Of a stretch of 64,000 nt of DNA, positions 1-64,000 are shown piece after piece. Source of the stretch: Streptacidiphilus rugosus AM-16 (GTDB lineage: Bacteria; Actinomycetota; Actinomycetes; Streptomycetales; Streptomycetaceae); NCBI RefSeq assembly GCF_000744655.1, contig NZ_JQMJ01000001.1, forward strand, positions 186,001-250,000, given 5' to 3'. Position 1 is the first letter of the stretch; the number at the start of each line of letters is the position of its first letter. The position numbers were made by a program, and so were the translations under genes. The notes beneath the pieces are model-generated. The model saw nothing but the letters and a program-made list of their open reading frames with translations. It had not been told where the DNA came from and did no database searches.

Positions 1-1386
1 ACGACCACCGCCAACGGTGTCGCCAGCACCGGAAGCGGCGCGGGCGTCCTGACAGCCAGTGACAAGACCGGCAGCTACCCGCTTGAAGTCACCGTCAACG
101 GCGCGCAGCCGGCGACCTTCACCCTCTCCAACACCCCCGACGTCCCCAACGCCGTCGCGCCCCAGGCCGGTGGCGACCAACATGCCACCATCGGCGGCGC
201 TTACACCACCAACCTCGCTGTCCTGGTCACCGACGCCCACGGCAACCCCGTAGCCAAGGGAACCAAGGTCACGTTCACCATCAACCCCGCCACCAACGGG
301 GCCACGGGAACCTTCAGCACCAGCGCGCTCACCCCCGGAGCCGCCGCCGTCATCAGCGGCAGCAACACCACCGGTGCCCAGAGCGTCGCCGACGCCGTAA
401 CTGACGACAACGGCGTCGCCACCGCCCCGACGCTCACCGCCAACAGCACCGCCGGCCAGTTCACCGTCACCGCCACGACCGGAACCATCACCCCCGCGGC
501 GAGCTTCACCCTCACCAATGATCCGGCCACAGCCAACCAGATGGTCGTCCATGCCGGTGACCAGCAGCAGACCGCTGTGGGAACCAGCTTCACCACGCCG
601 CTGTCCGTTCTGGTTCAGGACGCGAGCAAGAACCCCGTACCGGGCGTGACCGTCACCTTCACCGCGCCGAGCAGTGGAGCGTCGGGCACCTTCACCACTG
701 CCTCCGGAGCGCAGGCCACTGCTCAGGTCACCACCGGCACCGACGGCATCGCCACGGCCCCCGCCCTGACCGCGAACGCCACCGGCGGCCAGTACACGGT
801 CAAGGCGAGCGCCACCGGCATCACCACGCCCGCCAGCTTCACCCTCGACAACCAGCAACCACCGAGCATCACCAGCAAGGCGAGCACAACCTTCACCTCC
901 GGCACGGCAGCCAGTTTCACCATCACCACGACCGGAACCCCCACTCCGGTCCTGACCAGCACCGGCAACCTCCCCAACGGGGTCACCTTCACCCCCAACA
1001 GCACGAACGGCACCGCCACCCTCACCTACAACGGAGGAACAATCGCGGCCGGCACCTTCCCCCTCACCTTCACGGCCACCAACGCCGCAGGACACACGAC
1101 CCAGAGCTTCACACTCACCGTCTCGGCCCCTACGAAGAACAACAACACCACTAACAACAACAAGAGCAACGGGCCGACGCCCAACCAGAAGGACTCCACC
1201 ACCAACAACACAACGTCCAATCCCGCCGCCAAGGGGTCCGGCAACCCCACCCCGGGGAACAGCTCGACCAGCAGCGGTCCGAGCGGCAACCTGGCTCACA
1301 CCGGTGCCAGCATCGGAGGTCTCGCGGTCTTCGGCATCGGCCTGATCCTGGGAGGAGTCTTCCTCTATCGCAGGTTCCGCGCCTGA
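1..1386 (+). CDS. Cell-wall-anchored Ig-like repeat surface protein (3' part)
   Basis: Frame 1 is open from the window edge to TGA at 1384-1386, so the 5' end lies outside; 461 residues are visible. At least three Thr/Ala/Val-rich Ig-like units of about 100 residues (bacterial Ig-like, Big_1 type) repeat motifs such as VTFTAP and ATAPALTAN. They are followed by an Asn/Thr/Ser/Pro-rich stalk (about 1130-1290). The C-terminus is a classical sorting signal: LAHTG at 1291-1305, a hydrophobic helix, then the basic tail YRRFRA. LAxTG is the class E sortase motif typical of streptomycetes, so the protein is expected to be secreted and covalently attached to the wall. The Ig units resemble those of the propeller protein at 7057-10026. 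What it binds is unknown. Confidence 0.85.
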   Translation, partial: TTTANGVASTGSGAGVLTASDKTGSYPLEVTVNGAQPATFTLSNTPDVPNAVAPQAGGDQHATIGGAYTTNLAVLVTDAHGNPVAKGTKVTFTINPATNGATGTFSTSALTPGAAAVISGSNTTGAQSVADAVTDDNGVATAPTLTANSTAGQFTVTATTGTITPAASFTLTNDPATANQMVVHAGDQQQTAVGTSFTTPLSVLVQDASKNPVPGVTVTFTAPSSGASGTFTTASGAQATAQVTTGTDGIATAPALTANATGGQYTVKASATGITTPASFTLDNQQPPSITSKASTTFTSGTAASFTITTTGTPTPVLTSTGNLPNGVTFTPNSTNGTATLTYNGGTIAAGTFPLTFTATNAAGHTTQSFTLTVSAPTKNNNTTNNNKSNGPTPNQKDSTTNNTTSNPAAKGSGNPTPGNSSTSSGPSGNLAHTGASIGGLAVFGIGLILGGVFLYRRFRA

Positions 1387-1581
1387 GCGTCATCTCCGGC
1401 CTGACATTTCGATAAGCGGGGCCCGGTCGGTGTGATCCGGCCGGGCCCGGCGCTGTCCCCCAGGTTTGCCATGCGAGGCCTGTGCCGTGTTCTGCGGGCA
1501 CGCCATCTGGCACCGGCCGCAGCATCTGCTTTACCGACACCCACGGCATGGGCGTTTCCCCGGGTTCGTGGACACCGGTTG

Positions 1582-2478
1582 TCATGCGGCAACGACCAGC
1601 GTAGTTGATCGTTGTTCGTAGGTGACCGGGCTGATCTGGCCGAGGCTGGAGTGCCGCCGCCGGGTGTTGTAGCGGGTCACCCACCGGAAGACGGCGAGTC
1701 GGGCTTCGCGGGCCCCGTTCCACCGTTTCCGTCCCTGGAGCGTCTCGCGTTTCATGGTCGCGTTGAAGCTCTCCGCGGCGGCGTTGTCCGCGCTGGTGCC
1801 CACTGCGCCGCGCGATCTGGTCACGCCGAGCTCCGCGCAGACGTGCGCGAAGTCCCTGGACCCGTACTGGGCCCCGTTGTCGCTGTGGAAAATCGCCCCG
1901 CGCAGTCCGGCTGCGCCGCGGGCGGCCGCGGCGGCCCGCAGGGCGTCGGTCACCAGGGACGTGCGCATGTGGTCGGCGATCGACCAGCCCGCCAGCCGTT
2001 TCGAGCACAGGTCCAACACCGTGGCCAGGTAAAGGAACTGGCCGCCACCGATGGGCAGGTAGGTTATGTCGCCCACGTACCTGGTGTTCGGCCTGGCCGC
2101 GGTGAAGTCACGGTCCAGCAGGTCCGGCACCGGTGTCGCCGACGGCTCGGGGATCGTGGTGCGGACCTTCTTGCGCAGGTGCAGCCCGACGATGCCGAAC
2201 GTGCGCATCACGCGTTCCACGCGCTTGTGGTTAATCCGGTCCCCGGCATCCCGCAGCTCGGCGGTGACGCGCGGAACCCCGTAGGTCCCGTCCGAGTCGG
2301 TGTGGATCCGGGCGATCCGCTCGGCAAGCTCCGCGTCCGCCCTCGCCCGTTCCATGCGCGCGTCCGCGCCGGCCAGCCACCGGTAGAACCCGGACCGCGA
2401 GACCTGCATCATCCGGCACAGCCGCTTCACGCCGTAGGCGTCCCGGTGATCCTCGACGAACTGAAAGCGGCTGCTCAC
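1582..2478 (-). CDS. IS3-family transposase OrfB
   Basis: This is a 298-residue DDE integrase-type transposase. It begins with a helix-turn-helix-like segment (MMQVSRSGFYRWLAG), then an HTH_21-like region (DGTYGVPRVTAEL), and a rve-type core from about residue 120. Catalytic positions are visible as D in YVGDITYLP, D in HSDNGAQYGS and E in NAAAESFNATMKRE. The length is normal for OrfB of this family. The GTG start overlaps the orfA stop by 4 nt (GTGA), which suggests translational coupling or frameshifting to an OrfAB fusion. It looks intact and is identical in protein sequence to the other two copies. Confidence 0.93.
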   Translation of the reverse strand: MSSRFQFVEDHRDAYGVKRLCRMMQVSRSGFYRWLAGADARMERARADAELAERIARIHTDSDGTYGVPRVTAELRDAGDRINHKRVERVMRTFGIVGLHLRKKVRTTIPEPSATPVPDLLDRDFTAARPNTRYVGDITYLPIGGGQFLYLATVLDLCSKRLAGWSIADHMRTSLVTDALRAAAAARGAAGLRGAIFHSDNGAQYGSRDFAHVCAELGVTRSRGAVGTSADNAAAESFNATMKRETLQGRKRWNGAREARLAVFRWVTRYNTRRRHSSLGQISPVTYEQRSTTLVVAA

Positions 2479-2762
2479 CAGCTGGTCTCCCGGGCGAAAT
2501 ACTTCGCGGCCCTGCGCAGGATCTCCCGCTCGAGCTCGAGCTCCTTCACCCGCGCCCGCAGCTGCCGGTTCTCCTTCTCCATCGCGCTCGCCTCACCGGC
2601 CCCCGGCCGGGCAGCCGCCTCCGCATCACGCACCCAGATCCGCAGCGTCTCGTGGTTGACGCCCACGTCCTGGGCCACCGACGCGTACGTACCGCCCGGC
2701 GTGGCGTGGTACAGCGCGACGGCATCGGCCCTGAACTCAGGGCTGTACTTCGACGTCCCCAA
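2475..2762 (-). CDS. IS3-family transposase OrfA
   Basis: This is a 95-residue DNA-binding subunit. An HTH_Tnp_1 helix-turn-helix (YSPEFRADAVALYHATPGG) is followed by a leucine-rich coiled coil ending RRAAKYFARETSW. I chose the TTG start at 2762 because AGGAG lies 6 nt upstream; the open frame extends further upstream into the terminal repeat and flanking DNA, but without a ribosome site. It overlaps orfB by 4 nt. Confidence 0.88.
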   Translation of the reverse strand: MGTSKYSPEFRADAVALYHATPGGTYASVAQDVGVNHETLRIWVRDAEAAARPGAGEASAMEKENRQLRARVKELELEREILRRAAKYFARETSW

Positions 2763-3092
2763 CGGGAACTCCTGTTCTACGGATCCTCGCGATCCAATGA
2801 TCAGGGTGTCCACGACCTGGGGGAAGCGCCCCATGACCGAACTGGCGGAAACCGATGCCGACCAGTCCGGACCGGGCTCCGCGGGCCGGCCGCCGACCTT
2901 GGACGGTCCCGGATCCCGGTCGAGCCGGCGGCACTCGAAGTGTTGATCGAACCGCGCGCCCGGTGTCATCTGACCCGCGTCGCGGCCTCTGGAACGCGGA
3001 CCAGGTCACCTCCATGGGCTGCCCCGTGGCCTCGAGGGTCTCTCCCGTCTGAGCGCCCGTACCAGGTGCCCGGCGTCGCCGCAAAATGAAAA

Positions 3093-3134
3093 GGGCCCGG
3101 CCTGATCCAGGAGCACCTGGATCAGGCCGGGCCT
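3093..3134 (-). terminator. Strong hairpin terminator of the LuxR-type gene
   Basis: There is a perfect 18-bp stem (3094-3111 with 3116-3133) and a 4-nt loop. On the minus strand the stem is followed by TTTT and then ATTTT. It sits about 20 nt after the stop of the gene at 3154-3783. Confidence 0.85.
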
Positions 3135-3153
3135 TCGTGGCGCGGCCGGGCGT

Positions 3154-3783
3154 TCAGATCAGTCCCTCCCGCAGCGCGTAGGCCACTGCCTGGGAGCGGT
3201 TCTTCAGCTGGAAGCGGCTGGTGATGTCGTGCAGCACATTCTTGACCGTGCGCTCGGAGTAGCAAAGCTTCTGCGCGATCTCACGGGTGTCGAAGCCGTC
3301 CGCGACCAGACGCAGTACCTCCACCTCCCGGTTGGACAGACCGGTGAGGTGCATGTCCATGGGGGAGAGGACCTGGCGCTGCAGTCGGCCCACCTGCTGC
3401 AGGAGGCGGCCCAGGAGGTCGGGGGGCAGGGTGCCCTCGCCCGCCGCGGTGCTCACGATGAGCTGGGCCAGGCGCCCGGCAGTCGCCTCCGAGCGGCGGA
3501 CGACGGCGCACACGCCCACCTCCACCACACTGAGCAGTCCGGCCTCGTCCAGGGCCCCGATGACCAGGATGATGCGACGGCAGCCGCGTCGGCTGAGGCT
3601 GCGCAGGGTGCGCATGGTGTCCTCGGTGAGGGCATCGGCGGCTTCGATGACGACGGTGTGCTCGTCGACTTCCTCATTGCTGACCAGGCTCACCTCGGGC
3701 CGCGGGCGCAGAGCGGCCTGAAGTCCGGCTTCAGAGATCGGGTCGACGGCGTGTACGTAAACGGGGATGCGCTGGTTCACCAA
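3154..3783 (-). CDS. LuxR-family transcriptional regulator with receiver-like N-terminus
   Basis: The protein has 209 residues. Residues 1-125 have the hydrophobic strand pattern of a response-regulator receiver. The segment around VVIEAADAL does not show an obvious phospho-acceptor Asp, so it may be a pseudo-receiver. Residues 145-209 form a clear LuxR (GerE) helix-turn-helix with GLSNREVEVLRLVADG and SERTVKNVLHDI. The GTG start is set by TAGGAG 5 nt upstream. A strong hairpin follows the stop. No sensor kinase lies next to it, so it is an orphan regulator; the nearby surface-protein genes are possible targets, but that is only inference. Confidence 0.85.
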   Translation of the reverse strand: MVNQRIPVYVHAVDPISEAGLQAALRPRPEVSLVSNEEVDEHTVVIEAADALTEDTMRTLRSLSRRGCRRIILVIGALDEAGLLSVVEVGVCAVVRRSEATAGRLAQLIVSTAAGEGTLPPDLLGRLLQQVGRLQRQVLSPMDMHLTGLSNREVEVLRLVADGFDTREIAQKLCYSERTVKNVLHDITSRFQLKNRSQAVAYALREGLI

Positions 3784-4539
3784 AGCTCCTAGTGATCAGG
3801 TTGGCCTGGGGGACAAAGCCTCCGGGTGGGTGCCCGCGGTGGCTGTTACTGGTGTCCCTCTTTGTTTGACGCCGCCCGATAGGAGTCGTTGGCCGGTCCC
3901 TTTGTTGCGGCTACTTGGAGCATGCCTTGTCGGGTGCCGCCTTGCCCCTAGGGTTCGCCCCTAGCCCTGCCCTAGGATCCGGGGAGCCCTTGCGGGCAGC
4001 GACCCTGGGGCGCGCGGTCACCGGAAGGGGGTGCGGCGGGGATGCGGCGACGACCCGGGGGGGCAGCATACCGAGGTCAAACCCCTCGTCCTGGGCGGTT
4101 ACGGGGCCCGGGACCCGCCAGGAGAAGAGCCGAACAGGCAAGCCCGGCGACGCCCCGGGGTGCAGGCGCGACATCCGAGCAGTGTGCGCGGGCATGACGG
4201 GGTTCCTGTGCGACGTCGCCCCAGGGTCCAAAACCGTGCAGACGAGGCCTGCTTGGGTTCAACTCGGCTGAATGGCACTTGTGTTGGGCGGAACGAAGGC
4301 GTTCTCCCCACCGCTTGGTGTGCGCGGAAGGACGCCCGAACGGGCAGGAGATGCGACGGCCGGGCAAGGCAGGGGAGACCCCCTTGGAAACCCCGGGCTG
4401 GGCGCTGCGACTCACTGAGGGAAAGGACTAGGCGCTATCCCTGGGGCTTTGTGCGGCATACGGCGCGCACGATGAGGTCACGAAGTCGAAGTTCCCATAG
4501 AGCCAACCCCTCAGGGGCGGCAAGGATGAGGTGAGTGCC
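3784..4539. other. Long intergenic region without a convincing gene
   Basis: About 750 bp separate the LuxR-type gene from the next plausible start. Several open frames run here in GC-rich DNA on both strands, but none has a family-like sequence or a good ribosome site. I recognise no RNA gene or riboswitch. Confidence 0.5.
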
Positions 4540-4638
4540 ATGCGTCAGCTGCAGATACGAAAGACCCGTTCCTGTGAGCGCCGGGACGACAGGGATGTCG
4601 ATCTGCGCACCCCCGCCGGTCGGCAGCTGCCGTACTGA
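4540..4638 (+). CDS. Possible 32-residue small protein
   Basis: ATG at 4540 is preceded by GAGGTGAG at ribosome-site spacing. The frame gives a basic, Arg- and Asp-rich peptide of 32 residues with one Cys, ending LPY. It has no signal peptide or recognised family. It lies 40 bp before the hypothetical gene at 4679. The good ribosome site is the only evidence. Confidence 0.3.
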   Translation: MRQLQIRKTRSCERRDDRDVDLRTPAGRQLPY

Positions 4639-4678
4639 CCACCCACTGAACTCCTACTAAGCCGCGTAGTAGATCGCC

Positions 4679-5155
4679 ATGACCAGCCTGGAAACCCTGC
4701 AGGCCACCGAGTCTGCCACCTGCCGTCCTGTCGCATCCCCGCAGCTGCCTCCGCAGTGGCCCATCCTGATGGCCTTCGCCTCAGGCCCCGGTTGTCAACT
4801 GGTCGCACGAGCCGCGGAGGACCTCGTCCGCACGGTCCAGGTCGACCTTCACATCGACCGGGTCTGCGCCGGCATCCGCCGCAATGGTGGACAGGTCACC
4901 TATTTCACCCTCAACCGCTACCTGCACGGCCTGCTGGACCTTGCCTGGTCCAACGGCTGGATGCCCGCGGAGGTCGATCTCTCACTGGGCCAGGGTTCCC
5001 CGGCAGCCGCCCCGTCCGACTGCCCCGACAGCGCGGAGGATCGCACGGAATGGGTCGCACTGCGCCTCACCGCCGTGTGCCGCCTGGCCACCGACCCGAA
5101 GGCGATGCCCAGCCCCGTCGCCCCCAACCTCATGGACCTGTGCTTGGAACCGTGA
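4679..5155 (+). CDS. Hypothetical protein
   Basis: The protein has 158 residues, with ATG at 4679, and is soluble with no signal or membrane segment. The middle part (TYFTLNRYLHGLLDLAWSNG) is helical and amphipathic, recalling small DUF6401-type proteins seen beside streptomycete biosynthetic genes, but I cannot confirm that. The sequence has balanced composition, unlike the shadow frames around it. No strong ribosome site is visible. Downstream DNA is decayed. Confidence 0.55.
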   Translation: MTSLETLQATESATCRPVASPQLPPQWPILMAFASGPGCQLVARAAEDLVRTVQVDLHIDRVCAGIRRNGGQVTYFTLNRYLHGLLDLAWSNGWMPAEVDLSLGQGSPAAAPSDCPDSAEDRTEWVALRLTAVCRLATDPKAMPSPVAPNLMDLCLEP

Positions 5156-5260
5156 CGGCCTTGACGCGCACGGGAGCATGAACCTCCTCCCACGTGGCCC
5201 GCCCGGCGTTCGACGCCCAGCTCCGTCTTTTGGTGACTGCTGCCTGCCCGGCGCGCCCAG

Positions 5261-5560
5261 GTGAGTGCCACATTCGCCTCCTGCGCCTATGGCGCCGCAT
5301 TCGATACGGAACGCGCAGCCAGCTTTGAGACCGAGGCAGCCGCAATCCTGCAGCGCCCTGATGCCGAAGGCCCCTGGACCCTGCTCGCCCTGTTCGATCA
5401 CAACGGCGCGTTCCGCTTCGCCCGGGCCACGGCCCGGGCACCAGCGAAAGCGAACTGACCATCACCCAGGTCGTCGACGCTCTCGAACACGCGACCACCT
5501 GGTACTCGCGCTCACCACTGCGCTGCCAGGTGGTGGGCCGGGCGCTCCGCACAGATCCGT
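5261..5560 (+). pseudogene. Frameshifted hypothetical gene
   Basis: From GTG at 5261 a frame reads through ATFASCAYGAAFDTERAASF to GAFRFARAT and then stops at 5458. The neighbouring frame continues with protein-like sequence (ESELTITQVVDALEHATTWY) from about 5445. One indel near 5430-5440 would join them. The product is not recognised. Confidence 0.35.
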
Positions 5561-5648
5561 GCCGCGGCCCTGGCGGCGTTGCGGCAGGCACGGCCTCGCT
5601 GGGGCGAGAGGAGCCCGCACAGCATGCGCGCCAGCCGGCCGATCAGGA

Positions 5649-5848
5649 TCATGACGGGCCCAGCTGGCGCAGTTGCTGGCCGTAGTCGGTAAGGAGCTGG
5701 CGGAGCTGGTCCAGCGACTCGGCGGGATGTCCGCGGGGGCGGTCGTCGCGACGTACCGGGCCGCCGCGACCAGCGCTGCCAGCTCGTAGGCGTGGAACGT
5801 GCCGCGCAGCACGGTGGGGCGCAGCCGTTCCAGTTCCATCCGCGCCAC
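5649..5848 (-). pseudogene. Small conserved-type hypothetical, frameshifted
   Basis: The minus strand encodes MELERLRPTVLRGTFHAYEL and then AALVAAARYVATTAPADIP in one frame (ATG at 5839, GTG at 5848). ESLDQLRQLLTDYGQQLRQL follows in another frame, ending at TGA 5649-5651. One base is missing near 5718. Together they would give a helical protein of about 65 residues of a kind I associate with streptomycetes. Function is unknown. Confidence 0.45.
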
Positions 5849-5912
5849 CGTGACTCAGGAAGCGATTCCTCCCGGCCGTGAACGGCCGGGGGTCCTCGCT
5901 AGATCACGCTGA

Positions 5913-6280
5913 ACCAGGGCGCGAAGGCGGGACGGGTAGTCCCCGACGTCGCCGCGCTGGCTGGCCCGCCGTACTACGACCTGATCCTGCACGGCCGCCC
6001 GAAGCCCAATGGCGGCACCAACGCCTCGGTTCCCGCTGTGGGCCGCCCTGATCACGCGGATCAACGCCCAGCTGCCGGCAGGCAAGCAGCAGCGCTTCCT
6101 CACACCGCTGCTCTACCAGAACGGCGCTACTGTAACGGTGCCCTGGCCGACATCGGCGTCGGTCACGACAACGCTTCCTTCCCGCAGCCCGGCGTGGGCT
6201 ACGCGGTCCAGAAGGGGTACGACGCGTGCACCGGCCTGGGCGTCCCCGACGGGGCAGCCCTCCTCGCCGCACTCCAGTAA
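5913..6280 (+). pseudogene. Sedolisin (S53) serine protease, C-terminal remnant
   Basis: Three frames in succession carry the C-terminal third of a kumamolisin-like peptidase: VVPDVAALAGPPYYDL with GGTNAS, then LWAALITRINAQL with FLTPLLYQNG, then LADIGVGHDNASF with GYDACTGLGVPDGAALLAAL and a stop at 6280. The joins near 6025 and 6135 need frameshifts. The catalytic serine of the family's GTS motif is replaced (GGTNAS). The DI...N calcium-site region and the CTGLG box are kept. All upstream domains are gone, so this is a dead fragment. Confidence 0.75.
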
Positions 6281-6755
6281 CAGCCCCCAGAATCGGGGCG
6301 GGCGCCCGCCACAGAGCAAAAAGAATCACCCTGCAGCCCTGCAGGCCAGAACCCCACTGGATTACGGGTCCGGCGGGGGTTCTGTCGGTCGGGGCTGTCT
6401 CTCGTCAGCGGCCTGCGATGCCCGGTCGCTGGCCAGGACGCACCGGATGGTCGGTCTTCTGACCAGCGTCGCCGGGAGGACTCCGTCTGACGGAACGCCG
6501 GGCCGGCGCGACGCGTGGGCGCGCCAGTGCCCCGCACCGGTGCTGGCTCACTTTCCAGGGAAGGCGGAAATCCACAGCGCTGGCGGACCGTCGCAATGCC
6601 TCCTCCGCGACTGTCTTGGCCTCGGAGGGTTGTCGCCGCGCCCGCGCACCAACTGGGCGTAGATCGGCGCGTTGATCCGCGCAGGGGTGTTCACTGTGGG
6701 TTGGGTCCTCCCGTGATGAGGTGCCCGCACGCGCGGGCCCCGGATGATCGGGGGT
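6281..6755. other. Intergenic region, nothing recognised
   Basis: About 475 bp between two pseudogenes. A 9-bp inverted repeat with an 18-nt loop lies near 6350-6385 (CAGAACCCC and its complement). No convincing gene is present on either strand. Confidence 0.5.
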
Positions 6756-7064
6756 CTACGGGCCCGCAGCGGTGCGGGGTTGTGCCACAAGTGGCAGCGG
6801 TTCCGCGACGTTGACCGCGTCGGGTGCGCCCGGGTGCCCGCCTTGCCGAACGAGGCGGAGCGGGTCGCGGCAGATCACTTCCATGCCGGGGCGGTCGGCC
6901 ATCCAGGCGGACACGGTGTCGGTGGAGCGGTCAGGCAGCGCGGCGACGACGGGGGCGGGTTTCGAGGGCATCAGGATGGTGGCGTAGACATGGCCGCTAC
7001 GCAGGGCGAACTGGTCGATGCCCAGCACCCGCGGCCTGGATCGTCGCAGGGACGGCTCAGCCAC
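6756..7064 (-). pseudogene. ISL3-family transposase fragment
   Basis: The minus strand encodes RVLGIDQFALRSGHVYATIL, then VAALPDRSTDTVSAWMADRP and EVICRDPLRLV, the central region of ISL3 transposases (LGVDDFA...GH.Y, LPDR...WL, V.CRDR). The family's next motif, HLWHN, appears only in a neighbouring frame near 6781. The N-terminal zinc-finger/HTH half and the C-terminal part are missing. The fragment directly abuts and slightly overlaps the 3' end of the propeller gene. Confidence 0.7.
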
Positions 7065-10026
7065 GGGAGACGAAGTCCGGTGGCTGAGCGGATGCCTGAA
7101 CCACCAGCACCGATGCGCTGGCCGAGGTGGTACCGACGCGGATGGTGATCGTGTGCGGCCCGGGTTGCTGGCCAGAGTAGATCGCCAGACTGGCCGTCAC
7201 CGTGCCATCGCTCGCCACCACCGCTTGGACGGACTGAGTGGTCCCGGAAATCGTCACCAGGGCTGTCTGGCCGGGTGCGAAGTGCTGCCCGGTCACGGTG
7301 ACCAAACCGCCCGGCGCGGCCACCTTGCGGCTCAGGTTCACCTGCGAGACGCCGGAGGGGGCAGGAGGGGTCACTGCGGGCGGGGAGGGGGCGGGGGAGG
7401 GTTTGTTGGTGAGAGCGAATGCGGCCCTGGTGAGGACACCGTTCACCTGGACCGTGACTGTGAACGTGCCACTCGTGCCATTCGCGGTGAAGGCCGGTGC
7501 CGTGGCTGTTCCCTGACCACTCGTTGTCACGGAGTTGCTGCCCGGGTTTCCCGCGAACGAGCCTGAGGCTCCCGTGGTCGGCGGGACGAACGTCACCGTG
7601 AGCCCTGCGGCGGGCGCGTTGTTCTGGTCCGTGACCGTGACGGCCAGCTGCTTGGCGAAAGCCGTGCCCACAGTGGCGGATTGGGGAGTGCTCCCGGCGA
7701 CTGTGGTGACCGTGTCCGGCATGACACCACCGACCGCCACGGCACTCGGGCCGTTGCCGACGGCCACGGAGGCAAGGTTCTGGTTGGTCGAGGCGTCGAG
7801 CACCGAGACGGAGTCACCTCCTGAGTCAGCGACGAATGTGCGGCTGCTGTCCGGGCTCACGGCCACCCCGGTCGGCGTGCCGACCGGAACGCTGCCTGTG
7901 ATCTGGTTGGTGGTGGGGTCGATGACGCTGACGGTGTTGGAGCCGTTGTTGGCGACCAGCACCCGCTTTCCGTCCGGGCTCACGGCGACCGAGTCCGGTC
8001 CCGTGCCCACGGTGACGGTCTGGCTCACCTGATTGGTGGCCGCGTTGACGACGCTGACCGTGTTGGAGCCGTTGTTCGTGACGAAAATCTGGTTGCCAGT
8101 CGGGGTCACGGCGATCGCCTCGGGGGTGTTGCCGACGCTGACGGCGTTGACCACCTGGGAGCTGGTGAGGTTGATGACGCTCACCGCGGCGGAGCCGCTG
8201 TCGGCGACGAAGAGTTCGCTTCCGTCCGGGCTCACCGCCAGGCCGGCAGGGACCGACCCGACAGGGATGGTGGTGGTGACGTGATCGGTGGTGGTGTCGA
8301 TGACGCTCACCGAGTTGGAGGTGGCATCGGAGACGAAGGCCTTTGTTCCGTCCGGACTCACTGCCACACCGGCTGGGCTACCACCCGTCTTGATCGTCGC
8401 AGTGACCTTGTCGGTGATGGCGTCGACAGCCGTGACGGAGCCCGAGCCCGCGTTGGCGACGAAGACCCGGCTGCCGTCCGGGCTCACCGCGACGGCGGAG
8501 GGGCTCGCACCGGTTCCGATGGTGACGGCGACTTTGTTGTCGGCCATGCCGATGACCGACAGCGTGTCGGAGTTCTTGTTGGCGACATAGGCATACGTGC
8601 CCGGAGAGACCAGGCTCGAGGGGTCGTTCGTATAGGTGAGAACGGCTGGATTGCTGATTCCGGTCACCGCTGCGGTGATCTGGTAGCTCCCGATCACGTT
8701 GTTGGCCGTGAAGGCCGGTGCCTGCACGGTGCCTGCCGTCCCTGTTGTCACCTGGACGGTGTTGGTCGCCCCGGTGAAGGTTCCGCCGGCACCAACCGCC
8801 GGGGCGGTGAAAGTGACCGTGATCCCGGCCAACGGGGTCCCGCCGCCGTCCGTCACCGTCGCCGTGATGGGAGTGGCGAAAGGCGATCCGATCTTCGCTG
8901 ACGCCGTCGCGGGAGTGACGTTGAGGGTCTGCGCATGGACGGTGCCGATCACGATGCCGGTCGGGGTCGTACCGGCCGTGATGGGCGCACCGGTCGTGGT
9001 GTTGGTCGTTGTGTCGATCACCGAGACGCTGCCGGCCACAGCACCGGCTCCTTGGTTGGCCACATAGACGTGGTTGCCGTCAGGGGTGACGGCCAGGCCG
9101 TGGGGAGCCGTGCCGACCGCGATGGGTGTGCCGACGGTGGCGGCCGCGGCCGGGTTGATTACCGAAACTGTGTTCGATCCGAGGTTGGCGACATACACGT
9201 GCGTGCCGTCCGGGGAGACGGCAAGGCCTTCTGGCAGGAGGCCGACCGTGATCGGGTTCGGCAGGGTGGTCTGAGTGCTGGTGTTGATCTCCGATACCTG
9301 TCCGGGCGCCGCACCGGAACCGGGCAGGCTGACGAATGCCAGCTTGCCGTCGGGGCTGAACGCGACAGCGTGGGGAGATGCCCCCGGAGGCAGAATGATG
9401 GGTGTGGGGGTCGCCTGGTTGGTGGCGGTGTTGATGACGCTGATGTTGTTGGAGCCGCTGTTGGCGACGTAGACGTGCGCGCCGTCAGGGCTCACCGCAA
9501 TGCCGTTGGGCAAGGTGCCGACGGGAACGGTGGCGATTACCTGATCGGTCTGAGCGCTGATGACGGACACGTTGTCGGCGTTCTGGTTGCTCACGTAGAT
9601 GTGGCTGCCGTCAGGGCTGACCGCGACACCTACCGGACCGTTGCCGACGGGGATGGGGGCGCCGACCGCGATGTCGGTGGCGGCGTTGATGACGCGGACA
9701 TCGTTGGTGCTCTGATCGGCCACATACAGGCGGGTACCGGCGGGATTGACGGCAACCCCCGTCGGAAAGCCGCCGACGTTCATCGTGTCCGCCACCGCAT
9801 TGTTCGCCGTGGCCACGGAAGTCACCGTGTTCGATCCCTCGTTGGCGACGTACGCGTACACGCCTGCGGGTACGACCCCGGAAGCCCGGCCGCCACCCGG
9901 CGGGGAGACGAGCAGGATACCCATGACCATCATGGCGCAGGCACCGAGGACGGCCAGAGCGGTCGTCCACATTCTCCGCTGCCCTTTTCCCCGCGCAAGG
10001 AAGTCCATTCGCGTCCTCTTCATCAC
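7057..10026 (-). CDS. Secreted double beta-propeller (YVTN) / Ig-like repeat protein
   Basis: The protein has about 989 residues (GTG at 10026, ATG at 10023). A twin-basic N-terminus and hydrophobic stretch (TTALAVLGACAMMVMGILLV) look like a signal peptide or anchor. Seven YVTN-type blades follow, each about 42 residues with AVSPDG and VYVAN motifs. Then come an Ig-like domain (about 360-460), a second set of seven blades (about 475-770), a second Ig-like domain (about 780-870), a Pro-rich linker and an IPT/TIG-like domain (about 895-975). It ends in SAQPPDFVSRG with no sorting signal or membrane helix. The stop lies exactly where the ISL3 remnant begins, so the original C-terminus was probably lost. 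Probable role is surface adhesion or scaffolding; the ligand is unknown. Confidence 0.85.
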   Translation of the reverse strand: MMKRTRMDFLARGKGQRRMWTTALAVLGACAMMVMGILLVSPPGGGRASGVVPAGVYAYVANEGSNTVTSVATANNAVADTMNVGGFPTGVAVNPAGTRLYVADQSTNDVRVINAATDIAVGAPIPVGNGPVGVAVSPDGSHIYVSNQNADNVSVISAQTDQVIATVPVGTLPNGIAVSPDGAHVYVANSGSNNISVINTATNQATPTPIILPPGASPHAVAFSPDGKLAFVSLPGSGAAPGQVSEINTSTQTTLPNPITVGLLPEGLAVSPDGTHVYVANLGSNTVSVINPAAAATVGTPIAVGTAPHGLAVTPDGNHVYVANQGAGAVAGSVSVIDTTTNTTTGAPITAGTTPTGIVIGTVHAQTLNVTPATASAKIGSPFATPITATVTDGGGTPLAGITVTFTAPAVGAGGTFTGATNTVQVTTGTAGTVQAPAFTANNVIGSYQITAAVTGISNPAVLTYTNDPSSLVSPGTYAYVANKNSDTLSVIGMADNKVAVTIGTGASPSAVAVSPDGSRVFVANAGSGSVTAVDAITDKVTATIKTGGSPAGVAVSPDGTKAFVSDATSNSVSVIDTTTDHVTTTIPVGSVPAGLAVSPDGSELFVADSGSAAVSVINLTSSQVVNAVSVGNTPEAIAVTPTGNQIFVTNNGSNTVSVVNAATNQVSQTVTVGTGPDSVAVSPDGKRVLVANNGSNTVSVIDPTTNQITGSVPVGTPTGVAVSPDSSRTFVADSGGDSVSVLDASTNQNLASVAVGNGPSAVAVGGVMPDTVTTVAGSTPQSATVGTAFAKQLAVTVTDQNNAPAAGLTVTFVPPTTGASGSFAGNPGSNSVTTSGQGTATAPAFTANGTSGTFTVTVQVNGVLTRAAFALTNKPSPAPSPPAVTPPAPSGVSQVNLSRKVAAPGGLVTVTGQHFAPGQTALVTISGTTQSVQAVVASDGTVTASLAIYSGQQPGPHTITIRVGTTSASASVLVVQASAQPPDFVSRG

Positions 10027-10304
10027 TTCAACGCCTTCGCCGGGGGAGCGGGCTGCCTGGCACGGATCGGGGGCCTGTTCTTCTGGAGCCCAGGCCTCGA
10101 GGCGCCACAGCCCCGGGGCTCAGTGAAGACCGGCAGGACCCCACCGTTGCGCAGGCGGCGCATTGACGGCGCGCTCGAAGGGCGGCTCCTCAGGAACAAC
10201 TTGACGGTGTTCGACTGCCCTTTCGGTCTTCTTGCCCGGAACCGCGCCGCGCCTGCTTGGGTGTTGCTCGATGTCCGCAGCCCTGCCAGCTCGGCGGCGT
10301 GCAC

Positions 10305-10964
10305 TCAGACCGACTCCCCAGCCCTGTCCAGGCGGTCGACGACCCGTGCCACGGCCGCGTGGATCAAGGGTTCGGCCCGGGTGATGAACCGTCCCACGAT
10401 GCTCTCGGTCCCGTAGCGGATGAGGATCTCCGCCGTACGGACGCGCGACGTTGTCAGTTGTCCGTTCAGCGCCGAGGTCATGTCGCAGTAGACCATCGCA
10501 TCCTGCAACTCCTGCGGCGGCAGTTCGAACTCGCCCTCCAGCGGCTCCCGCAGCTCCCGCAACTCGGCTTCCAGCAGGGCGAAGGTGTGATGGGCGACGA
10601 GGGACACCACGCGTTGGTCGACGCCGAGGCCCCGCAGGTACCGGGCACCGTCGAGCGGGTGGAAACCTGTGCGGCTCACCGTGGACGCGTAGCCGATGTC
10701 GTGCAACAGGGCTGCAGCGCGAACGACCTCACTGTGCTTGCCCAGGATCGGGGCCAGACGGGAAGCCCCGGCGGCTGCGCCCTGGGAGTGCTCCCACCGT
10801 TGCGGGAATTCCCTCGCCAGGAGGCAACGCGCCAGGTCGAAGGCGTGATCGGTATGAGCACCGGACAGCACAGCCGGACTCGTCAGCCGGGCCCGCGGGA
10901 AGGCGGACGGACGGGGTGCGCCTTGCGCGCCGGACATGCGTACCGACGGATACTCCTCGGTCAC
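10305..10964 (-). CDS. HD-domain phosphohydrolase-like protein
   Basis: The protein has 219 residues. The GTG start at 10964 is set by GGGAGG 5 nt upstream; the frame is open further back, but without a ribosome site and in Arg-rich shadow sequence. The HD signature is visible as AHTDHAFDLARCLL, then AAALLHDIGYAS (metal-binding HD pair) and SLVAHHTFALLEAEL. This fits the short cytoplasmic HD family that hydrolyses phosphate esters or nucleotides; the substrate is not predictable. It is divergent from the GGDEF-EAL gene at 11228, with a 263-bp shared promoter region. Confidence 0.8.
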   Translation of the reverse strand: MTEEYPSVRMSGAQGAPRPSAFPRARLTSPAVLSGAHTDHAFDLARCLLAREFPQRWEHSQGAAAGASRLAPILGKHSEVVRAAALLHDIGYASTVSRTGFHPLDGARYLRGLGVDQRVVSLVAHHTFALLEAELRELREPLEGEFELPPQELQDAMVYCDMTSALNGQLTTSRVRTAEILIRYGTESIVGRFITRAEPLIHAAVARVVDRLDRAGESV

Positions 10965-11227
10965 CTTGGCCTCCCGACTACCTGGGGCGTACCTGTGTGT
11001 GCCCGAACCTGATCGTGAACGCCGCCGACCGGCCAGACTTGCCCGATCGGTCCGGCGATCGGACAGCCGCAGGTTCGAAAAGGGAGGAGTGTGCGAGCGT
11101 CTCCACAAGCCTCTCCGCGCCGACACTTGTAAGCGTGAGCGGCTGCATAGCTGCCGGAGTCGATGAAGTCGATGAAGGAGTCGCCGGCGGTGGTGGCCGC
11201 GGCAGAGACGCCGGGAGGCACCGGACG

Positions 11228-12934
11228 ATGAACCAGTCACCACCCCTGGTGCCAGGCCCCCGGATTGACCTTGTGCTGCGGCGCTGGATGCGCGGGCTCG
11301 GCGAACGCGTCGAACACGCCCTCAGCCACGCACCGTTGACCGCGGTCTGGTTCTGGACCAGCCGAATCGCCCCTCTGGCGAGCGTGGTCGCACTCGTTGT
11401 CGCCACCCAGCACCCCCGTTCCCGGGCGCTGTGGATCGTCGCAGTCGTGCTTCTGCTTCTCGCGGGCATCGTGGGCACCGCCACCGGCAACACTCTCGGC
11501 CGGCTCAGCGATCCTCTGACCGGCTTGCGCAACCGACACGGCCTCCTTGAACTCGCCGACAGCAACCTCAAGCGGATGGCCCGGCGTCGCGGGCCGGGCG
11601 CCGCCGGCGCCACTGCACTCGTCCTGCTCGACCTGGAGGGATTCCGGGCCCTGAACGACTCGCTGGGTACCAGTACCGGTGACCAGGTGCTGAAGGAGAC
11701 CGGCCAACGTCTCAACCGCTGGTTCCGTGAGACTGTGCCCGCGCCGCAGGGCCTTCGACGACGTTTCCGCATCGCCGAGGAACGAGGGACGGTCGCACGC
11801 TTGGGCGACGACGAGTTCGCCGTCCTCATCCACCACGTCACCGACCCCTCAGCTCTCGAACAGACCGTCCGCGGGCTCCTCGACGAGCTGTCCTCCCCGT
11901 ACTCCCAGGACGCATGGCCCGCCCTCGCCCTCGAGGTCAATGCCGGCCTGAGCTACCACCCCGATGACGCCGACAACGCCGACGCCCTGTTGAGCCGCGC
12001 CGACATCGCGCTGCGCCACGCGCAGTGCCGACGCAGCGGGTTCGAGGTCTACGACAGCGAACACGACGCCGTGCACAGTGCCGAGCGCCTGGGACTGCTC
12101 ACCGAACTGCGGCGTGCCATGCGTTGCAAGGAGCTACGGCTCCACTATCAGCCGATCGTCGACTTCACCGGTCGCACCACCGCTCTCGAGGCTCTGCTGC
12201 GCTGGGATTGCGCGGGACGTGGCCCGGTACCTCCCAACGACTTCGTGCCCCTGGCCGAAGCCAGCGCCCTCGCCCCGGACCTGGCCGATTACGTCCTCGA
12301 CGCCGCGGTGCGCCAGGCCACCCACTGGTGGCGGCGAGGGATCTATCTCCCCGTCGCCGTGAACGTCTCCGCGCGCGATCTCACCCAGGACGGATTCGCG
12401 GCCGCCACTCTCGCCCGCCTCACCCGCAACGGGTTGCCCGCGCACGCCCTCGAACTGGAGATCACCGAACGACTCCTGATCGATGACTGGCAGCCGGCCG
12501 TCTCCACACTCGACGAACTGCGGCGCGAGGGCGTCCGGATCTCCCTCGATGATTTCGGTACCGGCTACTCCTCCCTGGTCAGGTTGCGCAGTCTGCCGAT
12601 CGACACCCTCAAACTCGACCACTGGTTCGTCGCCAGACTGGCTGCCGACGAGGACGACGCCGCAGTGGTGCGCTGCTCTGTCGAACTTGCCCATCTGCTC
12701 GGTATGCGGGTCGTCGCCGAGGGGGTCGAGGACCAGTTCATCTGGCAGCGACTGCGGGCGATGGGCGTCGACGCAGCACAGGGCTGGTACATCAGTGCGG
12801 CCCTGCCACCGGACCGGGTCCCCTCCTGGTTGCAGGATCACGAGGCCGCCGCGCCCGCTCGGACGAGGACCAGGATGCCGTCCTTGCCGTCCATGCCGCA
12901 GCCGCGCACCCGTGAGCCGCTTCCCCCCGCCTGA
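11228..12934 (+). CDS. GGDEF-EAL domain protein, probable cyclic-di-GMP phosphodiesterase
   Basis: The protein has 568 residues; ATG at 11228 has GGGAGG 9 nt upstream. Two membrane helices (about 48-64 and 68-88) precede a GGDEF domain whose active site reads GDDEF (ARLGDDEFAVL). That resembles a degenerate or regulatory GTP site. The EAL domain (about 290-545) keeps EALLRW, the NVS segment (AVNVSARDL), ELEITE, DDFGTGYSSL, KLDHWFV and VAEGVED. These are residues needed for Mg-dependent cleavage of cyclic di-GMP, so phosphodiesterase activity is likely. The C-terminal tail is Arg/Pro-rich. In streptomycetes cyclic di-GMP controls development. The divergent HD gene may act in the same nucleotide pathway, which is inference. 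Confidence 0.9.
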   Translation: MNQSPPLVPGPRIDLVLRRWMRGLGERVEHALSHAPLTAVWFWTSRIAPLASVVALVVATQHPRSRALWIVAVVLLLLAGIVGTATGNTLGRLSDPLTGLRNRHGLLELADSNLKRMARRRGPGAAGATALVLLDLEGFRALNDSLGTSTGDQVLKETGQRLNRWFRETVPAPQGLRRRFRIAEERGTVARLGDDEFAVLIHHVTDPSALEQTVRGLLDELSSPYSQDAWPALALEVNAGLSYHPDDADNADALLSRADIALRHAQCRRSGFEVYDSEHDAVHSAERLGLLTELRRAMRCKELRLHYQPIVDFTGRTTALEALLRWDCAGRGPVPPNDFVPLAEASALAPDLADYVLDAAVRQATHWWRRGIYLPVAVNVSARDLTQDGFAAATLARLTRNGLPAHALELEITERLLIDDWQPAVSTLDELRREGVRISLDDFGTGYSSLVRLRSLPIDTLKLDHWFVARLAADEDDAAVVRCSVELAHLLGMRVVAEGVEDQFIWQRLRAMGVDAAQGWYISAALPPDRVPSWLQDHEAAAPARTRTRMPSLPSMPQPRTREPLPPA

Positions 12935-13170
12935 CAGGGGCGTTTCGGCGGGCCGTGGGGAACCGGCCCGGGCCTCTTCGGGTGGTCCTCAGGGGGGGGC
13001 TTCACTCCGGCATAAGTTCTTCCGCGCGCAGGGCACGACGGGCTGCCGGCTTGGCCCGCCCCTGGCCGGCCGCGGTCCGTCACCCTGTCACCTGCCCGTT
13101 CGGGCAGGGCGAAGCAGGCGGGGGCGCGGCACCCTGTGGGGGGGTCCGACAGCTATCGAGGTGGCCGCCC

Positions 13171-13638
13171 ATGCCTGACAACAATCTCCGTCGTCGCCGC
13201 ACGCTCCCGGTGGCGGCGCTAGGTTTCACCGCGACGGCACTGTTGGCGGCGGCGTGCGGCAGCGCTACCTTCAACGTGCCTTCCACCCCGGTTGTCTCCG
13301 ATGCCCAGGTGCCCAGGTCCTACCCCACAGCACCCAACCCGGCGGCCGGCCCGGGCTGGGCGGTCGAGCTGGACATCAACAACATGATCGCAGTGGACTC
13401 CGGCTCGGACCCGAACAAGCTCATCCCCTTGTGCAATGCCCTCGGTGACGACGCACGTCAGGCGGTCGGGCATGCTCTGAGCGGCTCGGCCGTGACCGGA
13501 TACCGATGGAACGCGGTCATGCAGGATCTGCAGACCCAGTCCGCCGCCTGCGTTACGGGCGTCCACAACACGGACCAGCCCTCGGTGGACGAGGCGAAGC
13601 GGCAGATCATCGAGGACGGGAACATGCTGATCGGCTGA
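13171..13638 (+). CDS. Small putative lipoprotein
   Basis: The protein has 155 residues; ATG at 13171 has GAGGTGG upstream. An Arg-rich n-region (RRRRT) and hydrophobic core end in a lipobox LLAAAC, so the mature protein should be lipid-anchored outside the membrane. The remainder (about 130 residues) has two further Cys (LIPLC and SAAC) that could form a disulphide. It matches no family I recognise. It is flanked by the GGDEF-EAL gene upstream and the convergent TetR gene downstream. Confidence 0.75.
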   Translation: MPDNNLRRRRTLPVAALGFTATALLAAACGSATFNVPSTPVVSDAQVPRSYPTAPNPAAGPGWAVELDINNMIAVDSGSDPNKLIPLCNALGDDARQAVGHALSGSAVTGYRWNAVMQDLQTQSAACVTGVHNTDQPSVDEAKRQIIEDGNMLIG

Positions 13639-13713
13639 CGGGCCTTCGCCCGGCAGGCCGGGCAGCTCGTCGGGCTTGACCTGGGGGCCTTTGTCCTCCG
13701 TCGGGAGGCTGCC

Positions 13714-14349
13714 CTACGCGACCGGTTCGGGTTCGGCGGCGGTGGGTGCGGTCGCTGCGCCGGCGCGGCCTGCCAGCAGGTGGAAGGCGAGATCGAGTGG
13801 ACCGGTGAGGGCCGGGTCGCCGGGGGCCGCCTTGCGCGTGATCTGGATGCCCTGGGTCAGCGTGACCAGCAGGCGCGCGGCCTCGGCCGCGTCGATCGCG
13901 TCGGAGAGCTCTCCGGTGTCCTGGGCGCGCCGGAGTTGGGTAGTGAAGGCGGCCCGGACGTTGTCGAGGCTGCGGCTTACCAGTGCGGCGACCTCGCTGT
14001 CGTGGGGGAGCAGTTCCGCGATGCTGTTGACGCTGAAGCAGCCCGCCGCCGGGCCGCAGGAGGCGTCGGTGACCAGGAGGACCTCAAGCAGGCGGCGCAG
14101 CTGGGGGAGGGCCGGGGCGGTGTCGTTGAGGGCGCCGGCCAGGAGGGTGGCCTGGTGTTGCAGATAGCGGTCGAGGGCCTTGAGGAATAGCTGGTGCTTG
14201 TCGCCGAAGGCGGCGTAGATGGAGCCGCGGCCGAGGCCCAGCTCGGAGACGAGGTCGCTCATGGTGGTGGCCTCGTAGCCCTTGCGCCAGAACAGGCGCA
14301 TGGCGAGGTTGAGGATCTCTTCCTCGTCGAACTCTCTCGGTCGTCCCAT
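13714..14349 (-). CDS. TetR/AcrR-family repressor
   Basis: The protein has 211 residues. The N-terminal helix-turn-helix is clear: LFWRKGYEATTMSDLVSELG then GRGSIYAAFGDKHQLF. The C-terminal ligand-binding half is helical and resembles the TetR_C family fused to short-chain stress sensors, with one Cys (TDASCGPAAGCF has two in CGPAAGC) that could sense electrophiles. It is divergent from the oxidoreductase at 14486. A near-perfect palindrome sits between the -35 and -10 of that gene, so it probably represses it and itself. Confidence 0.9.
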   Translation of the reverse strand: MGRPREFDEEEILNLAMRLFWRKGYEATTMSDLVSELGLGRGSIYAAFGDKHQLFLKALDRYLQHQATLLAGALNDTAPALPQLRRLLEVLLVTDASCGPAAGCFSVNSIAELLPHDSEVAALVSRSLDNVRAAFTTQLRRAQDTGELSDAIDAAEAARLLVTLTQGIQITRKAAPGDPALTGPLDLAFHLLAGRAGAATAPTAAEPEPVA

Positions 14350-14391
14350 GCAGCCACGGTACCGAATGGGCGAGGCTGGACCCAGCAGTAC

Positions 14392-14420
14392 TTGACCGAA
14401 TGTTCCAGAACATCTAAATT
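14392..14420 (+). promoter_or_regulatory. Promoter with TetR-type operator for the oxidoreductase/DsbA genes
   Basis: A -35 box TTGACC (14392-14397) and -10 TAAATT (14415-14420) are separated by 17 nt. The spacer contains ATGTTCCAGAACAT (14400-14413), a 6+6 palindrome with a 2-nt centre. A wider inverted repeat (TTGACCG...CGGTCAA) spans 14392-14436. This is typical for a divergent TetR-family operator. Confidence 0.7.
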
Positions 14421-14485
14421 GTGGAACGAGCGGTCAACAACAGGGCTGGCCGCATCACCCTCTGCCTGCCTCTAGGAGTCGCGCC

Positions 14486-15511
14486 ATGACCGACACCCCC
14501 CGCACCAACCGCGAGGTCCACCTTGTCTCCCGGCCCGTGGGCGAGCCCGGACCGGAGAACTTCACCGTCGTGGACGCCGCGATCCCCGAGCTTGGCGAAG
14601 GACAGGTCCTGGTGCGCAACACCTGGATGTCGGTGGACCCGTACATGCGTGGCCGCATGAATGACCGCACCGACTCCTACATCCCGCCGTTCGCCCTCGG
14701 GGAGGCGCTCAGCGGCGGCGCGACCGGTGTCGTCGTGGAGTCCCGTGCCGCCGCCACCCCGGTGGGCACTACCGTCATGCACCAGCTCGGATGGCGCGAC
14801 TACGCCGTCCTGGACGCGACGACGGTCACCCCGATCGACACCTCGCTGGCACCCGCGGAAGCCTACCTCGGTGTCCTCGGCATGCCGGGCCTGACCGCAT
14901 ACGCGGGCCTGGTCGAGGTGGCCCCCGTGGCCAAGGGCGATGTGGTGTTCGTCTCGGGTGCCGCCGGCGCCGTGGGCAGCGTGGCGGGCCAGATTGCCCG
15001 GCAGCTCGGCGCCTCGCGGGTGATCGGTTCGGCGGGCGGCCCGGAGAAGGCCCGCAAGCTGGTCGAGGACTTCGGCTTCGACGCCGCCATCGACTACCGC
15101 GCCGGCTCCGTGGCCGAGCAGCTCGCCGCGGCAGCGCCGGAGGGGATCGACGTCTACTTCGACAATGTCGGTGGCGAACACCTGGAGGCGGCCATCGGTG
15201 CGATGCGCCCGCTCGGCCGCATCGCCCTGTGCGGGGCCATAAGCCAGTACAACGCCACCGAGCCGGTGCCCGGCCCGAGCAACCTCGTCACCGCGATCGG
15301 CAAGCAGCTCACCCTGAAGGGCATGCTCGTCGGTCAGTACTTCCCCCTCGCTCCCCAGTACATCCAGGCCGCGGCCGGATGGCTCGCCAGCGGCGCGCTG
15401 CGCTCCGAGCAGACCGTGTTCGAGGGCATCGACCGGGCGCCGGACGCCTTCCTCGGCATGATGCGCGGCGCCAACATCGGCAAGATGCTGGTCCACCTCG
15501 CCGCCGCGTAA
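14486..15511 (+). CDS. NADP-dependent oxidoreductase, MDR family (CurA / prostaglandin-reductase type)
   Basis: The protein has 341 residues, ATG at 14486. An N-terminal substrate domain has the family signature SVDPYMRGRMND. The Rossmann fold follows with VSGAAGAVGSVAGQIARQLG and GVDVYFDNVGG-like sequence (IDVYFDNVGGEHLEAAI). There are no zinc ligands, as expected for leukotriene B4 dehydrogenase/CurA-like enzymes that reduce alpha,beta-unsaturated carbonyls with NADPH. It is followed 46 bp later by a DsbA-like gene. With the divergent TetR repressor it forms a likely electrophile-stress module. Confidence 0.92.
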   Translation: MTDTPRTNREVHLVSRPVGEPGPENFTVVDAAIPELGEGQVLVRNTWMSVDPYMRGRMNDRTDSYIPPFALGEALSGGATGVVVESRAAATPVGTTVMHQLGWRDYAVLDATTVTPIDTSLAPAEAYLGVLGMPGLTAYAGLVEVAPVAKGDVVFVSGAAGAVGSVAGQIARQLGASRVIGSAGGPEKARKLVEDFGFDAAIDYRAGSVAEQLAAAAPEGIDVYFDNVGGEHLEAAIGAMRPLGRIALCGAISQYNATEPVPGPSNLVTAIGKQLTLKGMLVGQYFPLAPQYIQAAAGWLASGALRSEQTVFEGIDRAPDAFLGMMRGANIGKMLVHLAAA

Positions 15512-15557
15512 CCCCGAAGCCAAGGCGGAGCCCTGGCAGCACGTCACAGGAGAAGCA

Positions 15558-16193
15558 GTGAAAGTCGAGATCTACTCGGACCTGGTGTGCCCTTGGTGCT
15601 ACATCGGCAAGCGGCGGTTCGAACAGGCCCTGGCCTCCTACGCGGGGGCTGATGAGGTGGAGGTCGTGTACCGGCCGTTCCAGCTCAACCCGGCCACCCC
15701 GGAAACGCCGGAGCCCGCGGCCGCGGCCTACGGGCGTAAGTTCAGTACCGACCCCCAGCCGATATTCGACCACCTCACCAGGGCGGCGGCGGCCGAGGGC
15801 CTCACCTTCCGCATGAACGACGCGATCTCGGCCAACACCCTTCAAGCCCACCGGCTGCTGTGGTTCGCCGCCCGCCACAACTTTCAAGCGGAGGTCAAGG
15901 AGCGCCTGCTGGCGCTCCACTTCACCGAGGGTGGCAACATCGGCGGCATCGAGGAGCTCACGGCCGCCGGCGCGGCGGCCGGGCTGGACCGTGACGAAGT
16001 CGCGGCCTTCCTGGCCTCGCACGAGGGAGAGGCCGAAGTCCGGGCCGAGCTCGGCGAAGCCGCACAGCTGGGGATCTCGTCCGTGCCGACCTTCGTGTTC
16101 GACGGCAAGGTCGCCGTCCCCGGGGCCCAGAGCCCGGAGTTGCTAGTCGAGATCCTCGAACGAGTCGCCGCCGGGGAGTTCGACGCGAGCTGA
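15558..16193 (+). CDS. DsbA-family / FrnE-like thiol oxidoreductase
   Basis: The protein has 211 residues; GTG at 15558 with AGGAG upstream. The thioredoxin-fold active site CPWC appears at residues 12-15 (SDLVCPWCYIGKRRFE). A helical insertion follows, and the cis-Pro segment is GISSVPTFVFDGK. It lacks a signal peptide, so it is cytoplasmic like FrnE and 2-hydroxychromene-2-carboxylate isomerase relatives, not a periplasmic DsbA. It is probably cotranscribed with the upstream oxidoreductase. Confidence 0.9.
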   Translation: MKVEIYSDLVCPWCYIGKRRFEQALASYAGADEVEVVYRPFQLNPATPETPEPAAAAYGRKFSTDPQPIFDHLTRAAAAEGLTFRMNDAISANTLQAHRLLWFAARHNFQAEVKERLLALHFTEGGNIGGIEELTAAGAAAGLDRDEVAAFLASHEGEAEVRAELGEAAQLGISSVPTFVFDGKVAVPGAQSPELLVEILERVAAGEFDAS

Positions 16194-16200
16194 CGGTGTG

Positions 16201-16233
16201 TCCCGGGCGGCCGAGCACCGCTGCCGCCCGGGA
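16201..16233 (+). terminator. Hairpin after the DsbA-like gene
   Basis: A perfect 11-bp GC-rich stem (16201-16211 with 16223-16233) has an 11-nt loop and starts 7 nt after the stop. There is no U-tract, which is common for actinomycete terminators. Confidence 0.6.
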
Positions 16234-16251
16234 ACCCGGTGCAGTGATGCG

Positions 16252-16445
16252 TCAGCCGAAGCAGGCCGGGGTGAGTGTGCCCAGGCCGATGGCGTGATCG
16301 TAGCCACGGGCGGCGGACCGGCCTTGGTCCTGGGCGAAGGTGTCGAGGAGCAGCCCTCAGATGCCGTTATCCGTGACGACGGCGATCTGCTGGGTGGGGT
16401 CCAGTCCGGGGTCGGTGATCGTGGTAGGAGTCGGCGGGCCCGGCG
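16252..16445 (-). pseudogene. Possible protease C-terminal remnant
   Basis: On the minus strand one frame reads TITDPGLDPTQQIAVVTDNG, hits a stop, then continues LLLDTFAQDQGRSAA and GYDHAIGLGTLTPACFG with a stop at 16252-16254. The GYD..GLGT ending resembles the C-terminus of sedolisin-type peptidases. The fragment is short and broken, so this is a weak call. Confidence 0.3.
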
Positions 16446-16498
16446 TAGATGAAGAGGGTTGGCGAAGACGCTGATGGTGGACTACATACGATCGCGAC

Positions 16499-17215
16499 AT
16501 GCGCGCTGATGTGATGGTCGCCGAGGACGACGAGAAACAGGCCGGTCTGGTGCGGCTGTACCTGGAACGCGAGGGACACGCGGTCACGGTGGTGTCCGAC
16601 GGCCGTGCGGTGCTGGACCGGGTCCGGCACCATGAGCCCGACCTGCTGGTGTTGGATGTGATGATGCCCCACCTCGACGGTCTCGAGGTGCTGCGTGTCC
16701 TTCGCGGCGAGGAGCGGGAGCTGCCCGTGCTGATGCTGACGGCCCGGTCCACCGAGGACGACCTGCTGACCGGCCTCGGCCTGGGCGCCGACGACTATAT
16801 GACCAAGCCCTACAGCCCCCGCGAACTGGTGGCCAGGATCCGCACACTGCTGCGCCGCACCAAACGCACGACGAGCCCCGCTGGCCGAGGCGTATCCGTG
16901 GGCGGGCTGCGCGTGGACCCGGACCGGCACGAGGTGTCCCTTGACGGTGTCCCCGTTGACTGCACACCCGCGGAATTCAGGCTCCTTGAGGCGATGGCGG
17001 CCGAACCCGACCGGGTCTTCACCCGGCAAAGACTCCTGGAGGAGTTGCACGGCTTCACCCGCTACGTCAGTGACCGCACCGTGGACATGCACATATCGAA
17101 TCTCCGCAAGAAGCTCGAACCCGAGCCGCGCCGTCCGGTGCGCCTGCTCACCGTCTTCGGCGTCGGCTACAAGCTGACCGACCCCACGACAGCAACCCGC
17201 CATCATGCTCGCTAG
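16499..17215 (+). CDS. OmpR/PhoB-family response regulator
   Basis: The protein has 238 residues. The receiver shows the acidic pair (VAEDDEK), the phospho-acceptor Asp in LLVLDVMMPHLDGLEVL, the Thr in LMLTARS and the Lys in YMTKPYSP. The C-terminal winged helix (about 145-230) has RLLEAMAAEPDRVFTRQRLL and VDMHISNLRKKLE. The last 11 nt overlap the start of the sensor kinase gene, so the two are translationally coupled. A likely target is the repeat-protein gene at 19329, which has CTGACA direct repeats upstream. Confidence 0.93.
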   Translation: MRADVMVAEDDEKQAGLVRLYLEREGHAVTVVSDGRAVLDRVRHHEPDLLVLDVMMPHLDGLEVLRVLRGEERELPVLMLTARSTEDDLLTGLGLGADDYMTKPYSPRELVARIRTLLRRTKRTTSPAGRGVSVGGLRVDPDRHEVSLDGVPVDCTPAEFRLLEAMAAEPDRVFTRQRLLEELHGFTRYVSDRTVDMHISNLRKKLEPEPRRPVRLLTVFGVGYKLTDPTTATRHHAR

Positions 17216-19118
17216 CCGTGCCCACGCCGGTCTGCTGTCGCGCGGTGGGCGGGGCCCGCGTGCGGGGCTGCCACTGCGCAGGAGCCTGCTGGGCCGTCTC
17301 CTCGGCGTCTTCGCCCTGGTCGCGGCGTGCTCGGTGGCGGCGACGGCTTGGCTGGCGACGCAGACCACGACGGCGGCTCTCAGACAGGAACAGGGGCAAG
17401 CCCTGGCCGGTGACTCCCGGATCTACGACGCCCTGATCGGCTACGCTGCCACCCACCCGCGGTGGGACGGCGTCGACCAGGTCCTGCGGAACTTGGCTTC
17501 GCAGTACGACGTGCGAATCATCCTGACTACGCCCAATCGCCAGCTCCTGGGAGACTCCGCGAAGAACGCCCACCCCGATCAGCTGCCCGCCCGCCCCGCA
17601 GCGGTGGTGGACCCCTTGAACGTCGACCTCACCATCTCCGGCGCCGGCGGCACACCATCGCCCAGGGCACCGGAACAGATCGATGCCCGGGCGGTCGGCC
17701 CGTTCCGGCTGACACAATCCGAGCAGGACCAGCTCCAGCACAGAGCGGACGAGGCCGCGGCCTGCCTGCGCGGCCAGGGCGAGAACCCGGAGGTGGTCGA
17801 GGGGCCGTCCGGACGCCCGAGCATCCAGCCGCAAGCCCCCGCCCCCGACGGTGTGCCCGAAGAGGCTACGTGCCCAGATCCGGGACTGAGCACCCCGACG
17901 GCGACGGAACGCCGGGCGCTCCAAGCACTGACCGGCCTGACGAATGCCTGTCTCAGCCGCCAGGGAATCCCGGGCGTCGTGCTCAACCTGGACTACACCT
18001 GGCAATCAGTCGGCGGAGCCGCGGACACGCCGGTGGCGGTCGACCAGTCGCTCCAGAACCAAGATGCTGTGGCCTCGTGCATCGGCACGGCCCGGCGCGA
18101 GCAGCTGAGCCCGTACGTCGCCCGGCCCGCCCTGCTGTTCATCAGCGACCCAGGCCGCGCGGACGGCACCGCGCTCACCCTTCCCGACACCGCGCGCATC
18201 GCCACCGCCGCCGCGCTCGTCCTCCTGGTCACCATCGGCATATCCGTCGTCACCGGATGCCGCCTGGTGCGTCCCCTGCGGCAGCTGACCGCGGCAGCCC
18301 AGAGGATGAAGAGCGGTACCGACACCACCCCTGTCACCGTCGGGGCCGACAACGAGATCGGCCGACTGGCCGCAGCGTTCAACGACATGGCCGAGCACCG
18401 CAGGCGTCTGGAGGTCCAGCGTGAAGCGCTGGTCAGCGACGTCGCACACGAACTGCGAACTCCCTTGAGCAACATCCGCGGTTGGCTCGAAGCCACTCAG
18501 GACGGCCTCACCGAACCCAACCCAGACCTGATCGCCTCGCTTCTGGAGGAAGCCGTCCAGCTCCAGCACATCATCGACGACCTCCAAGACCTCGCCCAAG
18601 CCGACGCCGGCGCCCTGCGTCTGCACCTGGAGCCGGTCGACGTGACGGACCTGCTGCACCAGATCGCCGCCGTCCATCAGATCCAGGCCGCACGCGCCAG
18701 CATCACCTTGACCGTCTCGGCGCCCGACGATCTCCTCACCCTCACAGCGGACCCCATCCGGCTACGGCAAGTGGTCACCAACCTGCTCACCAACGCCCTG
18801 CGTCACACACCGCAGGGCGGTCAAGTCCACCTGTGCGCCCGCACCGACAGCAACGGCCCGACCGCCGACACCTGCGACCCGCGGGCGCGAACCCTCACGT
18901 TGGAGGTCACGGACACCGGAAGCGGTATAGCCGTCCAGGACCTGCCCCGCGTCTTTGACCGGTTCTGGCGCGCGGACCGCTCCCGCAGCCGTCACACCGG
19001 CGGCAGCGGACTGGGGCTGGCCATCGTGCGCAAGCTCACCGAGGCCCACAACGGCACCGTCACCGCGGCCTCCGAAGAAGGCACCGGCGCCACCTTCACA
19101 CTGCGGTTTCCCCTCTAG
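17205..19118 (+). CDS. Membrane sensor histidine kinase with long extracytoplasmic domain
   Basis: The protein has 637 residues. An N-terminal helix (about 35-52) and a second helix (about 328-348) enclose about 275 extracytoplasmic residues. That domain has several Cys (ACLRGQG, EATCPDPG, NACLSRQG, ASCIGTAR) that may pair in disulphides, and a Pro-rich centre. Then come HAMP (RLVRPLRQLTAAAQRM), HisKA with the phospho-acceptor in VAHELRTPLSNIRGWLE, and HATPase with N box (NLLTNALRHTPQGG), GSG and GGSGLGLAIV boxes. The extracytoplasmic domain is longer than in most such kinases and I do not recognise its fold. It phosphorylates the overlapping regulator gene product. Confidence 0.92.
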   Translation: MLASRAHAGLLSRGGRGPRAGLPLRRSLLGRLLGVFALVAACSVAATAWLATQTTTAALRQEQGQALAGDSRIYDALIGYAATHPRWDGVDQVLRNLASQYDVRIILTTPNRQLLGDSAKNAHPDQLPARPAAVVDPLNVDLTISGAGGTPSPRAPEQIDARAVGPFRLTQSEQDQLQHRADEAAACLRGQGENPEVVEGPSGRPSIQPQAPAPDGVPEEATCPDPGLSTPTATERRALQALTGLTNACLSRQGIPGVVLNLDYTWQSVGGAADTPVAVDQSLQNQDAVASCIGTARREQLSPYVARPALLFISDPGRADGTALTLPDTARIATAAALVLLVTIGISVVTGCRLVRPLRQLTAAAQRMKSGTDTTPVTVGADNEIGRLAAAFNDMAEHRRRLEVQREALVSDVAHELRTPLSNIRGWLEATQDGLTEPNPDLIASLLEEAVQLQHIIDDLQDLAQADAGALRLHLEPVDVTDLLHQIAAVHQIQAARASITLTVSAPDDLLTLTADPIRLRQVVTNLLTNALRHTPQGGQVHLCARTDSNGPTADTCDPRARTLTLEVTDTGSGIAVQDLPRVFDRFWRADRSRSRHTGGSGLGLAIVRKLTEAHNGTVTAASEEGTGATFTLRFPL

Positions 19119-19225
19119 GCGAGAGCACCCCGAGGAGCACGGCACACCCCAGCCGGGACACACGAACGACTTGGAGTCGGTGAACGCGCTGCCCTCTCGA
19201 ATCCTGACGAGATGACCACACAAGC

Positions 19226-19242
19226 CTGACATCCGGCTGACA
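19226..19242 (+). promoter_or_regulatory. CTGACA direct repeats, possible response-regulator box
   Basis: CTGACA occurs at 19226-19231 and 19237-19242, an 11-bp period, and CTGACG occurs 22 bp earlier at 19204. Direct repeats on one helix face are the usual binding pattern of OmpR-type regulators. They lie about 90 bp before the repeat-protein start. Confidence 0.4.
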
Positions 19243-19328
19243 AGCTCTTGCGAGGATCACGGTCACCGGACCAGCCGCCCGCGCCACAGCGCGCCGCCGG
19301 CCCGCATCGAACCGTCAGGAGATCCACG

Positions 19329-19793
19329 ATGTCCTCCCACCGCTATCCGTCCCGCCGCAACCTCCTGTGGACCACCGCCCTCACCGCCACGATCATCGGC
19401 GGCGCAGCGCTGTCCACCGCATCCGCCTCCGCCTCCGCCATGGCGACCCCCGCCCGGCATGCGGTACCCACGGCTGCCCCCCATGCAGTGCCTTCGGGCG
19501 TCCCGTACGAGGTCGGCTCGGGCGCGCCGCATGCAGTGCCTTCGGGCGTCCCGTACGAGGTCGGCTCGGGCGCGCCGCATGTAGTGCCTTCGGGCGTCCC
19601 GTACGAGGTCGGCTCGGGCGCGCCGCATGTAGTGCCTTCGGGCGTCCCGTACGAGGTCGGCTCGGGCGCGCCGCATGTAGTGCCTTCGGGCGTCCCGTAC
19701 GAGGTCGGCTCGGGCGCGCCGCATGTAGTGCCTTCGGGCGTCCCGTACGAGGTCGACTCCGGCAGTCGGTACGAGGTGGCTACTCCCCACTGA
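19329..19793 (+). CDS. Secreted protein with six 16-residue tandem repeats
   Basis: The protein has 154 residues; ATG at 19329 has AGGAG 7 nt upstream. A signal peptide is clear (RRNLLWTTALTATIIGGAAL, then a small-residue stretch with likely cleavage in ASASASAMA). The mature protein is mainly a repeat of APHxVPSGVPYEVGSG, six copies, followed by SRYEVATPH. It has no Cys and no enzymatic motif; low-complexity Pro/Gly/Val composition suggests an extended, elastin-like secreted or wall-associated polypeptide. It sits directly behind the two-component genes and may be their output. No family is recognised. Confidence 0.75.
   Translation: MSSHRYPSRRNLLWTTALTATIIGGAALSTASASASAMATPARHAVPTAAPHAVPSGVPYEVGSGAPHAVPSGVPYEVGSGAPHVVPSGVPYEVGSGAPHVVPSGVPYEVGSGAPHVVPSGVPYEVGSGAPHVVPSGVPYEVDSGSRYEVATPH
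19476..19763 (+). repeat. Six tandem 48-bp repeats
   Basis: The period is exactly 48 bp (16 codons) and copies 3-5 look identical, differing from copies 1-2 by a C/T change (GCATGC versus GCATGT). Because the unit is a multiple of 3, gain or loss of copies keeps the frame. All reading frames across it stay open, which creates spurious antisense frames. Confidence 0.95.
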
Positions 19794-20220
19794 CCCGACC
19801 TGAGTGCGGGCCTGCCCTGTATCGAGTCGGACATGGGGCTGGTTTGTTGCCCGCACCGCATCCGACCGTCTGCGTGGAGCAGGCAGCTACGGCAGAGACG
19901 CGTTGCCGCAATGTACCTCCAGCCGGATCTCCACCATCGGCCCGGCGAGAGCGCAGAGGGCACCTCTCGGTGCCGCGTGCCGAACCTCCCTGATGCTCCG
20001 CCCGGTTTCCTGTCCCGGGCGGTCCGCCGGCCCCGGCCGTGCCCTTCCCCCCGTGGGGTACGCCGGGGCCGGTCACGTTTTAGGTGATCACTGCCCACGG
20101 ACGACGCACCCGGGCCCGCCCCAACTCCGCATTACCGCCACCCAATCTAACTGCTGCCTGACGTGACGACAGTCCCTGTGTGCAACGGACGAGGAAGTGT
20201 CCCGGCCTGGAGCGCCTGCG
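19794..20220. other. Intergenic region, nothing recognised
   Basis: About 430 bp between convergent genes. No convincing coding sequence or RNA gene is seen. Pairings of GCCCGGG-type stretches near 20000-20080 could form terminators but lack a clear stem. Confidence 0.45.
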
Positions 20221-20736
20221 TCAGCTCGTGCCGTTGTGCGGGCCAGCAGCGGAAGCGAAGCGGTCCGTCCAGCGCGACCAGTCCGCGATGGCCGTCGAGC
20301 CGCTGCAGACGGCCCACGTGTTTCGCACAACGCCGTCGTGGGTGGCCGACCCTTGGCCTGGCACGCGCGAGGCTTGCCGCTCGAAGGCGCTGTGCGGCGC
20401 AAGAGTGATCTCGTTCGGCGTGACCGAGTACCGGCCTGGCAGCAGGTCGGTACCGGTGGCCACCAGGAGCACCGCCGTAAAGGGGGAGGGCCAGTGTTCG
20501 AAGACCTGGCGTGCCCCAGGATCATCCCGGGTCAGGGTGTGGCCGTTGATCGTGATCTTCAGGTTTTCGTGGCCTTCGCGGACTTCCATGCGCACCTCGC
20601 CCGCCAGGCTGGCGATCTCGTACCAGCCGCCGGGGACCTGTTCGATCAGGTCGACCGCCTCGACGCCGTCGATCAGTGAGCCGACCGGATCGAAGCCTGA
20701 CGATGCCCGCCCGCGGTTCTGCTTGCGTCTGCCCAC
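20221..20736 (-). CDS. Hypothetical protein
   Basis: The protein has 171 residues. GTG at 20736 follows GGAGGAG at 9 nt, so I prefer it to the longer frame that starts at 20778. The N-terminus is basic (RRKQNRGR), followed by beta-rich sequence (WYEIASLAGEVRMEVRE, LKITINGHTLT). There is no signal peptide, membrane helix or known motif. The C-terminal 40 residues become Ser/Trp-rich and less protein-like. Function is unknown. Confidence 0.6.
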   Translation of the reverse strand: MGRRKQNRGRASSGFDPVGSLIDGVEAVDLIEQVPGGWYEIASLAGEVRMEVREGHENLKITINGHTLTRDDPGARQVFEHWPSPFTAVLLVATGTDLLPGRYSVTPNEITLAPHSAFERQASRVPGQGSATHDGVVRNTWAVCSGSTAIADWSRWTDRFASAAGPHNGTS

Positions 20737-20778
20737 GCCGCCACTCTCCTCCGCCTGAGCTTGTTTCCCGCACGGCAC

Positions 20779-21301
20779 GCTATCGGGTCCAGCGACAGGT
20801 GCAGGAGAGCGTGGACGCCGTGTCGCTCGGCGGGTTCACCGCCCCGATGTATCGTCAGCAGACAAACCGGCTGGACAACTTGACAATCCCGTTATCGACC
20901 TCACGAACTCGCCATGGATCAACGGGGTTTCGCCGCTGCTCGGAGCCGCGCGACATATGCTCGGGCTCGGAGCGGCATTGGGCGGGAGGCAAATCGCCGC
21001 GCACCCCACAGCCTGGACGTCCTGCGCACCCACCTGGCCTTCCTGGCCGAGGCCCGCCGGCGCGGCGACGATTACGGGCCACTGGACTGGGATCCCATCC
21101 AGATCCTCCCCACCACGGTCAGCAGGGCAGAGCGGTGACCACCGCTGCCGTGGAGGCGCCACACACGATCTCCGCCGGACGGGCTGGGCGAAGCGTCGGT
21201 CCGGAGGCGAGGGTCGCGGCCAGGTCCAATCTTTGCTTGAGCATTGATTTGCCGCCAACGCTCCGAGGTCGCCTGCGGGCTGTCTGGGTCGCGGGGTGCG
21301 A
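20779..21301. other. Intergenic region, nothing certain
   Basis: About 520 bp. A plus-strand frame at 20914-21138 ends with fairly protein-like sequence (LDVLRTHLAFLAEARRRGDD) but has no ribosome site and an Arg-rich start. It may be a gene fragment. I call no gene here. Confidence 0.4.
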
Positions 21302-21766
21302 TCAGATGTGACTGAGGGGCTGGTAGGGCTTTTCGGGGCGGGCGTGGCCGTGGCGAGCGGTGCCGTAGCAGGACAGGAAGAGTTTCCAGCCGTCGCGACA
21401 TTCGAGCGTCGCGCCGTAGCGGACCGCGGGCGGGTTCGGGCGGATGCTGTACCGGTCGGCACGCAGTACCCCGCCGGTCGGGTCGTCCGCGCCGGCCGCC
21501 GTGGCGACCAATGCCTGCTCGACCAGGGCCACGGGGACCGACTGGCCCGTCAGGTCTGGCACCTTCTCGCCTGGGGCTTCGTCGCTCGCACCGGTGGTGG
21601 GGGCGGGGCCGCTGGCGCCGGTGATGGTCCACCACACCTGGCCGCCGCTGGCCAGGGTGAGGGTCAGTCCGTAGGGGCTGTCGTCGTCGCGCTTGCCGGC
21701 GTCGGTGATGCCGGGAATGGTCGGGGCACGCTCGATGAGCAGCTGCTGGAGGTCGGCTGGAGTCAT
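21302..21766 (-). CDS. Hypothetical protein
   Basis: The protein has 154 residues from ATG at 21766; an in-frame TTG at 21793 is an alternative and gives 163. It starts MTPADLQQLLIERAPTIPG and has a beta-rich middle (YGLTLTLASGGQVWWTITGA) and a C-terminal part with two Cys (LECRDGWKLFLSCYG). It has no signal peptide or known motif. It follows the gene at 21816 by a short gap on the same strand and probably belongs to one operon with it and the rheA-like gene. Confidence 0.6.
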   Translation of the reverse strand: MTPADLQQLLIERAPTIPGITDAGKRDDDSPYGLTLTLASGGQVWWTITGASGPAPTTGASDEAPGEKVPDLTGQSVPVALVEQALVATAAGADDPTGGVLRADRYSIRPNPPAVRYGATLECRDGWKLFLSCYGTARHGHARPEKPYQPLSHI

Positions 21767-21815
21767 GGCGTCGGCGGGGGTCGGGGACGACAACGCGTCG
21801 TCGCAGTGGGTGCTG

Positions 21816-22196
21816 TCAGCGGGTGGTGGTGTAGCGGGCGGGATCGCGCCAGGCGCCGCGCGGGTCTGCGGGGCGAGCGTGGGCGGGATGGGCGGGGTGG
21901 TCGTGCCAGAAGCTTGCGGCGGTCTCGAGCGCGATCCACAACGCGTGGGCGCGGATCCGTGCGGGGGCGATCGCCTGCGGGTCGGGGGTGCGGGCCGCCT
22001 GGTCGACGTAGGTGAGGATGCCTCGCACCGCGTCCTCCACGCTGTCCTGCAACTGCTGGGCGCCCGGGTGCCCGGCGGCGTGGGCGTCGCGAACGCGGTC
22101 GCGCAGGAACCAGGTGAGCGCGGTCAGGCTGCCGGTGGTGAACGGGTCCACGGTGTGGAGTGCTTCGCCGGTCACATCGGTCGTGGGGGTGGTCAT
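21816..22196 (-). CDS. Hypothetical protein
   Basis: The protein has 126 residues and overlaps the 3' end of the rheA-like gene by 4 nt (ATGA), so the two are coupled. It is mostly helical (TALTWFLRDRVRDAHAAGHP, DSVEDAVRGILTYVDQAART), soluble and His/Pro-rich at the C-terminus. No family is recognised. Its position suggests a role linked to the heat-shock regulator, but there is no direct evidence. Confidence 0.65.
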   Translation of the reverse strand: MTTPTTDVTGEALHTVDPFTTGSLTALTWFLRDRVRDAHAAGHPGAQQLQDSVEDAVRGILTYVDQAARTPDPQAIAPARIRAHALWIALETAASFWHDHPAHPAHARPADPRGAWRDPARYTTTR

Positions 22197-22876
22197 GGTG
22201 TGTGGGTGCGGCGTTGGCGGTCGCTGTCGGCGCGCAGTCGGTCGGTGCGGGCGGTGAGTTCGTCGAGGCGGTCGGCGATCCTCGGATGGTCAGCTTCCAG
22301 GAGGGGGCGGGCTTCGGCGAGGGGAGCGAGGAGACGGGCCGGGTCGTTGTCACCGAGGGCGTCCAGCAGGCGCTCTATCGCGGGGGCGGCGCCGGCTCCG
22401 AGGTCGTCGAGGGCGCCGATCTGCCCGGCGAGGCGGCGCAGGTCGGCGGCGTTGTCGCGGGCCCAGGTGGTGACCGCGCGGTCGGCGGCGCGCTGGTCGC
22501 GGGCGGCCTGGACGCGTTGCTCGCCGGTGCTGCCGGCAACGGTGCCCGCGTCGGCGTTGGGGCGCAGGCGCAGGTAGCGGCGCTCTGCGGCCTGCCGGCT
22601 CTGGACTCCCAGGGGTTCGGCGAGGTCGGCCCAGGTGGCCCCTGCGGTGCGGGCGGTTTCGATCAGTCCGGTCTCCCAGCCGGCGAGTTCTTCCCGCACG
22701 TGACGCAGCGTCATCAGCGCCGCCAGTGCCTGGCTCGGGTCGTCCTGACCGGCGGCGTCGGCGGGGGCGTGGCGGGCGGTTCGGGCGGCGGCGTCCATCA
22801 TGCCCAGCGCGGCAGCTGCGGCCAGGAACGAAGCCGGGCCCACCCCCGCGGCCCGGTCGGGATCCTGCACATCCAT
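22193..22876 (-). CDS. rheA: RheA-like heat-shock (hsp18) repressor
   Basis: The protein has 227 residues, close to the 225 reported for RheA of Streptomyces albus. RheA represses hsp18 and is itself a thermosensor. The gene is divergent from an hsp20 gene, as in S. albus. A helix-turn-helix-like core is visible: TAGATWADLAEPLGVQSRQA then AERRYLRLRP. The C-terminal half is helical (TTWARDNAADLRRLAGQIGA). The shared upstream region contains TGTCATC-N5-GACGACA, one base from the RheA operator as I remember it (TGTCATC-N5-GATGACA). The name rests on context and recalled similarity, not on an alignment. Confidence 0.75.
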   Translation of the reverse strand: MDVQDPDRAAGVGPASFLAAAAALGMMDAAARTARHAPADAAGQDDPSQALAALMTLRHVREELAGWETGLIETARTAGATWADLAEPLGVQSRQAAERRYLRLRPNADAGTVAGSTGEQRVQAARDQRAADRAVTTWARDNAADLRRLAGQIGALDDLGAGAAPAIERLLDALGDNDPARLLAPLAEARPLLEADHPRIADRLDELTARTDRLRADSDRQRRTHTP

Positions 22877-22904
22877 ATCGTCACTCTTTCGCTGACCCAG
22901 TGTT

Positions 22905-22942
22905 TGTCATCGCCTAGACGACATGCTACAACAGTTGTCGTC
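22905..22942. promoter_or_regulatory. Probable RheA operator in the divergent hsp20 promoter
   Basis: TGTCATC (22905-22911), 5 nt, then GACGACA (22917-22923) forms an inverted repeat with one mismatch. GACGACA also pairs perfectly with TGTCGTC at 22936-22942. The site lies between the repressor start at 22876 and the hsp20 start at 23000. Confidence 0.65.
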
Positions 22943-22999
22943 CGCACCACACCGGTGCGAACCCCGAAAGAGACCTGCCCGGACCGGAGGTGTCCGACG

Positions 23000-23443
23000 A
23001 TGTCCATGCGCACTGCGGTGAACCACCAGGCGCCCCCCGGATCCGGGGCACGACCGAGGCCGATCCCGATGGACGCCTGGCGCGAGACCGATCGCTTCGT
23101 GATCGCCCTCGACCTGCCCGGCATCCCGATCGAGGCGATCGACCTCGAGGCGCACGGTCAGATGGTGACCGTGCGGACGCAGCGCCGTCCCGCCCCGCGC
23201 GGGCAGGGAGCCCCCGCACAGGTCGCCGAGCGGCCGCACGGGGTGCTCGAACGCCGGATCCAGCTGGCCGACACCCTGGACGCGTCCCGCATCCAGGCCC
23301 ACCTGGCCGACGGCGTCCTGACCCTGACCGTCCCCATCGCCCAGGCCTCCCGCCGCCGCACGATCACCGTCCACGCCGGGCAGGACAGTCGCTCGCACCG
23401 GGCGGCGGACGAGTCCGGCCAGGCCGTTCCCGCAGCGGCATGA
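23000..23443 (+). CDS. Small heat-shock protein Hsp20 (alpha-crystallin family), copy 1
   Basis: The protein has 147 residues; ATG at 23000 has GGAGG 9 nt upstream. The alpha-crystallin core runs from about residue 25 (PMDAWRETDRFVIALDLPGI) to GVLTLTVPIAQ, the conserved A-x-x-x-G-V-L motif appearing as AHLADGVLTLTVP. It is an ATP-independent holdase that should form oligomers in the cytoplasm. The N-terminus is short. The stop overlaps the next gene's ATG (ATGA), so the STAS gene is coupled to it. The second Hsp20 at 23918 is similar but has a longer N-terminus. Confidence 0.92.
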   Translation: MSMRTAVNHQAPPGSGARPRPIPMDAWRETDRFVIALDLPGIPIEAIDLEAHGQMVTVRTQRRPAPRGQGAPAQVAERPHGVLERRIQLADTLDASRIQAHLADGVLTLTVPIAQASRRRTITVHAGQDSRSHRAADESGQAVPAAA

Positions 23444-23799
23444 GTCCCCAGGCAACGATGCCCCGGCGGCGCTCCCTCGACCCACACTCCCGCCGAAACC
23501 GCCGACCAAACGGCGGCGCGGGGATGGGAGTGGTGCGCGCCGCAGGTGAGCTCGACTGGGCCACCACGCCTGCTCTGCGGGCCCGACTACAGCGTGAGCT
23601 GGAGTCGCATCCCGGCGGCGTGGTGGTGGACCTGACGCGGGTGACGTTCGCCGACTGCGCCGCGCTCGGGACGCTGATCGCCGCCCGCAACCATGCCGCC
23701 GAACTCGGGCGCCGGCTGAAGCTGCGCGGCACCCCGCCCCCGGTGACCCGACTCCTGAAGGCCACCGGCACTTATGCCCTGTTCCCTCAGGACGCCTGA
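23440..23799 (+). CDS. STAS-domain protein (anti-sigma-factor-antagonist-like)
   Basis: The protein has 119 residues. ATG at 23440 overlaps the hsp20 stop. A single STAS fold is visible: RAAGELDWATTPALRARLQR, then VVVDLTRVTFADCAALGTLI and LLKATGTYALF. In antagonists of the SpoIIAA/RsbV type the segment reads D-S-(S/A)-G, with a phosphorylated Ser. Here it is DCAALG, so the phospho-Ser is absent. The protein may be an always-active antagonist or have lost switch control. Coupling to an hsp20 gene is unusual. Confidence 0.85.
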   Translation: MSPQATMPRRRSLDPHSRRNRRPNGGAGMGVVRAAGELDWATTPALRARLQRELESHPGGVVVDLTRVTFADCAALGTLIAARNHAAELGRRLKLRGTPPPVTRLLKATGTYALFPQDA

Positions 23800-23819
23800 C
23801 CATCCGAGTCACCCAATAG

Positions 23820-23862
23820 GCGACAGGTGGAACTTGTCGCTGAAAGGGTTACGTGTTATGAC
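23820..23862 (+). promoter_or_regulatory. Promoter/operator of the second hsp20 gene
   Basis: GCGACA (23820-23825) is inverted as TGTCGC (23835-23840), resembling half-sites of the rheA-hsp20 operator. TTGTCG (23834-23839) and TATGAC (23857-23862), 17 nt apart, form a plausible -35/-10 pair. The inverted repeat therefore overlaps the -35 box. Confidence 0.5.
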
Positions 23863-23917
23863 GGATGTGTGAGCGCGTCGATACTCGCCCGTTGATTCGA
23901 TCAGGAGGTGCTCGACG

Positions 23918-24352
23918 ATGTTGATGCGCACTGACCCCTTCCGCGAGCTGGACCGGATCACCCAGCAGATGTTCGGAACCACCGGCACCTGGTCGCGCCC
24001 GTCCGCGATGCCGATGGACGCCTGGCGTGACGGCGACACGTTCTACGTCCAGTTCGACCTGCCTGGCATCAGCCCGGACGCGATCGACCTGGACGTGGAG
24101 CAGAACGTGCTGACCGTCAAGGCCGAACGCCGCCCGGCCGAACGCGGCGACGGCGCCGAGGTCCAGGTCTCCGAACGGCCGCTGGGAGTGTTCTCCCGGC
24201 AGCTGTTCCTCGGCGACACCCTCGACACCGACAAGATCAGCGCCGCCTACGAGGCCGGCGTGCTCACCCTGACGATCCCGGTCGCGGAGACCGCCAAGCC
24301 CCGCAAGATCCAGATCAGCGGCGGCGACGACCGCAAGGAACTCCAGGCCTGA
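23918..24352 (+). CDS. Small heat-shock protein Hsp20 (alpha-crystallin family), copy 2
   Basis: The protein has 144 residues; ATG at 23918 with AGGAGG upstream. The full Hsp20 layout is present: N-terminal [17 protein letters not shown], core [20 protein letters not shown] to [17 protein letters not shown], and the A-x-x-x-G-V-L motif [14 protein letters not shown]. It matches streptomycete Hsp18/Hsp20 better than copy 1, so it may be the true hsp18 counterpart, although copy 1 holds the divergent position. It is followed by two strong hairpins. Confidence 0.93.
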
Positions 24353-24382
24353 CCCCATCGGGCCTGGTACCCCGAAGGAACC

Positions 24383-24434
24383 GGTGCCGCGCGGACGGAA
24401 ACTTCACTCTCCCCCCGGCCGTCCGCGCGGCACC
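24383..24434 (+). terminator. Hairpin after hsp20 copy 2
   Basis: A perfect 16-bp stem (24383-24398 with 24419-24434) has a 20-nt pyrimidine-rich loop and begins 30 nt after the hsp20 stop. The arm starts GGTGCCGCGCGG, a core reused in the next hairpin. Confidence 0.65.
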
Positions 24435-24516
24435 CCGACGACCGCCCCGCCCAGCCGGGGCCATGAGCTCCAGACCCGGACCAGGCACTCGGGCCTGGAA
24501 CGCAAGGAAAAGGGGC

Positions 24517-24572
24517 GGGTGCCGCGCGGCACCCACGGGCTTCTCCCCGGGGCCCCGGGCCGCGCGGCACCC
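24517..24572 (+). repeat. Second hairpin with the same GGTGCCGCGCGG core
   Basis: A 14-bp stem pairs 24517-24530 with 24559-24572. The left part also contains the perfect 16-bp palindrome GGTGCCGCGCGGCACC (24518-24533). It lies just before the next start at 24597, so it could attenuate the downstream genes. Confidence 0.6.
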
Positions 24573-24596
24573 CGATCACCTGCGAGGTGCACTCCC

Positions 24597-24914
24597 ATGA
24601 CCACGCAGACCACCGAGGCCGTCCAGGCCGCCGCTTCCGTGGACGAGACGTTCTGGGACATCATCCTGGCCGATCCGGAGCTGGCCGCGGCCCAGTTCGC
24701 CCCCCTCGCCGAACCCGAAGGTCCGCCCCGACGGCGTCTGCCGCCCGCGGACCGACCCGGATCCGGCGGCCCCCAGCGGGCGCACAGGTCGGCCCCTATC
24801 GCGGGCCGAGGCATTCGCGGTGGCGGGCGTGGCGTCCCGGCCGTGGCGGCGGGCACGGTCCGCGGCCCGCCCACCTCACCCCTGGCACGGGACGGAGGCC
24901 GTGATGACGCGTGA
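24597..24914 (+). CDS. Small hypothetical protein
   Basis: The protein has 105 residues; ATG at 24597 has GAGGTG upstream. The first 45 residues look real (VDETFWDIILADPELAAAQF, acidic and helical). The remainder is Arg/Gly/Pro-rich, as in a family of small actinomycete proteins with an acidic head and basic tail. The 3' end overlaps the start of the DnaJ gene by 11 nt. Function is unknown. Confidence 0.55.
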   Translation: MTTQTTEAVQAAASVDETFWDIILADPELAAAQFAPLAEPEGPPRRRLPPADRPGSGGPQRAHRSAPIAGRGIRGGGRGVPAVAAGTVRGPPTSPLARDGGRDDA

Positions 24915-25428
24915 AAAGCCCAAACCGTCCGACCCGTACCGGGTCCTCGGGATCGGCCCGGACGCCAGCCGGGCCCAGATCACCAGCGCCTACCGGGCCC
25001 TGGCCAAGTACTGGCACCCGGACACCAACCCCAGCCCCGACGCCCCCGAACACCTCGCCCGCGTCATCGACGCCTACCAGCAGCTGCAATGCCCCGCCGC
25101 CCCCGCGGCCGACCCCGGCGGAACCACCCGCGACGATCCGCCGACCCACGTGGCCCCCAGACCACCCCGGCCGCGGGGCGCGACCGTCGTGGCAGGACCG
25201 GTCCGCGTCCACGGTCTCCCCCCAACCTGGGGCAGTGGGCCCCAGAGGTTCGCGCACCGCGAAGGAAGGGCAATGGAGAACTCCCCCTGGCCGAACCACT
25301 CACACCCACAGTCGGGACGGATGACTACCGAGATCCGGGAACTCTCCGGAGCGGTGGTATGCCAGGTGGTTGGCCCCATCGACCGCTCCACCGGGTCACG
25401 CCTGACCCACGCGCTGAATCTCGCCTGA
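24904..25428 (+). CDS. DnaJ-domain protein running in frame into a STAS-like segment
   Basis: ATG at 24904 opens a J domain at residues 10-65: DPYRVLGIGPDASRAQITSA then YRALAKYWHPDTNPSPD, with the HPD motif that stimulates DnaK ATPase. No G/F or zinc-finger region follows. A Pro/Arg-rich stretch (about 70-120) leads, without a stop, into MENSPWPNHS and then a STAS N-terminus (TTEIRELSGAVVCQVVGPID) before TGA at 25426-25428. The ribosome site GAAGGAAGG before ATG 25273 suggests two genes whose boundary has been lost, or a genuine DnaJ-STAS readthrough. The expected size of such a J protein is about 100-130 residues. Confidence 0.7.
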   Translation: MTREKPKPSDPYRVLGIGPDASRAQITSAYRALAKYWHPDTNPSPDAPEHLARVIDAYQQLQCPAAPAADPGGTTRDDPPTHVAPRPPRPRGATVVAGPVRVHGLPPTWGSGPQRFAHREGRAMENSPWPNHSHPQSGRMTTEIRELSGAVVCQVVGPIDRSTGSRLTHALNLA

Positions 25429-26018
25429 CCCGGACCACACCACCAAAGGAGCTACAGGTCGACCTCTCCAAAGTCGACCTGTTCACCGCCGACGGACTGC
25501 GCGTGCTGCTCGCCCTGCGGGACGCCGCCAAGCTCCGCCACGTGCCAGTCGTGCTGCTCGGCCCCAGCCCCGCAGTCAACCGCCTCCTGCAGGCCAACGG
25601 CACACACGAGCGGTTCACCACCCGCACCGCCACCACCGTGTCCACCGCCGTCGACCCAGCCCTGAACCACCTACGCCACCGAACCAAAACGGGTCAGTGG
25701 ACGCCAACCGGCCGGGACCGCGCGGCGCTCACAGCCCTCCTACCCCGACTGGAATGGGCGGACCCCGCCCACCTGCCCCGCAGCGCGCCGACCGCCGAAC
25801 GCGCCACCCGCATGCAAGCCGCCGCGGCCGCCCTGGCCACCGCCGCCCTAGCCACCCGCGGTGAACTCGCCGAACTCCTCGCCCAATACGCGACCGCACT
25901 CGCCCACATTGAGAACGACCCCGCGCAGCCCTCAGTGACCACTCCCGCCGTTCTGAACGACGCCGGAGACGCACTGCGACGCCTCATCGCCTTCCTCGAA
26001 GTGGCGGCCCATCCATAG
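25273..26018 (+). pseudogene. STAS-domain protein with C-terminal helical extension, frameshifted
   Basis: ATG at 25273 has GAAGGAAGG upstream. The frame reads IRELSGAVVCQVVGPIDRST to HALNLA and stops at 25428. The +2 frame continues PKELQVDLSKVDLFTADGLR and VLLALRDAAKLRHVPVVLLG to 26018. Adding one C at GCC-TGACC (near 25425) would remove the stop and join the halves, giving a STAS domain with FTADGL at the switch site (no Ser) plus about 130 helical residues (ANTAR-like length, but not recognised). A real single-base deletion or a sequencing error could explain it. Confidence 0.65.
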
Positions 26019-26212
26019 CGTCGAGGGGACGAACGCGCCCACGTGCATCGACTCAGCGAACGGTCCGCAGAGAGCCCGCCTGGCAGGACTGCGCGCCACC
26101 GGCCCGCGAGCCCGCCACCGTGACGGCCGCTGTATGCCAAGCCGTCCTGGCCAAAGGAGGAGCGCCCGGGCCCACTCACATATGGCCCCGGCGATGGCAT
26201 AACGTCCATCCC

Positions 26213-26536
26213 ATGCCGAACCGCCCTATCTACAGCCCGGCCGAGCAACAGCAGATCAGCACGCGGGCGAGCCTCGCACGCGCCGCCTGGTCCGCGGGCA
26301 GACAGGATGGTATGCCGTCAGGAAAAGGAACGCCCACCGTGGAGGAAGAGAATCTCGGGCAGGCCGCCCTCGCGGTCGACGCCGCCAAGCAGGCCCTATA
26401 CGCGGCCCGCCGGGACCTGGCCACAGCCGTCATCACAGCGCGCCGCGGTGGCATGTCCGTCTCCCGCATCGCCGCACGCACCGGCCTGGACCCCGCTAGT
26501 GTTCGCAACATGCTCGCCGCCAACGGGCTGCGGTAG
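26213..26536 (+). CDS. Small helix-turn-helix protein
   Basis: The protein has 107 residues from ATG at 26213; the frame is open to 26120 but that part is not protein-like. The N-terminal half is helical. The C-terminal 30 residues form a resolvase-like helix-turn-helix: MSVSRIAARTGLDPASVRNM LAANGL. It could bind DNA as a small regulator. No ribosome site is evident; a leaderless mRNA is possible. It follows the heat-shock cluster on the same strand. Confidence 0.55.
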   Translation: MPNRPIYSPAEQQQISTRASLARAAWSAGRQDGMPSGKGTPTVEEENLGQAALAVDAAKQALYAARRDLATAVITARRGGMSVSRIAARTGLDPASVRNMLAANGLR

Positions 26537-26544
26537 GGAACCCA

Positions 26545-26779
26545 CCCTGGGGGAGACGGAAGCCCGGGCAACCACATGGTCCTCTACTCCTGCAACGCGG
26601 GTTCCACGAACGACACGTACTTCAACTGGGTCTTCAAGGGCAACGGCCTCCAGGTTCAGCCGAAGGTCGCATCCGTCAACTGCATCAACTCCTGGGGCGG
26701 CCTCTACCAGGGCGCACAGGCCCGCCTGTACCCCTGCGCCGACGTCCAGGAAGATAACGTCCTCTCCCTCCCGCTGTAA
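26545..26779 (+). pseudogene. Ricin-type beta-trefoil protein, C-terminal fragment
   Basis: The frame carries GNHMVLYSCN, then FNWVFKGNGLQVQPKVASVN and INSWGGLYQGAQARLYPC, ending at TAA 26777-26779. It matches the last 75 residues of the three minus-strand proteins downstream. The signal peptide and the first two thirds are missing, so it is a truncated fourth paralogue in inverted orientation. Confidence 0.75.
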
Positions 26780-26787
26780 CTCCATCA

Positions 26788-26842
26788 CGGCATACCGCGG
26801 CCCCGCCTTCCGATGATCGGAAGGCGGGGCCGCGGTATGCCG
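26788..26842. terminator. Bidirectional terminator, 26-bp perfect stem
   Basis: 26788-26813 pairs perfectly with 26817-26842 around a 3-nt loop. It lies between convergent genes (lectin fragment and first lectin gene) and can serve both strands. Confidence 0.85.
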
Positions 26843-26899
26843 GAGCCGCTCCTACAACTGCCCCAAGGGCGAGGTCATCCACCCGTGGGAAGCCGGCTG

Positions 26900-27427
26900 T
26901 CAGGCTGCGGTCGACTGCCAGGGGGCCTGGGGGATGATGATGTCCTCGTTGTCGACCTGCGAGCAGGGGTAGAGCTTGGCCGGGTTGCCGTTGGCCAGGC
27001 CGCCCCAGATGTTCAGGCAGGTGTTGAGTGCGGACCGCGGCTGGATCGGGTGCAGCCAGGGGTCGCCGACCCAGTTCCAGGTGCCGTCGGCGTTGCCGTT
27101 GCAGTAGTAGAGCTTGATGTCGTTGCCGGTGTTGTCGCCGCCCTGCCAGTTGTTGGCGCACAGGCTGGGGTTCGTCTTCGACTGGAGCTCGAAGTGGTAG
27201 CTGTCGGTCTTGATGTAGTTCCAGATCTGCGCGTCGGAGTTGTTGCACGTCCAAGCCTGGAGATGCTGGCCGACGACGGCGTTGTTGCCGGGGATGTCCA
27301 GGCAGTAGGCGCCGCCTTCGAAGACCACGACGATGTTCGAGTAGTCGGCGTGCGCCGGGGCGACGCCGATGGTGAGGGCGACGAGCGGGGCCGCGGCGGC
27401 GGCCAGGACGACGAGACGCTTTCGCAC
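26900..27427 (-). CDS. Secreted ricin-type beta-trefoil (RICIN) protein A
   Basis: The protein has 175 residues. GTG at 27427 follows GGGAG at 6 nt; the longer frame to 27793 is a shadow of the neighbouring gene. A signal peptide (RKRLVVLAAAAAPLVALTIG, cleavage after AHA) precedes a single beta-trefoil of about 145 residues. Trefoil features are CLDIPGNNAVVGQHLQAWTC, QIWNY, LCANNWQGGDNTGNDIKLYY and LNIWGGLANGNPAKLYPC, with Q-x-W-like positions and paired Cys. Such domains bind galactosides or other glycans. No catalytic domain is attached. Confidence 0.82.
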   Translation of the reverse strand: MRKRLVVLAAAAAPLVALTIGVAPAHADYSNIVVVFEGGAYCLDIPGNNAVVGQHLQAWTCNNSDAQIWNYIKTDSYHFELQSKTNPSLCANNWQGGDNTGNDIKLYYCNGNADGTWNWVGDPWLHPIQPRSALNTCLNIWGGLANGNPAKLYPCSQVDNEDIIIPQAPWQSTAA

Positions 27428-27459
27428 GGGTAACTCCCGGTCGTAGTAGTCGGGAGGGT

Positions 27460-27975
27460 TCAGGCGTAGGCGATGACGACGTTCTCGTTCGAGTAGTCCC
27501 CGCACTGGTAGAGCTTGGCCGGGTTGCCGCTGGCCAGGCCGCCCCAGATGTTCAGGCAGTTTTGCCAGGCGCTCTTCGGCTGGATCGGCTTGTTGTAGGA
27601 GCCGCCGACGTTGTTCCAGGTGCCGTCGGCGTTGCCGTTGCAGTAGTAGAGCTTGATGTCGTTGCCGGACACATCGCCGCCCTGCCAGTTGTTGGCGCAC
27701 AGGCCGTTCGTCTTCGACTTGAGCTCGAAGTGGGTGCTGTCCGTCTGGATGTAGGTCCACAGCTGCGCGTCGTCGTTGGAGTCGCACGGCCATGCCATGA
27801 GCTGCTGGCCGACGACGGCGTTGTTGCCGGGGATGTCCAGGCAGTAGTCCGGGCCGCTGCTGCCCTGGAAGACCACCTGGGAGTAGTTGGACGTTGCGTG
27901 GGCCGGGACGGCGCCGAGGGTGAGGGCGACGAGCGGGGCCGCGACGGCGGCCAGGGCGGTGAGGCGCTTGCGCAT
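27460..27975 (-). CDS. Secreted ricin-type beta-trefoil (RICIN) protein B
   Basis: The protein has 171 residues; ATG at 27975 with AAGGGAA upstream. Signal peptide RKRLTALAAVAAPLVALTLG ends AHA. The mature protein is closest to copy A: YCLDIPGNNAVVGQQLMAWP, QLWTYIQTDSTHFEL, CANNWQGGDVSGNDIKLYYC and NIWGGLASGNPAKLYQC. It lies 32 bp upstream of copy A on the same strand, so the three genes can form one operon by tandem duplication. Confidence 0.82.
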   Translation of the reverse strand: MRKRLTALAAVAAPLVALTLGAVPAHATSNYSQVVFQGSSGPDYCLDIPGNNAVVGQQLMAWPCDSNDDAQLWTYIQTDSTHFELKSKTNGLCANNWQGGDVSGNDIKLYYCNGNADGTWNNVGGSYNKPIQPKSAWQNCLNIWGGLASGNPAKLYQCGDYSNENVVIAYA

Positions 27976-28028
27976 GGGGATTCCCTTGGATGTTGTGGTG
28001 GATGACGGGACGGGTGGTCGGCTCGTCG

Positions 28029-28532
28029 CTAGGCGGGGATGACGATGAGGTCCTCGTTGTCGACGTCCTGGCAGGGGTAGAGGCGCATCTCGTTGCCCAC
28101 CGCGTCGCCGCCCCATCCGTTGACGCAGGTGTGCCAGGCGCTCTTCGGCTGGATCTGGAGGCCGCTTCCGGTGTGGACCCAGTTGAACAGCCCGTCCGGG
28201 GTGGTCTCGCACTTGTACAGCTTGATGTGGTTGCCGGTCGTGTCCCCGCCCTCCCAGTTGTTCAGGCACAGGTTGTAGTCGAGGCCGCTGTGGATCTGGA
28301 AGTGGGTGCTGTCCACCCAGTAAGTCGTCCACATCTGGGCGGCGGTGCCGTTGCAGGTCCACTGCTGGACCTGCTGGCCGCTGACGGCGTTGGAGTTCGG
28401 CACGTCGAGGCAGAGGTCGTTTGCGAAGCCGAGCGGCGCGGTGGAGTTCGCGGCGCTGGCCGGGGACGCGGCCAGGCCGGTAGCGATGAGGGCGGCGCCG
28501 GCGACGACGATTGCGGTGATGCGCTTACGCAT
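28029..28532 (-). CDS. Secreted ricin-type beta-trefoil (RICIN) protein C
   Basis: The protein has 167 residues; ATG at 28532 with GGGGAAA upstream. Signal peptide RKRITAIVVAGAALIATGLA ends ASA. The trefoil keeps LCLDVPNSNAVSGQQVQQWT, MWTTYWVDSTHF, NLCLNNWEGGDTTGNHIKLY and CVNGWGGDAVGNEMRLYPC. It is the most divergent of the three and the first transcribed. The inverted fragment at 26545 resembles this type in its GNHM and NSWGG segments. Confidence 0.82.
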   Translation of the reverse strand: MRKRITAIVVAGAALIATGLAASPASAANSTAPLGFANDLCLDVPNSNAVSGQQVQQWTCNGTAAQMWTTYWVDSTHFQIHSGLDYNLCLNNWEGGDTTGNHIKLYKCETTPDGLFNWVHTGSGLQIQPKSAWHTCVNGWGGDAVGNEMRLYPCQDVDNEDLIVIPA

Positions 28533-28989
28533 GGTGAATTTCCCCGTTTGAGATGTTGATGTCGTGAATGTTCGATCTGTGCGCCCGGGCAACTGAGACG
28601 GCCCCAGGCCGCGGCGAAAGCCGCCCAGCGAAGGCGGGAATCTCTTGGTGAAGCCGAGGACGGCGTGGTCCGCGGGCGGATCTCGCCCCGGCATCCCGAT
28701 GCAGCCCGCTCAGCTCACCCTGACGTTCGCAGGCGCGCGGAATACGCGGGAGCCCCAGGGCTCCCTGCGGGAGGGCAGCCGAAAGCGGCATGCCCGGTTC
28801 GTGCATTCAAAGCTCCCCCTAAAAACTGTCCCCCGACCAGCGAAGACTGGCGGGACGGGCCGCCTCACCTTGCCGTGATGATCATACTTGCTTTGGGTGG
28901 TTGCGCTTACGCCAAGGCGCGGGCGGCGCTCCAACGTTGCCCTGGCGCCCACACAGGCCATCCACCCCAGTCAAAGAGGGGAGTCCGTC
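28533..28989. other. Intergenic region upstream of the lectin genes
   Basis: About 450 bp. An 8-bp perfect hairpin with a 2-nt loop, GGGAGCCCCAGGGCTCCC, lies near 28749-28766. No convincing gene is seen on either strand. Confidence 0.45.
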
Positions 28990-29340
28990 CCGGGGATCGT
29001 GAAGGTGTCGTTGGTCTTGCCCCCGACGCCTACACGGCCGGCACCCTGTCCGCCCCCGCTTCTGAGAGCGAGGAGGACGAGGGCCCACCGCAGCGCCGCC
29101 TCGGTGCCCACGACCGCGACCTGGAACTCGTCGTCGACCTGACCGCCCTGCGCCAGATCCTGCCCACTCTGCCCGAGGCCGACCGGCGCATCCTCAAGCT
29201 CCGCTTCGTCGACGACCTCACCCAGGCCCAGATCGGCAAGCGCCTCGGTTACTCGCAGATGCACATCTCCCGCATCCTGACCCGGATCCGAGAGGACGGC
29301 CTGGAAGCCGGCCATGCCCGGATTGGCGGTGACGGCCGAG
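28990..29340 (+). pseudogene. SigB/SigF-type sigma factor, region 3-4 remnant
   Basis: The frame encodes VVGLAPDAYTAGTLSAPASE (region 3-like), then ELVVDLTALRQILPTLPEAD, RRILKLRFVDDLTQAQIGKR and LGYSQMHISRILTRI, a typical region 4 helix-turn-helix of SigB/SigF-family factors. Region 2 and most of region 3 are missing, and no start or ribosome site exists. It is a 5'-truncated gene. It lies near the STAS genes, whose relatives regulate this sigma family. Confidence 0.7.
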
Positions 29341-29479
29341 GTGTAGGCGTGGGCCGGGCTCCGCGAACAACTCGACGACCAGTAGCAAGCGAACCGGAAC
29401 GCGCCAGGCCAGGGTGTCGGCGGTGCGCCGTACGGAGCATTGCGCGCGGGCAGCTGCCAGCTACCCGTAGCGTGAGGGG

Positions 29480-29620
29480 ATGTCTCTGCGTGGTGCCCCG
29501 CTCGCGCCGGCCGCCCAGACCCGCCCGATCACGGACCTCGACCGCCTGCCCCGCGGTGACCTGTGCGTGCGCTGCTCCGTCCGCTACCCGCCCGACCCGC
29601 AGTCCCCGCCCGGCCCGTGA
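29480..29620 (+). CDS. Possible 46-residue small protein
   Basis: ATG at 29480 is preceded by GAGGGG. The frame reads SLRGAPLAPAAQTRPITDLD then LPRGDLCVRCSVRYPPD, with a CxxC pair that could bind zinc. It is too short for a family call and lies among decayed genes. Confidence 0.3.
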   Translation: MSLRGAPLAPAAQTRPITDLDRLPRGDLCVRCSVRYPPDPQSPPGP

Positions 29621-29760
29621 CGGCGGAGCCTCCCGGCCGCGGCGTCCCGGGCCGGACGCCGGTCCCGATGCGATCCGCACGATCACCCTGTTCTCGACTC
29701 GCCCCCTCGCCGACCGGCCGCGGGCCGCGTGTGAATGCCGCTGGTGGGCAGGTGCGGCTC

Positions 29761-29966
29761 ATGTACGAGCTGCGCGAGCAATTCATCCCCTCGGAGGACT
29801 GCATGCCCTCGGGCATGTGGCACATCGTCGAGGAGGCTGGCTGCGTGCCCTGTGCGGGCACTCGGTCGTCGCGGACGAGCTCGCCAGGCCCCTCGCGGAC
29901 CTCGCTGTCGACGTCGACTGCAGTTGCGACGTGTGCGAGCAGATCCACCGCGACATCGCCGCCTGA
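29761..29966 (+). pseudogene. Small Cys-containing protein, frameshifted
   Basis: ATG at 29761 reads MYELREQFIPSEDCMPSGMW HIVEEAG in frame 1. The next frame continues LRALCGHSVVADELARPLAD and CSCDVCEQIHRDIAA to TGA at 29966. A one-base shift near 29845 separates them. The joined product would be a small Cys-rich, possibly zinc-binding protein of about 68 residues. Confidence 0.4.
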
Positions 29967-30309
29967 GGCCTGTGACCTGTGGCGTTTGCGGCCCGGAGTG
30001 TCTGGTTAGACGCGCCGTGCCGCTGGCTCTCTCGCCGACCCGGCGCCGGCGGCGGTGCCCGTGCTGGAAGGCTTCGGGGCACCTCGACATCCAGTGACTG
30101 CCGCGCCAGGTCAGGCCACCGGCCCAACCGATGTGGGTCCGGGGCCGCGGTGAGCCTACGACACCGGGCCCCGGACCGGGCCCGGTTCCACCGTCGGGCC
30201 CTCGGGGCGGACCAGCCACCGGGGGTGTAGCGGCAGGTCCTGCCCTGGCTTCACGGTGCGCTCGCGGGCATCCGCCGCGGGGCAGGCGCGTCGGGCGCAT
30301 CCAGGTGAA
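29967..30309. other. Intergenic region, nothing recognised
   Basis: About 340 bp between a broken small gene and a transposase fragment. No convincing gene or structured element is seen. Confidence 0.4.
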
Positions 30310-30390
30310 GGGCACCCGCCGCCCGTAGTTCTTCGCCCGAACCGCCCGCGCCACCTCGGGCGCCGGCTCCGGCCACGGCTGAGGCTCCAT
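30310..30390 (-). pseudogene. IS1182-type transposase N-terminal fragment
   Basis: From ATG at 30390 the minus strand reads MEPQPWPEPAPEVARAVRAK then NYGRRVPFTW. The same start (PRSWPEPSPEIAAAVR) begins the IS1182-type remnant at 42650-43211. Only about 27 residues remain before the similarity ends. IS3 copy 2 lies 16 bp upstream of its start. Confidence 0.5.
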
Positions 30391-30438
30391 CGACACGAAC
30401 GCACCCGGGCGTTTCCCCGGGTTCGTGGACACCGGTTG

Positions 30439-31335
30439 TCATGCGGCAACGACCAGCGTAGTTGATCGTTGTTCGTAGGTGACCGGGCTGATCTGGCCGA
30501 GGCTGGAGTGCCGCCGCCGGGTGTTGTAGCGGGTCACCCACCGGAAGACGGCGAGTCGGGCTTCGCGGGCCCCGTTCCACCGTTTCCGTCCCTGGAGCGT
30601 CTCGCGTTTCATGGTCGCGTTGAAGCTCTCCGCGGCGGCGTTGTCCGCGCTGGTGCCCACTGCGCCGCGCGATCTGGTCACGCCGAGCTCCGCGCAGACG
30701 TGCGCGAAGTCCCTGGACCCGTACTGGGCCCCGTTGTCGCTGTGGAAAATCGCCCCGCGCAGTCCGGCTGCGCCGCGGGCGGCCGCGGCGGCCCGCAGGG
30801 CGTCGGTCACCAGGGACGTGCGCATGTGGTCGGCGATCGACCAGCCCGCCAGCCGTTTCGAGCACAGGTCCAACACCGTGGCCAGGTAAAGGAACTGGCC
30901 GCCACCGATGGGCAGGTAGGTTATGTCGCCCACGTACCTGGTGTTCGGCCTGGCCGCGGTGAAGTCACGGTCCAGCAGGTCCGGCACCGGTGTCGCCGAC
31001 GGCTCGGGGATCGTGGTGCGGACCTTCTTGCGCAGGTGCAGCCCGACGATGCCGAACGTGCGCATCACGCGTTCCACGCGCTTGTGGTTAATCCGGTCCC
31101 CGGCATCCCGCAGCTCGGCGGTGACGCGCGGAACCCCGTAGGTCCCGTCCGAGTCGGTGTGGATCCGGGCGATCCGCTCGGCAAGCTCCGCGTCCGCCCT
31201 CGCCCGTTCCATGCGCGCGTCCGCGCCGGCCAGCCACCGGTAGAACCCGGACCGCGAGACCTGCATCATCCGGCACAGCCGCTTCACGCCGTAGGCGTCC
31301 CGGTGATCCTCGACGAACTGAAAGCGGCTGCTCAC
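30439..31335 (-). CDS. IS3-family transposase OrfB (copy 2)
   Basis: 298 residues, identical in protein sequence to the OrfB at 1582-2478. The DDE core is intact (YVGDITYLP, HSDNGAQYGS, NAAAESFNATMKRE). GTG start overlaps orfA by 4 nt. The element should be able to transpose. Confidence 0.93.
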   Translation of the reverse strand: MSSRFQFVEDHRDAYGVKRLCRMMQVSRSGFYRWLAGADARMERARADAELAERIARIHTDSDGTYGVPRVTAELRDAGDRINHKRVERVMRTFGIVGLHLRKKVRTTIPEPSATPVPDLLDRDFTAARPNTRYVGDITYLPIGGGQFLYLATVLDLCSKRLAGWSIADHMRTSLVTDALRAAAAARGAAGLRGAIFHSDNGAQYGSRDFAHVCAELGVTRSRGAVGTSADNAAAESFNATMKRETLQGRKRWNGAREARLAVFRWVTRYNTRRRHSSLGQISPVTYEQRSTTLVVAA

Positions 31336-31619
31336 CAGCTGGTCTCCCGGGCGAAATACTTCGCGGCCCTGCGCAGGATCTCCCGCTCGAGCTCGAGCTC
31401 CTTCACCCGCGCCCGCAGCTGCCGGTTCTCCTTCTCCATCGCGCTCGCCTCACCGGCCCCCGGCCGGGCAGCCGCCTCCGCATCACGCACCCAGATCCGC
31501 AGCGTCTCGTGGTTGACGCCCACGTCCTGGGCCACCGACGCGTACGTACCGCCCGGCGTGGCGTGGTACAGCGCGACGGCATCGGCCCTGAACTCAGGGC
31601 TGTACTTCGACGTCCCCAA
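31332..31619 (-). CDS. IS3-family transposase OrfA (copy 2)
   Basis: 95 residues from TTG at 31619 with AGGAG upstream; identical to copies 1 and 3. It has the N-terminal helix-turn-helix and the C-terminal coiled coil. The longer open frame to 31727 runs out of the element into flanking DNA. Confidence 0.88.
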   Translation of the reverse strand: MGTSKYSPEFRADAVALYHATPGGTYASVAQDVGVNHETLRIWVRDAEAAARPGAGEASAMEKENRQLRARVKELELEREILRRAAKYFARETSW

Positions 31620-31748
31620 CGGGAACTCCTGTTCTACGGATCCTCGCGATCCAATGATCAGGGTGTCCACGACCTGGGGGAAGCGCCCCCCACCCCTGCG
31701 GCCGGGGACAGGAAAGGAACCGGCCACACGCCAAGCCTGCCCCGACCA

Positions 31749-32291
31749 TCAAGCCACAACCAGCCCCTTCACCGAATGGGCAACAGGGTCCGCCGCGGCC
31801 TGTTCCTTCTCGGAGTGGCAGGTGACCAGGGTCGCGTCGATGTCCAGGACCAGACCCGGCAGTTCACGCCCTCCCGCTTGTGAGCCGGGTATGGGGCGTC
31901 CGGTCTCGTCGACTTGCAGCCAGGCGACCTCGCGGGCGGTGGCCCTGGCTGCCCGCAGCGTGTTCAGGGCTGTTTCGTCGATGCCGGCCAGCACGCGCCA
32001 GGCGGTCGGGGTGGACGCGACGGTGCCGAACACGTCGGCCTGGTCGCGCAGCACGGTCAGGTCGGCGATCGCTTCGCCGCCGTCGGCGAGCATGACCGCG
32101 AGGTCCACCGCGACGCGGCCGGGGTCGTGTCCGGTCCCGCGCGGTCGCAGCCGGTGCAGGGCCTCGCTGAAGGCGCTGGTCAGCGTGGTGGCGTCGGCAA
32201 GATCCGCGAGCAGACGCGAGCCGGCGTGGCTGACCACCCCGTTCCCGTCGGCGCTGACGACGAGCTTGGGGCGAGACCGGGTAGTGTGCAC
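31749..32291 (-). pseudogene. IS1380-family transposase, N-terminal part
   Basis: 180 residues of a transposase normally about 450 long: RPKLVVSADGNGVVSHAGSR, then VDLAVMLADGGEAIADLTVL, GIDETALNTLRAARATAREV and LPGLVLDIDATLVTCHSEKE, with the first catalytic Asp region (DIDATLV). Family similarity ends at EKEQAAAD and a short unrelated tail leads to a stop. The rest of the element is missing; one IS end survives at 32295-32365. Confidence 0.8.
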
Positions 32292-32294
32292 GCA

Positions 32295-32365
32295 GAAAGT
32301 GCCTTCCTGCTGGAACGACTGGGACCTTAGACAAGCCTCATCGTTGCAGCTCAGAAGGCACTTTC
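32295..32365. repeat. IS1380-type terminal region with inverted repeat
   Basis: GAAAGTGCCTTC (32295-32306) is repeated inverted at 32354-32365. It lies just upstream of the truncated IS1380-type transposase and probably is the surviving end of that element. Confidence 0.55.
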
Positions 32366-32615
32366 GCTTTTCCGATCATGATCCGGACGCGACCCCAGAT
32401 GAAACGCGCAGGTTAGCCATGTCGTCCTGGGGCAGGGGCTGGGCGGGGCAGGTGAGTAGCCAGGAGCCGCTCGTCCCGCCCGGAACCGTAACCAGCCTGC
32501 CGTACGGGCAATGGGGCTGCCATTCCTGCCCTATCGTGCACCCTTGGCCACATCCTGAATATCAGCCGGTCGCTGGGTATGCGCCCACCTCGAATCCAAT
32601 CATGCGAGGTGAATC

Positions 32616-33212
32616 ATGACTCAGCCACTATCGCACCGGCCGGCGTCAGGGCGACGGAGAGTGGTCTCCGTGCAGGACGAGCAGTACGTTCGACCAGCCC
32701 GGCGGTACAGTCCGTCTATTCCGTCGGGGTATCTGGCTCCCAACAAGGACCTGCCCTACGGCCCGATTCCTTGGAGACGTCTCTGGGCCGCCTGTGCGGC
32801 AACGGCGGTCGTGGTCGTATTGTCCGCTCCCATCGCCATTCTGTTCGTGCACGGTGTTCTGCACATCCCGGCCTTCGATGGCAAACAGGCAGCGTCCGCC
32901 CACATAACGGCAACCTCCCTCGCGCTCTGGTCGGGGCTCGCCACCATTGCCGCAGCAGCCGTGCTGACGGTCCTGCTGAGGGCCGTCCCCCGGCCGCTTC
33001 TCTTCTTCGATGCGATTGCGACTCTGGTCGCGGTGTTGATCGCTTTGCTGCCTTTCGCCTCTCGCAGCCCCGAGAACGTCCAGATTGCAAGTTCGCTGAT
33101 CTATCTCCTGCTCGGGCTGGAGATCATGTTGCTGCTCTCAGGGGCGGCGCAAGCAATCCTCACACAGGTGATGCGAATCAAGGTCATCCCGCCGACCGTC
33201 GTGAGTAATTGA
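32616..33212 (+). CDS. Integral membrane protein, DUF6069-like
   Basis: 198 residues; ATG at 32616 has GAGGTGA upstream. About 50 polar N-terminal residues precede four hydrophobic segments: about 54-78 (AACAATAVVVVLSAPIAILF), 95-117, 125-142 and 155-180 (LIYLLLGLEIMLLLSGAA). This four-helix layout with a cytoplasmic N-terminus fits the DUF6069 family of actinomycete membrane proteins, from memory. Function is unknown. It is bounded by IS remnants on both sides. Confidence 0.65.
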   Translation: MTQPLSHRPASGRRRVVSVQDEQYVRPARRYSPSIPSGYLAPNKDLPYGPIPWRRLWAACAATAVVVVLSAPIAILFVHGVLHIPAFDGKQAASAHITATSLALWSGLATIAAAAVLTVLLRAVPRPLLFFDAIATLVAVLIALLPFASRSPENVQIASSLIYLLLGLEIMLLLSGAAQAILTQVMRIKVIPPTVVSN

Positions 33213-33256
33213 TCAGCGGGGCTGGAATCGGCCTGGGCCTCGGCTTTTTGAGCGGA

Positions 33257-33372
33257 TTAGTACTCCAGTGGCACTTCTCCATTTGTCCTGGTCGCAGGGC
33301 GCTTTTTGAGTCTACTGAGCTGACGTTGCGTCAGGGTAGTGGTGGATCGTGACTCACCCGATCGGGGTGCGT
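33257..33372 (+). repeat. Left 116-bp terminal inverted repeat of the IS701-type element
   Basis: It pairs, ungapped, with 34690-34805; I count one mismatch in 116 positions (GTCGCAG versus GTCACAG). Its outermost four bases TTAG may belong to the target site. Confidence 0.9.
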
Positions 33373-34801
33373 TGAACCAGTCATGGAGGCGGCGAGTGAT
33401 GTCGAAGTAAGTCTGTGGGATGCCGAGTTGGAGTCGTTGCTGTTGCGGGTGGGCGAGCGGTTCGGCCGTGTCGAGCCGCGGCGGCGGATGCGGGACTACG
33501 TGCGCGGTCTGCTGGGTCCGGTGGGCAGGAAGAACAGCTGGCAGATAGCCGAGTACGCGGGTCATGACTCCCCGCATGGACTCCAGCGGCTGCTGTCCTG
33601 GTGCCAGTGGGATCCGGAGGAGATCCGCGACGACCTGCAGGACTACGTGGCTGAGCGGCTCGGGCAGCCGGATGGCGTGCTGATCGTCGACGACACCGGG
33701 TTCTTGAAGAAGGGCACCGTTTCCGCCGGCGTCCAGCGCCAATATTCCGGGACGGCGGGGCGCACGGAAAATTGCCAGATCGGGGTGTTCGCCGCCTACG
33801 CCTCCGCCAAGGGCCGGGCCCTGGTGGACCGCGAGCTTTACCTACCCAGATCCTGGACCGAGGATCCCGATCGGTGCCGCGCCGCCCGGATCCCCGAAGG
33901 TAAGTCGTTCGCGACCAAGCCGGAGCTGGCACGCGTCATGGTCCGGCGGGCGTTGGACTCCGCCCTGCCGATCGCCTGGGTGACCGCGGACGCGGCCTAC
34001 GGGCAGGAGTGGAACTTCCGGCGCATGCTGGAGGAGGCCGGTGTGGGCTATGTCCTGGCGGTACCCAAGTCACAGCAGGTCAAGTCACCTGCGGGGAGCT
34101 GGCGTATCGATCATGTCCTGACCGGCGCCCCGGCCGAGGCCTGGGAGCGGATCTCCTGCGGGGACGGTGCGAAGGGGCCGCGAGTCTACGACTGGGCCGC
34201 GGCCAAGCTGCCCACCATCGAGGGATCAGACCCTGCCCACCACCGCTGGGTACTGGCCCGCCGCAGCCTCGCACGTCCCGAGGAGGTCGCCCACTACCTC
34301 GCATTCGCCCCTGCGGACACCAGCGTCGCACAGCTGGTCCGGGTAGCCGGCGCCCGGTGGGCCATTGAGGAGTGCTTCCAGGCAGCGAAGAACGAGTGCG
34401 GCCTGGACCAGTACGAGGTCCGCCGCTATGTCGGCTGGTACCGCCACATCACCCTGGCCATGCTCGCGCATGCCTTCCTGGCCGCCAAGACCGCCCACGC
34501 CCTCGAAAAGGGGGCCGAAGAAACGGTTCGAGCAGCCTCGTTCCCCTCACCGTGGCAGAAGTCCGACGGCTCCTGGACCTTGCCCATCCCCCCACAGCCC
34601 GGCACCGGTCACCCACGCACCGGCTCCACTGGTCCCACTGGCGCCGACGCCATCAGGCCATCGCCCGCCGCTGCCACTACCAGCGTCGCACGCACCCCGA
34701 TCGGGTGAGTCACGATCCACCACTACCCTGACGCAACGTCAGCTCAGTAGACTCAAAAAGCGCCCTGTGACCAGGACAAATGGAGAAGTGCCACTGGAGT
34801 A
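33261..34801 (+). mobile_element. IS701-family element with very long terminal inverted repeats
   Basis: About 1.54 kb, one transposase gene, ends TACTCCAGTGG. Flanks read TTAG on the left and CTAA on the right, both fitting the YTAR target preference reported for this family; they are complementary to each other instead of directly repeated. The two 116-bp ends could fold the whole element into a giant stem-loop. Confidence 0.85.
33383..34708 (+). CDS. IS701-family transposase
   Basis: 441 residues, DDE transposase of the IS4 superfamily, IS701 type. Visible motifs: GVLIVDDTGFLKKG (first Asp), QRQYSGTAGRTENCQIGVF, ELYLPRSWTED, FATKPELARVMVRRAL, WVTADAAYGQEWNFRR (second Asp) and RWAIEECFQAAKNECGLDQY (Glu). 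The length is normal and I see no break. The last six codons lie in the right inverted repeat. ATG at 33383 has no strong ribosome site; an internal ATG is possible. Confidence 0.9.
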   Translation: MEAASDVEVSLWDAELESLLLRVGERFGRVEPRRRMRDYVRGLLGPVGRKNSWQIAEYAGHDSPHGLQRLLSWCQWDPEEIRDDLQDYVAERLGQPDGVLIVDDTGFLKKGTVSAGVQRQYSGTAGRTENCQIGVFAAYASAKGRALVDRELYLPRSWTEDPDRCRAARIPEGKSFATKPELARVMVRRALDSALPIAWVTADAAYGQEWNFRRMLEEAGVGYVLAVPKSQQVKSPAGSWRIDHVLTGAPAEAWERISCGDGAKGPRVYDWAAAKLPTIEGSDPAHHRWVLARRSLARPEEVAHYLAFAPADTSVAQLVRVAGARWAIEECFQAAKNECGLDQYEVRRYVGWYRHITLAMLAHAFLAAKTAHALEKGAEETVRAASFPSPWQKSDGSWTLPIPPQPGTGHPRTGSTGPTGADAIRPSPAAATTSVARTPIG

Positions 34802-34805
34802 CTAA
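34690..34805 (-). repeat. Right 116-bp terminal inverted repeat of the IS701-type element
   Basis: This is the inverted partner of 33257-33372. It overlaps the last 19 nt of the transposase gene. Confidence 0.9.
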
Positions 34806-35144
34806 GCATCAAAAGAGCAGGCCAGAGCCACTGGTGACCCGCCGTTGAACCCAGACATCCCCCTGTCGGTGCGGCGGGCGGCCGAGCGGGACGATGGTGC
34901 CAGCGGGAGGGGCGGGAGACAGGCCTGGCCGAGGGCATGGTGGCGGGTGGGGTCAGGTTCGGAGGGTCCAGGTGCCGGCGTGGCGTTATCGGCGCTCCTG
35001 GCCCCACCTAAATCGGCCTGACCTGGACCCACGTGCGTGTTCGATTCCGGCTTGAAGCGGACCCACTTGAGACCGCTGGCACTGGTCGCCGGCGGGGCCA
35101 GCTCGAGCCGGAGGTGGCCGTGCCCGATTTGCCCTGGAGCCGCG
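34806..35144. other. Intergenic region, nothing recognised
   Basis: About 340 bp between the IS701-type element and the large regulator. A minus-strand frame (34802-35185) is open but its Pro/Ala/Arg-rich sequence matches nothing I know. Confidence 0.4.
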
Positions 35145-38100
35145 TCAAACCGGAGAAGTAGGGCCATCTGCACCGATAACGCCATCGGCCAGGGTTGCGG
35201 GCAGGTGGGTGCGGTCGGGGAGGTGGAGTCGTCGGCAGGCGCTGTCGATGGTGGCTTGCACGGTGCGTGGGGTGGTCATCAGGGCTTGGGCGATCTGCCG
35301 GTCGGTGTGGCCGGTGGCGGCCAGGGTGGCGGCCTTGTATTCCAGGCCGGGCAGGACGGGCGCGGAAGGGGGAGGTGGTCCGGGGTCCGTGCCGATCGCG
35401 GCCAGTGCGGTGCGGGTGCGGCGGGCCAGGGCCAGGCTTCCGCATTCTTGGGCGAGGTGGTGGGCTTGGAGCAGGATGGGTCTGGCTGTGTCGGTGTCGT
35501 CGAGGCGGTAAGTGGCGGCGCCGAGCTCGTAGAAAGCGCGGGCGTGTTCGAGGCGGGCGGGGGAGCCGGCGAGAGTGTCGGCGGCCTGGTGGAGCAGGTC
35601 GAGTCCGGTGCGGCCTTGGGTGATGACGCCGAGGGTGCGCAGGCTCACGCCGACGGCTCTGGGGGTGCCCCAGGCGTGGGAGAGGTCCAGTTCCTCGCGG
35701 GCCAGGGCGAGAGCCTGTTCGCGCTGGCCCAGGGCGGCGTGGGCCAGCGCGGCTTCGGATCTCCAGGCACACGTGGCGGGGTTGCTCATCATGGTCCGCT
35801 GTTCGTGGGTCGCGCACTGCTGGAAGGTGGCCAGCGCGGCGTGGGTCTGACCCTGGGCGGCTTGAAGCTGGCCGCCGACGAGCAGAGCCGAGTAGCCCCA
35901 GTTGGTGTCGACCAGGTCGGTGCCGATGTAGGTGTCCAGGAGCCTGGCTGCTTCGTCCAGTTCCTCCCGCTCGATCATGGCTGTGATCGCCTGCTTGGTG
36001 AACGCCAGGGTGATCCGGTCTTTGCCTGCGGCGAAGGCGGGAAGGTCGGCCTGGCTGATGGCCAGGGCGACCGGGATCTGCCCGCGGCGGTTGGCGATCA
36101 TGCTGTGCCCTAAGGCGGCGAAGGTGGACAGGAACGGCGAGCCGTGGCGGGATCCAAGGTCGGCGTATTGGCCGTAGTGCACCGCTGCATCGTCGAGCCG
36201 GTCGGTGGCCACCAGGCCGGTGCAGGCGTAGCCGAACAGCATCCTGGCCGGTCCGTCGATGAGGCTGCCGCCGCGCAGGGCCCGGTCGATGAGGTCATCG
36301 GTGGCCGCGGCGCTGGCCTCGCCGGACATCGCCGGGATGACCAGGGTCGCCAGGACGGTGCGTTCGGCCGGGGTGTCGCCGGGCAGGTTCAGGCGGCGCA
36401 GGCGTTCGGCCCACTGCCGGGCGTGCGCGACGGTGGAGGGGTGGTCGTAGCCGGTGAGGACCAGTTGGGCCTGCAGCCGCCACGAAAGCTCACGTCCCGG
36501 GGTGCCGGTCTGCTCCAGGTCGGTCACGGCCCGCGCGAGCACGTCCATGGCCTGGTCGTGGCTGTCTTGGAAGAACAGTGCGGCGGCCAGGGACGCAGCG
36601 GTGTGAGCGCGCTCGATTGGGTCGGTGGTCGCGTCCAGGGCCCGGGTCAGGTGCGCTGCCGCGGCTCCCGGGTCGGTTGCCACCTCCTGTTCGCCGAGCT
36701 CGGCGAACACCCGGGCTCGTGCGCGGGATTCGGGGCACTCGTGGACCGCCCGGCGCAGGTAGGTGGCGCCTGCCTGCGGTGCGCCCCGCCGGGCGGCGGT
36801 ACGGGCAGCCTCGCGCAAGGCCTCCACCCGCCAGGCCTCGCCGGTGGGTTCGGCCTGCAGCAGGTGCGCGGCTATCACCTCACCGGCGGTGCCGTCCTCG
36901 TACAGGATCCGGGCCGCGCTGGCGTGGGTGCGCGCGAGCTGCTTGGCACTCACGATCGACTCGATGATCATCGTGCGGATCAGGGGGTGGGTGAAACGGA
37001 CGGTGTCAGCTGGCTCCAGCACGCCGATCCGGACTAGAGCTCGGGCATGCTCGGCGGTCTCGGCCTGCCCCATACCGCCCAGGTCCGCAGCCAGACCCCA
37101 TCGGGCCCCGTCCGGTAGGGCGACCAACACCCTGGCCAGGGCCACGGTCGCCTCATTCTGACGGGTCAGGCGCTTGAGTACGGTGGTGGCCAGGACGCGC
37201 CCGTGCAGATGCGCCACCCGGTGGATGTTCTCGCCGGTCGGTTCGATGTGGTTCTCGCCCAGGGTGCGGATCAACTCCCGCAGTAGCAGCGGATTGCCGT
37301 CGGTCGCACGCGCGCAGGCCCGGGCGAATGCCTCGTGCGCCTGCTGGCCCAGGCCGGCGCACACCAGGTGTGCGGCGCTGTCGTGCGACATAGCGGGTAG
37401 GTCCACCAGGTGGCAGTCCGGTTGCCCCGTGATCTCATCGAGCACGGCCTCGGCGTGCGCATGGGCGGTGGGCCGGGCGGCCAGGACCAGCAGCACCGGC
37501 AGGCCCTCGAGCCGGCGGGCCAGGTAGGCAAGCCATCGCAGGGATGCAAGGTCCGCCCAGTGTGCGTCGTCGACCACCAGCGCGAGTGGGCCGGCGTCGG
37601 CGGCATGCACCATCAGCCAGTACAGCCCATGCATGACACTGATCTGCGCATCCGGCAGCCCCGCAACCGAACCTTGATCATCCTCGGGGGCCAGGATCCG
37701 GGTGGCCAGATGCGCCGGGCCGCTAAGCAGGTGATCGCGGTCGGTCTCGCCAGTGTTGCCCAGCACCGCTTCGGCGAGCTGCCGGGCAATGGAGAAGGCG
37801 AAGTCGCCCTCCAGTTCGCTGCCGCAGGCCCGCGTCACCTGCATGCCCCGTGTGCGCTCGCGCTCGGCCCAGACCTTCAGCAGCGAGGTCTTCCCCATGC
37901 CGGCGCCGGCCCGCACCAAGGCCACCCGCCCGCGCCCGCTGCGGGCGACCGAGGCTGCTTCTTCCAGTACCGCCAGCTGTCCGTCACGATCTAGCAGGCC
38001 GGAGCCCGCCGCCGCGTCACCGGCGACGGGGACGGCTACCGGACCGGTGCGGCTGGCTGCCAGGAACGCGGCGGTCTGGGTTTCGGTCAGCCCCAAGGCC

Positions 38101-38261
38101 GAGGCCAGCATCTGCACTGTGCGGCTCTGCGGGCGTCCCCGACGACCATGTTCCAGGTCGCGGATGGACCGTGCGGCAACTCCGGCGGCCTCGGCGAGTT
38201 CCTCCTGTGTCAGTCCCGTGGCCCGGCGCCAGCCCAGCAGCAGCTCACCGAATGCCGTCAC
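35145..38261 (-). CDS. Large XRE / AAA-ATPase / LuxR-like transcriptional regulator
   Basis: 1,038 residues from GTG at 38261; the open frame reaches 38303. An N-terminal XRE helix-turn-helix (TAFGELLLGWRRATGLTQEE LAEAAGVAARSI) is followed by an AAA/STAND ATPase: Walker A RAGAGMGKTSLL and Walker B-like LALVVDDAHWAD, at about 130-290. The long middle is a helical TPR-like region (about 400-940). The end has a LuxR-like helix-turn-helix (LAATGHTDRQIAQALMTTPR). Having both XRE and LuxR-like DNA-binding ends on one STAND protein is unusual. It is related in layout to MalT/LAL regulators. No obvious target operon adjoins it. Confidence 0.88.
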   Translation of the reverse strand: MTAFGELLLGWRRATGLTQEELAEAAGVAARSIRDLEHGRRGRPQSRTVQMLASALGLTETQTAAFLAASRTGPVAVPVAGDAAAGSGLLDRDGQLAVLEEAASVARSGRGRVALVRAGAGMGKTSLLKVWAERERTRGMQVTRACGSELEGDFAFSIARQLAEAVLGNTGETDRDHLLSGPAHLATRILAPEDDQGSVAGLPDAQISVMHGLYWLMVHAADAGPLALVVDDAHWADLASLRWLAYLARRLEGLPVLLVLAARPTAHAHAEAVLDEITGQPDCHLVDLPAMSHDSAAHLVCAGLGQQAHEAFARACARATDGNPLLLRELIRTLGENHIEPTGENIHRVAHLHGRVLATTVLKRLTRQNEATVALARVLVALPDGARWGLAADLGGMGQAETAEHARALVRIGVLEPADTVRFTHPLIRTMIIESIVSAKQLARTHASAARILYEDGTAGEVIAAHLLQAEPTGEAWRVEALREAARTAARRGAPQAGATYLRRAVHECPESRARARVFAELGEQEVATDPGAAAAHLTRALDATTDPIERAHTAASLAAALFFQDSHDQAMDVLARAVTDLEQTGTPGRELSWRLQAQLVLTGYDHPSTVAHARQWAERLRRLNLPGDTPAERTVLATLVIPAMSGEASAAATDDLIDRALRGGSLIDGPARMLFGYACTGLVATDRLDDAAVHYGQYADLGSRHGSPFLSTFAALGHSMIANRRGQIPVALAISQADLPAFAAGKDRITLAFTKQAITAMIEREELDEAARLLDTYIGTDLVDTNWGYSALLVGGQLQAAQGQTHAALATFQQCATHEQRTMMSNPATCAWRSEAALAHAALGQREQALALAREELDLSHAWGTPRAVGVSLRTLGVITQGRTGLDLLHQAADTLAGSPARLEHARAFYELGAATYRLDDTDTARPILLQAHHLAQECGSLALARRTRTALAAIGTDPGPPPPSAPVLPGLEYKAATLAATGHTDRQIAQALMTTPRTVQATIDSACRRLHLPDRTHLPATLADGVIGADGPTSPV

Positions 38262-38563
38262 CCGAACCCATCCACTGACTAGGCCTCCCACGCGAACCAG
38301 CACCCGGCGCCGTGCACCGACAGGACGCTACTTGCTGGTAACTATTGGGACTCTACCGGCAGTCGGCCCAGCCGTCACTGCTGGAAGCGCCTGCAGGTGC
38401 GCAGTTTCGTCCGGTGTTTCGGCCGGTTGTTCTTCCTGGTGTTCCGTGTGGCCCTTTGGTCTGACACGGCAGCTGTAGTTCGTGACCTGGCGGGTGTCCG
38501 TGCTGGTCGGCTGGGTGATGTGAGTCCGTGGGATGTCGGTGGCCGCCGTGATCACGACGGGTT

Positions 38564-39660
38564 GTGACGCGCGATCATGACACGGCGGCCTCGGCCACGA
38601 TAGCGCCCGAGCGGTTACGGGGCTGGCTCGGGGACCTGATGGGCCGGTTGGCCGGGTGCTTCCCGCGGCGGGAGACCCGTGGGACGTTCAACGAGCTGAC
38701 CCAGGGCCTGCTGACGGAGCTGGACGACGTGAACTGCTGGACCCTCGCGGAGGCGGTCGGCCACAGCGGTCCGCACCGGCTCCAGCACCTGCTCTCCCGC
38801 GCGAGCTGGGACGACCGGCAGGTCCTGGACCGGGCGGCGGCCTGGGCGGTCGAGGCGCTGGACGACGGCGAAGGGATCTTGATCGCGGACGAGACCGGGG
38901 ACGCGAAGTCCTCAACGGACGCGGTCGGCGCCGGCAACCAGTACTCCGGCTCACTGGGCGGTGTCGGGGTCTGCCAGGTCGCGGTCCACCTCTCCTACGC
39001 CACCAGCCTCGGCCGCACCGTGATCGACCGGGCCCTGTACCTGCCCCAGGGCTGGGCCGCAGACGAGGAGCGCCGTGAGCTGGCCGGTGTCCCCGAGGAG
39101 GTGGTCTTCGCGACCAAGCCCGAACTGGCCGCCGCGATGCTCACCCGGGCCGTGACCGAGCACCAGGTCAAGGCGGGCTTCTTCGCCGCCGACGAGGTCT
39201 ACGGCAGCCGCGCCCTGCGCTCCACCTGCCGTACGCTCGGACTCGGGTACGTGATCGCGGTCCGCACCAACCACAGGGTGACCACCCGGGGCGGGACCGT
39301 GACCTGCAAGGAAGCGTTGCGGCTGATTCCGAAGCGGGCCTGGCAGCGGATGCGGACTGGCACCGGTTCAAGGGCGCCCGCGACTACGACTGGGCCATGC
39401 TGGAAGTGGTCGCCGACGACACTCCCGAAAGGCAGCCCGACCGCGGGATGTCGGTGCTGCTGGCCCGCCGGCACCGCTACACCGGCACCGTGTCGTTCTT
39501 CCGCTGCTGGTCACCGGCCCCGGTCCCGCTGGCGAAACTCGTGCAGGTGGTGTGCTGCAGGTGGCGGATCGAGGAGGACTTCCAGACCGCCAAGAGCACC
39601 ACCGGCCTGGACAAGGGCCAGGTCACCACCTGGATCTCCTGGCATCGACCTCGATTGTTC
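38564..39660 (+). pseudogene. IS701-family transposase, frameshifted and truncated
   Basis: GTG at 38564. The first 265 residues are in frame: LLTELDDVNCWTLAEAVGHS, GEGILIADETGDAKSSTDAV, ALYLPQGWAADEERRELAGV, FFAADEVYGSRALRSTCR. A shift near 39355 moves the reading to the frame with LEVVADDTPERQPDRGMSVL, VVCCRWRIEEDFQTAKSTTG and WISWHR. Family similarity stops at about 39650, so the last 60 residues are lost. It is a different element from that at 33261. Confidence 0.85.
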
Positions 39661-39695
39661 AGCTGGGAATGCGGGCTGACGGCTCAACAGCAGAT

Positions 39696-39760
39696 GGGTG
39701 CCCCTGGCCTGCGATGATCTGATTGTCGAGATCAAGAACGTCGCACTGCAAGGGGCACCC
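39696..39760. repeat. Solitary IS end with 10-bp inverted repeat
   Basis: GGGTGCCCCT (39696-39705) is repeated inverted at 39751-39760 around 45 nt. It resembles the paired-stem end of an IS1380-type element (compare 32295-32365) but no transposase follows. Confidence 0.4.
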
Positions 39761-39785
39761 TGAGGGTGAAGGCTAAGGGGCACTC

Positions 39786-40460
39786 TCATGGTTCTGTGTC
39801 ATCGATACCGGTGTGCGTCCGTCGTACGAGGTGGGCGAGGTCGGTGAGGTCGTCGAGGATCCAGGCGGCGCCAGCCTGCCGGAGTTCGCCAGCCCGGTGG
39901 GAGCCGGTGGTCACCGCAATGCCGGGAATGCCCGCGATCTTGGCGGCCTGCATGTCCAGGACATGGTCCCCTACATACACCGCGATCCGGTGGGCGGTCA
40001 TCGGAGCTGCTTTCTCCGGGCCTGTAACCCCACCCACCACGGCCGCCGTGCTGAGGCCGCATACGGTCAGACATCTGCGGGCGACCTGCGGGATGCGAGA
40101 GGTGATCACGACCAGGCGGCGGCTTGCCGCGGTGACGGCGTCCGCCAGGTCGCCAGCCCCCGGCAGGGGCCGCAGAAGGTGGATTCCTTCACTGAGGAAG
40201 CAGTCACGGAAGACCTCAACGGCCTGGGGGATGCGTTCCGGAGCCACCCAGTGGGCCAGTTCCTGGCGGATGGGCGGTCCCAGACGTGCCACGAAGGCGT
40301 CCACATCGATCGTTTCACCGCACCTGCGGTTCACCGCCCGCAGCGCGTGGGCCGTGGCCGCCCGGGTGTCGAGCAAAGTCAGATCCAGATCGGCACCGAG
40401 CGCCCCGGCGCGCCGCAGGGCCTCCCGTACGTCCGCAGGCTCGTGCTGGTACCGCGCCAT
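39786..40460 (-). CDS. HAD-family hydrolase (phosphoglycolate-phosphatase type)
   Basis: 224 residues, ATG at 40460. HAD motif I appears as ADLDLTLLDTRAATAHALRA (DxDxT), motif II as VVITSRI, and motif III/IV as GPEKAAPM with YVGDHVLDMQAAKIAGIPGI. A helical cap lies at about 45-115. The fold and motif set fit subfamily IA phosphatases; the substrate is unknown. It lies 14 bp downstream of a second HAD gene and is probably cotranscribed. Confidence 0.85.
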   Translation of the reverse strand: MARYQHEPADVREALRRAGALGADLDLTLLDTRAATAHALRAVNRRCGETIDVDAFVARLGPPIRQELAHWVAPERIPQAVEVFRDCFLSEGIHLLRPLPGAGDLADAVTAASRRLVVITSRIPQVARRCLTVCGLSTAAVVGGVTGPEKAAPMTAHRIAVYVGDHVLDMQAAKIAGIPGIAVTTGSHRAGELRQAGAAWILDDLTDLAHLVRRTHTGIDDTEP

Positions 40461-40474
40461 GCCCGCGCCCTCTT

Positions 40475-41230
40475 TCAGCGTGTGGGCGCGGAGGGGATGC
40501 TGGGGCTCGCAAATGCGGCTGTGCTCCGGCTGGCGGGGGGTGCTGCCGACCTGTTCGTTTGGCTTTTGATCTGCCGGACCGCGGACTTGAGACCAGTGCC
40601 GTCGGGGGCCACGAGGATGCCGGGGATGCCTGCGGCGTGGGCTCCGGCGATGTCGGCAGTGGGGTTGTCGCCAACCATCCACACCCGCTCAGGGTGCCCG
40701 GCCTGCTGCAGGGCCGCCTCGAAGATCCGTGGGTTCGGTTTCTCCCACCCGGTGAGCGCTGAGTTGACGACGGCTTCGAAGTAGGGCCGCAGGCCGAGGG
40801 CTTCCATCAGGGCGTCGAGCTCGGGGACGTGGTTGCTGACCACGATGTGCCGCCATCCGGTCCCCGCCAGCTCCTCGAGCACGGCGACGGTATCTGGGAA
40901 GACCGTCCAGCGCGTGGGGTCGGTGTAGCAGCCCCGCACCAGCTCAGCTGCTTGGCTGGCGACGGCTGAGCCGACGCCTGTCCGGAGGTACGCGTTCAGC
41001 AGGACCGGTCGCAGTGCGTCCCACCACAGGTCGGGGGTGTCCAGGGAAGGATGCCCGGCATCCGGGTCATGCCAGGGGAAACCCTCGTTCAGCCATTGCC
41101 CGACGTCATCGCCCGTCACCCCGTGTCCGGGGGACACCGCGGACAGCGCCTCCACAAGACAACCCCGCCACATACCCTGACGGGTCGCCAGCGTCCCGTC
41201 GAAATCCCACAACACGACGTGATCGGTCAT
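40475..41230 (-). CDS. HAD-family hydrolase
   Basis: 251 residues, ATG at 41230. Motifs: VVLWDFDGTLATRQGMW (I), HIVVSNHVPELDALMEAL (II), TGWEKPNPRIFEAALQQAGH (III) and VWMVGDNPTADIAGAHAAGI (IV). The C-terminal 25 residues (SQTNRSAAPPASRSTAAFAS) look like read-through into non-family sequence. Two different HAD phosphatases in tandem suggest consecutive or redundant dephosphorylation steps, but no other pathway gene is nearby. Confidence 0.87.
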   Translation of the reverse strand: MTDHVVLWDFDGTLATRQGMWRGCLVEALSAVSPGHGVTGDDVGQWLNEGFPWHDPDAGHPSLDTPDLWWDALRPVLLNAYLRTGVGSAVASQAAELVRGCYTDPTRWTVFPDTVAVLEELAGTGWRHIVVSNHVPELDALMEALGLRPYFEAVVNSALTGWEKPNPRIFEAALQQAGHPERVWMVGDNPTADIAGAHAAGIPGILVAPDGTGLKSAVRQIKSQTNRSAAPPASRSTAAFASPSIPSAPTR

Positions 41231-41341
41231 GATCTGGATCCTAAGGGACCCAGAAACCCGGCAGATGATCACCCCCGCCCTCGCCCGAGGGGTGCGGGAA
41301 GAGCGGCTCTGTTCCGTAGTCGGTGGTGACACTGGGTTCTC

Positions 41342-41445
41342 AGCACCACGAACCCCGGGCTTCCGTCGGGGCGCCGTATGATATCGACCTTCACGCCGTG
41401 CGCCGCGAACGCGTCCGCGAGGGCCTGGCCCTGGTGGGCTTGTCC
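41342..41445 (-). pseudogene. IS5-family transposase fragment
   Basis: About 34 residues on the minus strand: HQGQALADAFAAHGVKVDII then RRPDGSPGFVVLR, matching the IS5 segment ..VEIVRRP...GFVVLPRRWVVER. Both ends are missing. Confidence 0.55.
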
Positions 41446-41724
41446 CCCCGTTTGGGTGTCGTGGACCGCCGGGTGGGGGTACTAGCGGGTAGGTGAGGTG
41501 GATGAGTCTGGTGGGGTCCCCTTCGTCGGGTGTGCGGGCTTCCACTGCTGGTGCTCTGTCAGACGTTCGCCCTTTGCCGCCCCGGTGACGCCCGGACGGC
41601 TCGCCGGTTAGGTGGCTGAGCGTGTGAGAGTTCGTGAGATCGACGATCGGTTGATGCGCACGAGAAGTGCGTGGCTCTCCGAGGCCGCATCCGTGCAGTC
41701 ACGGATTGACGAGAGGATCGCAGA

Positions 41725-42453
41725 GTGTCAGCGAAGACCTTGCGGAGCCAGATCCCGCAGCTGGTAGCGGCCTTACTGTTGCTGGTGGGGATGTTGACCG
41801 CCGCGACTGCCCAGGCACAGGCGGCGGCCCCGCAGCCGCTCGTCAGCAGTATGACCATTTGCTCCGACTCGCCCATTCCCACAGGCTGGGTCGTGACAAG
41901 CTCCCACGCTAGCAGCAGCTGCGTGGGCACCCGCTACGAGTACACGATCACCCAGCTCACCACGCAGACCAGTTCGATTGTCTGCTCCTTCTCGCCCGTC
42001 CCCGCGGGCTGGGTCATCACGAGCTCCCGCAACACCAGCGTCTGCCTCGGTGCCCGCTACGAGTACACGATCACCAAGATCACTACGCAGACCAGCGCGG
42101 TCGTCTGCTCCTTCTCACCTATCCCTGACGGCTGGATCATCACAGGCTCCCGCAACACCAGCATCTGCCTCGGTGCCCTCTACCAGTACACGATCACCAA
42201 GATCACTACGCAGACCAGTGCCGTCGTCTGCTCCTTCTCGCCGATCCCCGCAGGCTGGGTGATCACAAAGTCCCACGCGACCAGCGCCTGCCTCGGAATC
42301 CTCTACGAGTACACCATCACCGAACTCACCACGCAGACCAGTGCGGTCGTCTGCTCGTTCTCGCCCATCCCCGATGGTTGGGTCATCACAGGTTCCCACG
42401 CCACCAGCATCTGTCTCGGTGCCGTCTACGAGTACATCATCACCAAGGTCTGA
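41725..42453 (+). CDS. Secreted protein of five 41-residue two-cysteine repeats
   Basis: 242 residues, GTG at 41725 with GAGAGGA upstream. Signal peptide LVAALLLLVGMLTAATAQAQ, cleavage near AQA. From residue 43 the protein is five units of exactly 41 residues (the last 36), consensus CSFSPIPxGWVITxS, then TSxCLGxxYEYTITKI and TTQTSA. Each unit has two Cys about 20 apart, likely one disulphide each, and an invariant GW. Short proteins with single units of this kind occur in bacteria, from memory, but I do not know a function. The protein has no anchor, so it should be released. Confidence 0.78.
   Translation: MSAKTLRSQIPQLVAALLLLVGMLTAATAQAQAAAPQPLVSSMTICSDSPIPTGWVVTSSHASSSCVGTRYEYTITQLTTQTSSIVCSFSPVPAGWVITSSRNTSVCLGARYEYTITKITTQTSAVVCSFSPIPDGWIITGSRNTSICLGALYQYTITKITTQTSAVVCSFSPIPAGWVITKSHATSACLGILYEYTITELTTQTSAVVCSFSPIPDGWVITGSHATSICLGAVYEYIITKV
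41851..42450 (+). repeat. Five tandem 123-bp coding repeats
   Basis: The period is 123 bp (41 codons); the units differ at scattered positions, so they are older than the 48-bp repeats at 19476. The last unit lacks five codons. Confidence 0.85.
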
Positions 42454-42649
42454 CCAGCTGCCGCCGGCCCGGTGAAATCAGCGGGGAAGGGGCTCTCACG
42501 GGACCTGGCTCGGCCGCACCGACAACCGCGCCGGGACAGGCCCGCTGGGGTCGGCGTGATGGCCTGACCAAGCGTCATGGTGCCCGCAATGGCCAGCCGG
42601 GACCCCCGGTATCGAACTTTCGCCCGAAGACCATTGGCCCGTTTTGATG

Positions 42650-43211
42650 ATGGCGTCGCCGTGGCAAGCCAGCCCGGCGCCGCGACGGCCAGCGCCTCCA
42701 CGGCCGCGCGCACGCTCTCCCCGGCCAGCTCCAGCCGGTTCAGGTCGCGCACCGCGCTGATCACGTGCGTGGTGTCGGTGCGCTGCCTGCCACTGGCCTT
42801 GACCAGGCCCTTCTCCTTCAAGGCAGCCAGCAGCAGGTCCAGTGCCCGCTCTTCCAGGCCGTGCTCGACCACCCGGGAGCGGAACTCCGACAGCACCGAC
42901 GCGTCGAACCCCTCGTCCGCCAGCCCGAGGCCGAGGGCGTATTTCCAGGTGAGATCCTTACGGGCGGCATCGGCAGCCTGCCGGTCGGTGAGGTTCTCCG
43001 CCATCTGCAGCACCGTGACCAGCGCCAGCAGGCCCGGTGAGAACGCCGGACGGCCTCGGGTCCCGTAGGCGTGGGAGAATTCCGCGTCCGGGAACACCTC
43101 GGGCAACTGGTCCCTGACCGCCATCGCGAGCGGGGGCGTCTTGCGCGCGTAGATCTTCCGCACCGCCGCCGCGATCTCCGGCGACGGTTCCGGCCACGAC
43201 CGCGGCGACAT
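42650..43211 (-). pseudogene. IS1182-type transposase, 3'-truncated
   Basis: ATG at 43211 starts MSPRSWPEPSPEIAAAVRKI, then PEVFPDAEFSHAYGTRGRPA, QMAENLTDRQAADAARKDLT WKYALGL and SGRQRTDTTHVISAVRDLNR (first Asp region). Similarity ends near APGWLA at about 42663, so roughly 60 percent of the protein is missing. The open frame continues to 42426 as unrelated sequence. Confidence 0.8.
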
Positions 43212-43379
43212 CGACACGACAGGCTGCCCCTCCCAGCCGGACCCTACCGGCACACGACGAACCTGCCCACCCACCCCCACCAGCATCCTCAGCCACACGA
43301 ATTAACCATCAGGGTCACCGGGGACGCCGTGGCGTCGCCCTCACCGGGCCCCGGGCAGGCGCCACGCCTGCGGTCGGGG

Positions 43380-43543
43380 CAGGCAGCTCGACTGCGTCTG
43401 CCGATCCGGACGAGCGGATCCGGCAGCTGGAGGCCCGGGTGGCCGAGCTTGAGGCGAGCGAGCAGAAGCTGGCCACCGAACGGGACATCCTGCGCAAGGC
43501 GGCCAAGTATTTCGCCGGCGAGACGTGCGCCGTGAGGTGCTGA
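43380..43543 (+). pseudogene. IS3-family OrfA C-terminal fragment (different element)
   Basis: About 50 residues: DERIRQLEARVAELEASEQK then LATERDILRKAAKYFAGET, the leucine-zipper end of an IS3 OrfA. It differs clearly from the OrfA of the three 1,282-bp copies. The N-terminal half is absent. A group II intron 5' end lies 15 nt downstream, where orfB would start. Confidence 0.65.
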
Positions 43544-43557
43544 TGATCCGTATGGAG

Positions 43558-44450
43558 GTGTGAGACCTTCGTCGACTGCCCTGTCGTGGCAGGGTGGTGA
43601 AGCTGGGGGCAGCCGGACCTGGGTGATGCCGGGGAGGGTGGCAAGCGGCCCTGACAAAGCCGGGACGTGTCAGCACTGCCAGATGGTGCGGGTCCGGCGA
43701 GCGAGGTGGAAAGGAGTACGCGAGGAACCGTCGTTGTCACGTCCCTCAACGCGAGACCGGCTCGAACCTGGCGGATATGGGCCGGGAGCGGTGCGTACTC
43801 GTCGCCATCGGCGGCGAGGAACTCCTTGGGCGGTCTGTCTCTGCCGTCCGGGAGGCCATGAGGAAGGCCCACGGCGTACTCATGGCGAGGCCGCAGGGAT
43901 ATAGACGGGCTCCTCCTCCACCGAGCGGATCACAGTGAACACGGGAACCATCCGGAACCGGCTCCCGGTGTGCGTGCTGCCAGCACGTGGACCGGGATAG
44001 GTGCATCGACCGCTGAACGGGCTGGGTGGGGCGGAGCCGTCGTAGTACCGAGCCCGGGGAGAGCCCGGCGCATGGGGAAGGACGGCAGCGGGTTCGAGAA
44101 GGGACGGATGCTGCAATGCCGCAAGACGCCGCTGAACAGCGTTGCTCTGCCGGAGGGGATCCCGATGGGGTCCCGCCAGCGGGTATCGGAGATGCAGGCC
44201 AAACTTCACCGTTGGGCGGCGGCCGATCCCAGCCGCCGGCTCGATGACTTGTTCAACTTCGTGCATGACCCGGCGACGCTGATCGTGGCGTTCGACCGGG
44301 TCGCGGGGAACCGGGGGCCCGCACCGCTGGCGTGGACGGTCTGAACGGCCGCCGACGTCGAGCAGAGCACCGGCGTCCCCGGGTTTCCTGGACGATCTGC
44401 GGGCCCGGCTCAAGTCGTGCTCGTTCCTTCCGCTTCCGGGGAACTTGGAG
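43558..44450 (+). mobile_element. Group II intron remnant (5' ribozyme part and start of the reverse transcriptase)
   Basis: A probable 5' splice-site consensus GTGTGAG lies at 43558. The next 500 bp are non-coding with intron-like motifs, ending in the conserved stretch GGGGAGAGCCCGGCGCATGG at about 44055-44075 that precedes intron-encoded proteins. The reading frame after it is an RT/maturase N-terminus. The element is lost before RT domain 1, and ribozyme domains V-VI are absent, so it cannot splice or move. Confidence 0.7.
44072..44450 (+). pseudogene. Group II intron reverse transcriptase, N-terminal remnant
   Basis: ATG at 44072 leads to SEMQAKLHRWAAADPSRRLD then DLFNFVHDPATLIVAFDRVA GNRG, the RT0 region. 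A missing G then shifts to ARTAGVDGLNG in the next frame, and FLDDLRARLKSCSFLPLPG in a third, after which similarity stops. It has no catalytic YADD region. Confidence 0.75.
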
Positions 44451-44575
44451 CACGCCAGCGGTGGGACTTGTGCGTGCTACGGCTGCGGCCGAGCGCCTGG
44501 ACCCGATTCAACAAGTCAAGGGGCATCGACGCCTGTGCAGGGCCGTTCCGGCACGAGAAGCTCACGCTGCTGCGC

Positions 44576-47538
44576 TCAGTCCTGGCTGAGCTCTTGGCGA
44601 GCGCGACTCACGGCCTCGCGAGCGAGTGCATAGGAGGCCGCGATGTCGCGGGCGACGTCCGTGACTCCGTCAAGGCCGCCGTCGGCGGTGAGGTTCTCCA
44701 GGCGTTGGCACAGGGGGGTGAGCTGGTCCAGCCCGAAGGTCTTGCAGTTGGACTTGAGGGTGTGGGCAGCCCGGTGCACCAGTTCCGCGTCGCCGCTGTG
44801 CACACCCTGCCGGATCTCCTCGACCAGGTGGGGCGAGTCCTCGAGAAACGCGTCCATCAGCTGCGCCGTGAACTCGACATCCAGCGAACTGATCAGTGGC
44901 CCAAGAGTGGCGGAATTGAGGATGGGTTTGTCGGCCATGACGGCCTCCGGTTGCTGCTCCGGCTGCGGCGGGGAAGCGGCCTCGGAGCCGGTTGTGACGG
45001 TTGTGTCAGCAGAGATGGGAGTCACGGGCGTGTACTGGGCCAGGGCGTGAGCGAGGGTTTTCAGGCTCAGGGGTTTGGTGAGGTAATCGTCCATGCCGGC
45101 GGCTATGCACGCCTCGCGGTCCCCGCGCATGGCGCTGGCGGTGAGGGCGATGATGCGGGGGCGCTGGTGGCTGGGCCACTCCTGGTGGATGGCCCGGGAA
45201 GCGGTCAATCCGTTCATGACTGGCATGTGGACATCCATCAAGACGACGTCGTACGGCTTTGCGCGCAGCGCTTCCAGCGCTTGGGCACCGTCGCCCACCG
45301 CATCAGCCGTGTAACCGATTTTGGAGAGCATGCGCAGGGCGAGCTGCTGGTTGACGTTATTGTCCTCGGCCAGCAGGATCCGAAGTGGTTTCAGCTCCTC
45401 CCCAGGGGGCTCGTCTGCGACCGCGCGGCGCTCGGTCAGCGCGCTCCGCTCGGGCAGGAGCGCAGCGAGCAGGCTCGCGTAGAGGAGGGCGGCCCTGATC
45501 GGCTTGGTGTGGCAGGCAGAGAACAGCGCCAGATCCTCGGGGCTGGCATCGGGCTTGCCGACGGACGTCAAGAGGATCATCGGCAGGTTCGCGCGGTGGC
45601 GACTGATCTCGCGGGCCAACTCGATGCCGTCCTGTTCAGGCATCCACAGGTCAAATACGGCTACGTCGAAGGGGTCGCCGTCGCGGATCCACCGCAGGGC
45701 CTCCTGGGGCGAGCTGGTGGCACGTACGTGCATGCCCCAGGCGTTCGCTTGCCGAGCCAGCAGCATGCGGTTGGTCGCGTTGTCGTCGACCACCAGCATG
45801 CGCATGCCCTGGAGTTCGGTACGTGATGCGGCCCGCGACTGTCGGAGCTGTGCTGGGGTCTCACGAGTGACGATCGTGAAGTGAAACGTGGAACCCCGTC
45901 CGACCTCGGACTCCGCCCAGATGGTTCCGCCCATCAGTTCCACCAGGCGTTGGCTGATTGCCAGGCCCAGGCCGGTGCCGCCGAAGCGGCGAGTAGTGGA
46001 GGAATCCAGCTGATCGAACGGTTGGAAGAGCCGGTCGATCAGTTCCGACGGGATGCCGATCCCCGTGTCGCGCACCGAGAACTGGACGGTGAAAACTCCC
46101 TGCTCGCTGGGCGCGCGGCTCTGCAGCGGCGTCCCGGCGTCCGATGACTCGACACGTGCGGCGGTCAGCACGACCTCACCGGCCTCGGTGAACTTCATGG
46201 CGTTACTGAGCAGATTGACGATGACCTGGCGAAGCCGCAGGCCGTCGCACATGATTTCGTCGGGCAGTTCGGGGTCGATCGCGAAGGCCAGGTCGAGCTC
46301 GTGCTTCTCGTCGGCCCTGGGGGTGATCAGGTCGAACGCGGACTCGATGCACTGACGCAGGTCGGTCGAGACTTCCTCGATCTCGAACTTGCCGGCCTCG
46401 AACTTGGAGAAGTCCAAAATGTCATTGATGATCGTCAGCAGGCTGTCGGCGCTGCTCTGGACGATCTCAGCGTAGTTGCGCTGCTCGTCGCTCAGCGAGG
46501 TGCCCATCAGCAGCTCTGACATCCCCATGACCGCGTTCATCGGGGTGCGGATCTCATGGCTCATGGTGGCAAGGAACGTGCCCTTGGCGCGGTTGGCGGC
46601 GTTGGCTTCGCGCGCCGTCGACTCCAGTGCCTGTGCGGCGATCTCCCGTTCCCGTACCCGGCCCAGCTGACTGACCAGGCCGGCGATGAGGCTGATGGCC
46701 GATTCGTCGAGCGGCTGGAGGGTAGTGGTGAAGAACTCCACCACCCCCCCGGTCCCCTGATGAAGGAGCACAGGGAAGCCCACAGCTCCGGCGATCCCCG
46801 TCTGTTCTGAGAGCGTCGGCGTCAGGCCGCTCTCCGGTCCCAGCCGTTCCGGACCCTGTGGGCGGCCGCTCGTCTGGGTCCGCACAGTCAGTGCAGACGG
46901 CCCGCGGTCGAGCGCGGCCCGCAGCCGCTCCCGTACAGACTCCGGCCACTGATCGGCCATGACCCAGACCGCGGCAGACGTGAAGGCGTCCGCTGTTGTG
47001 GCGAGGGCAGGCTCAGGTGCGGGCACGGCTGTGTAAGCGCAGGCGGCGGGCCAGCCCATGTACGCGCAGATCAGGGGCAGCCCGTCGGCGAGGACCTCGT
47101 CCCAGGTGCTGGCTTTGTTCCCGGCAGCCGCGACGCCCTGCAGCAGCTGCAAGGAGCGGGTGCGCTGGTGCAGCTGCTCAGTCCGTAGACGTACCTTCTC
47201 TTCGACGGTGGAGTAGCTCTCCTGCAGGTTGTCGGCCATCGTGTTGAAGGTGTCGGCCAGCGACGCGATCTCGTCCCGGCTGGTCACGCGGGCTCGGCGT
47301 TCGAGCTTTCCAGCGGCGAGTGCTCTCGCGGCGTCGGCCACGTGAGAGATGTTCTGGGCGATACGGTGCGACATCAAGGTGGTCAGAGCGATGATCAGTG
47401 CCAGTCCCGAGCCGATCGTCACCAGCAGGATCGTGTTGTGTCCTTGGACCGTGCTGATCCGCGAATGCAGCATGCGGTCCTCCTGATCGAACAAGGAGTT
47501 CCACAGCTGCGTATCGGTCCGCAAGGCGTCCGCGGTCC
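44576..47538 (-). pseudogene. Hybrid sensor histidine kinase, C-terminal part (split by IS3 copy 3)
   Basis: This is residues 310-1295 of a kinase continued at 48821-49749. In order: second membrane helix (TILLVTIGSGLALIIALTTL), HAMP with coiled coil, GAF-like domain (about residues 440-600), HisKA with the phospho-acceptor in [19 protein letters not shown], HATPase (NLLSNAMKFTEAGE, GTGLGLAIS), receiver 1 (MLVVDDNA, VAVFDLWMPEQDG, LTSVGKP), receiver 2 (LLAEDNN, VVLMDVHMPVMNG, LTASAMRG, LTKPLS) and HPt (HRAAHTLKSNCKTFG). All catalytic residues are present. A TTG at 47524 could restart translation, which would give a kinase lacking the sensor domain. Domain order is that of phosphorelay kinases (BarA/ArcB-like). 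Confidence 0.9.
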
Positions 47539-47607
47539 GGGCGCTTCCCCCAGGTCGTGGACACCCTGATCATTGGATCGCGAGGATCCGTAGAACAGGA
47601 GTTCCCG

Positions 47608-47895
47608 TTGGGGACGTCGAAGTACAGCCCTGAGTTCAGGGCCGATGCCGTCGCGCTGTACCACGCCACGCCGGGCGGTACGTACGCGTCGGTGGCCCAG
47701 GACGTGGGCGTCAACCACGAGACGCTGCGGATCTGGGTGCGTGATGCGGAGGCGGCTGCCCGGCCGGGGGCCGGTGAGGCGAGCGCGATGGAGAAGGAGA
47801 ACCGGCAGCTGCGGGCGCGGGTGAAGGAGCTCGAGCTCGAGCGGGAGATCCTGCGCAGGGCCGCGAAGTATTTCGCCCGGGAGACCAGCTGGTGA
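47608..47895 (+). CDS. IS3-family transposase OrfA (copy 3)
   Basis: 95 residues, TTG at 47608 with AGGAG 6 nt upstream; identical to the other two copies. A GTG at 47557 in the terminal repeat opens a longer frame (112 residues) but has no ribosome site. Confidence 0.88.
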   Translation: MGTSKYSPEFRADAVALYHATPGGTYASVAQDVGVNHETLRIWVRDAEAAARPGAGEASAMEKENRQLRARVKELELEREILRRAAKYFARETSW

Positions 47896-48788
47896 GCAGC
47901 CGCTTTCAGTTCGTCGAGGATCACCGGGACGCCTACGGCGTGAAGCGGCTGTGCCGGATGATGCAGGTCTCGCGGTCCGGGTTCTACCGGTGGCTGGCCG
48001 GCGCGGACGCGCGCATGGAACGGGCGAGGGCGGACGCGGAGCTTGCCGAGCGGATCGCCCGGATCCACACCGACTCGGACGGGACCTACGGGGTTCCGCG
48101 CGTCACCGCCGAGCTGCGGGATGCCGGGGACCGGATTAACCACAAGCGCGTGGAACGCGTGATGCGCACGTTCGGCATCGTCGGGCTGCACCTGCGCAAG
48201 AAGGTCCGCACCACGATCCCCGAGCCGTCGGCGACACCGGTGCCGGACCTGCTGGACCGTGACTTCACCGCGGCCAGGCCGAACACCAGGTACGTGGGCG
48301 ACATAACCTACCTGCCCATCGGTGGCGGCCAGTTCCTTTACCTGGCCACGGTGTTGGACCTGTGCTCGAAACGGCTGGCGGGCTGGTCGATCGCCGACCA
48401 CATGCGCACGTCCCTGGTGACCGACGCCCTGCGGGCCGCCGCGGCCGCCCGCGGCGCAGCCGGACTGCGCGGGGCGATTTTCCACAGCGACAACGGGGCC
48501 CAGTACGGGTCCAGGGACTTCGCGCACGTCTGCGCGGAGCTCGGCGTGACCAGATCGCGCGGCGCAGTGGGCACCAGCGCGGACAACGCCGCCGCGGAGA
48601 GCTTCAACGCGACCATGAAACGCGAGACGCTCCAGGGACGGAAACGGTGGAACGGGGCCCGCGAAGCCCGACTCGCCGTCTTCCGGTGGGTGACCCGCTA
48701 CAACACCCGGCGGCGGCACTCCAGCCTCGGCCAGATCAGCCCGGTCACCTACGAACAACGATCAACTACGCTGGTCGTTGCCGCATGA
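47892..48788 (+). CDS. IS3-family transposase OrfB (copy 3)
   Basis: 298 residues with intact DDE motifs, identical to copies 1 and 2; GTG start overlaps orfA by 4 nt. It runs antisense to the interrupted kinase gene. Confidence 0.93.
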   Translation: MSSRFQFVEDHRDAYGVKRLCRMMQVSRSGFYRWLAGADARMERARADAELAERIARIHTDSDGTYGVPRVTAELRDAGDRINHKRVERVMRTFGIVGLHLRKKVRTTIPEPSATPVPDLLDRDFTAARPNTRYVGDITYLPIGGGQFLYLATVLDLCSKRLAGWSIADHMRTSLVTDALRAAAAARGAAGLRGAIFHSDNGAQYGSRDFAHVCAELGVTRSRGAVGTSADNAAAESFNATMKRETLQGRKRWNGAREARLAVFRWVTRYNTRRRHSSLGQISPVTYEQRSTTLVVAA

Positions 48789-48820
48789 CAACCGGTGTCC
48801 ACGAACCCGGGGAAACGCCC

Positions 48821-49749
48821 GTCCCACCCTGGACGCCTGCCAAGGTCAGGGCAGAGCCGCCAGAGATCTGCTGGTCAGCGATGCCGATGAGGCCGTTGGC
48901 CGTTGTGCTCACTTGGTCCAGCAAGGGAGCCAAGGCGGGGCTTAGGTCGGTGTCGTTATTGTGGGCCGGGGTGGCGTCGAACGCCCGGTTGAGGGCGTCG
49001 TTGAGCTGGCCGAGCTGCTGGCTGAGCAGGCCGCTCGCCTGGATGAGACCGTCCGTGTCAGCCGGGTGCCTGGTCTGGGCGGCGATGCCGACCGTATCGC
49101 CCAGGGAGCTGATCTGATTCACCAGCGGAGGCTCCAGTGCCGACAGCGCGGAGCCGATGTAGAAGGTGTCGGGCTGCGGATCCAGGTTGATCTTGGATAC
49201 ATCGCCCACGTAGGAGTACAGCGACAGCTGGTTGCCGACCAACTGCTGAGTGAAGCCCGTGGCGAGCGCATCATCCGGGCCGACGGCCTTCACCTCCTGC
49301 CACTGGCCGATCAGGCCCGCGAACACGAGCTGGCCCTTGCCCGCAGTGGTCAAGGCCTCGTCCAGGCGCCGCTGCAGTGAGGGGTCTGTGCCCTTCAACT
49401 GGGTGAAGTCACCGTCCACGGCGCTTTGGAGGGCCGCTATCTGCTGTGGCGCCACCTGAGCGCCGTGAGCAATCTCGGTGGACACCGAGCGGTACTGGAT
49501 CAGGTCCAGCGTCAACGCGCTGAGGGAGCGCAGATACGCGGTGCCTGCCAGCTCCTGCTGTGCGACGTTGATGCTGCCGTTCTGCTGATTGACCAGATAC
49601 GCCACAGCCACCAGAAGCGGTACCAGGAACGCCATCGCGATGACCACGAGCTTGTGCCATATCCGCAACCTGAAGCGCCCGAAGCGCGTCCTAGCTTCAG
49701 ACGGCGAAGAACGGTACGCCGGGGCCGAAGGGAACGGGTTGCGCCTCAT
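48821..49749 (-). pseudogene. Hybrid sensor histidine kinase, N-terminal part (split by IS3 copy 3)
   Basis: ATG at 49749. Residues 1-309: basic cytoplasmic start, first membrane helix (KLVVIAMAFLVPLLVAVAYL), then about 260 extracytoplasmic helical residues. The segment QELAGTAYLRSLSALTLDLI resembles the start of nitrate/ligand-sensing helical bundles in kinases and chemoreceptors. The second membrane helix lies across the insertion. In the present arrangement the frame runs into the IS and stops at 48766. Upstream on the same strand are two substrate-binding lipoproteins. Confidence 0.88.
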
Positions 49750-50037
49750 GGATCGTCGCGTTCTTCAGCGGGGCGCAGAACGACGTGGTCAGCCGCCTGG
49801 CACTGTGAGCCCAAGTCTGCCGTATCGTCGCCCAACCTGCATGTGGAGGGCAGGCGGCTCAAACGTCCCGACCCCGATCCGGGCATCATCCTCCTGCCCG
49901 CACGCCGACCTGGCCGACACCCTCACGGCTCTGCCGCCGCGACGGCTCCGGCGATCAGGCCACAGCCGACAGAATCCGTGCGAAGACCGTCAAGGAAAGC
50001 GCGAAGCCCAGCCCCGTTCTGCGGGGCGGACCAAAGA

Positions 50038-51630
50038 TCAGTAGGACTGGACCTCAGCCAGCGAGGAGAGATATGCGTCCGGGCGAGGGGCGAAACCCTG
50101 GACTTTCGGGCCGACCAGATAGTAGTCATCCGACCGGAACAGCCACACCCATGGCGATTCGCTGAGCAACTCCATCTGAAGCCTGCCGTAGACAGCCTGC
50201 CGCTGCCCTGCGCTGTTGCTGGCGTTGCCCTGGGCGAGCAGGCCGGCCAGAGTCGGCGAATCCAAGCCCCCCGGCGTGGCGAGACTTCCGCCGGTCCCGA
50301 AATAGCGCCCGTACATCAGGTAGGGATCGAACGAACCGCCGTTGAGCGCCACCGCCGCGTCGAAGTCACCCGCCAGCCACGCGGTGACATAGGGAGCGGT
50401 GGGCAGCTGCTTGAGCTCCATCGACACACCGATCTTCAACAGCTGCGCCTGGAGGTCCTGTGCCTCGGCGACGCCCGTCGCGTACTCGCCCGTCTCGACA
50501 ATCGTGGCGAGCGCGAACCCGTGGGGATACCCAGCTGCGGACAGCATCGACTTGGCCTTTGCGGTGTCGCCAGGCGTACAGGGCAAGCCGTCGGTTGGTG
50601 AGTAGGTGAAGGCCGGGCTGGTGATCGGGCCAGTGACCGTGCCGTCGCCGAACGTGGCGACCTGCAGGACTTCGCTCTTGTTGATGGCGCAGGCAAGGGC
50701 CTGCCGCACCTGCTGCTTCCGCAGCGGCCCGCGGCGCCCGTTAAGCATCAGGACGTGGTAGGCCAGTGCTGGCTCCTTCACCAGCTGGAACGCCTCCCCG
50801 GAGAGGCTGGCCTGCCGGGCAACGCCGGGGTCAGTGAGCTGGCCCAGCTGGAACGCTCCGGTGCGCATGCCCGAAAGGATCGAGGACTCGTCCGAAATGA
50901 CCTTGAACTCCAGTGTGCCGATCCTTGGTTTGCCGCCGTAGTACCCCGGATTGGCGGTGAGCACCACCTGTCGACCCTGGTCCCATTGCTTCCAAACGAA
51001 CGGACCGGTGCCGTCGGGGCTCTTGCCGACAGTGCCGGCGGCGATGTTCGACTTGGATTCGATCGATGAGTTGATCGAAGCCAGCGAGTACAGCAGCGCC
51101 CCCGAGGGCTTGGACAGGTGCAGGACCACCTTCGACGGGGACGGAGTGTCCACAGCCGTGATCGCGAGCAGGTTGGATCGGGAGACAGCGCCGGTGGACG
51201 GGTCCAGGATCCGCTGGATCGATGCCTGGACATCGGCCGAGGTGAAGGGGGAGCCGTCATGCCAAACCACCCCGTTCCGCAGGGAGAACGAGATGGTCAA
51301 ACCATTGTCTGACGTGGTCCAAGAGGCCGCTAGACCGGGTTCGATCAGCCCGTTGGGACTGGTGGTGACCAAGGTCGAGTAAACCAGGCTGAGGGTCTGC
51401 TGCGTTTGGAACGCAGTCGCCAGTTCCGGGTCGAGCCTGTCGATGTCCCCGGTCCGGGCGACCACGAACGGCGTCTGGGCGGCAGGTGAGGACGGCGCCT
51501 TCGACGGACTTCCGCTTGTGCATGCGCCGAGACCGCCCGTTAGGGCGGCGATCACCGCGGCGGCGACCCCGGCTCTGAGGCGGACCGTACGGCGTGCGCT
51601 GTCGCGGCCTGGGGGCGACACAGCTGCCAT
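50038..51630 (-). CDS. ABC-type oligopeptide/nickel-family substrate-binding lipoprotein (SBP_bac_5)
   Basis: 530 residues, ATG at 51630. A signal with lipobox LTGGLGAC (Cys 37 region) is followed by an extracytoplasmic class C binding protein: DIDRLDPELATAFQTQQTLS, LRNGVVWHDGSPFTSADVQA, GTGPFVWKQW, VRQALACAINKSEVLQVATF and WVWLFRSDDYYLVGPKVQGF. It normally delivers peptides or similar solutes to Opp/Dpp permeases. No permease or ATPase gene lies within the window nearby. It sits between another binding protein and the hybrid kinase on the same strand, so a sensing role is possible. Confidence 0.9.
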   Translation of the reverse strand: MAAVSPPGRDSARRTVRLRAGVAAAVIAALTGGLGACTSGSPSKAPSSPAAQTPFVVARTGDIDRLDPELATAFQTQQTLSLVYSTLVTTSPNGLIEPGLAASWTTSDNGLTISFSLRNGVVWHDGSPFTSADVQASIQRILDPSTGAVSRSNLLAITAVDTPSPSKVVLHLSKPSGALLYSLASINSSIESKSNIAAGTVGKSPDGTGPFVWKQWDQGRQVVLTANPGYYGGKPRIGTLEFKVISDESSILSGMRTGAFQLGQLTDPGVARQASLSGEAFQLVKEPALAYHVLMLNGRRGPLRKQQVRQALACAINKSEVLQVATFGDGTVTGPITSPAFTYSPTDGLPCTPGDTAKAKSMLSAAGYPHGFALATIVETGEYATGVAEAQDLQAQLLKIGVSMELKQLPTAPYVTAWLAGDFDAAVALNGGSFDPYLMYGRYFGTGGSLATPGGLDSPTLAGLLAQGNASNSAGQRQAVYGRLQMELLSESPWVWLFRSDDYYLVGPKVQGFAPRPDAYLSSLAEVQSY

Positions 51631-51831
51631 GGATTCCTCCGGCGCGGTGACCGAGCTACTACCAGAGCAGCCCGATGCCTACGCATGCAGCTTATTGGCT
51701 TCAGCCTCAGGGGGCGACGCAGACGTGCGGTGACTGCGACGGATGCAGTCGACGCTTCTCGGATGTGAGAAAGTGCGGGTTGATTCAGGACCGCCAAGTG
51801 ACGTCGCGGGAGGAGACACCTGGCCTCCTGC

Positions 51832-53097
51832 CTACGGGGTGGGGATGCCGCCGGTCGGCGGCTCAGGGAGCGGCGGGGTGTAGGGAATCACAGGGCCAGT
51901 GCCATCGTCGGTGGTGACCGGCAATCCCTGCCGGACGAGCGTGTCGCCCCTGACCGACGCGATCTGGGCGCCGGTGTATCCGCCGTGCGAAGTGTGGCTG
52001 TAGTCAAGTGGCGCCAGGCCGGGGCCGGGATCCAGCCCGTCTTCCTGGAGACCGGCGGTGAGCGAGGAGCGGGTTGGGTTCTTCCCGGCACGCTGGAGGG
52101 TCTGGACGAAGGTGTACGCGGCGGCCATCCCGTACTGGAACCACTGGTCGAACGGCTCGGACGGCTCGTACCGAGCGTGAACCCGTTTCGCCAAGGCTGT
52201 CCAACCGCTGGAATTGTCGCTGAAGGGCGTCACGAAAGTGTCTGTGACGACGCCCTGGATGAGCGGGTTGCCCTGCGTGGACGACGGCAGACCGGAAGGC
52301 GTCGTCAGGTCGATACCGCTTGAGCTGACCACCAACCGTGCGGTATCGCCGAGCTTTTGCTGAGCGGAGCGCAGCAGCACAGTGTCGGAGGGGCTGATGA
52401 AGGCGACGATCACGTCGGCTCTGGCCTGGGCTATGGCTTCGCTCTGAGCGGTGATCGGGGAGCCGGATGGGTGGATCTGTCGTATGACTACAGATGAGGC
52501 GGGGATTTCCTTGTCGAGCCCCCGCACGCCAAGGTTCCCGTCGATGTCGTCCGTGTACAGGTAGGCGACTCTCTTTCCTTTGAAGGATTGCGCAACGTAG
52601 GCGCCGAGGATCTTCCCCTCGCGAAGGGAATCCGTCTGCCAGCCGAACGTGTATGGGAGCAGGACCGGATTGTTCCAGCATGTGCAACCGCTGGCAGGGA
52701 AGAGATCGGGAACCTTCTGGTCGTTGAGATAATCGACGACGGCCCGGTGTGGTGCTGTGCCGAAGCCGTTGAAGATGGCGAAAACCTTGTCCTTCTCAAC
52801 CAGTTTGTGGACGACGGTCACAGTGTTGGCAGGATCGGAGGCGTCATCTTGATAATCGTATATGATCTTGCGTCCGTTGACGCCGCCCTTGTCGTTGACG
52901 TAGTCGAAGTAGGCCTTGGCCGCTGGCGCGATCTCACCGAATCCAGCGGCAAATGGCCCGGACAGGGGTTGATGACTGCCAATGGTGACCGTGGTGGCCG
53001 TGACCCCGGGCGTGGATGCACCGCTCCCTGGGCTGCTGCAGCCTGCTCCAGCCAGAACCAGCGCGGCCAGTGTCACGACGGTCGAGCGGTGGTCCAT
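51832..53097 (-). CDS. Branched-chain amino-acid-type substrate-binding lipoprotein (Peripla_BP_6)
   Basis: 421 residues, ATG at 53097. Lipobox LVLAGAGC, then the Leu/Ile/Val-binding-protein fold: TIGSHQPLSGPFAAGFGEIA, AAKAYFDYVNDKGGVNGRKI, YDYQDDASDPANTVTVVHKL and KGKRVAYLYTDDIDGNLGVR. The C-terminus is Pro-rich. As with its neighbour, no liv permease genes are adjacent. Gene order in transcription is this gene, the oligopeptide-type gene, then the hybrid kinase. Confidence 0.9.
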   Translation of the reverse strand: MDHRSTVVTLAALVLAGAGCSSPGSGASTPGVTATTVTIGSHQPLSGPFAAGFGEIAPAAKAYFDYVNDKGGVNGRKIIYDYQDDASDPANTVTVVHKLVEKDKVFAIFNGFGTAPHRAVVDYLNDQKVPDLFPASGCTCWNNPVLLPYTFGWQTDSLREGKILGAYVAQSFKGKRVAYLYTDDIDGNLGVRGLDKEIPASSVVIRQIHPSGSPITAQSEAIAQARADVIVAFISPSDTVLLRSAQQKLGDTARLVVSSSGIDLTTPSGLPSSTQGNPLIQGVVTDTFVTPFSDNSSGWTALAKRVHARYEPSEPFDQWFQYGMAAAYTFVQTLQRAGKNPTRSSLTAGLQEDGLDPGPGLAPLDYSHTSHGGYTGAQIASVRGDTLVRQGLPVTTDDGTGPVIPYTPPLPEPPTGGIPTP

Positions 53098-53429
53098 AGG
53101 CTCTCCAGGAGAACAGCTTCCCTACGCCGATGAGTCCCGTCCTCGGCGCTTGACCGTCAGCATTGGTCGTGCCCAGATATCCGGGCAATGTCGCCTCATA
53201 GCAGTTCCTAGACCACCGTCGTCCACCCCAGTCACGACGGCAACTGGGGCGACTGCTCTGGGTGCTCCAGGGGAAGCCGAGGACAGTGATCTCTCGGTGC
53301 AGGTGAGCGGCGTCGTGCCAGCCTTGGTTCCACCGCTGGTGAAGATGGGGCCGAACGTCTCAAGGAGGCGGCTCCTCAAACCGCCTGTCGCAGGGCTGAT
53401 TCAAAGTGCTGGTGATCTTGCGTCTGGGC

Positions 53430-54449
53430 TGGTCACGGGATGTTGAGGAGGTCGAGCGGGCGGGTGAAGGGCTCGTGGGAGACGTGGTGGGGGCCGGCGG
53501 CGATGCTGGTGTGGTCGTGGTCGCGGGGGGTGTGGATCGCGAGGTTGTGCAGGGTGGCCATGTTCTCGGGGCCGTGGCCGGTGCGGATCTTGGAGGCGTC
53601 CTCGCCGAAGGCGGTGTCGCGGACGAAGTGGAGTCGGTTCTCGGTGGTCCGTTGCGAACGGGCCAGCTCTCCGATCCGCTGCGGTGAGGCCTGCTGGTGG
53701 GGCAGGTCGGTGAGCGCGTAGAGGGTCTGCCGGGTTCGTTTCCCGGTCTTTGAGGTCGGCGCGGTGGCGGGTGATCTTCGCGGCCTGGGCGGCGTGGGGG
53801 AGGTCCAGGCCGAGGTCGGTGACGGTGAGCATGCGGGTCACCCGGGTCTCGCGGCGATCGTGCCCGGTGCCGCGCCGGTGGTGCCGGGCGGTGACGTCCC
53901 TCCAGGGTGGTTGCCGCAGCGTGCGGTGCACAGCGGGCTGGTGGGCCTTGACCACGAGCACGTGATGGGCCTTTTTCTCCTCGACCAGGAACCGGGCGTG
54001 CGTGCGCTGGGTGTGCAGCGTATCCGCGGTCACGACGACCCCCTTCCAGGTCGAACGGCACGAGGAGAGCCGCGAAGCGGGTGATCTCGCGCCGGTCATC
54101 GCGGCGAGCAGGTGGGCGGCGGGCGCGGCACCGTGCCGCGAGCCGCGGCTGCTGTTGCCGTCGACCGCGAGCGTGTCCGCCCCGAGCGGGTCGCTGCCGG
54201 TCAGGTCTGCCGGGCCACCTGGGCAGACGGTGCCGATGACCCGGCGGGGCACACGCCGAGAACGCCGACGGCCCGGGCACCGAGCCGGGACAGGGTGTGC
54301 TGCGGGGCTGCGGTGGCCCACTGTCCGATCGCCCGGAAGGAACGCGCCCCGGCGAGCACCGCCGAGGCCGCGACCAGCAGCACGCTCACCAGCGGGTGAC
54401 GCCGGCCGCGCCGGTCACGCGGATCCGGCAGCGATGAGAGTCGATCCAC
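53430..54449 (-). pseudogene. ISAs1-family transposase, several frameshifts
   Basis: From about 54449: SSLPDPRDRRGRRHPLVSVL with SVLAGARSFRAIGQWATAAP in one frame, then ADTLAVDGNSSRGSR, VVVTADTLHTQRTHARFLVE and HHVLVVKAHQPAVHRTLRQP in a second, and FGEDASKIRTGHGPENMATL with HNLAIH in a third near 53520-53620. At least two frameshifts break it. Confidence 0.8.
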
Positions 54450-54515
54450 CAGACGAGTGCCCTATGCGAGTCGACGCACGGGTGCAGAGCAGGGGGCGGC
54501 AGACTGGCGGCACAT

Positions 54516-54570
54516 CGAAACTCCGGTTGGCACAGGCGACTTGGCGGTCACCTGCCCAACCGGAGTTTCG
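54516..54570. repeat. 15-bp perfect inverted repeat in the ISAs1-type element
   Basis: CGAAACTCCGGTTGG (54516-54530) pairs with 54556-54570, with a further CAGG/CCTG pairing inside. It lies between the transposase start and the right end of the element. It may be a structured leader or an unrelated terminator. Confidence 0.6.
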
Positions 54571-54845
54571 TTGCTTCCGACACGGCTCCCGCCGGCCCAG
54601 GACCCACCCCACCGACCTGCAGAGGACTTTGAATCAGCCCCTGCCGCCTGTCGGCCGGGGTCCTCCACCCGATGCACGCCAGTGCCCCGCGTGCTCACCC
54701 GTCCGGTGGACCTCTCGTCGCTGCCCGCTGCCCGGCTCGTTGGAGGCATGAAGTGCTCTGGCTCCCGTGGAGTCATGACGGACCGGGCTTGGGCCCGAAT
54801 CAGCCGGTCAGGGAGTTCCAACGGTCACGCCGGGACTCCGTGCGC

Positions 54846-55472
54846 TCAACCCTGACGTTCCAGAACGGGGCGAGGCTGGGCCCCGTCCTGGAACGGCGGC
54901 CGGCTGTTCCATCCGGTCAGCACGGGCAGGCCGTGTTCGGTGCCGAAACTGCAGACGGCCGCAGTCTCCAGCCGGAAGCCGGCACCGGCCTGGGGCGCAA
55001 GGCCCAGGCGTCGCGCCGTCAGCACCCGAAGTACGTGCCCGTGGGCGACCAGCACGACGTCGCCCCCCAGCGTGGCGGGAGGTAGGGCGTCGATCCGCGC
55101 CAGCACACGATCCACTCGGGCGGCAACCTGGTCGGCGTTCTCGCCGTCCGGTGCGCCGTGGGTGAACAGGTTCCAGTTCGCGTGCGTCTGCTGGATCTGC
55201 GCTGTGGTCAGCCCCTCATAGCTGCCGTAGTCCCATTCGTGCAGATCGGGCTCGACGATCGGGTTGGGAAGCCCGGCGAGTTCCGCGGTCCGTCGTGCCC
55301 GGGACAGCGGGCTGATGAGCACCGATGCTACAGGTCGTGTGGTCAGAAGGGGACCGACGGCGCGCGCCTGTTGCTCGCCGAGGGGGGTGAGGTCGATGTC
55401 CGTGCGGCTGGTGTGGCGTCCGTTGCGGCTCCACGCGGTTTCGCCGTGGCGGAGCAGGATGAGTGCGTTCAT
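54846..55472 (-). CDS. Histidine phosphatase family protein (phosphoglycerate-mutase-like)
   Basis: 208 residues, ATG at 55472. The catalytic motif LILLRHGETAWSRNGRHTSR carries the phospho-histidine (RHG). The second catalytic His is in VVLVAHGHVLRVL, and the acid residue in LHEWDYGSYEG. The fold is that of cofactor-dependent phosphoglycerate mutase/acid phosphatase. Closest types act on small phosphate esters. It lies 35 bp after gnd on the same strand, so it may be the last gene of the pentose phosphate operon. Confidence 0.9.
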   Translation of the reverse strand: MNALILLRHGETAWSRNGRHTSRTDIDLTPLGEQQARAVGPLLTTRPVASVLISPLSRARRTAELAGLPNPIVEPDLHEWDYGSYEGLTTAQIQQTHANWNLFTHGAPDGENADQVAARVDRVLARIDALPPATLGGDVVLVAHGHVLRVLTARRLGLAPQAGAGFRLETAAVCSFGTEHGLPVLTGWNSRPPFQDGAQPRPVLERQG

Positions 55473-55507
55473 GCGTTGTGCCTGTCTCGTGCTTGCCTGT
55501 GTCGTGC

Positions 55508-56395
55508 TCAGTCCGGCTTGGCGGCCGCGGTCGTGGCGTGGCCGCCGAACTCGTTGCGGAGCGCGGCGATCATCTTCATCTGCGGGGAGTCGTCCTGACG
55601 CGAGGCGAACCGCGCGAAGAGCGAGGCGGTGATCGCGGGCAGCGGCACCGCGTGGTCGATCGCGGCCTCCACCGTCCAGCGGCCCTCGCCCGAGTCCGCG
55701 GCGAAGCCCTTCAGCTTGCCCAGGTGCTCGTCCTTGTCGAGGGCGTCCACGGCCAGGTCCAGCAGCCAGGAGCGGATGACCGTGCCCTCCTTCCAGGAGC
55801 GGAAGATCTCGCGGACGTCAGTGACGCTGTCCACGGCCTCCAGCAGCTCCCAGCCCTCGGCGTAGGCCTGCATCATGGCGTACTCGATGCCGTTGTGGAC
55901 CATCTTCGCGAAGTGGCCGGCGCCGACCTTGCCCGCGTGGACCGAGCCGAAGTCGCCCTCGGGCTTGAGCGCGTCGAAGATCGGCTTGACCTTCGCGACG
56001 TCCTCGACGGAGCCGCCGTACATCAGGGCGTAGCCGTTCTGCAGGCCCCAGACGCCGCCGGAGACGCCGCAGTCGACGAAGCCGATGCCCTTCTGCGCGA
56101 GGTCGGCCGCGTGCTTCTCGTCGTCGGCCCAACGCGAGTTGCCGCCGTCGACGACGATGTCGCCCGGCTCCAGCAGCTCGGCCAGCTCGTCCACGGTGGA
56201 CTGGGTCGGACCGCCGGCGGGGACCATGACCCACACCACGCGCGGCGCGGCCAGCGAGCCGACCAGCTCCTTCAGGCTCGTGACGTCGGACAGGGCGGGG
56301 TCGCGGTCGTAGCCGACAACGGTGTGGCCCGCGCGGCGGATGCGCTCGCGCATGTTGCCGCCCATCTTGCCGAGACCGATGAGTCCGAGCTGCAT
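55508..56395 (-). CDS. gnd: 6-phosphogluconate dehydrogenase (decarboxylating), short type
   Basis: 295 residues, ATG at 56395. N-terminal Rossmann motif GLIGLGKMGGNMRERIRRAG is followed by VVGYDRDP. An Asp at that position usually favours NAD over NADP. Substrate-binding and catalytic segments are VDGGNSRWADDEKHAADLA, GFVDCGVSGGVWGLQNGYAL, HAGKVGAGHFAKMVHNGIEY and GSGEGRWTVEAAIDHAVPL-like sequence (DSGEGRWTVEAAIDHAVPLP). The length is that of the short YqeC-type enzymes, not the 470-residue type. It oxidises 6-phosphogluconate to ribulose 5-phosphate and CO2. Confidence 0.93.
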   Translation of the reverse strand: MQLGLIGLGKMGGNMRERIRRAGHTVVGYDRDPALSDVTSLKELVGSLAAPRVVWVMVPAGGPTQSTVDELAELLEPGDIVVDGGNSRWADDEKHAADLAQKGIGFVDCGVSGGVWGLQNGYALMYGGSVEDVAKVKPIFDALKPEGDFGSVHAGKVGAGHFAKMVHNGIEYAMMQAYAEGWELLEAVDSVTDVREIFRSWKEGTVIRSWLLDLAVDALDKDEHLGKLKGFAADSGEGRWTVEAAIDHAVPLPAITASLFARFASRQDDSPQMKMIAALRNEFGGHATTAAAKPD

Positions 56396-56487
56396 AGAAG
56401 CGTTTCCGTTCGTAGTGGGGATGAATGTGTGTCAGTGACCGGGCGGTGTCGGCTTCTTGTCGCGGTGCACGACCAGTTGCGGCGCGG

Positions 56488-57513
56488 TCACTTCTGGGTC
56501 CGGGAGGAGGACGCCGTCGCCTTCTTGGCGGCCGGCTTCGCGGCCGGTTTGTTCGCCGGCGGGTCGACGACCTCGCTGGTGGAGGACTGCGAGTGCAGGT
56601 TGTCCACGCCGTAGCGGACCGCCGAGGCGTAGATCAGGTCCGGGTCCAGGCGGCGCAGCTCCTCGGCGATCAGCTCCGAGGTCTCGCGTCGCTTGAGCGC
56701 CACCATCCGGTCCGGCTGGCCCGGCATGGACAGCTTGGCCAGCAGGCCGTCCGGACGGTCCAGGCAGACGTCGCCGTCGGCGGTGTGCATCCGGACCGCG
56801 GTGATGCCGGGGCCCTCGCTGACCGTCCGCTCCACCTTGATCTTCAGCCGCTCGGCCAGCCAGAGCGCCAGCAGTTCGGTGCTCGGGTTGTACGACTCGC
56901 CCTCGACCGAGGCGGACTCGACCGCCACGTGGCGCTGGTCCAGCGCCGCCGCCAGCATCGAGCGCCACGGGGTGATCCGGGTCCAGGCCAGGTCGGTGTC
57001 GCCGGGGGCGTAGGAGTCGGCCCGGGCGGCGAGCTGGGTGACCGGGTTCTCCGCCGTGACGGCGTCGGTGATCCGACGCTGGGCCAGCGCGCCGAGCGGG
57101 TCCTCGGACGGGCTCTTCGGCGCGTTCTCCGGCCACCAGACGACGACGGGGGCGTCCGGCAGCAGCAGCGGCAGCACGACCGACTGGGCGTGCGCGGCCA
57201 GTTCGCCGTGCAGCCGCAGCACGACCGTCTCGCCGGTGCCCGAGTCCGAGCCGACCCGCACCTCGGCGTCCAGCCGGGCCTCGGCCCGGGCCCGGGGCGA
57301 GCGCCCCGGACGCTTGATGACGGCCAGGATGCGCGAGGGGTGCTCGCGCGAGGCGTCGGAGGCGGCCTTGAGCGCGTCGTAGGCGCTGCCCTCGTCGGTG
57401 ACGATGACCAGGGTCAGCACCATGCCGACGGTCGCCGTGCCGATGGCCCGGCGCGCGTCGATCAGCGCCGCGTTGATCTTGCTGGAGTTGGTGTCCGTCA
57501 GATCGATCTTCAT
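56488..57513 (-). CDS. opcA: Glucose-6-phosphate dehydrogenase assembly protein OpcA
   Basis: 341 residues from ATG at 57513, overlapping the zwf stop (ATGA). The long upstream open frame in this phase is a zwf shadow. Recognisable OpcA segments: [74 protein letters not shown] and ALKRRETSELIAEELRRLDP. It ends with an Ala/Lys-rich tail. OpcA activates or assembles Zwf in actinobacteria and cyanobacteria. Confidence 0.93.
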   Translation of the reverse strand: MKIDLTDTNSSKINAALIDARRAIGTATVGMVLTLVIVTDEGSAYDALKAASDASREHPSRILAVIKRPGRSPRARAEARLDAEVRVGSDSGTGETVVLRLHGELAAHAQSVVLPLLLPDAPVVVWWPENAPKSPSEDPLGALAQRRITDAVTAENPVTQLAARADSYAPGDTDLAWTRITPWRSMLAAALDQRHVAVESASVEGESYNPSTELLALWLAERLKIKVERTVSEGPGITAVRMHTADGDVCLDRPDGLLAKLSMPGQPDRMVALKRRETSELIAEELRRLDPDLIYASAVRYGVDNLHSQSSTSEVVDPPANKPAAKPAAKKATASSSRTQK

Positions 57514-59060
57514 GGCCGACGCCAGCTCCTGCCGTCTCGTGCGAGCATCTCGTCCGCTTCCTCGGGGCCCCAGGTGCCCGCCTGGTACTGCGCGGGGCGC
57601 CCGTGCTTGTCCCAGAACTGCTCGATGGGGTCCAGGATCCGCCAGGACTCCTCGACCTCCTGGTGGCGCGGGAACAGGTTCGCGTCCCCGAGCAGCACGT
57701 CCAGGATCAGTCGCTCGTAGGCCTCGGGGCTGGACTCGGTGAAGGACTCGCCGTAGGCGAAGTCCATCGTCACGTCCCGCACCTCCATCGAGGTGCCCGG
57801 CACCTTGGAGCCGAAGCGGACGGTGACGCCCTCGTCCGGCTGCACCCGGATGACCAGCGCGTTCTGGCCCAGCTCCTCCGTCGCCGCGGCGTCGAAGGGC
57901 AGGTAGGGGGCGCGCTGGAAGACGACCGCGATCTCCGTGACGCGGCGGCCCAGACGCTTGCCGGTGCGCAGGTAGAACGGGACGCCGGCCCAGCGCCGGT
58001 TGTTGATCTCCAGCTTCACCGCGGCGAAGGTGTCGGTCTTGGACTTGGGGTCGATCCCCTCCTCCTCCAGGTAGCCGAGCACCTCCTCGCCGCCCTGCCA
58101 GCCGTGCGCGTACTGGCCGCGCACGGTGTGCTTGCCCAGGTCCTCGGGGATCCTGACCGCGGAGAGCACCTTGAGCTTCTCGCCGACCAGCGCCTTCGGG
58201 TGGAAGGAGGCGGGCTCCTCCATCGCGGTCAGCGCCATCAGCTGCAGCAGGTGGTTCTGGATGACGTCGCGCGCCGCGCCGATGCCGTCGTAGTAGCCCG
58301 CGCGACCGCCGATGCCGATGTCCTCGGCCATGGTGATCTGCACGTGGTCGACGTAGCCGCGGTTCCAGATCGGCTCGAACATCGAGTTGGCGAAGCGCAG
58401 CGCCAGGATGTTCTGGACCGTCTCCTTGCCGAGGTAGTGGTCGATCCGGAAGACCTCGTCCCGCGGGAAGACCTCGTGGACGACCTTGTTCAGCTCCTGC
58501 GCGGAGGCGAGGTCGTGCCCGAACGGCTTCTCGATGACGGCCCGGCGCCAGGAGGCCCTGGGCCCCTCCTGCCCGTTGGCGGGCAAGGAGGGCGGGTCGG
58601 CCAGGCCGTGCGCCTTGAGCTGCTGCACCACCTGCGGGAAGAACTTGGGCGGCACGGACAGGTAGAAGGCGAAGTTGCCGCCGGTGCCCTGCGCCTTGTC
58701 CAGCTCCTCCAGCGTCTTCTTGAGGAGCTGGAACGCCTCTTCGTCGTCGAAAGTGCCCTGGACGAAGCGCATGCCCTTGGCCAGCTGCTGCCAGACCTCC
58801 TCGCGGAAGGGTGTGCGCGAGTGTTCTCTGACGGAGTCGTGGACCTCTTGGGCGAAGTCCTCGTGCTCCCACTCGCGGCGGGCGAAGCCGACGAGCGAGA
58901 AGCCCGGTGGCAGCAGGCCGCGGTTGGCGAGGTCGTAGATGGCCGGCATCAGTTTCTTGCGCGACAGGTCGCCGGTGACACCGAAGATGACGAGGCCGGA
59001 CGGCCCCGCGATACGCGGGAGCCGTCGGTCCGCCGGGTCACGCAGGGGGTTCACCGTCAT
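57510..59060 (-). CDS. zwf: Glucose-6-phosphate 1-dehydrogenase
   Basis: 516 residues, ATG at 59060. Nucleotide motif [20 protein letters not shown] is followed by the substrate signature [14 protein letters not shown] (catalytic Lys in HYLGKE) and [18 protein letters not shown]. It oxidises glucose 6-phosphate with NADP, the first step of the pathway. It overlaps tal and opcA at both ends, so the three are translated from one mRNA. Confidence 0.96.
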
Positions 59061-60178
59061 ACCGTGCCCTCTCCGTGGCTTTCGAGTGCTGTGTGTACGG
59101 CCTGCAGAAGTTCGTCCCAGGAGGCCTCGAACTTGTCGACGCCCTCGTCCTCGAGCAGCTGGACGACGTCGTCGTAGGAGACGCCGAGCGCTTCGAGCTT
59201 GTCGAGCACGCCCTTCGCGTCCGCGTACTCGCCCGTGACGGTGTCACCGCGGACGACGCCGTGGTCGGCGACGGCGTCCAGGGTGGCCTCGGGCATGGTG
59301 TTGACGGTGCCGGGGGCGACCAGGTCCACGACGTACATGGTGTCGTCGTAGTTCGGGTCCTTGACGCCGGTCGAGGCCCACAGCGGACGCTGCGGCTTGG
59401 CGCCGGCGGCGGCCAGGGCGTTCCAGCGCTCGCTGCCGAAGACCTCCTCGTAGGCCTCGTAGGCGAGCCGCGCGTTGGCGACGGCCGCCCGGCCCTTGAG
59501 GGCGAGCGCCTCCTCGGTGCCGATCTTCGTCAGCCGCTTGTCGATCTCCGTGTCCACGCGGGACACGAAGAAGGAGGCGACCGACTCGATCGTGGAGAGG
59601 TCGTGGCCGTTGGCCTTCGCCTGCTCCAGACCGGTCAGGAAGGCGTCCATGACGGCCTTGTAGCGGTCGAGCGAGAAGATCAGCGTCACGTTGACGCTGA
59701 TGCCCTCGGCGAGCACCGCGCTGATCGCCGGCAGGCCCGCGAGGGTGGCCGGGATCTTGATGAAGGTGTTGGGGCGGTCGACCAGCCACCACAGCTGCTT
59801 GGCCTCGGCGATGGTCGGCGCCGTCTCGTGCGCCAGGCGCGGGTCGACCTCGATGGAGACCCGGCCGTCGCGGCCGTTGCTCGCGTCGTACACCGGGCGC
59901 AGCACGTCGGCCGCGTCGCGGACGTCGGCGGAGGTCATCATCCGCAGGGCCTCGTCGACGGTGACGCCGCGCACGGCCAGGTCGGCCAGCTGGGCCTCGT
60001 AGCCGTCGCCGGAGCCGATCGCCTTCTGGAAGATCGACGGGTTGGTGGTCACGCCCACCACGTGCTTGTCGCGGACCAGCTCGGCCAGGTTGCCCGAGGT
60101 CAGCCGCTTGCGGGACAGGTCGTCCAGCCAGATCGCCACACCCTGGTCACTCAACTGCTCGACAATCGACTTCATCAT
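59057..60178 (-). CDS. tal: Transaldolase
   Basis: 373 residues from ATG at 60178, which follows AAGGAAG at 5 nt; a second ATG is next to it. Key segments: [26 protein letters not shown] and the Schiff-base Lys in [13 protein letters not shown], then [20 protein letters not shown] and [20 protein letters not shown]. The length fits the actinobacterial/plant-type Tal. It overlaps tkt and zwf by 4 nt each. Confidence 0.95.
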
Positions 60179-62262
60179 TTGTTCTTCCTTGCTGCAAGGT
60201 TGTTGAGGCTGTCCCTGGCTGCTTGAGCAACCCCATCCGCGGTGAACCCGAACTCGCGGAACAGCACCTTGGCGTCGGCGCTCGCGCCGAAGTGCTCCAG
60301 GCTGACGATGCGTCCGGCCTCGCCGACGAAGCGGTACCAGGTCAGCGCGATGCCGGCCTCGACCGCGACGCGCGCCTTGACCGAGGGCGGCAGCACGCTG
60401 TCGCGGTACTCCTTGGTCTGCTCCTCGAACCACTCGATCGACGGCATCGACACGACGCGGGTCGGGACGCCCTCGGCCTGCAGCGCCTCGCGGGCCGCGA
60501 CGGCGAGCTGCAGCTCGGAGCCGGTGCCGATGAGGACGACCTTCGCCTCGCCGCCCTCGGCCTCGGTGTGCACGTAGCCGCCCTTGGCCGCGTCCTCGTT
60601 GCGGGCGTAGGTCGGCACGCCCTGGCGGGTCAGCGCCAGACCGTGCGGGGCCGGGTTGGCGGTGTGGCGGCGGGTGATCTCGGCCCAGGCCACGGCCGTC
60701 TCGTTGGCGTCGGCCGGACGGACGATGTTGAGGCCGGGGATGGCGCGCAGCACGGCGAGGTGCTCGACCGGCTGGTGGGTCGGGCCGTCCTCGCCCAGGC
60801 CGATGGAGTCGTGCGTCCACACGTAGGTGACTGGCAGCTTCATCAGCGCGGCCAGGCGGACCGCCGGGCGCATGTAGTCGGAGAAGACCAGGAAGGTGCC
60901 GCCGTAGATCCGGGTGTTCCCGTGCAGCGCGATGCCGTTCATGGTCGAGCCCATGGCGTGCTCGCGGATGCCCCAGTGCACCGTGCGGCCGTACGGGCTG
61001 GCCTCGGGCAGCGGGTTGCCCACCGGGAGGAAGGACGAGGAGGCGTCGATGGTGGTGTTGTTGGAGCCGGCCAGGTCGGCCGAGCCGCCCCACAGCTCCG
61101 GCAGCACGCCGCCCAGACCGACCAGGACCTTGCCGGAGGCGGCGCGGGTCGCGATCGAGGAGCCGGTCTCGAAGGAGGGGATGCTCTGCTCCCAGCCCTC
61201 GGGCAGCTCGCCCGCGGTGATCCGGTCGAAGGAGGCGGCTCGCTGCGGGTTGGCGGTGCGCCAGTCCGCGAGCTGCTTCTCCCACTCGGCCTTGGCCTGC
61301 GCGCCGCGCTCGCCGACCTTGCGGGCGTGCGCCAGCACCTCGGGCGCGACGACGAAGGACTTCTCCGGATCGAAGCCGAGCACGCGCTTGGTGGCCGCGA
61401 CCTCGTCCGCGCCGAGCGCGGAGCCGTGCGCGGCCTCGGTGTTCTGCGCGTTCGGCGCGGGCCAGGCGATGATCGTGCGCATCGCGATGATGGACGGCCT
61501 GCCCGTCTCGTTCCTGGCGGCGGTCAGCGCGGCGTTCAGCGCGTGCACGTCCACGTCGCCGGAGGCGGCGGGCTCGATGCGCTGGATGTGCCAGCCGTAG
61601 GCCTCGTAGCGCTTCAGCACGTCCTCGGAGAAGGCGGTCTCGGTGTCGCCCTCGATCGAGATGTGGTTGTCGTCGTACAGGAAGACCAGGTTGCCCAGCT
61701 TCTGGTGGCCGGCCAGCGAGGACGCCTCGGAGGAGATGCCCTCCTCCAGGTCGCCGTCGGAGACGATCGCCCAGATGGTCTGGTCGAAGGGGGAGGCTCC
61801 CTGGGGAGCCTCCGGGTCGAACAGGCCGCGCTCGTAGCGGCTGGCCATCGCCATGCCGACGGCGTTGCCGACGCCCTGCCCCAGCGGACCGGTCGTGGTC
61901 TCGACGCCCACGGTGTGGCCGTGCTCGGGGTGGCCCGGGGTCAGCGAGCCCCAGGTGCGGAAGGACTCCAGGTCCTCCAGGGTCAGGCCGTAGCCCGAGA
62001 GGTAGAGCTGGATGTAGAGGGTCAGCGAGGTGTGGCCCGGCGACAGCACGAAGCGGTCGCGGCCGACCCACTGCGCGTCGGAGGGGTCGTGGCGCAGGAA
62101 GCGCTGGTAGATCAGGTACGCGGCCGGAGCCAGGCTCATCGCCGTACCGGGGTGGCCGTTTCCGACCTTCTGCACTGCGTCCGCCGCCAGGACGCGGACG
62201 GTGTCGACCGCCCTCTGGTCAAGCTCGGTCCACTCGAAGGTGTTGCTCGGCGTCGTGCTCAC
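60175..62262 (-). CDS. tkt: Transketolase
   Basis: 695 residues, GTG at 62262. Thiamine-diphosphate motif begins [13 protein letters not shown] ([20 protein letters not shown]). Other landmarks are [58 protein letters not shown] and [20 protein letters not shown]. First gene of the operon; it lies 46 bp after the oxidoreductase gene on the same strand, leaving little room for its own promoter. Confidence 0.96.
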
Positions 62263-62308
62263 CCTGAATCAGGGCTCCTTCCGTCGGTTCTCGGTGTCGG
62301 CCGGCGTC

Positions 62309-63235
62309 TCACGGCACCGTGATGATGATCTTTCCTCGGGTGTGTCCACCCATGCTGAGGCGCAAGGCCTGCGCGGCCTGCTCCAGGGGGAATTCGGCTG
62401 CTACCTCAACGCGGAGCACCCCCCGCTCGGCGAGGGCCGAAAGTGCGGTCAGGTCGGCGGCGTCGGGCCGCACGAACAGGTAGCTTCCCCCCAGGCCGAG
62501 TACTGCGGCATCGGCGATGGAGACAATCCGTTGGTGATCCTTGGTCAGGGCCGGGGAGGCCTGGAGGCCCGCGCCTCCGAAGAGGTCCAGGGTCGCGTCC
62601 ACCCCCTCGGGGGACAAGGCGCGCACCTGATCGGCCAACTCGGGTCCGTAGGACACTGGTTCGGCCCCGAGTTCGCGCAGGAAACCGTGGTTCGCCTCGC
62701 TGGCGGTCCCGATGACGCGTACTCCGAGGCTGCGCGCGATCTGGACGGCGAACTGTCCGACGCCGCCGGCGGCGGCATGGACCAGGACCGTCTCCCCGGC
62801 CTGCAGGCGCAAATGCCTGACCAGTGACTGGTACGCGGTCAGCCCTGCCAGCGGGATGCCTGCGGATTCCTCGAAGGTGAGGTTGGTCGGCTTGTGTGCC
62901 AACGTCCGCACGGGCGCCGCGACGAATTCGGCGAAGGTGCCGCGGCCGACCATGTCCTCGCGAACGTAGCCGATGACCTCGTCGCCCGGTTCGAATTCGG
63001 TGGCCCCCACGCCGACGCGCTCCACGATGCCGGCGACGTCCCAACCGGGGATGACGGGGAAGACCGCGTCGAGGAACGAGTCCAGATAGCCGGCCTGGAT
63101 CTTCCAGTCGACCGGGTTCACGGCGGCGGCCTTGACCCGGATGAGGGCGGTGTCGGGGCCGACCTTGGGATCGGAGACCTCCCCGTATTCCAAGGAGTCG
63201 GGTCCCCCGTACGACGCGTAGGTGATGGCTTTCAA
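62309..63235 (-). CDS. Zinc-independent NADP(H):quinone oxidoreductase-like enzyme
   Basis: 308 residues. TTG at 63235 is chosen because AAGGAG lies 6 nt upstream and the sequence then starts like the family (KAITYASYGGPDSLEYGEVS). The substrate domain has AAAVNPVDWKIQAGYL and the nucleotide domain VLVHAAAGGVGQFAVQIARS then LGVRVIGTAS. No zinc ligands. It probably reduces quinones or enones with NADPH, the product of the neighbouring pathway. Confidence 0.9.
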   Translation of the reverse strand: MKAITYASYGGPDSLEYGEVSDPKVGPDTALIRVKAAAVNPVDWKIQAGYLDSFLDAVFPVIPGWDVAGIVERVGVGATEFEPGDEVIGYVREDMVGRGTFAEFVAAPVRTLAHKPTNLTFEESAGIPLAGLTAYQSLVRHLRLQAGETVLVHAAAGGVGQFAVQIARSLGVRVIGTASEANHGFLRELGAEPVSYGPELADQVRALSPEGVDATLDLFGGAGLQASPALTKDHQRIVSIADAAVLGLGGSYLFVRPDAADLTALSALAERGVLRVEVAAEFPLEQAAQALRLSMGGHTRGKIIITVP

Positions 63236-63285
63236 GTCGTGCTCCTTGCTGGGATGCTGGACGTCGGCGGTCGGCCGGACGGGGC

Positions 63286-64000
63286 TCAGGCGCTGGTCGG
63301 CGCCTCGCTCTCCAGGCCTGGTCGAGGTGCGCCGGGGGCTGCCCTGTGCAGTCCCTTGTGGTCGTAGTAGGAGGTCACCGCGAGACCGAAGGCGGTGGCT
63401 GCGACAGCCGAGAGCGCGATCGCGATCCAGGCGCGGGTGAGTCCGGCGCCTGCCTGGGCGTCGAAGTAGAGGATTGCGCGCGCCCCGTCGGTCAGCTGTC
63501 GCATCGGCTCGAACTGGGCGAGGAACCGGTAGAAGGACGGCAGGGTCTGCAGGGGGATCGTGGCGCCGGAGGAGGGCAGCGAGTAGGCGATGAAGATCAG
63601 CATGGCGATGGGCTGCCCGAGGCCGCCGAATGTGGCGAGCAGCGCCTGGACGCCGACGGAGATCGTTGCCGCCGCGCAGACGGAGTAGGCCCAGAGCAGT
63701 GGCACATGGGAGGCGTCCATGCCGACGAGGTACACCGCCGCCACCAGCACGAGCGTGGCCGCCACCGCGGACAGGGCGGCGGACATGGCGGCGGTGACCA
63801 GGAAGTGGTTCCGTCGGCTGATCCACTGCAGGGGGGCTTGCTGGCGCAACGGACCGATGTCGGCTGCGGCGTAGCCCAGCGCGACGTCCACGCTGTTGCT
63901 GATGATGTTGGCGCCGAGGAAGCCGGCCAGGACGAGCAGCAGGGTGTAGTAGAAGGCCGTAAGGCCAAGTCCGCTGTGGGATCCGAGAGGGTGGCCCACG
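63286..64000 (-). CDS. Integral membrane protein, ABC-2/YhgE-Pip or DUF3533-like (3' part)
   Basis: The frame is open to the window edge, so the start is missing; about 238 C-terminal residues are seen. Six hydrophobic segments are visible, for example AFYYTLLLVLAGFLGANIIS, AALSAVAATLVLVAAVYLVG and AWIAIALSAVAATAFGLAVT. The pattern and QPIAMLIFIAYSLPSSGATI resemble the C-terminal permease part of ABC-2/YhgE-type or DUF3533 proteins. Transcription runs towards the oxidoreductase and the pentose phosphate genes. Confidence 0.6.
   Translation of the reverse strand, partial: VGHPLGSHSGLGLTAFYYTLLLVLAGFLGANIISNSVDVALGYAAADIGPLRQQAPLQWISRRNHFLVTAAMSAALSAVAATLVLVAAVYLVGMDASHVPLLWAYSVCAAATISVGVQALLATFGGLGQPIAMLIFIAYSLPSSGATIPLQTLPSFYRFLAQFEPMRQLTDGARAILYFDAQAGAGLTRAWIAIALSAVAATAFGLAVTSYYDHKGLHRAAPGAPRPGLESEAPTSA

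Follow-up and report, generated by a model that had tools for sequence, protein, structure and literature searches.

Interruption of a hybrid histidine kinase gene by an IS3-family element in Streptacidiphilus rugosus AM-16, and a predicted NIT-type fold for its sensor

A 1,295-aa hybrid histidine kinase of Streptacidiphilus rugosus AM-16 was very probably interrupted by a single recent IS3-family transposition that duplicated 4 bp (GTCC). The interrupted gene occupies the minus strand of 44576-49749 in the window, the whole stretch of 64,000 nucleotides that was analysed. This conclusion draws on the element and the duplication, on the reading frame, on how the joined product aligns with unsplit homologues, and on the presence of eight identical element copies in the genome. 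The event itself is of an ordinary kind, one more IS3 insertion, and is routine as gene disruption. Its value lies in being clean and datable by identical sister copies, and in hitting a single gene of a redundant signalling set, which makes it a natural knockout. Of wider value is the sensor half of the kinase, where a multi-phylum domain, mostly without a NIT sequence match, is now linked to NIT by its predicted fold.

The insertion sequence was delimited by sequence reading and script comparison. It lies on the plus strand at 47539-48820 and is 1,282 bp long. It is flanked by the two copies of GTCC, at 47535-47538 on the left and 48821-48824 on the right. The 5' part of the kinase gene (48825-49749, minus strand) encodes a first hydrophobic segment, recognized by eye, and an extracytoplasmic sensor with a predicted all-helical, NIT/NasR-like fold. 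The 3' part (44576-47534, minus strand) encodes a second hydrophobic segment, also recognized by eye, and the HAMP, HisKA, HATPase_c, two receiver and HPt domains found with Pfam. The insertion site falls late in the sensor, some 50 residues short of HAMP. When the element and one GTCC (1,286 nt) are removed, 3,888 nt remain, which read through 1,295 aa to a single terminal stop, and the junction of the joined protein is ...VQGGT|ADALRTDTQLW.... The original prediction had described a kinase split by an IS3 copy with a 4-bp GTCC duplication, a frame restored over 3,888 nt, and a junction of GGT followed by ADALRTDTQLW; the coordinates, both flanks and the joined translation bear this out. The 5' fragment does not end at the edge of the element. 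Its frame reads 55 nt into it and stops at 48766, giving 327 aa.

The element shows the features expected of the IS3 family. It contains two frames overlapping by 4 nt on the plus strand. orfA (47557-47895) on its own scores 45 bits with NCBIfam transpos_IS3 (family cut-off 160), and its match is to the N-terminal part. orfB (47892-48788) encodes a 298-aa DDE integrase core that scores 317.4 bits with NF033516 transpos_IS3 (cut-off 160) and matches PF00665. The ends form inverted repeats, in which 23 of the first 27 bases match. Target duplications in the IS3 family range from 3 to 5 bp, and those of this element are 3-4 bp.

Further copies of the element were sought in the genome (4 contigs, 9,002,860 bases). 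Scoring 40 of 278 first-look candidates yielded eight full-length copies, all of them 100% identical by direct comparison on either strand. Besides the one in the kinase, two of them lie on the minus strand of the window, at 1550-2831 (duplication CAT) and 30407-31688 (duplication CCC). Within the same scored candidates, seven copies are on the contig of the window (C1, 632,428 bp) and one is on C4. Under uniform placement such a bias has P = 6e-8, in a test that ignores local hopping. Matching flanks are present at all eight copies: six have 3-bp duplications, and two have 4-bp ones (CTAC and GTCC). Zero differences over 8 x 1,282 bases limits the mean divergence per copy to less than about 3e-4 at 95%, barring gene conversion. 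We infer that the copies spread recently; their identity could also stem from gene conversion. At four of the eight sites (L002, L003, L007 and L008), coding-like open frames enter both edges of the element on one strand, so it has probably struck several genes, the kinase among them.

Within the genomes and plasmid records searched, the exact element was confined to the AM-16 genome. Eleven of 13 congeneric genomes contain some match, and no match of at least 100 bases exceeds 81% identity (29 candidates scored per genome). Among 72,556 plasmid records, from which those of the AM-16 genome itself may be left out, no match above 90% was found; the best, NZ_CP109164.1, is 87.2% identical over the full length. 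The window also contains a different transposase gene of the DDE type (33383-34708, PF13546), which is enclosed by a pair of 116-bp inverted repeats with 99% complementarity, the whole spanning 33257-34805. Ends as long as 116 bp seem unusual for an insertion sequence.

The joined protein was compared with intact kinases. A homologue search gave 134 proteins at E <= 0.001, of which the best 120 were listed. Among the matches listed, besides the C fragment of the gene itself (P0003), nine (P0004-P0012) have alignments that cover 87-100% of the query; two of the nine, P0009 and P0011, come from C1. P0004 and P0006 are 57-59% identical to the joined protein over 98-99% of the query. The alignment with P0004 (59% over 99%) carries the junction across an unsplit protein. 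An alignment was then made with 11 unsplit proteins, namely the four paralogues of AM-16 and seven proteins of other streptomycetes. Residues 300-320, which span the junction, are free of gaps in all 11. Identity to the homologues over residues 290-330 is low (27-51%), with short gaps about ten residues before the junction. The junction therefore aligns to full-length homologues, although not in a well-conserved region.

None of the 11 aligned homologues is split at the insertion point, and five relatives from other genomes of a family sample have uninterrupted frames of 1,177-1,339 aa. A check for relatives that naturally end and begin here thus returned none. These continuous genes argue against a naturally split kinase. 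An artefactual join of unrelated sequences would be expected to break the target duplications, which instead match at all eight copies found and so count against chimeric assembly. That the two pieces represent either a natural split or an assembly chimera is extremely improbable.

The joined reading keeps the H-box, N-box, G1, G2, the Asp of both receivers, the receiver Lys and the HPt His, as expected of a hybrid phosphorelay kinase and in agreement with the earlier claim that the catalytic residues on both sides are intact. Some of these features vary among intact relatives: acidic residues of the first receiver differ in P0004 and P0006, and HPt is absent at the corresponding place in five of the 11 aligned proteins. 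In a leave-one-out comparison, 238 of 247 invariant residues (96.4%) are kept in the joined reading, and the 11 intact homologues keep 91.9-99.2%. Because retention is within the range of intact proteins, the joined reading shows no sign of decay. We also considered that decay into a pseudogene had begun before the element landed, so that the insertion had no effect. With four intact paralogues one copy could be dispensable, and the sensor is found in none of the 13 congeners. However, the 3,888 nt contain no other stop or frameshift, and the invariant residues are retained as in intact homologues, which makes this explanation very unlikely. The insertion had been predicted to be young, and the eight identical copies, the intact duplications and the lack of excess loss of invariant residues support this.

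These observations suggest the following course of events. Before the insertion, the kinase would have carried its sensor between two hydrophobic segments, followed by HAMP, HisKA, HATPase, two receivers and HPt. Since the sensor was found in none of the 13 congeneric genomes, and none of them offers an empty site, the pre-insertion state is reconstructed from homologues of about 50-64% identity. A single IS3-family transposition would have landed near the end of the sensor and duplicated GTCC. Full-length kinase is presumably no longer made. The 327-aa product, consisting of the sensor and one membrane segment, would be unable to signal, and the catalytic part is probably silent, or at most weakly expressed. 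The intact paralogues on the same contig may maintain signalling of the same kind. Less certainly, a small ligand may be sensed through the NIT-like bundle, perhaps passed on by neighboring solute-binding proteins, and phosphate may then travel His-Asp-His-Asp to an unlinked response regulator. No response regulator gene was identified among the near neighbors scanned with Pfam.

The catalytic part may be dormant but is translatable, and full loss of activity is therefore not proven. An open frame of 982 aa begins at TTG 47524, which the original prediction had named as the start of a sensorless fragment. The frame is indeed open, but this TTG is the first of several possible starts and not the best candidate. 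The recorded protein P0003 is 972 aa long, which by length would place its start at TTG 47494. An in-frame ATG at 47473 would give 965 aa and is preceded, five nt upstream, by AGGAGG (47484-47479). A product started at any of these three codons would still include every catalytic domain as well as HAMP and one membrane segment, and could be a sensorless kinase that is constitutively active or biased toward phosphatase activity. The intact open frame, the AGGAGG and the absence of excess loss among the invariant residues fit such an outcome. Against it, the AGGAGG before the same ATG recurs in one paralogue out of four (L027:4101-7736) and may thus follow from the codons alone. The region 47300-50100 contains no sigma-70-like site, where 0.2 would be expected by chance with a consensus that covers streptomycete promoters poorly, which makes for a weak test. 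A terminator-like site lies on the kinase strand within the element (48159-48147), one of 2 in the region against 1.0 expected. The genes of the element are on the opposite strand, so their transcripts would be antisense to the kinase. We consider an active sensorless kinase unlikely, and the interruption of the full-length kinase remains our preferred account. The claim of a natural knockout is supported, with one qualification. One of five related kinases is hit, and a phenotype may be masked because four intact paralogues are on the same contig.

The sensor domain itself is widespread. It is present in several phyla, attached to kinases, SpoIIE phosphatases and chemoreceptors. In Pfam, the window sensor has no match to NIT (PF08376) at E 1, and only 2 of 46 aligned members match it at E 0.01, leaving 44 without. 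The predicted fold is nevertheless all-helical and of the NIT type, as in NasR (PDB 4akk). This prediction ties the sensor domain to NIT and is the main addition to what had been noted earlier. The relevant passages of PMC8199190 describe a G-x-x-R nitrate-binding motif of the NIT domain and report that NasR itself keeps it only in part. The motif is absent from residues 54-307 of the window sensor, and from the aligned 60-90 region in all 46 members. Instead, G69 is conserved in 45 and R74 in 40 of the 46, with four residues between them, and a DPxxDT motif is invariant in the group. Sequence searches of solved structures with two alignments (A1 and A2) and one relative returned nothing meaningful. 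The best match of A2, Occludin (E 0.013), and that of the relative, hemolysin E (E 0.66), were both judged to be chance similarity of helical proteins.

Genes of this sensor type number five in AM-16, the broken one and the four intact paralogues, and all are on C1. The sensor of the broken gene is 44-55% identical to those of the paralogues. In a sample of 200 genomes from the family, six encode the sensor by a single-protein query, AM-16 included. The plasmid records, possibly without those of AM-16 itself, gave no match. When the sensor region of P0004 served as query in a further homologue search, eight proteins were listed. Two paralogue loci contain possible phosphorelay partners. At L026, a free-standing HPt gene (4104-4598) is directly upstream of a paralogue kinase that has no HPt domain, and the phosphorelay there may be split between two genes. 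At L028, a receiver-domain gene (6539-7099) starts inside the end of the paralogue kinase, with an overlap at 7086-7099, and is a candidate partner.

C1 contains none of the 8 complete 16S genes of the genome, of which 7 are on C4 and 1 is on C3; a tRNA-Leu (cag) gene is found on it at 11294-11383 of the window. C1 has CbiA/ParA-type matches, and so do C4 and C3. Because C4 ends in rRNA, contigs may be broken there, and C1 is not proven to be a plasmid. A central carbon block at 54846-62262 aligns at the DNA level with plasmid-borne tkt, tal, zwf, opcA, gnd and pgi of Streptomyces, Rhodococcus and Tsukamurella at 73.5-81.4% (rows covering at least 19% of the query), and is adjoined by a histidine-phosphatase-fold gene. 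The window also contains three related tandem copies at 26900-28694, of which the two members scanned contain ricin-B-type lectin domains, tandem repeats of 48 nt at 19403-19834, and tandem repeats of 123 nt at 41847-42461 in an ORF with odd codon-position composition.

Two solute-binding protein genes are found upstream of the kinase on the same strand. The first (50038-51630, minus strand) is of the SBP_bac_5 type and the second (51832-53097, minus strand) is of the Peripla_BP_6 type; by eye, their N termini contain lipobox-like sequences, GGLGAC and LAGAGC, respectively. Nearby solute-binding protein genes accompany three of the five sensor genes of AM-16. Two Peripla_BP_6-type genes precede the paralogue at L027:4101-7736. 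The paralogue at L027:13034-17041 has a convergent SBP_bac_5 gene whose start lacks a clear lipobox. Peripla_BP_6 genes number five on C1 (632 kb) and six on C4 (7.1 Mb), and three of those five precede sensor kinase genes by no more than a few kb.

Profiles of SBP_bac_5 and Peripla_BP_6 detected no such gene at any of six Streptomyces and Kitasatospora loci with long flanks (L029-L034), so linkage is ruled out as proof of a three-component system. Of 85 outside loci, 16 have an SBP_bac_5 gene in the same orientation as the sensor gene and downstream of it, and all 16 are cyanobacterial by their titles; this search profiled two types of binding protein, and many of its loci have short flanks. 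L038, among these 85, has a weak, distant Peripla_BP_6-type match. Four of the six seeds of the SBP_bac_5 profile are cyanobacterial and were first found by tblastn with the window protein, which makes the profile scores circular but not the tblastn matches. The cyanobacterial cases may come from one lineage. In cyanobacteria the module also occurs in fusion with SpoIIE phosphatase, as in the sensor protein at L041, while an SBP_bac_5 gene follows at a short distance. A speculative and rather doubtful proposal is that the broken kinase and its four paralogues on C1, taken as an accessory contig, employ a widespread NIT-fold branch that has no name yet, with invariant DPxxDT and without G-x-x-R, as a docking module for solute-binding proteins. 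If so, kinases, phosphatases and chemoreceptors would share the module as a receptor for binding proteins.

Compared to known systems, the element is similar to IS3 elements of streptomycete plasmids in length class and IS3-type transposase annotation; for the AM-16 copy, two overlapping frames, inverted repeats and 3-4 bp duplications are seen in addition. The kinase shares the HisKA-HATPase-REC core, HAMP and HPt with the TorS/BarA architecture (TIGR02956, PRK11107). It differs from that type in its two receiver domains by Pfam and in its sensor sequence. Its profile scores are strong yet below both curated cut-offs: the C part scores 474.9 bits with TIGR02956 (TorS; cut-off 676.5), and the kinase scores 434 bits with PRK11107 (cut-off 890). 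The sensor group differs from the NIT domain, whose G-x-x-R is kept only partly in NasR itself, in lacking that motif over the aligned region and in being marked by the invariant DPxxDT. The relevant passages of PMC10384115 and PMC8534201 describe CuaDSR and TorT-TorS, respectively, as three-component systems with a solute-binding protein. In the window the kinase is likewise near solute-binding protein genes with lipobox-like starts, whereas genes for binding proteins of the profiled types were found in none of the six Streptomyces and Kitasatospora relatives. The arrangement offers a hint, no more, of binding-protein-assisted sensing as in CuaDSR.
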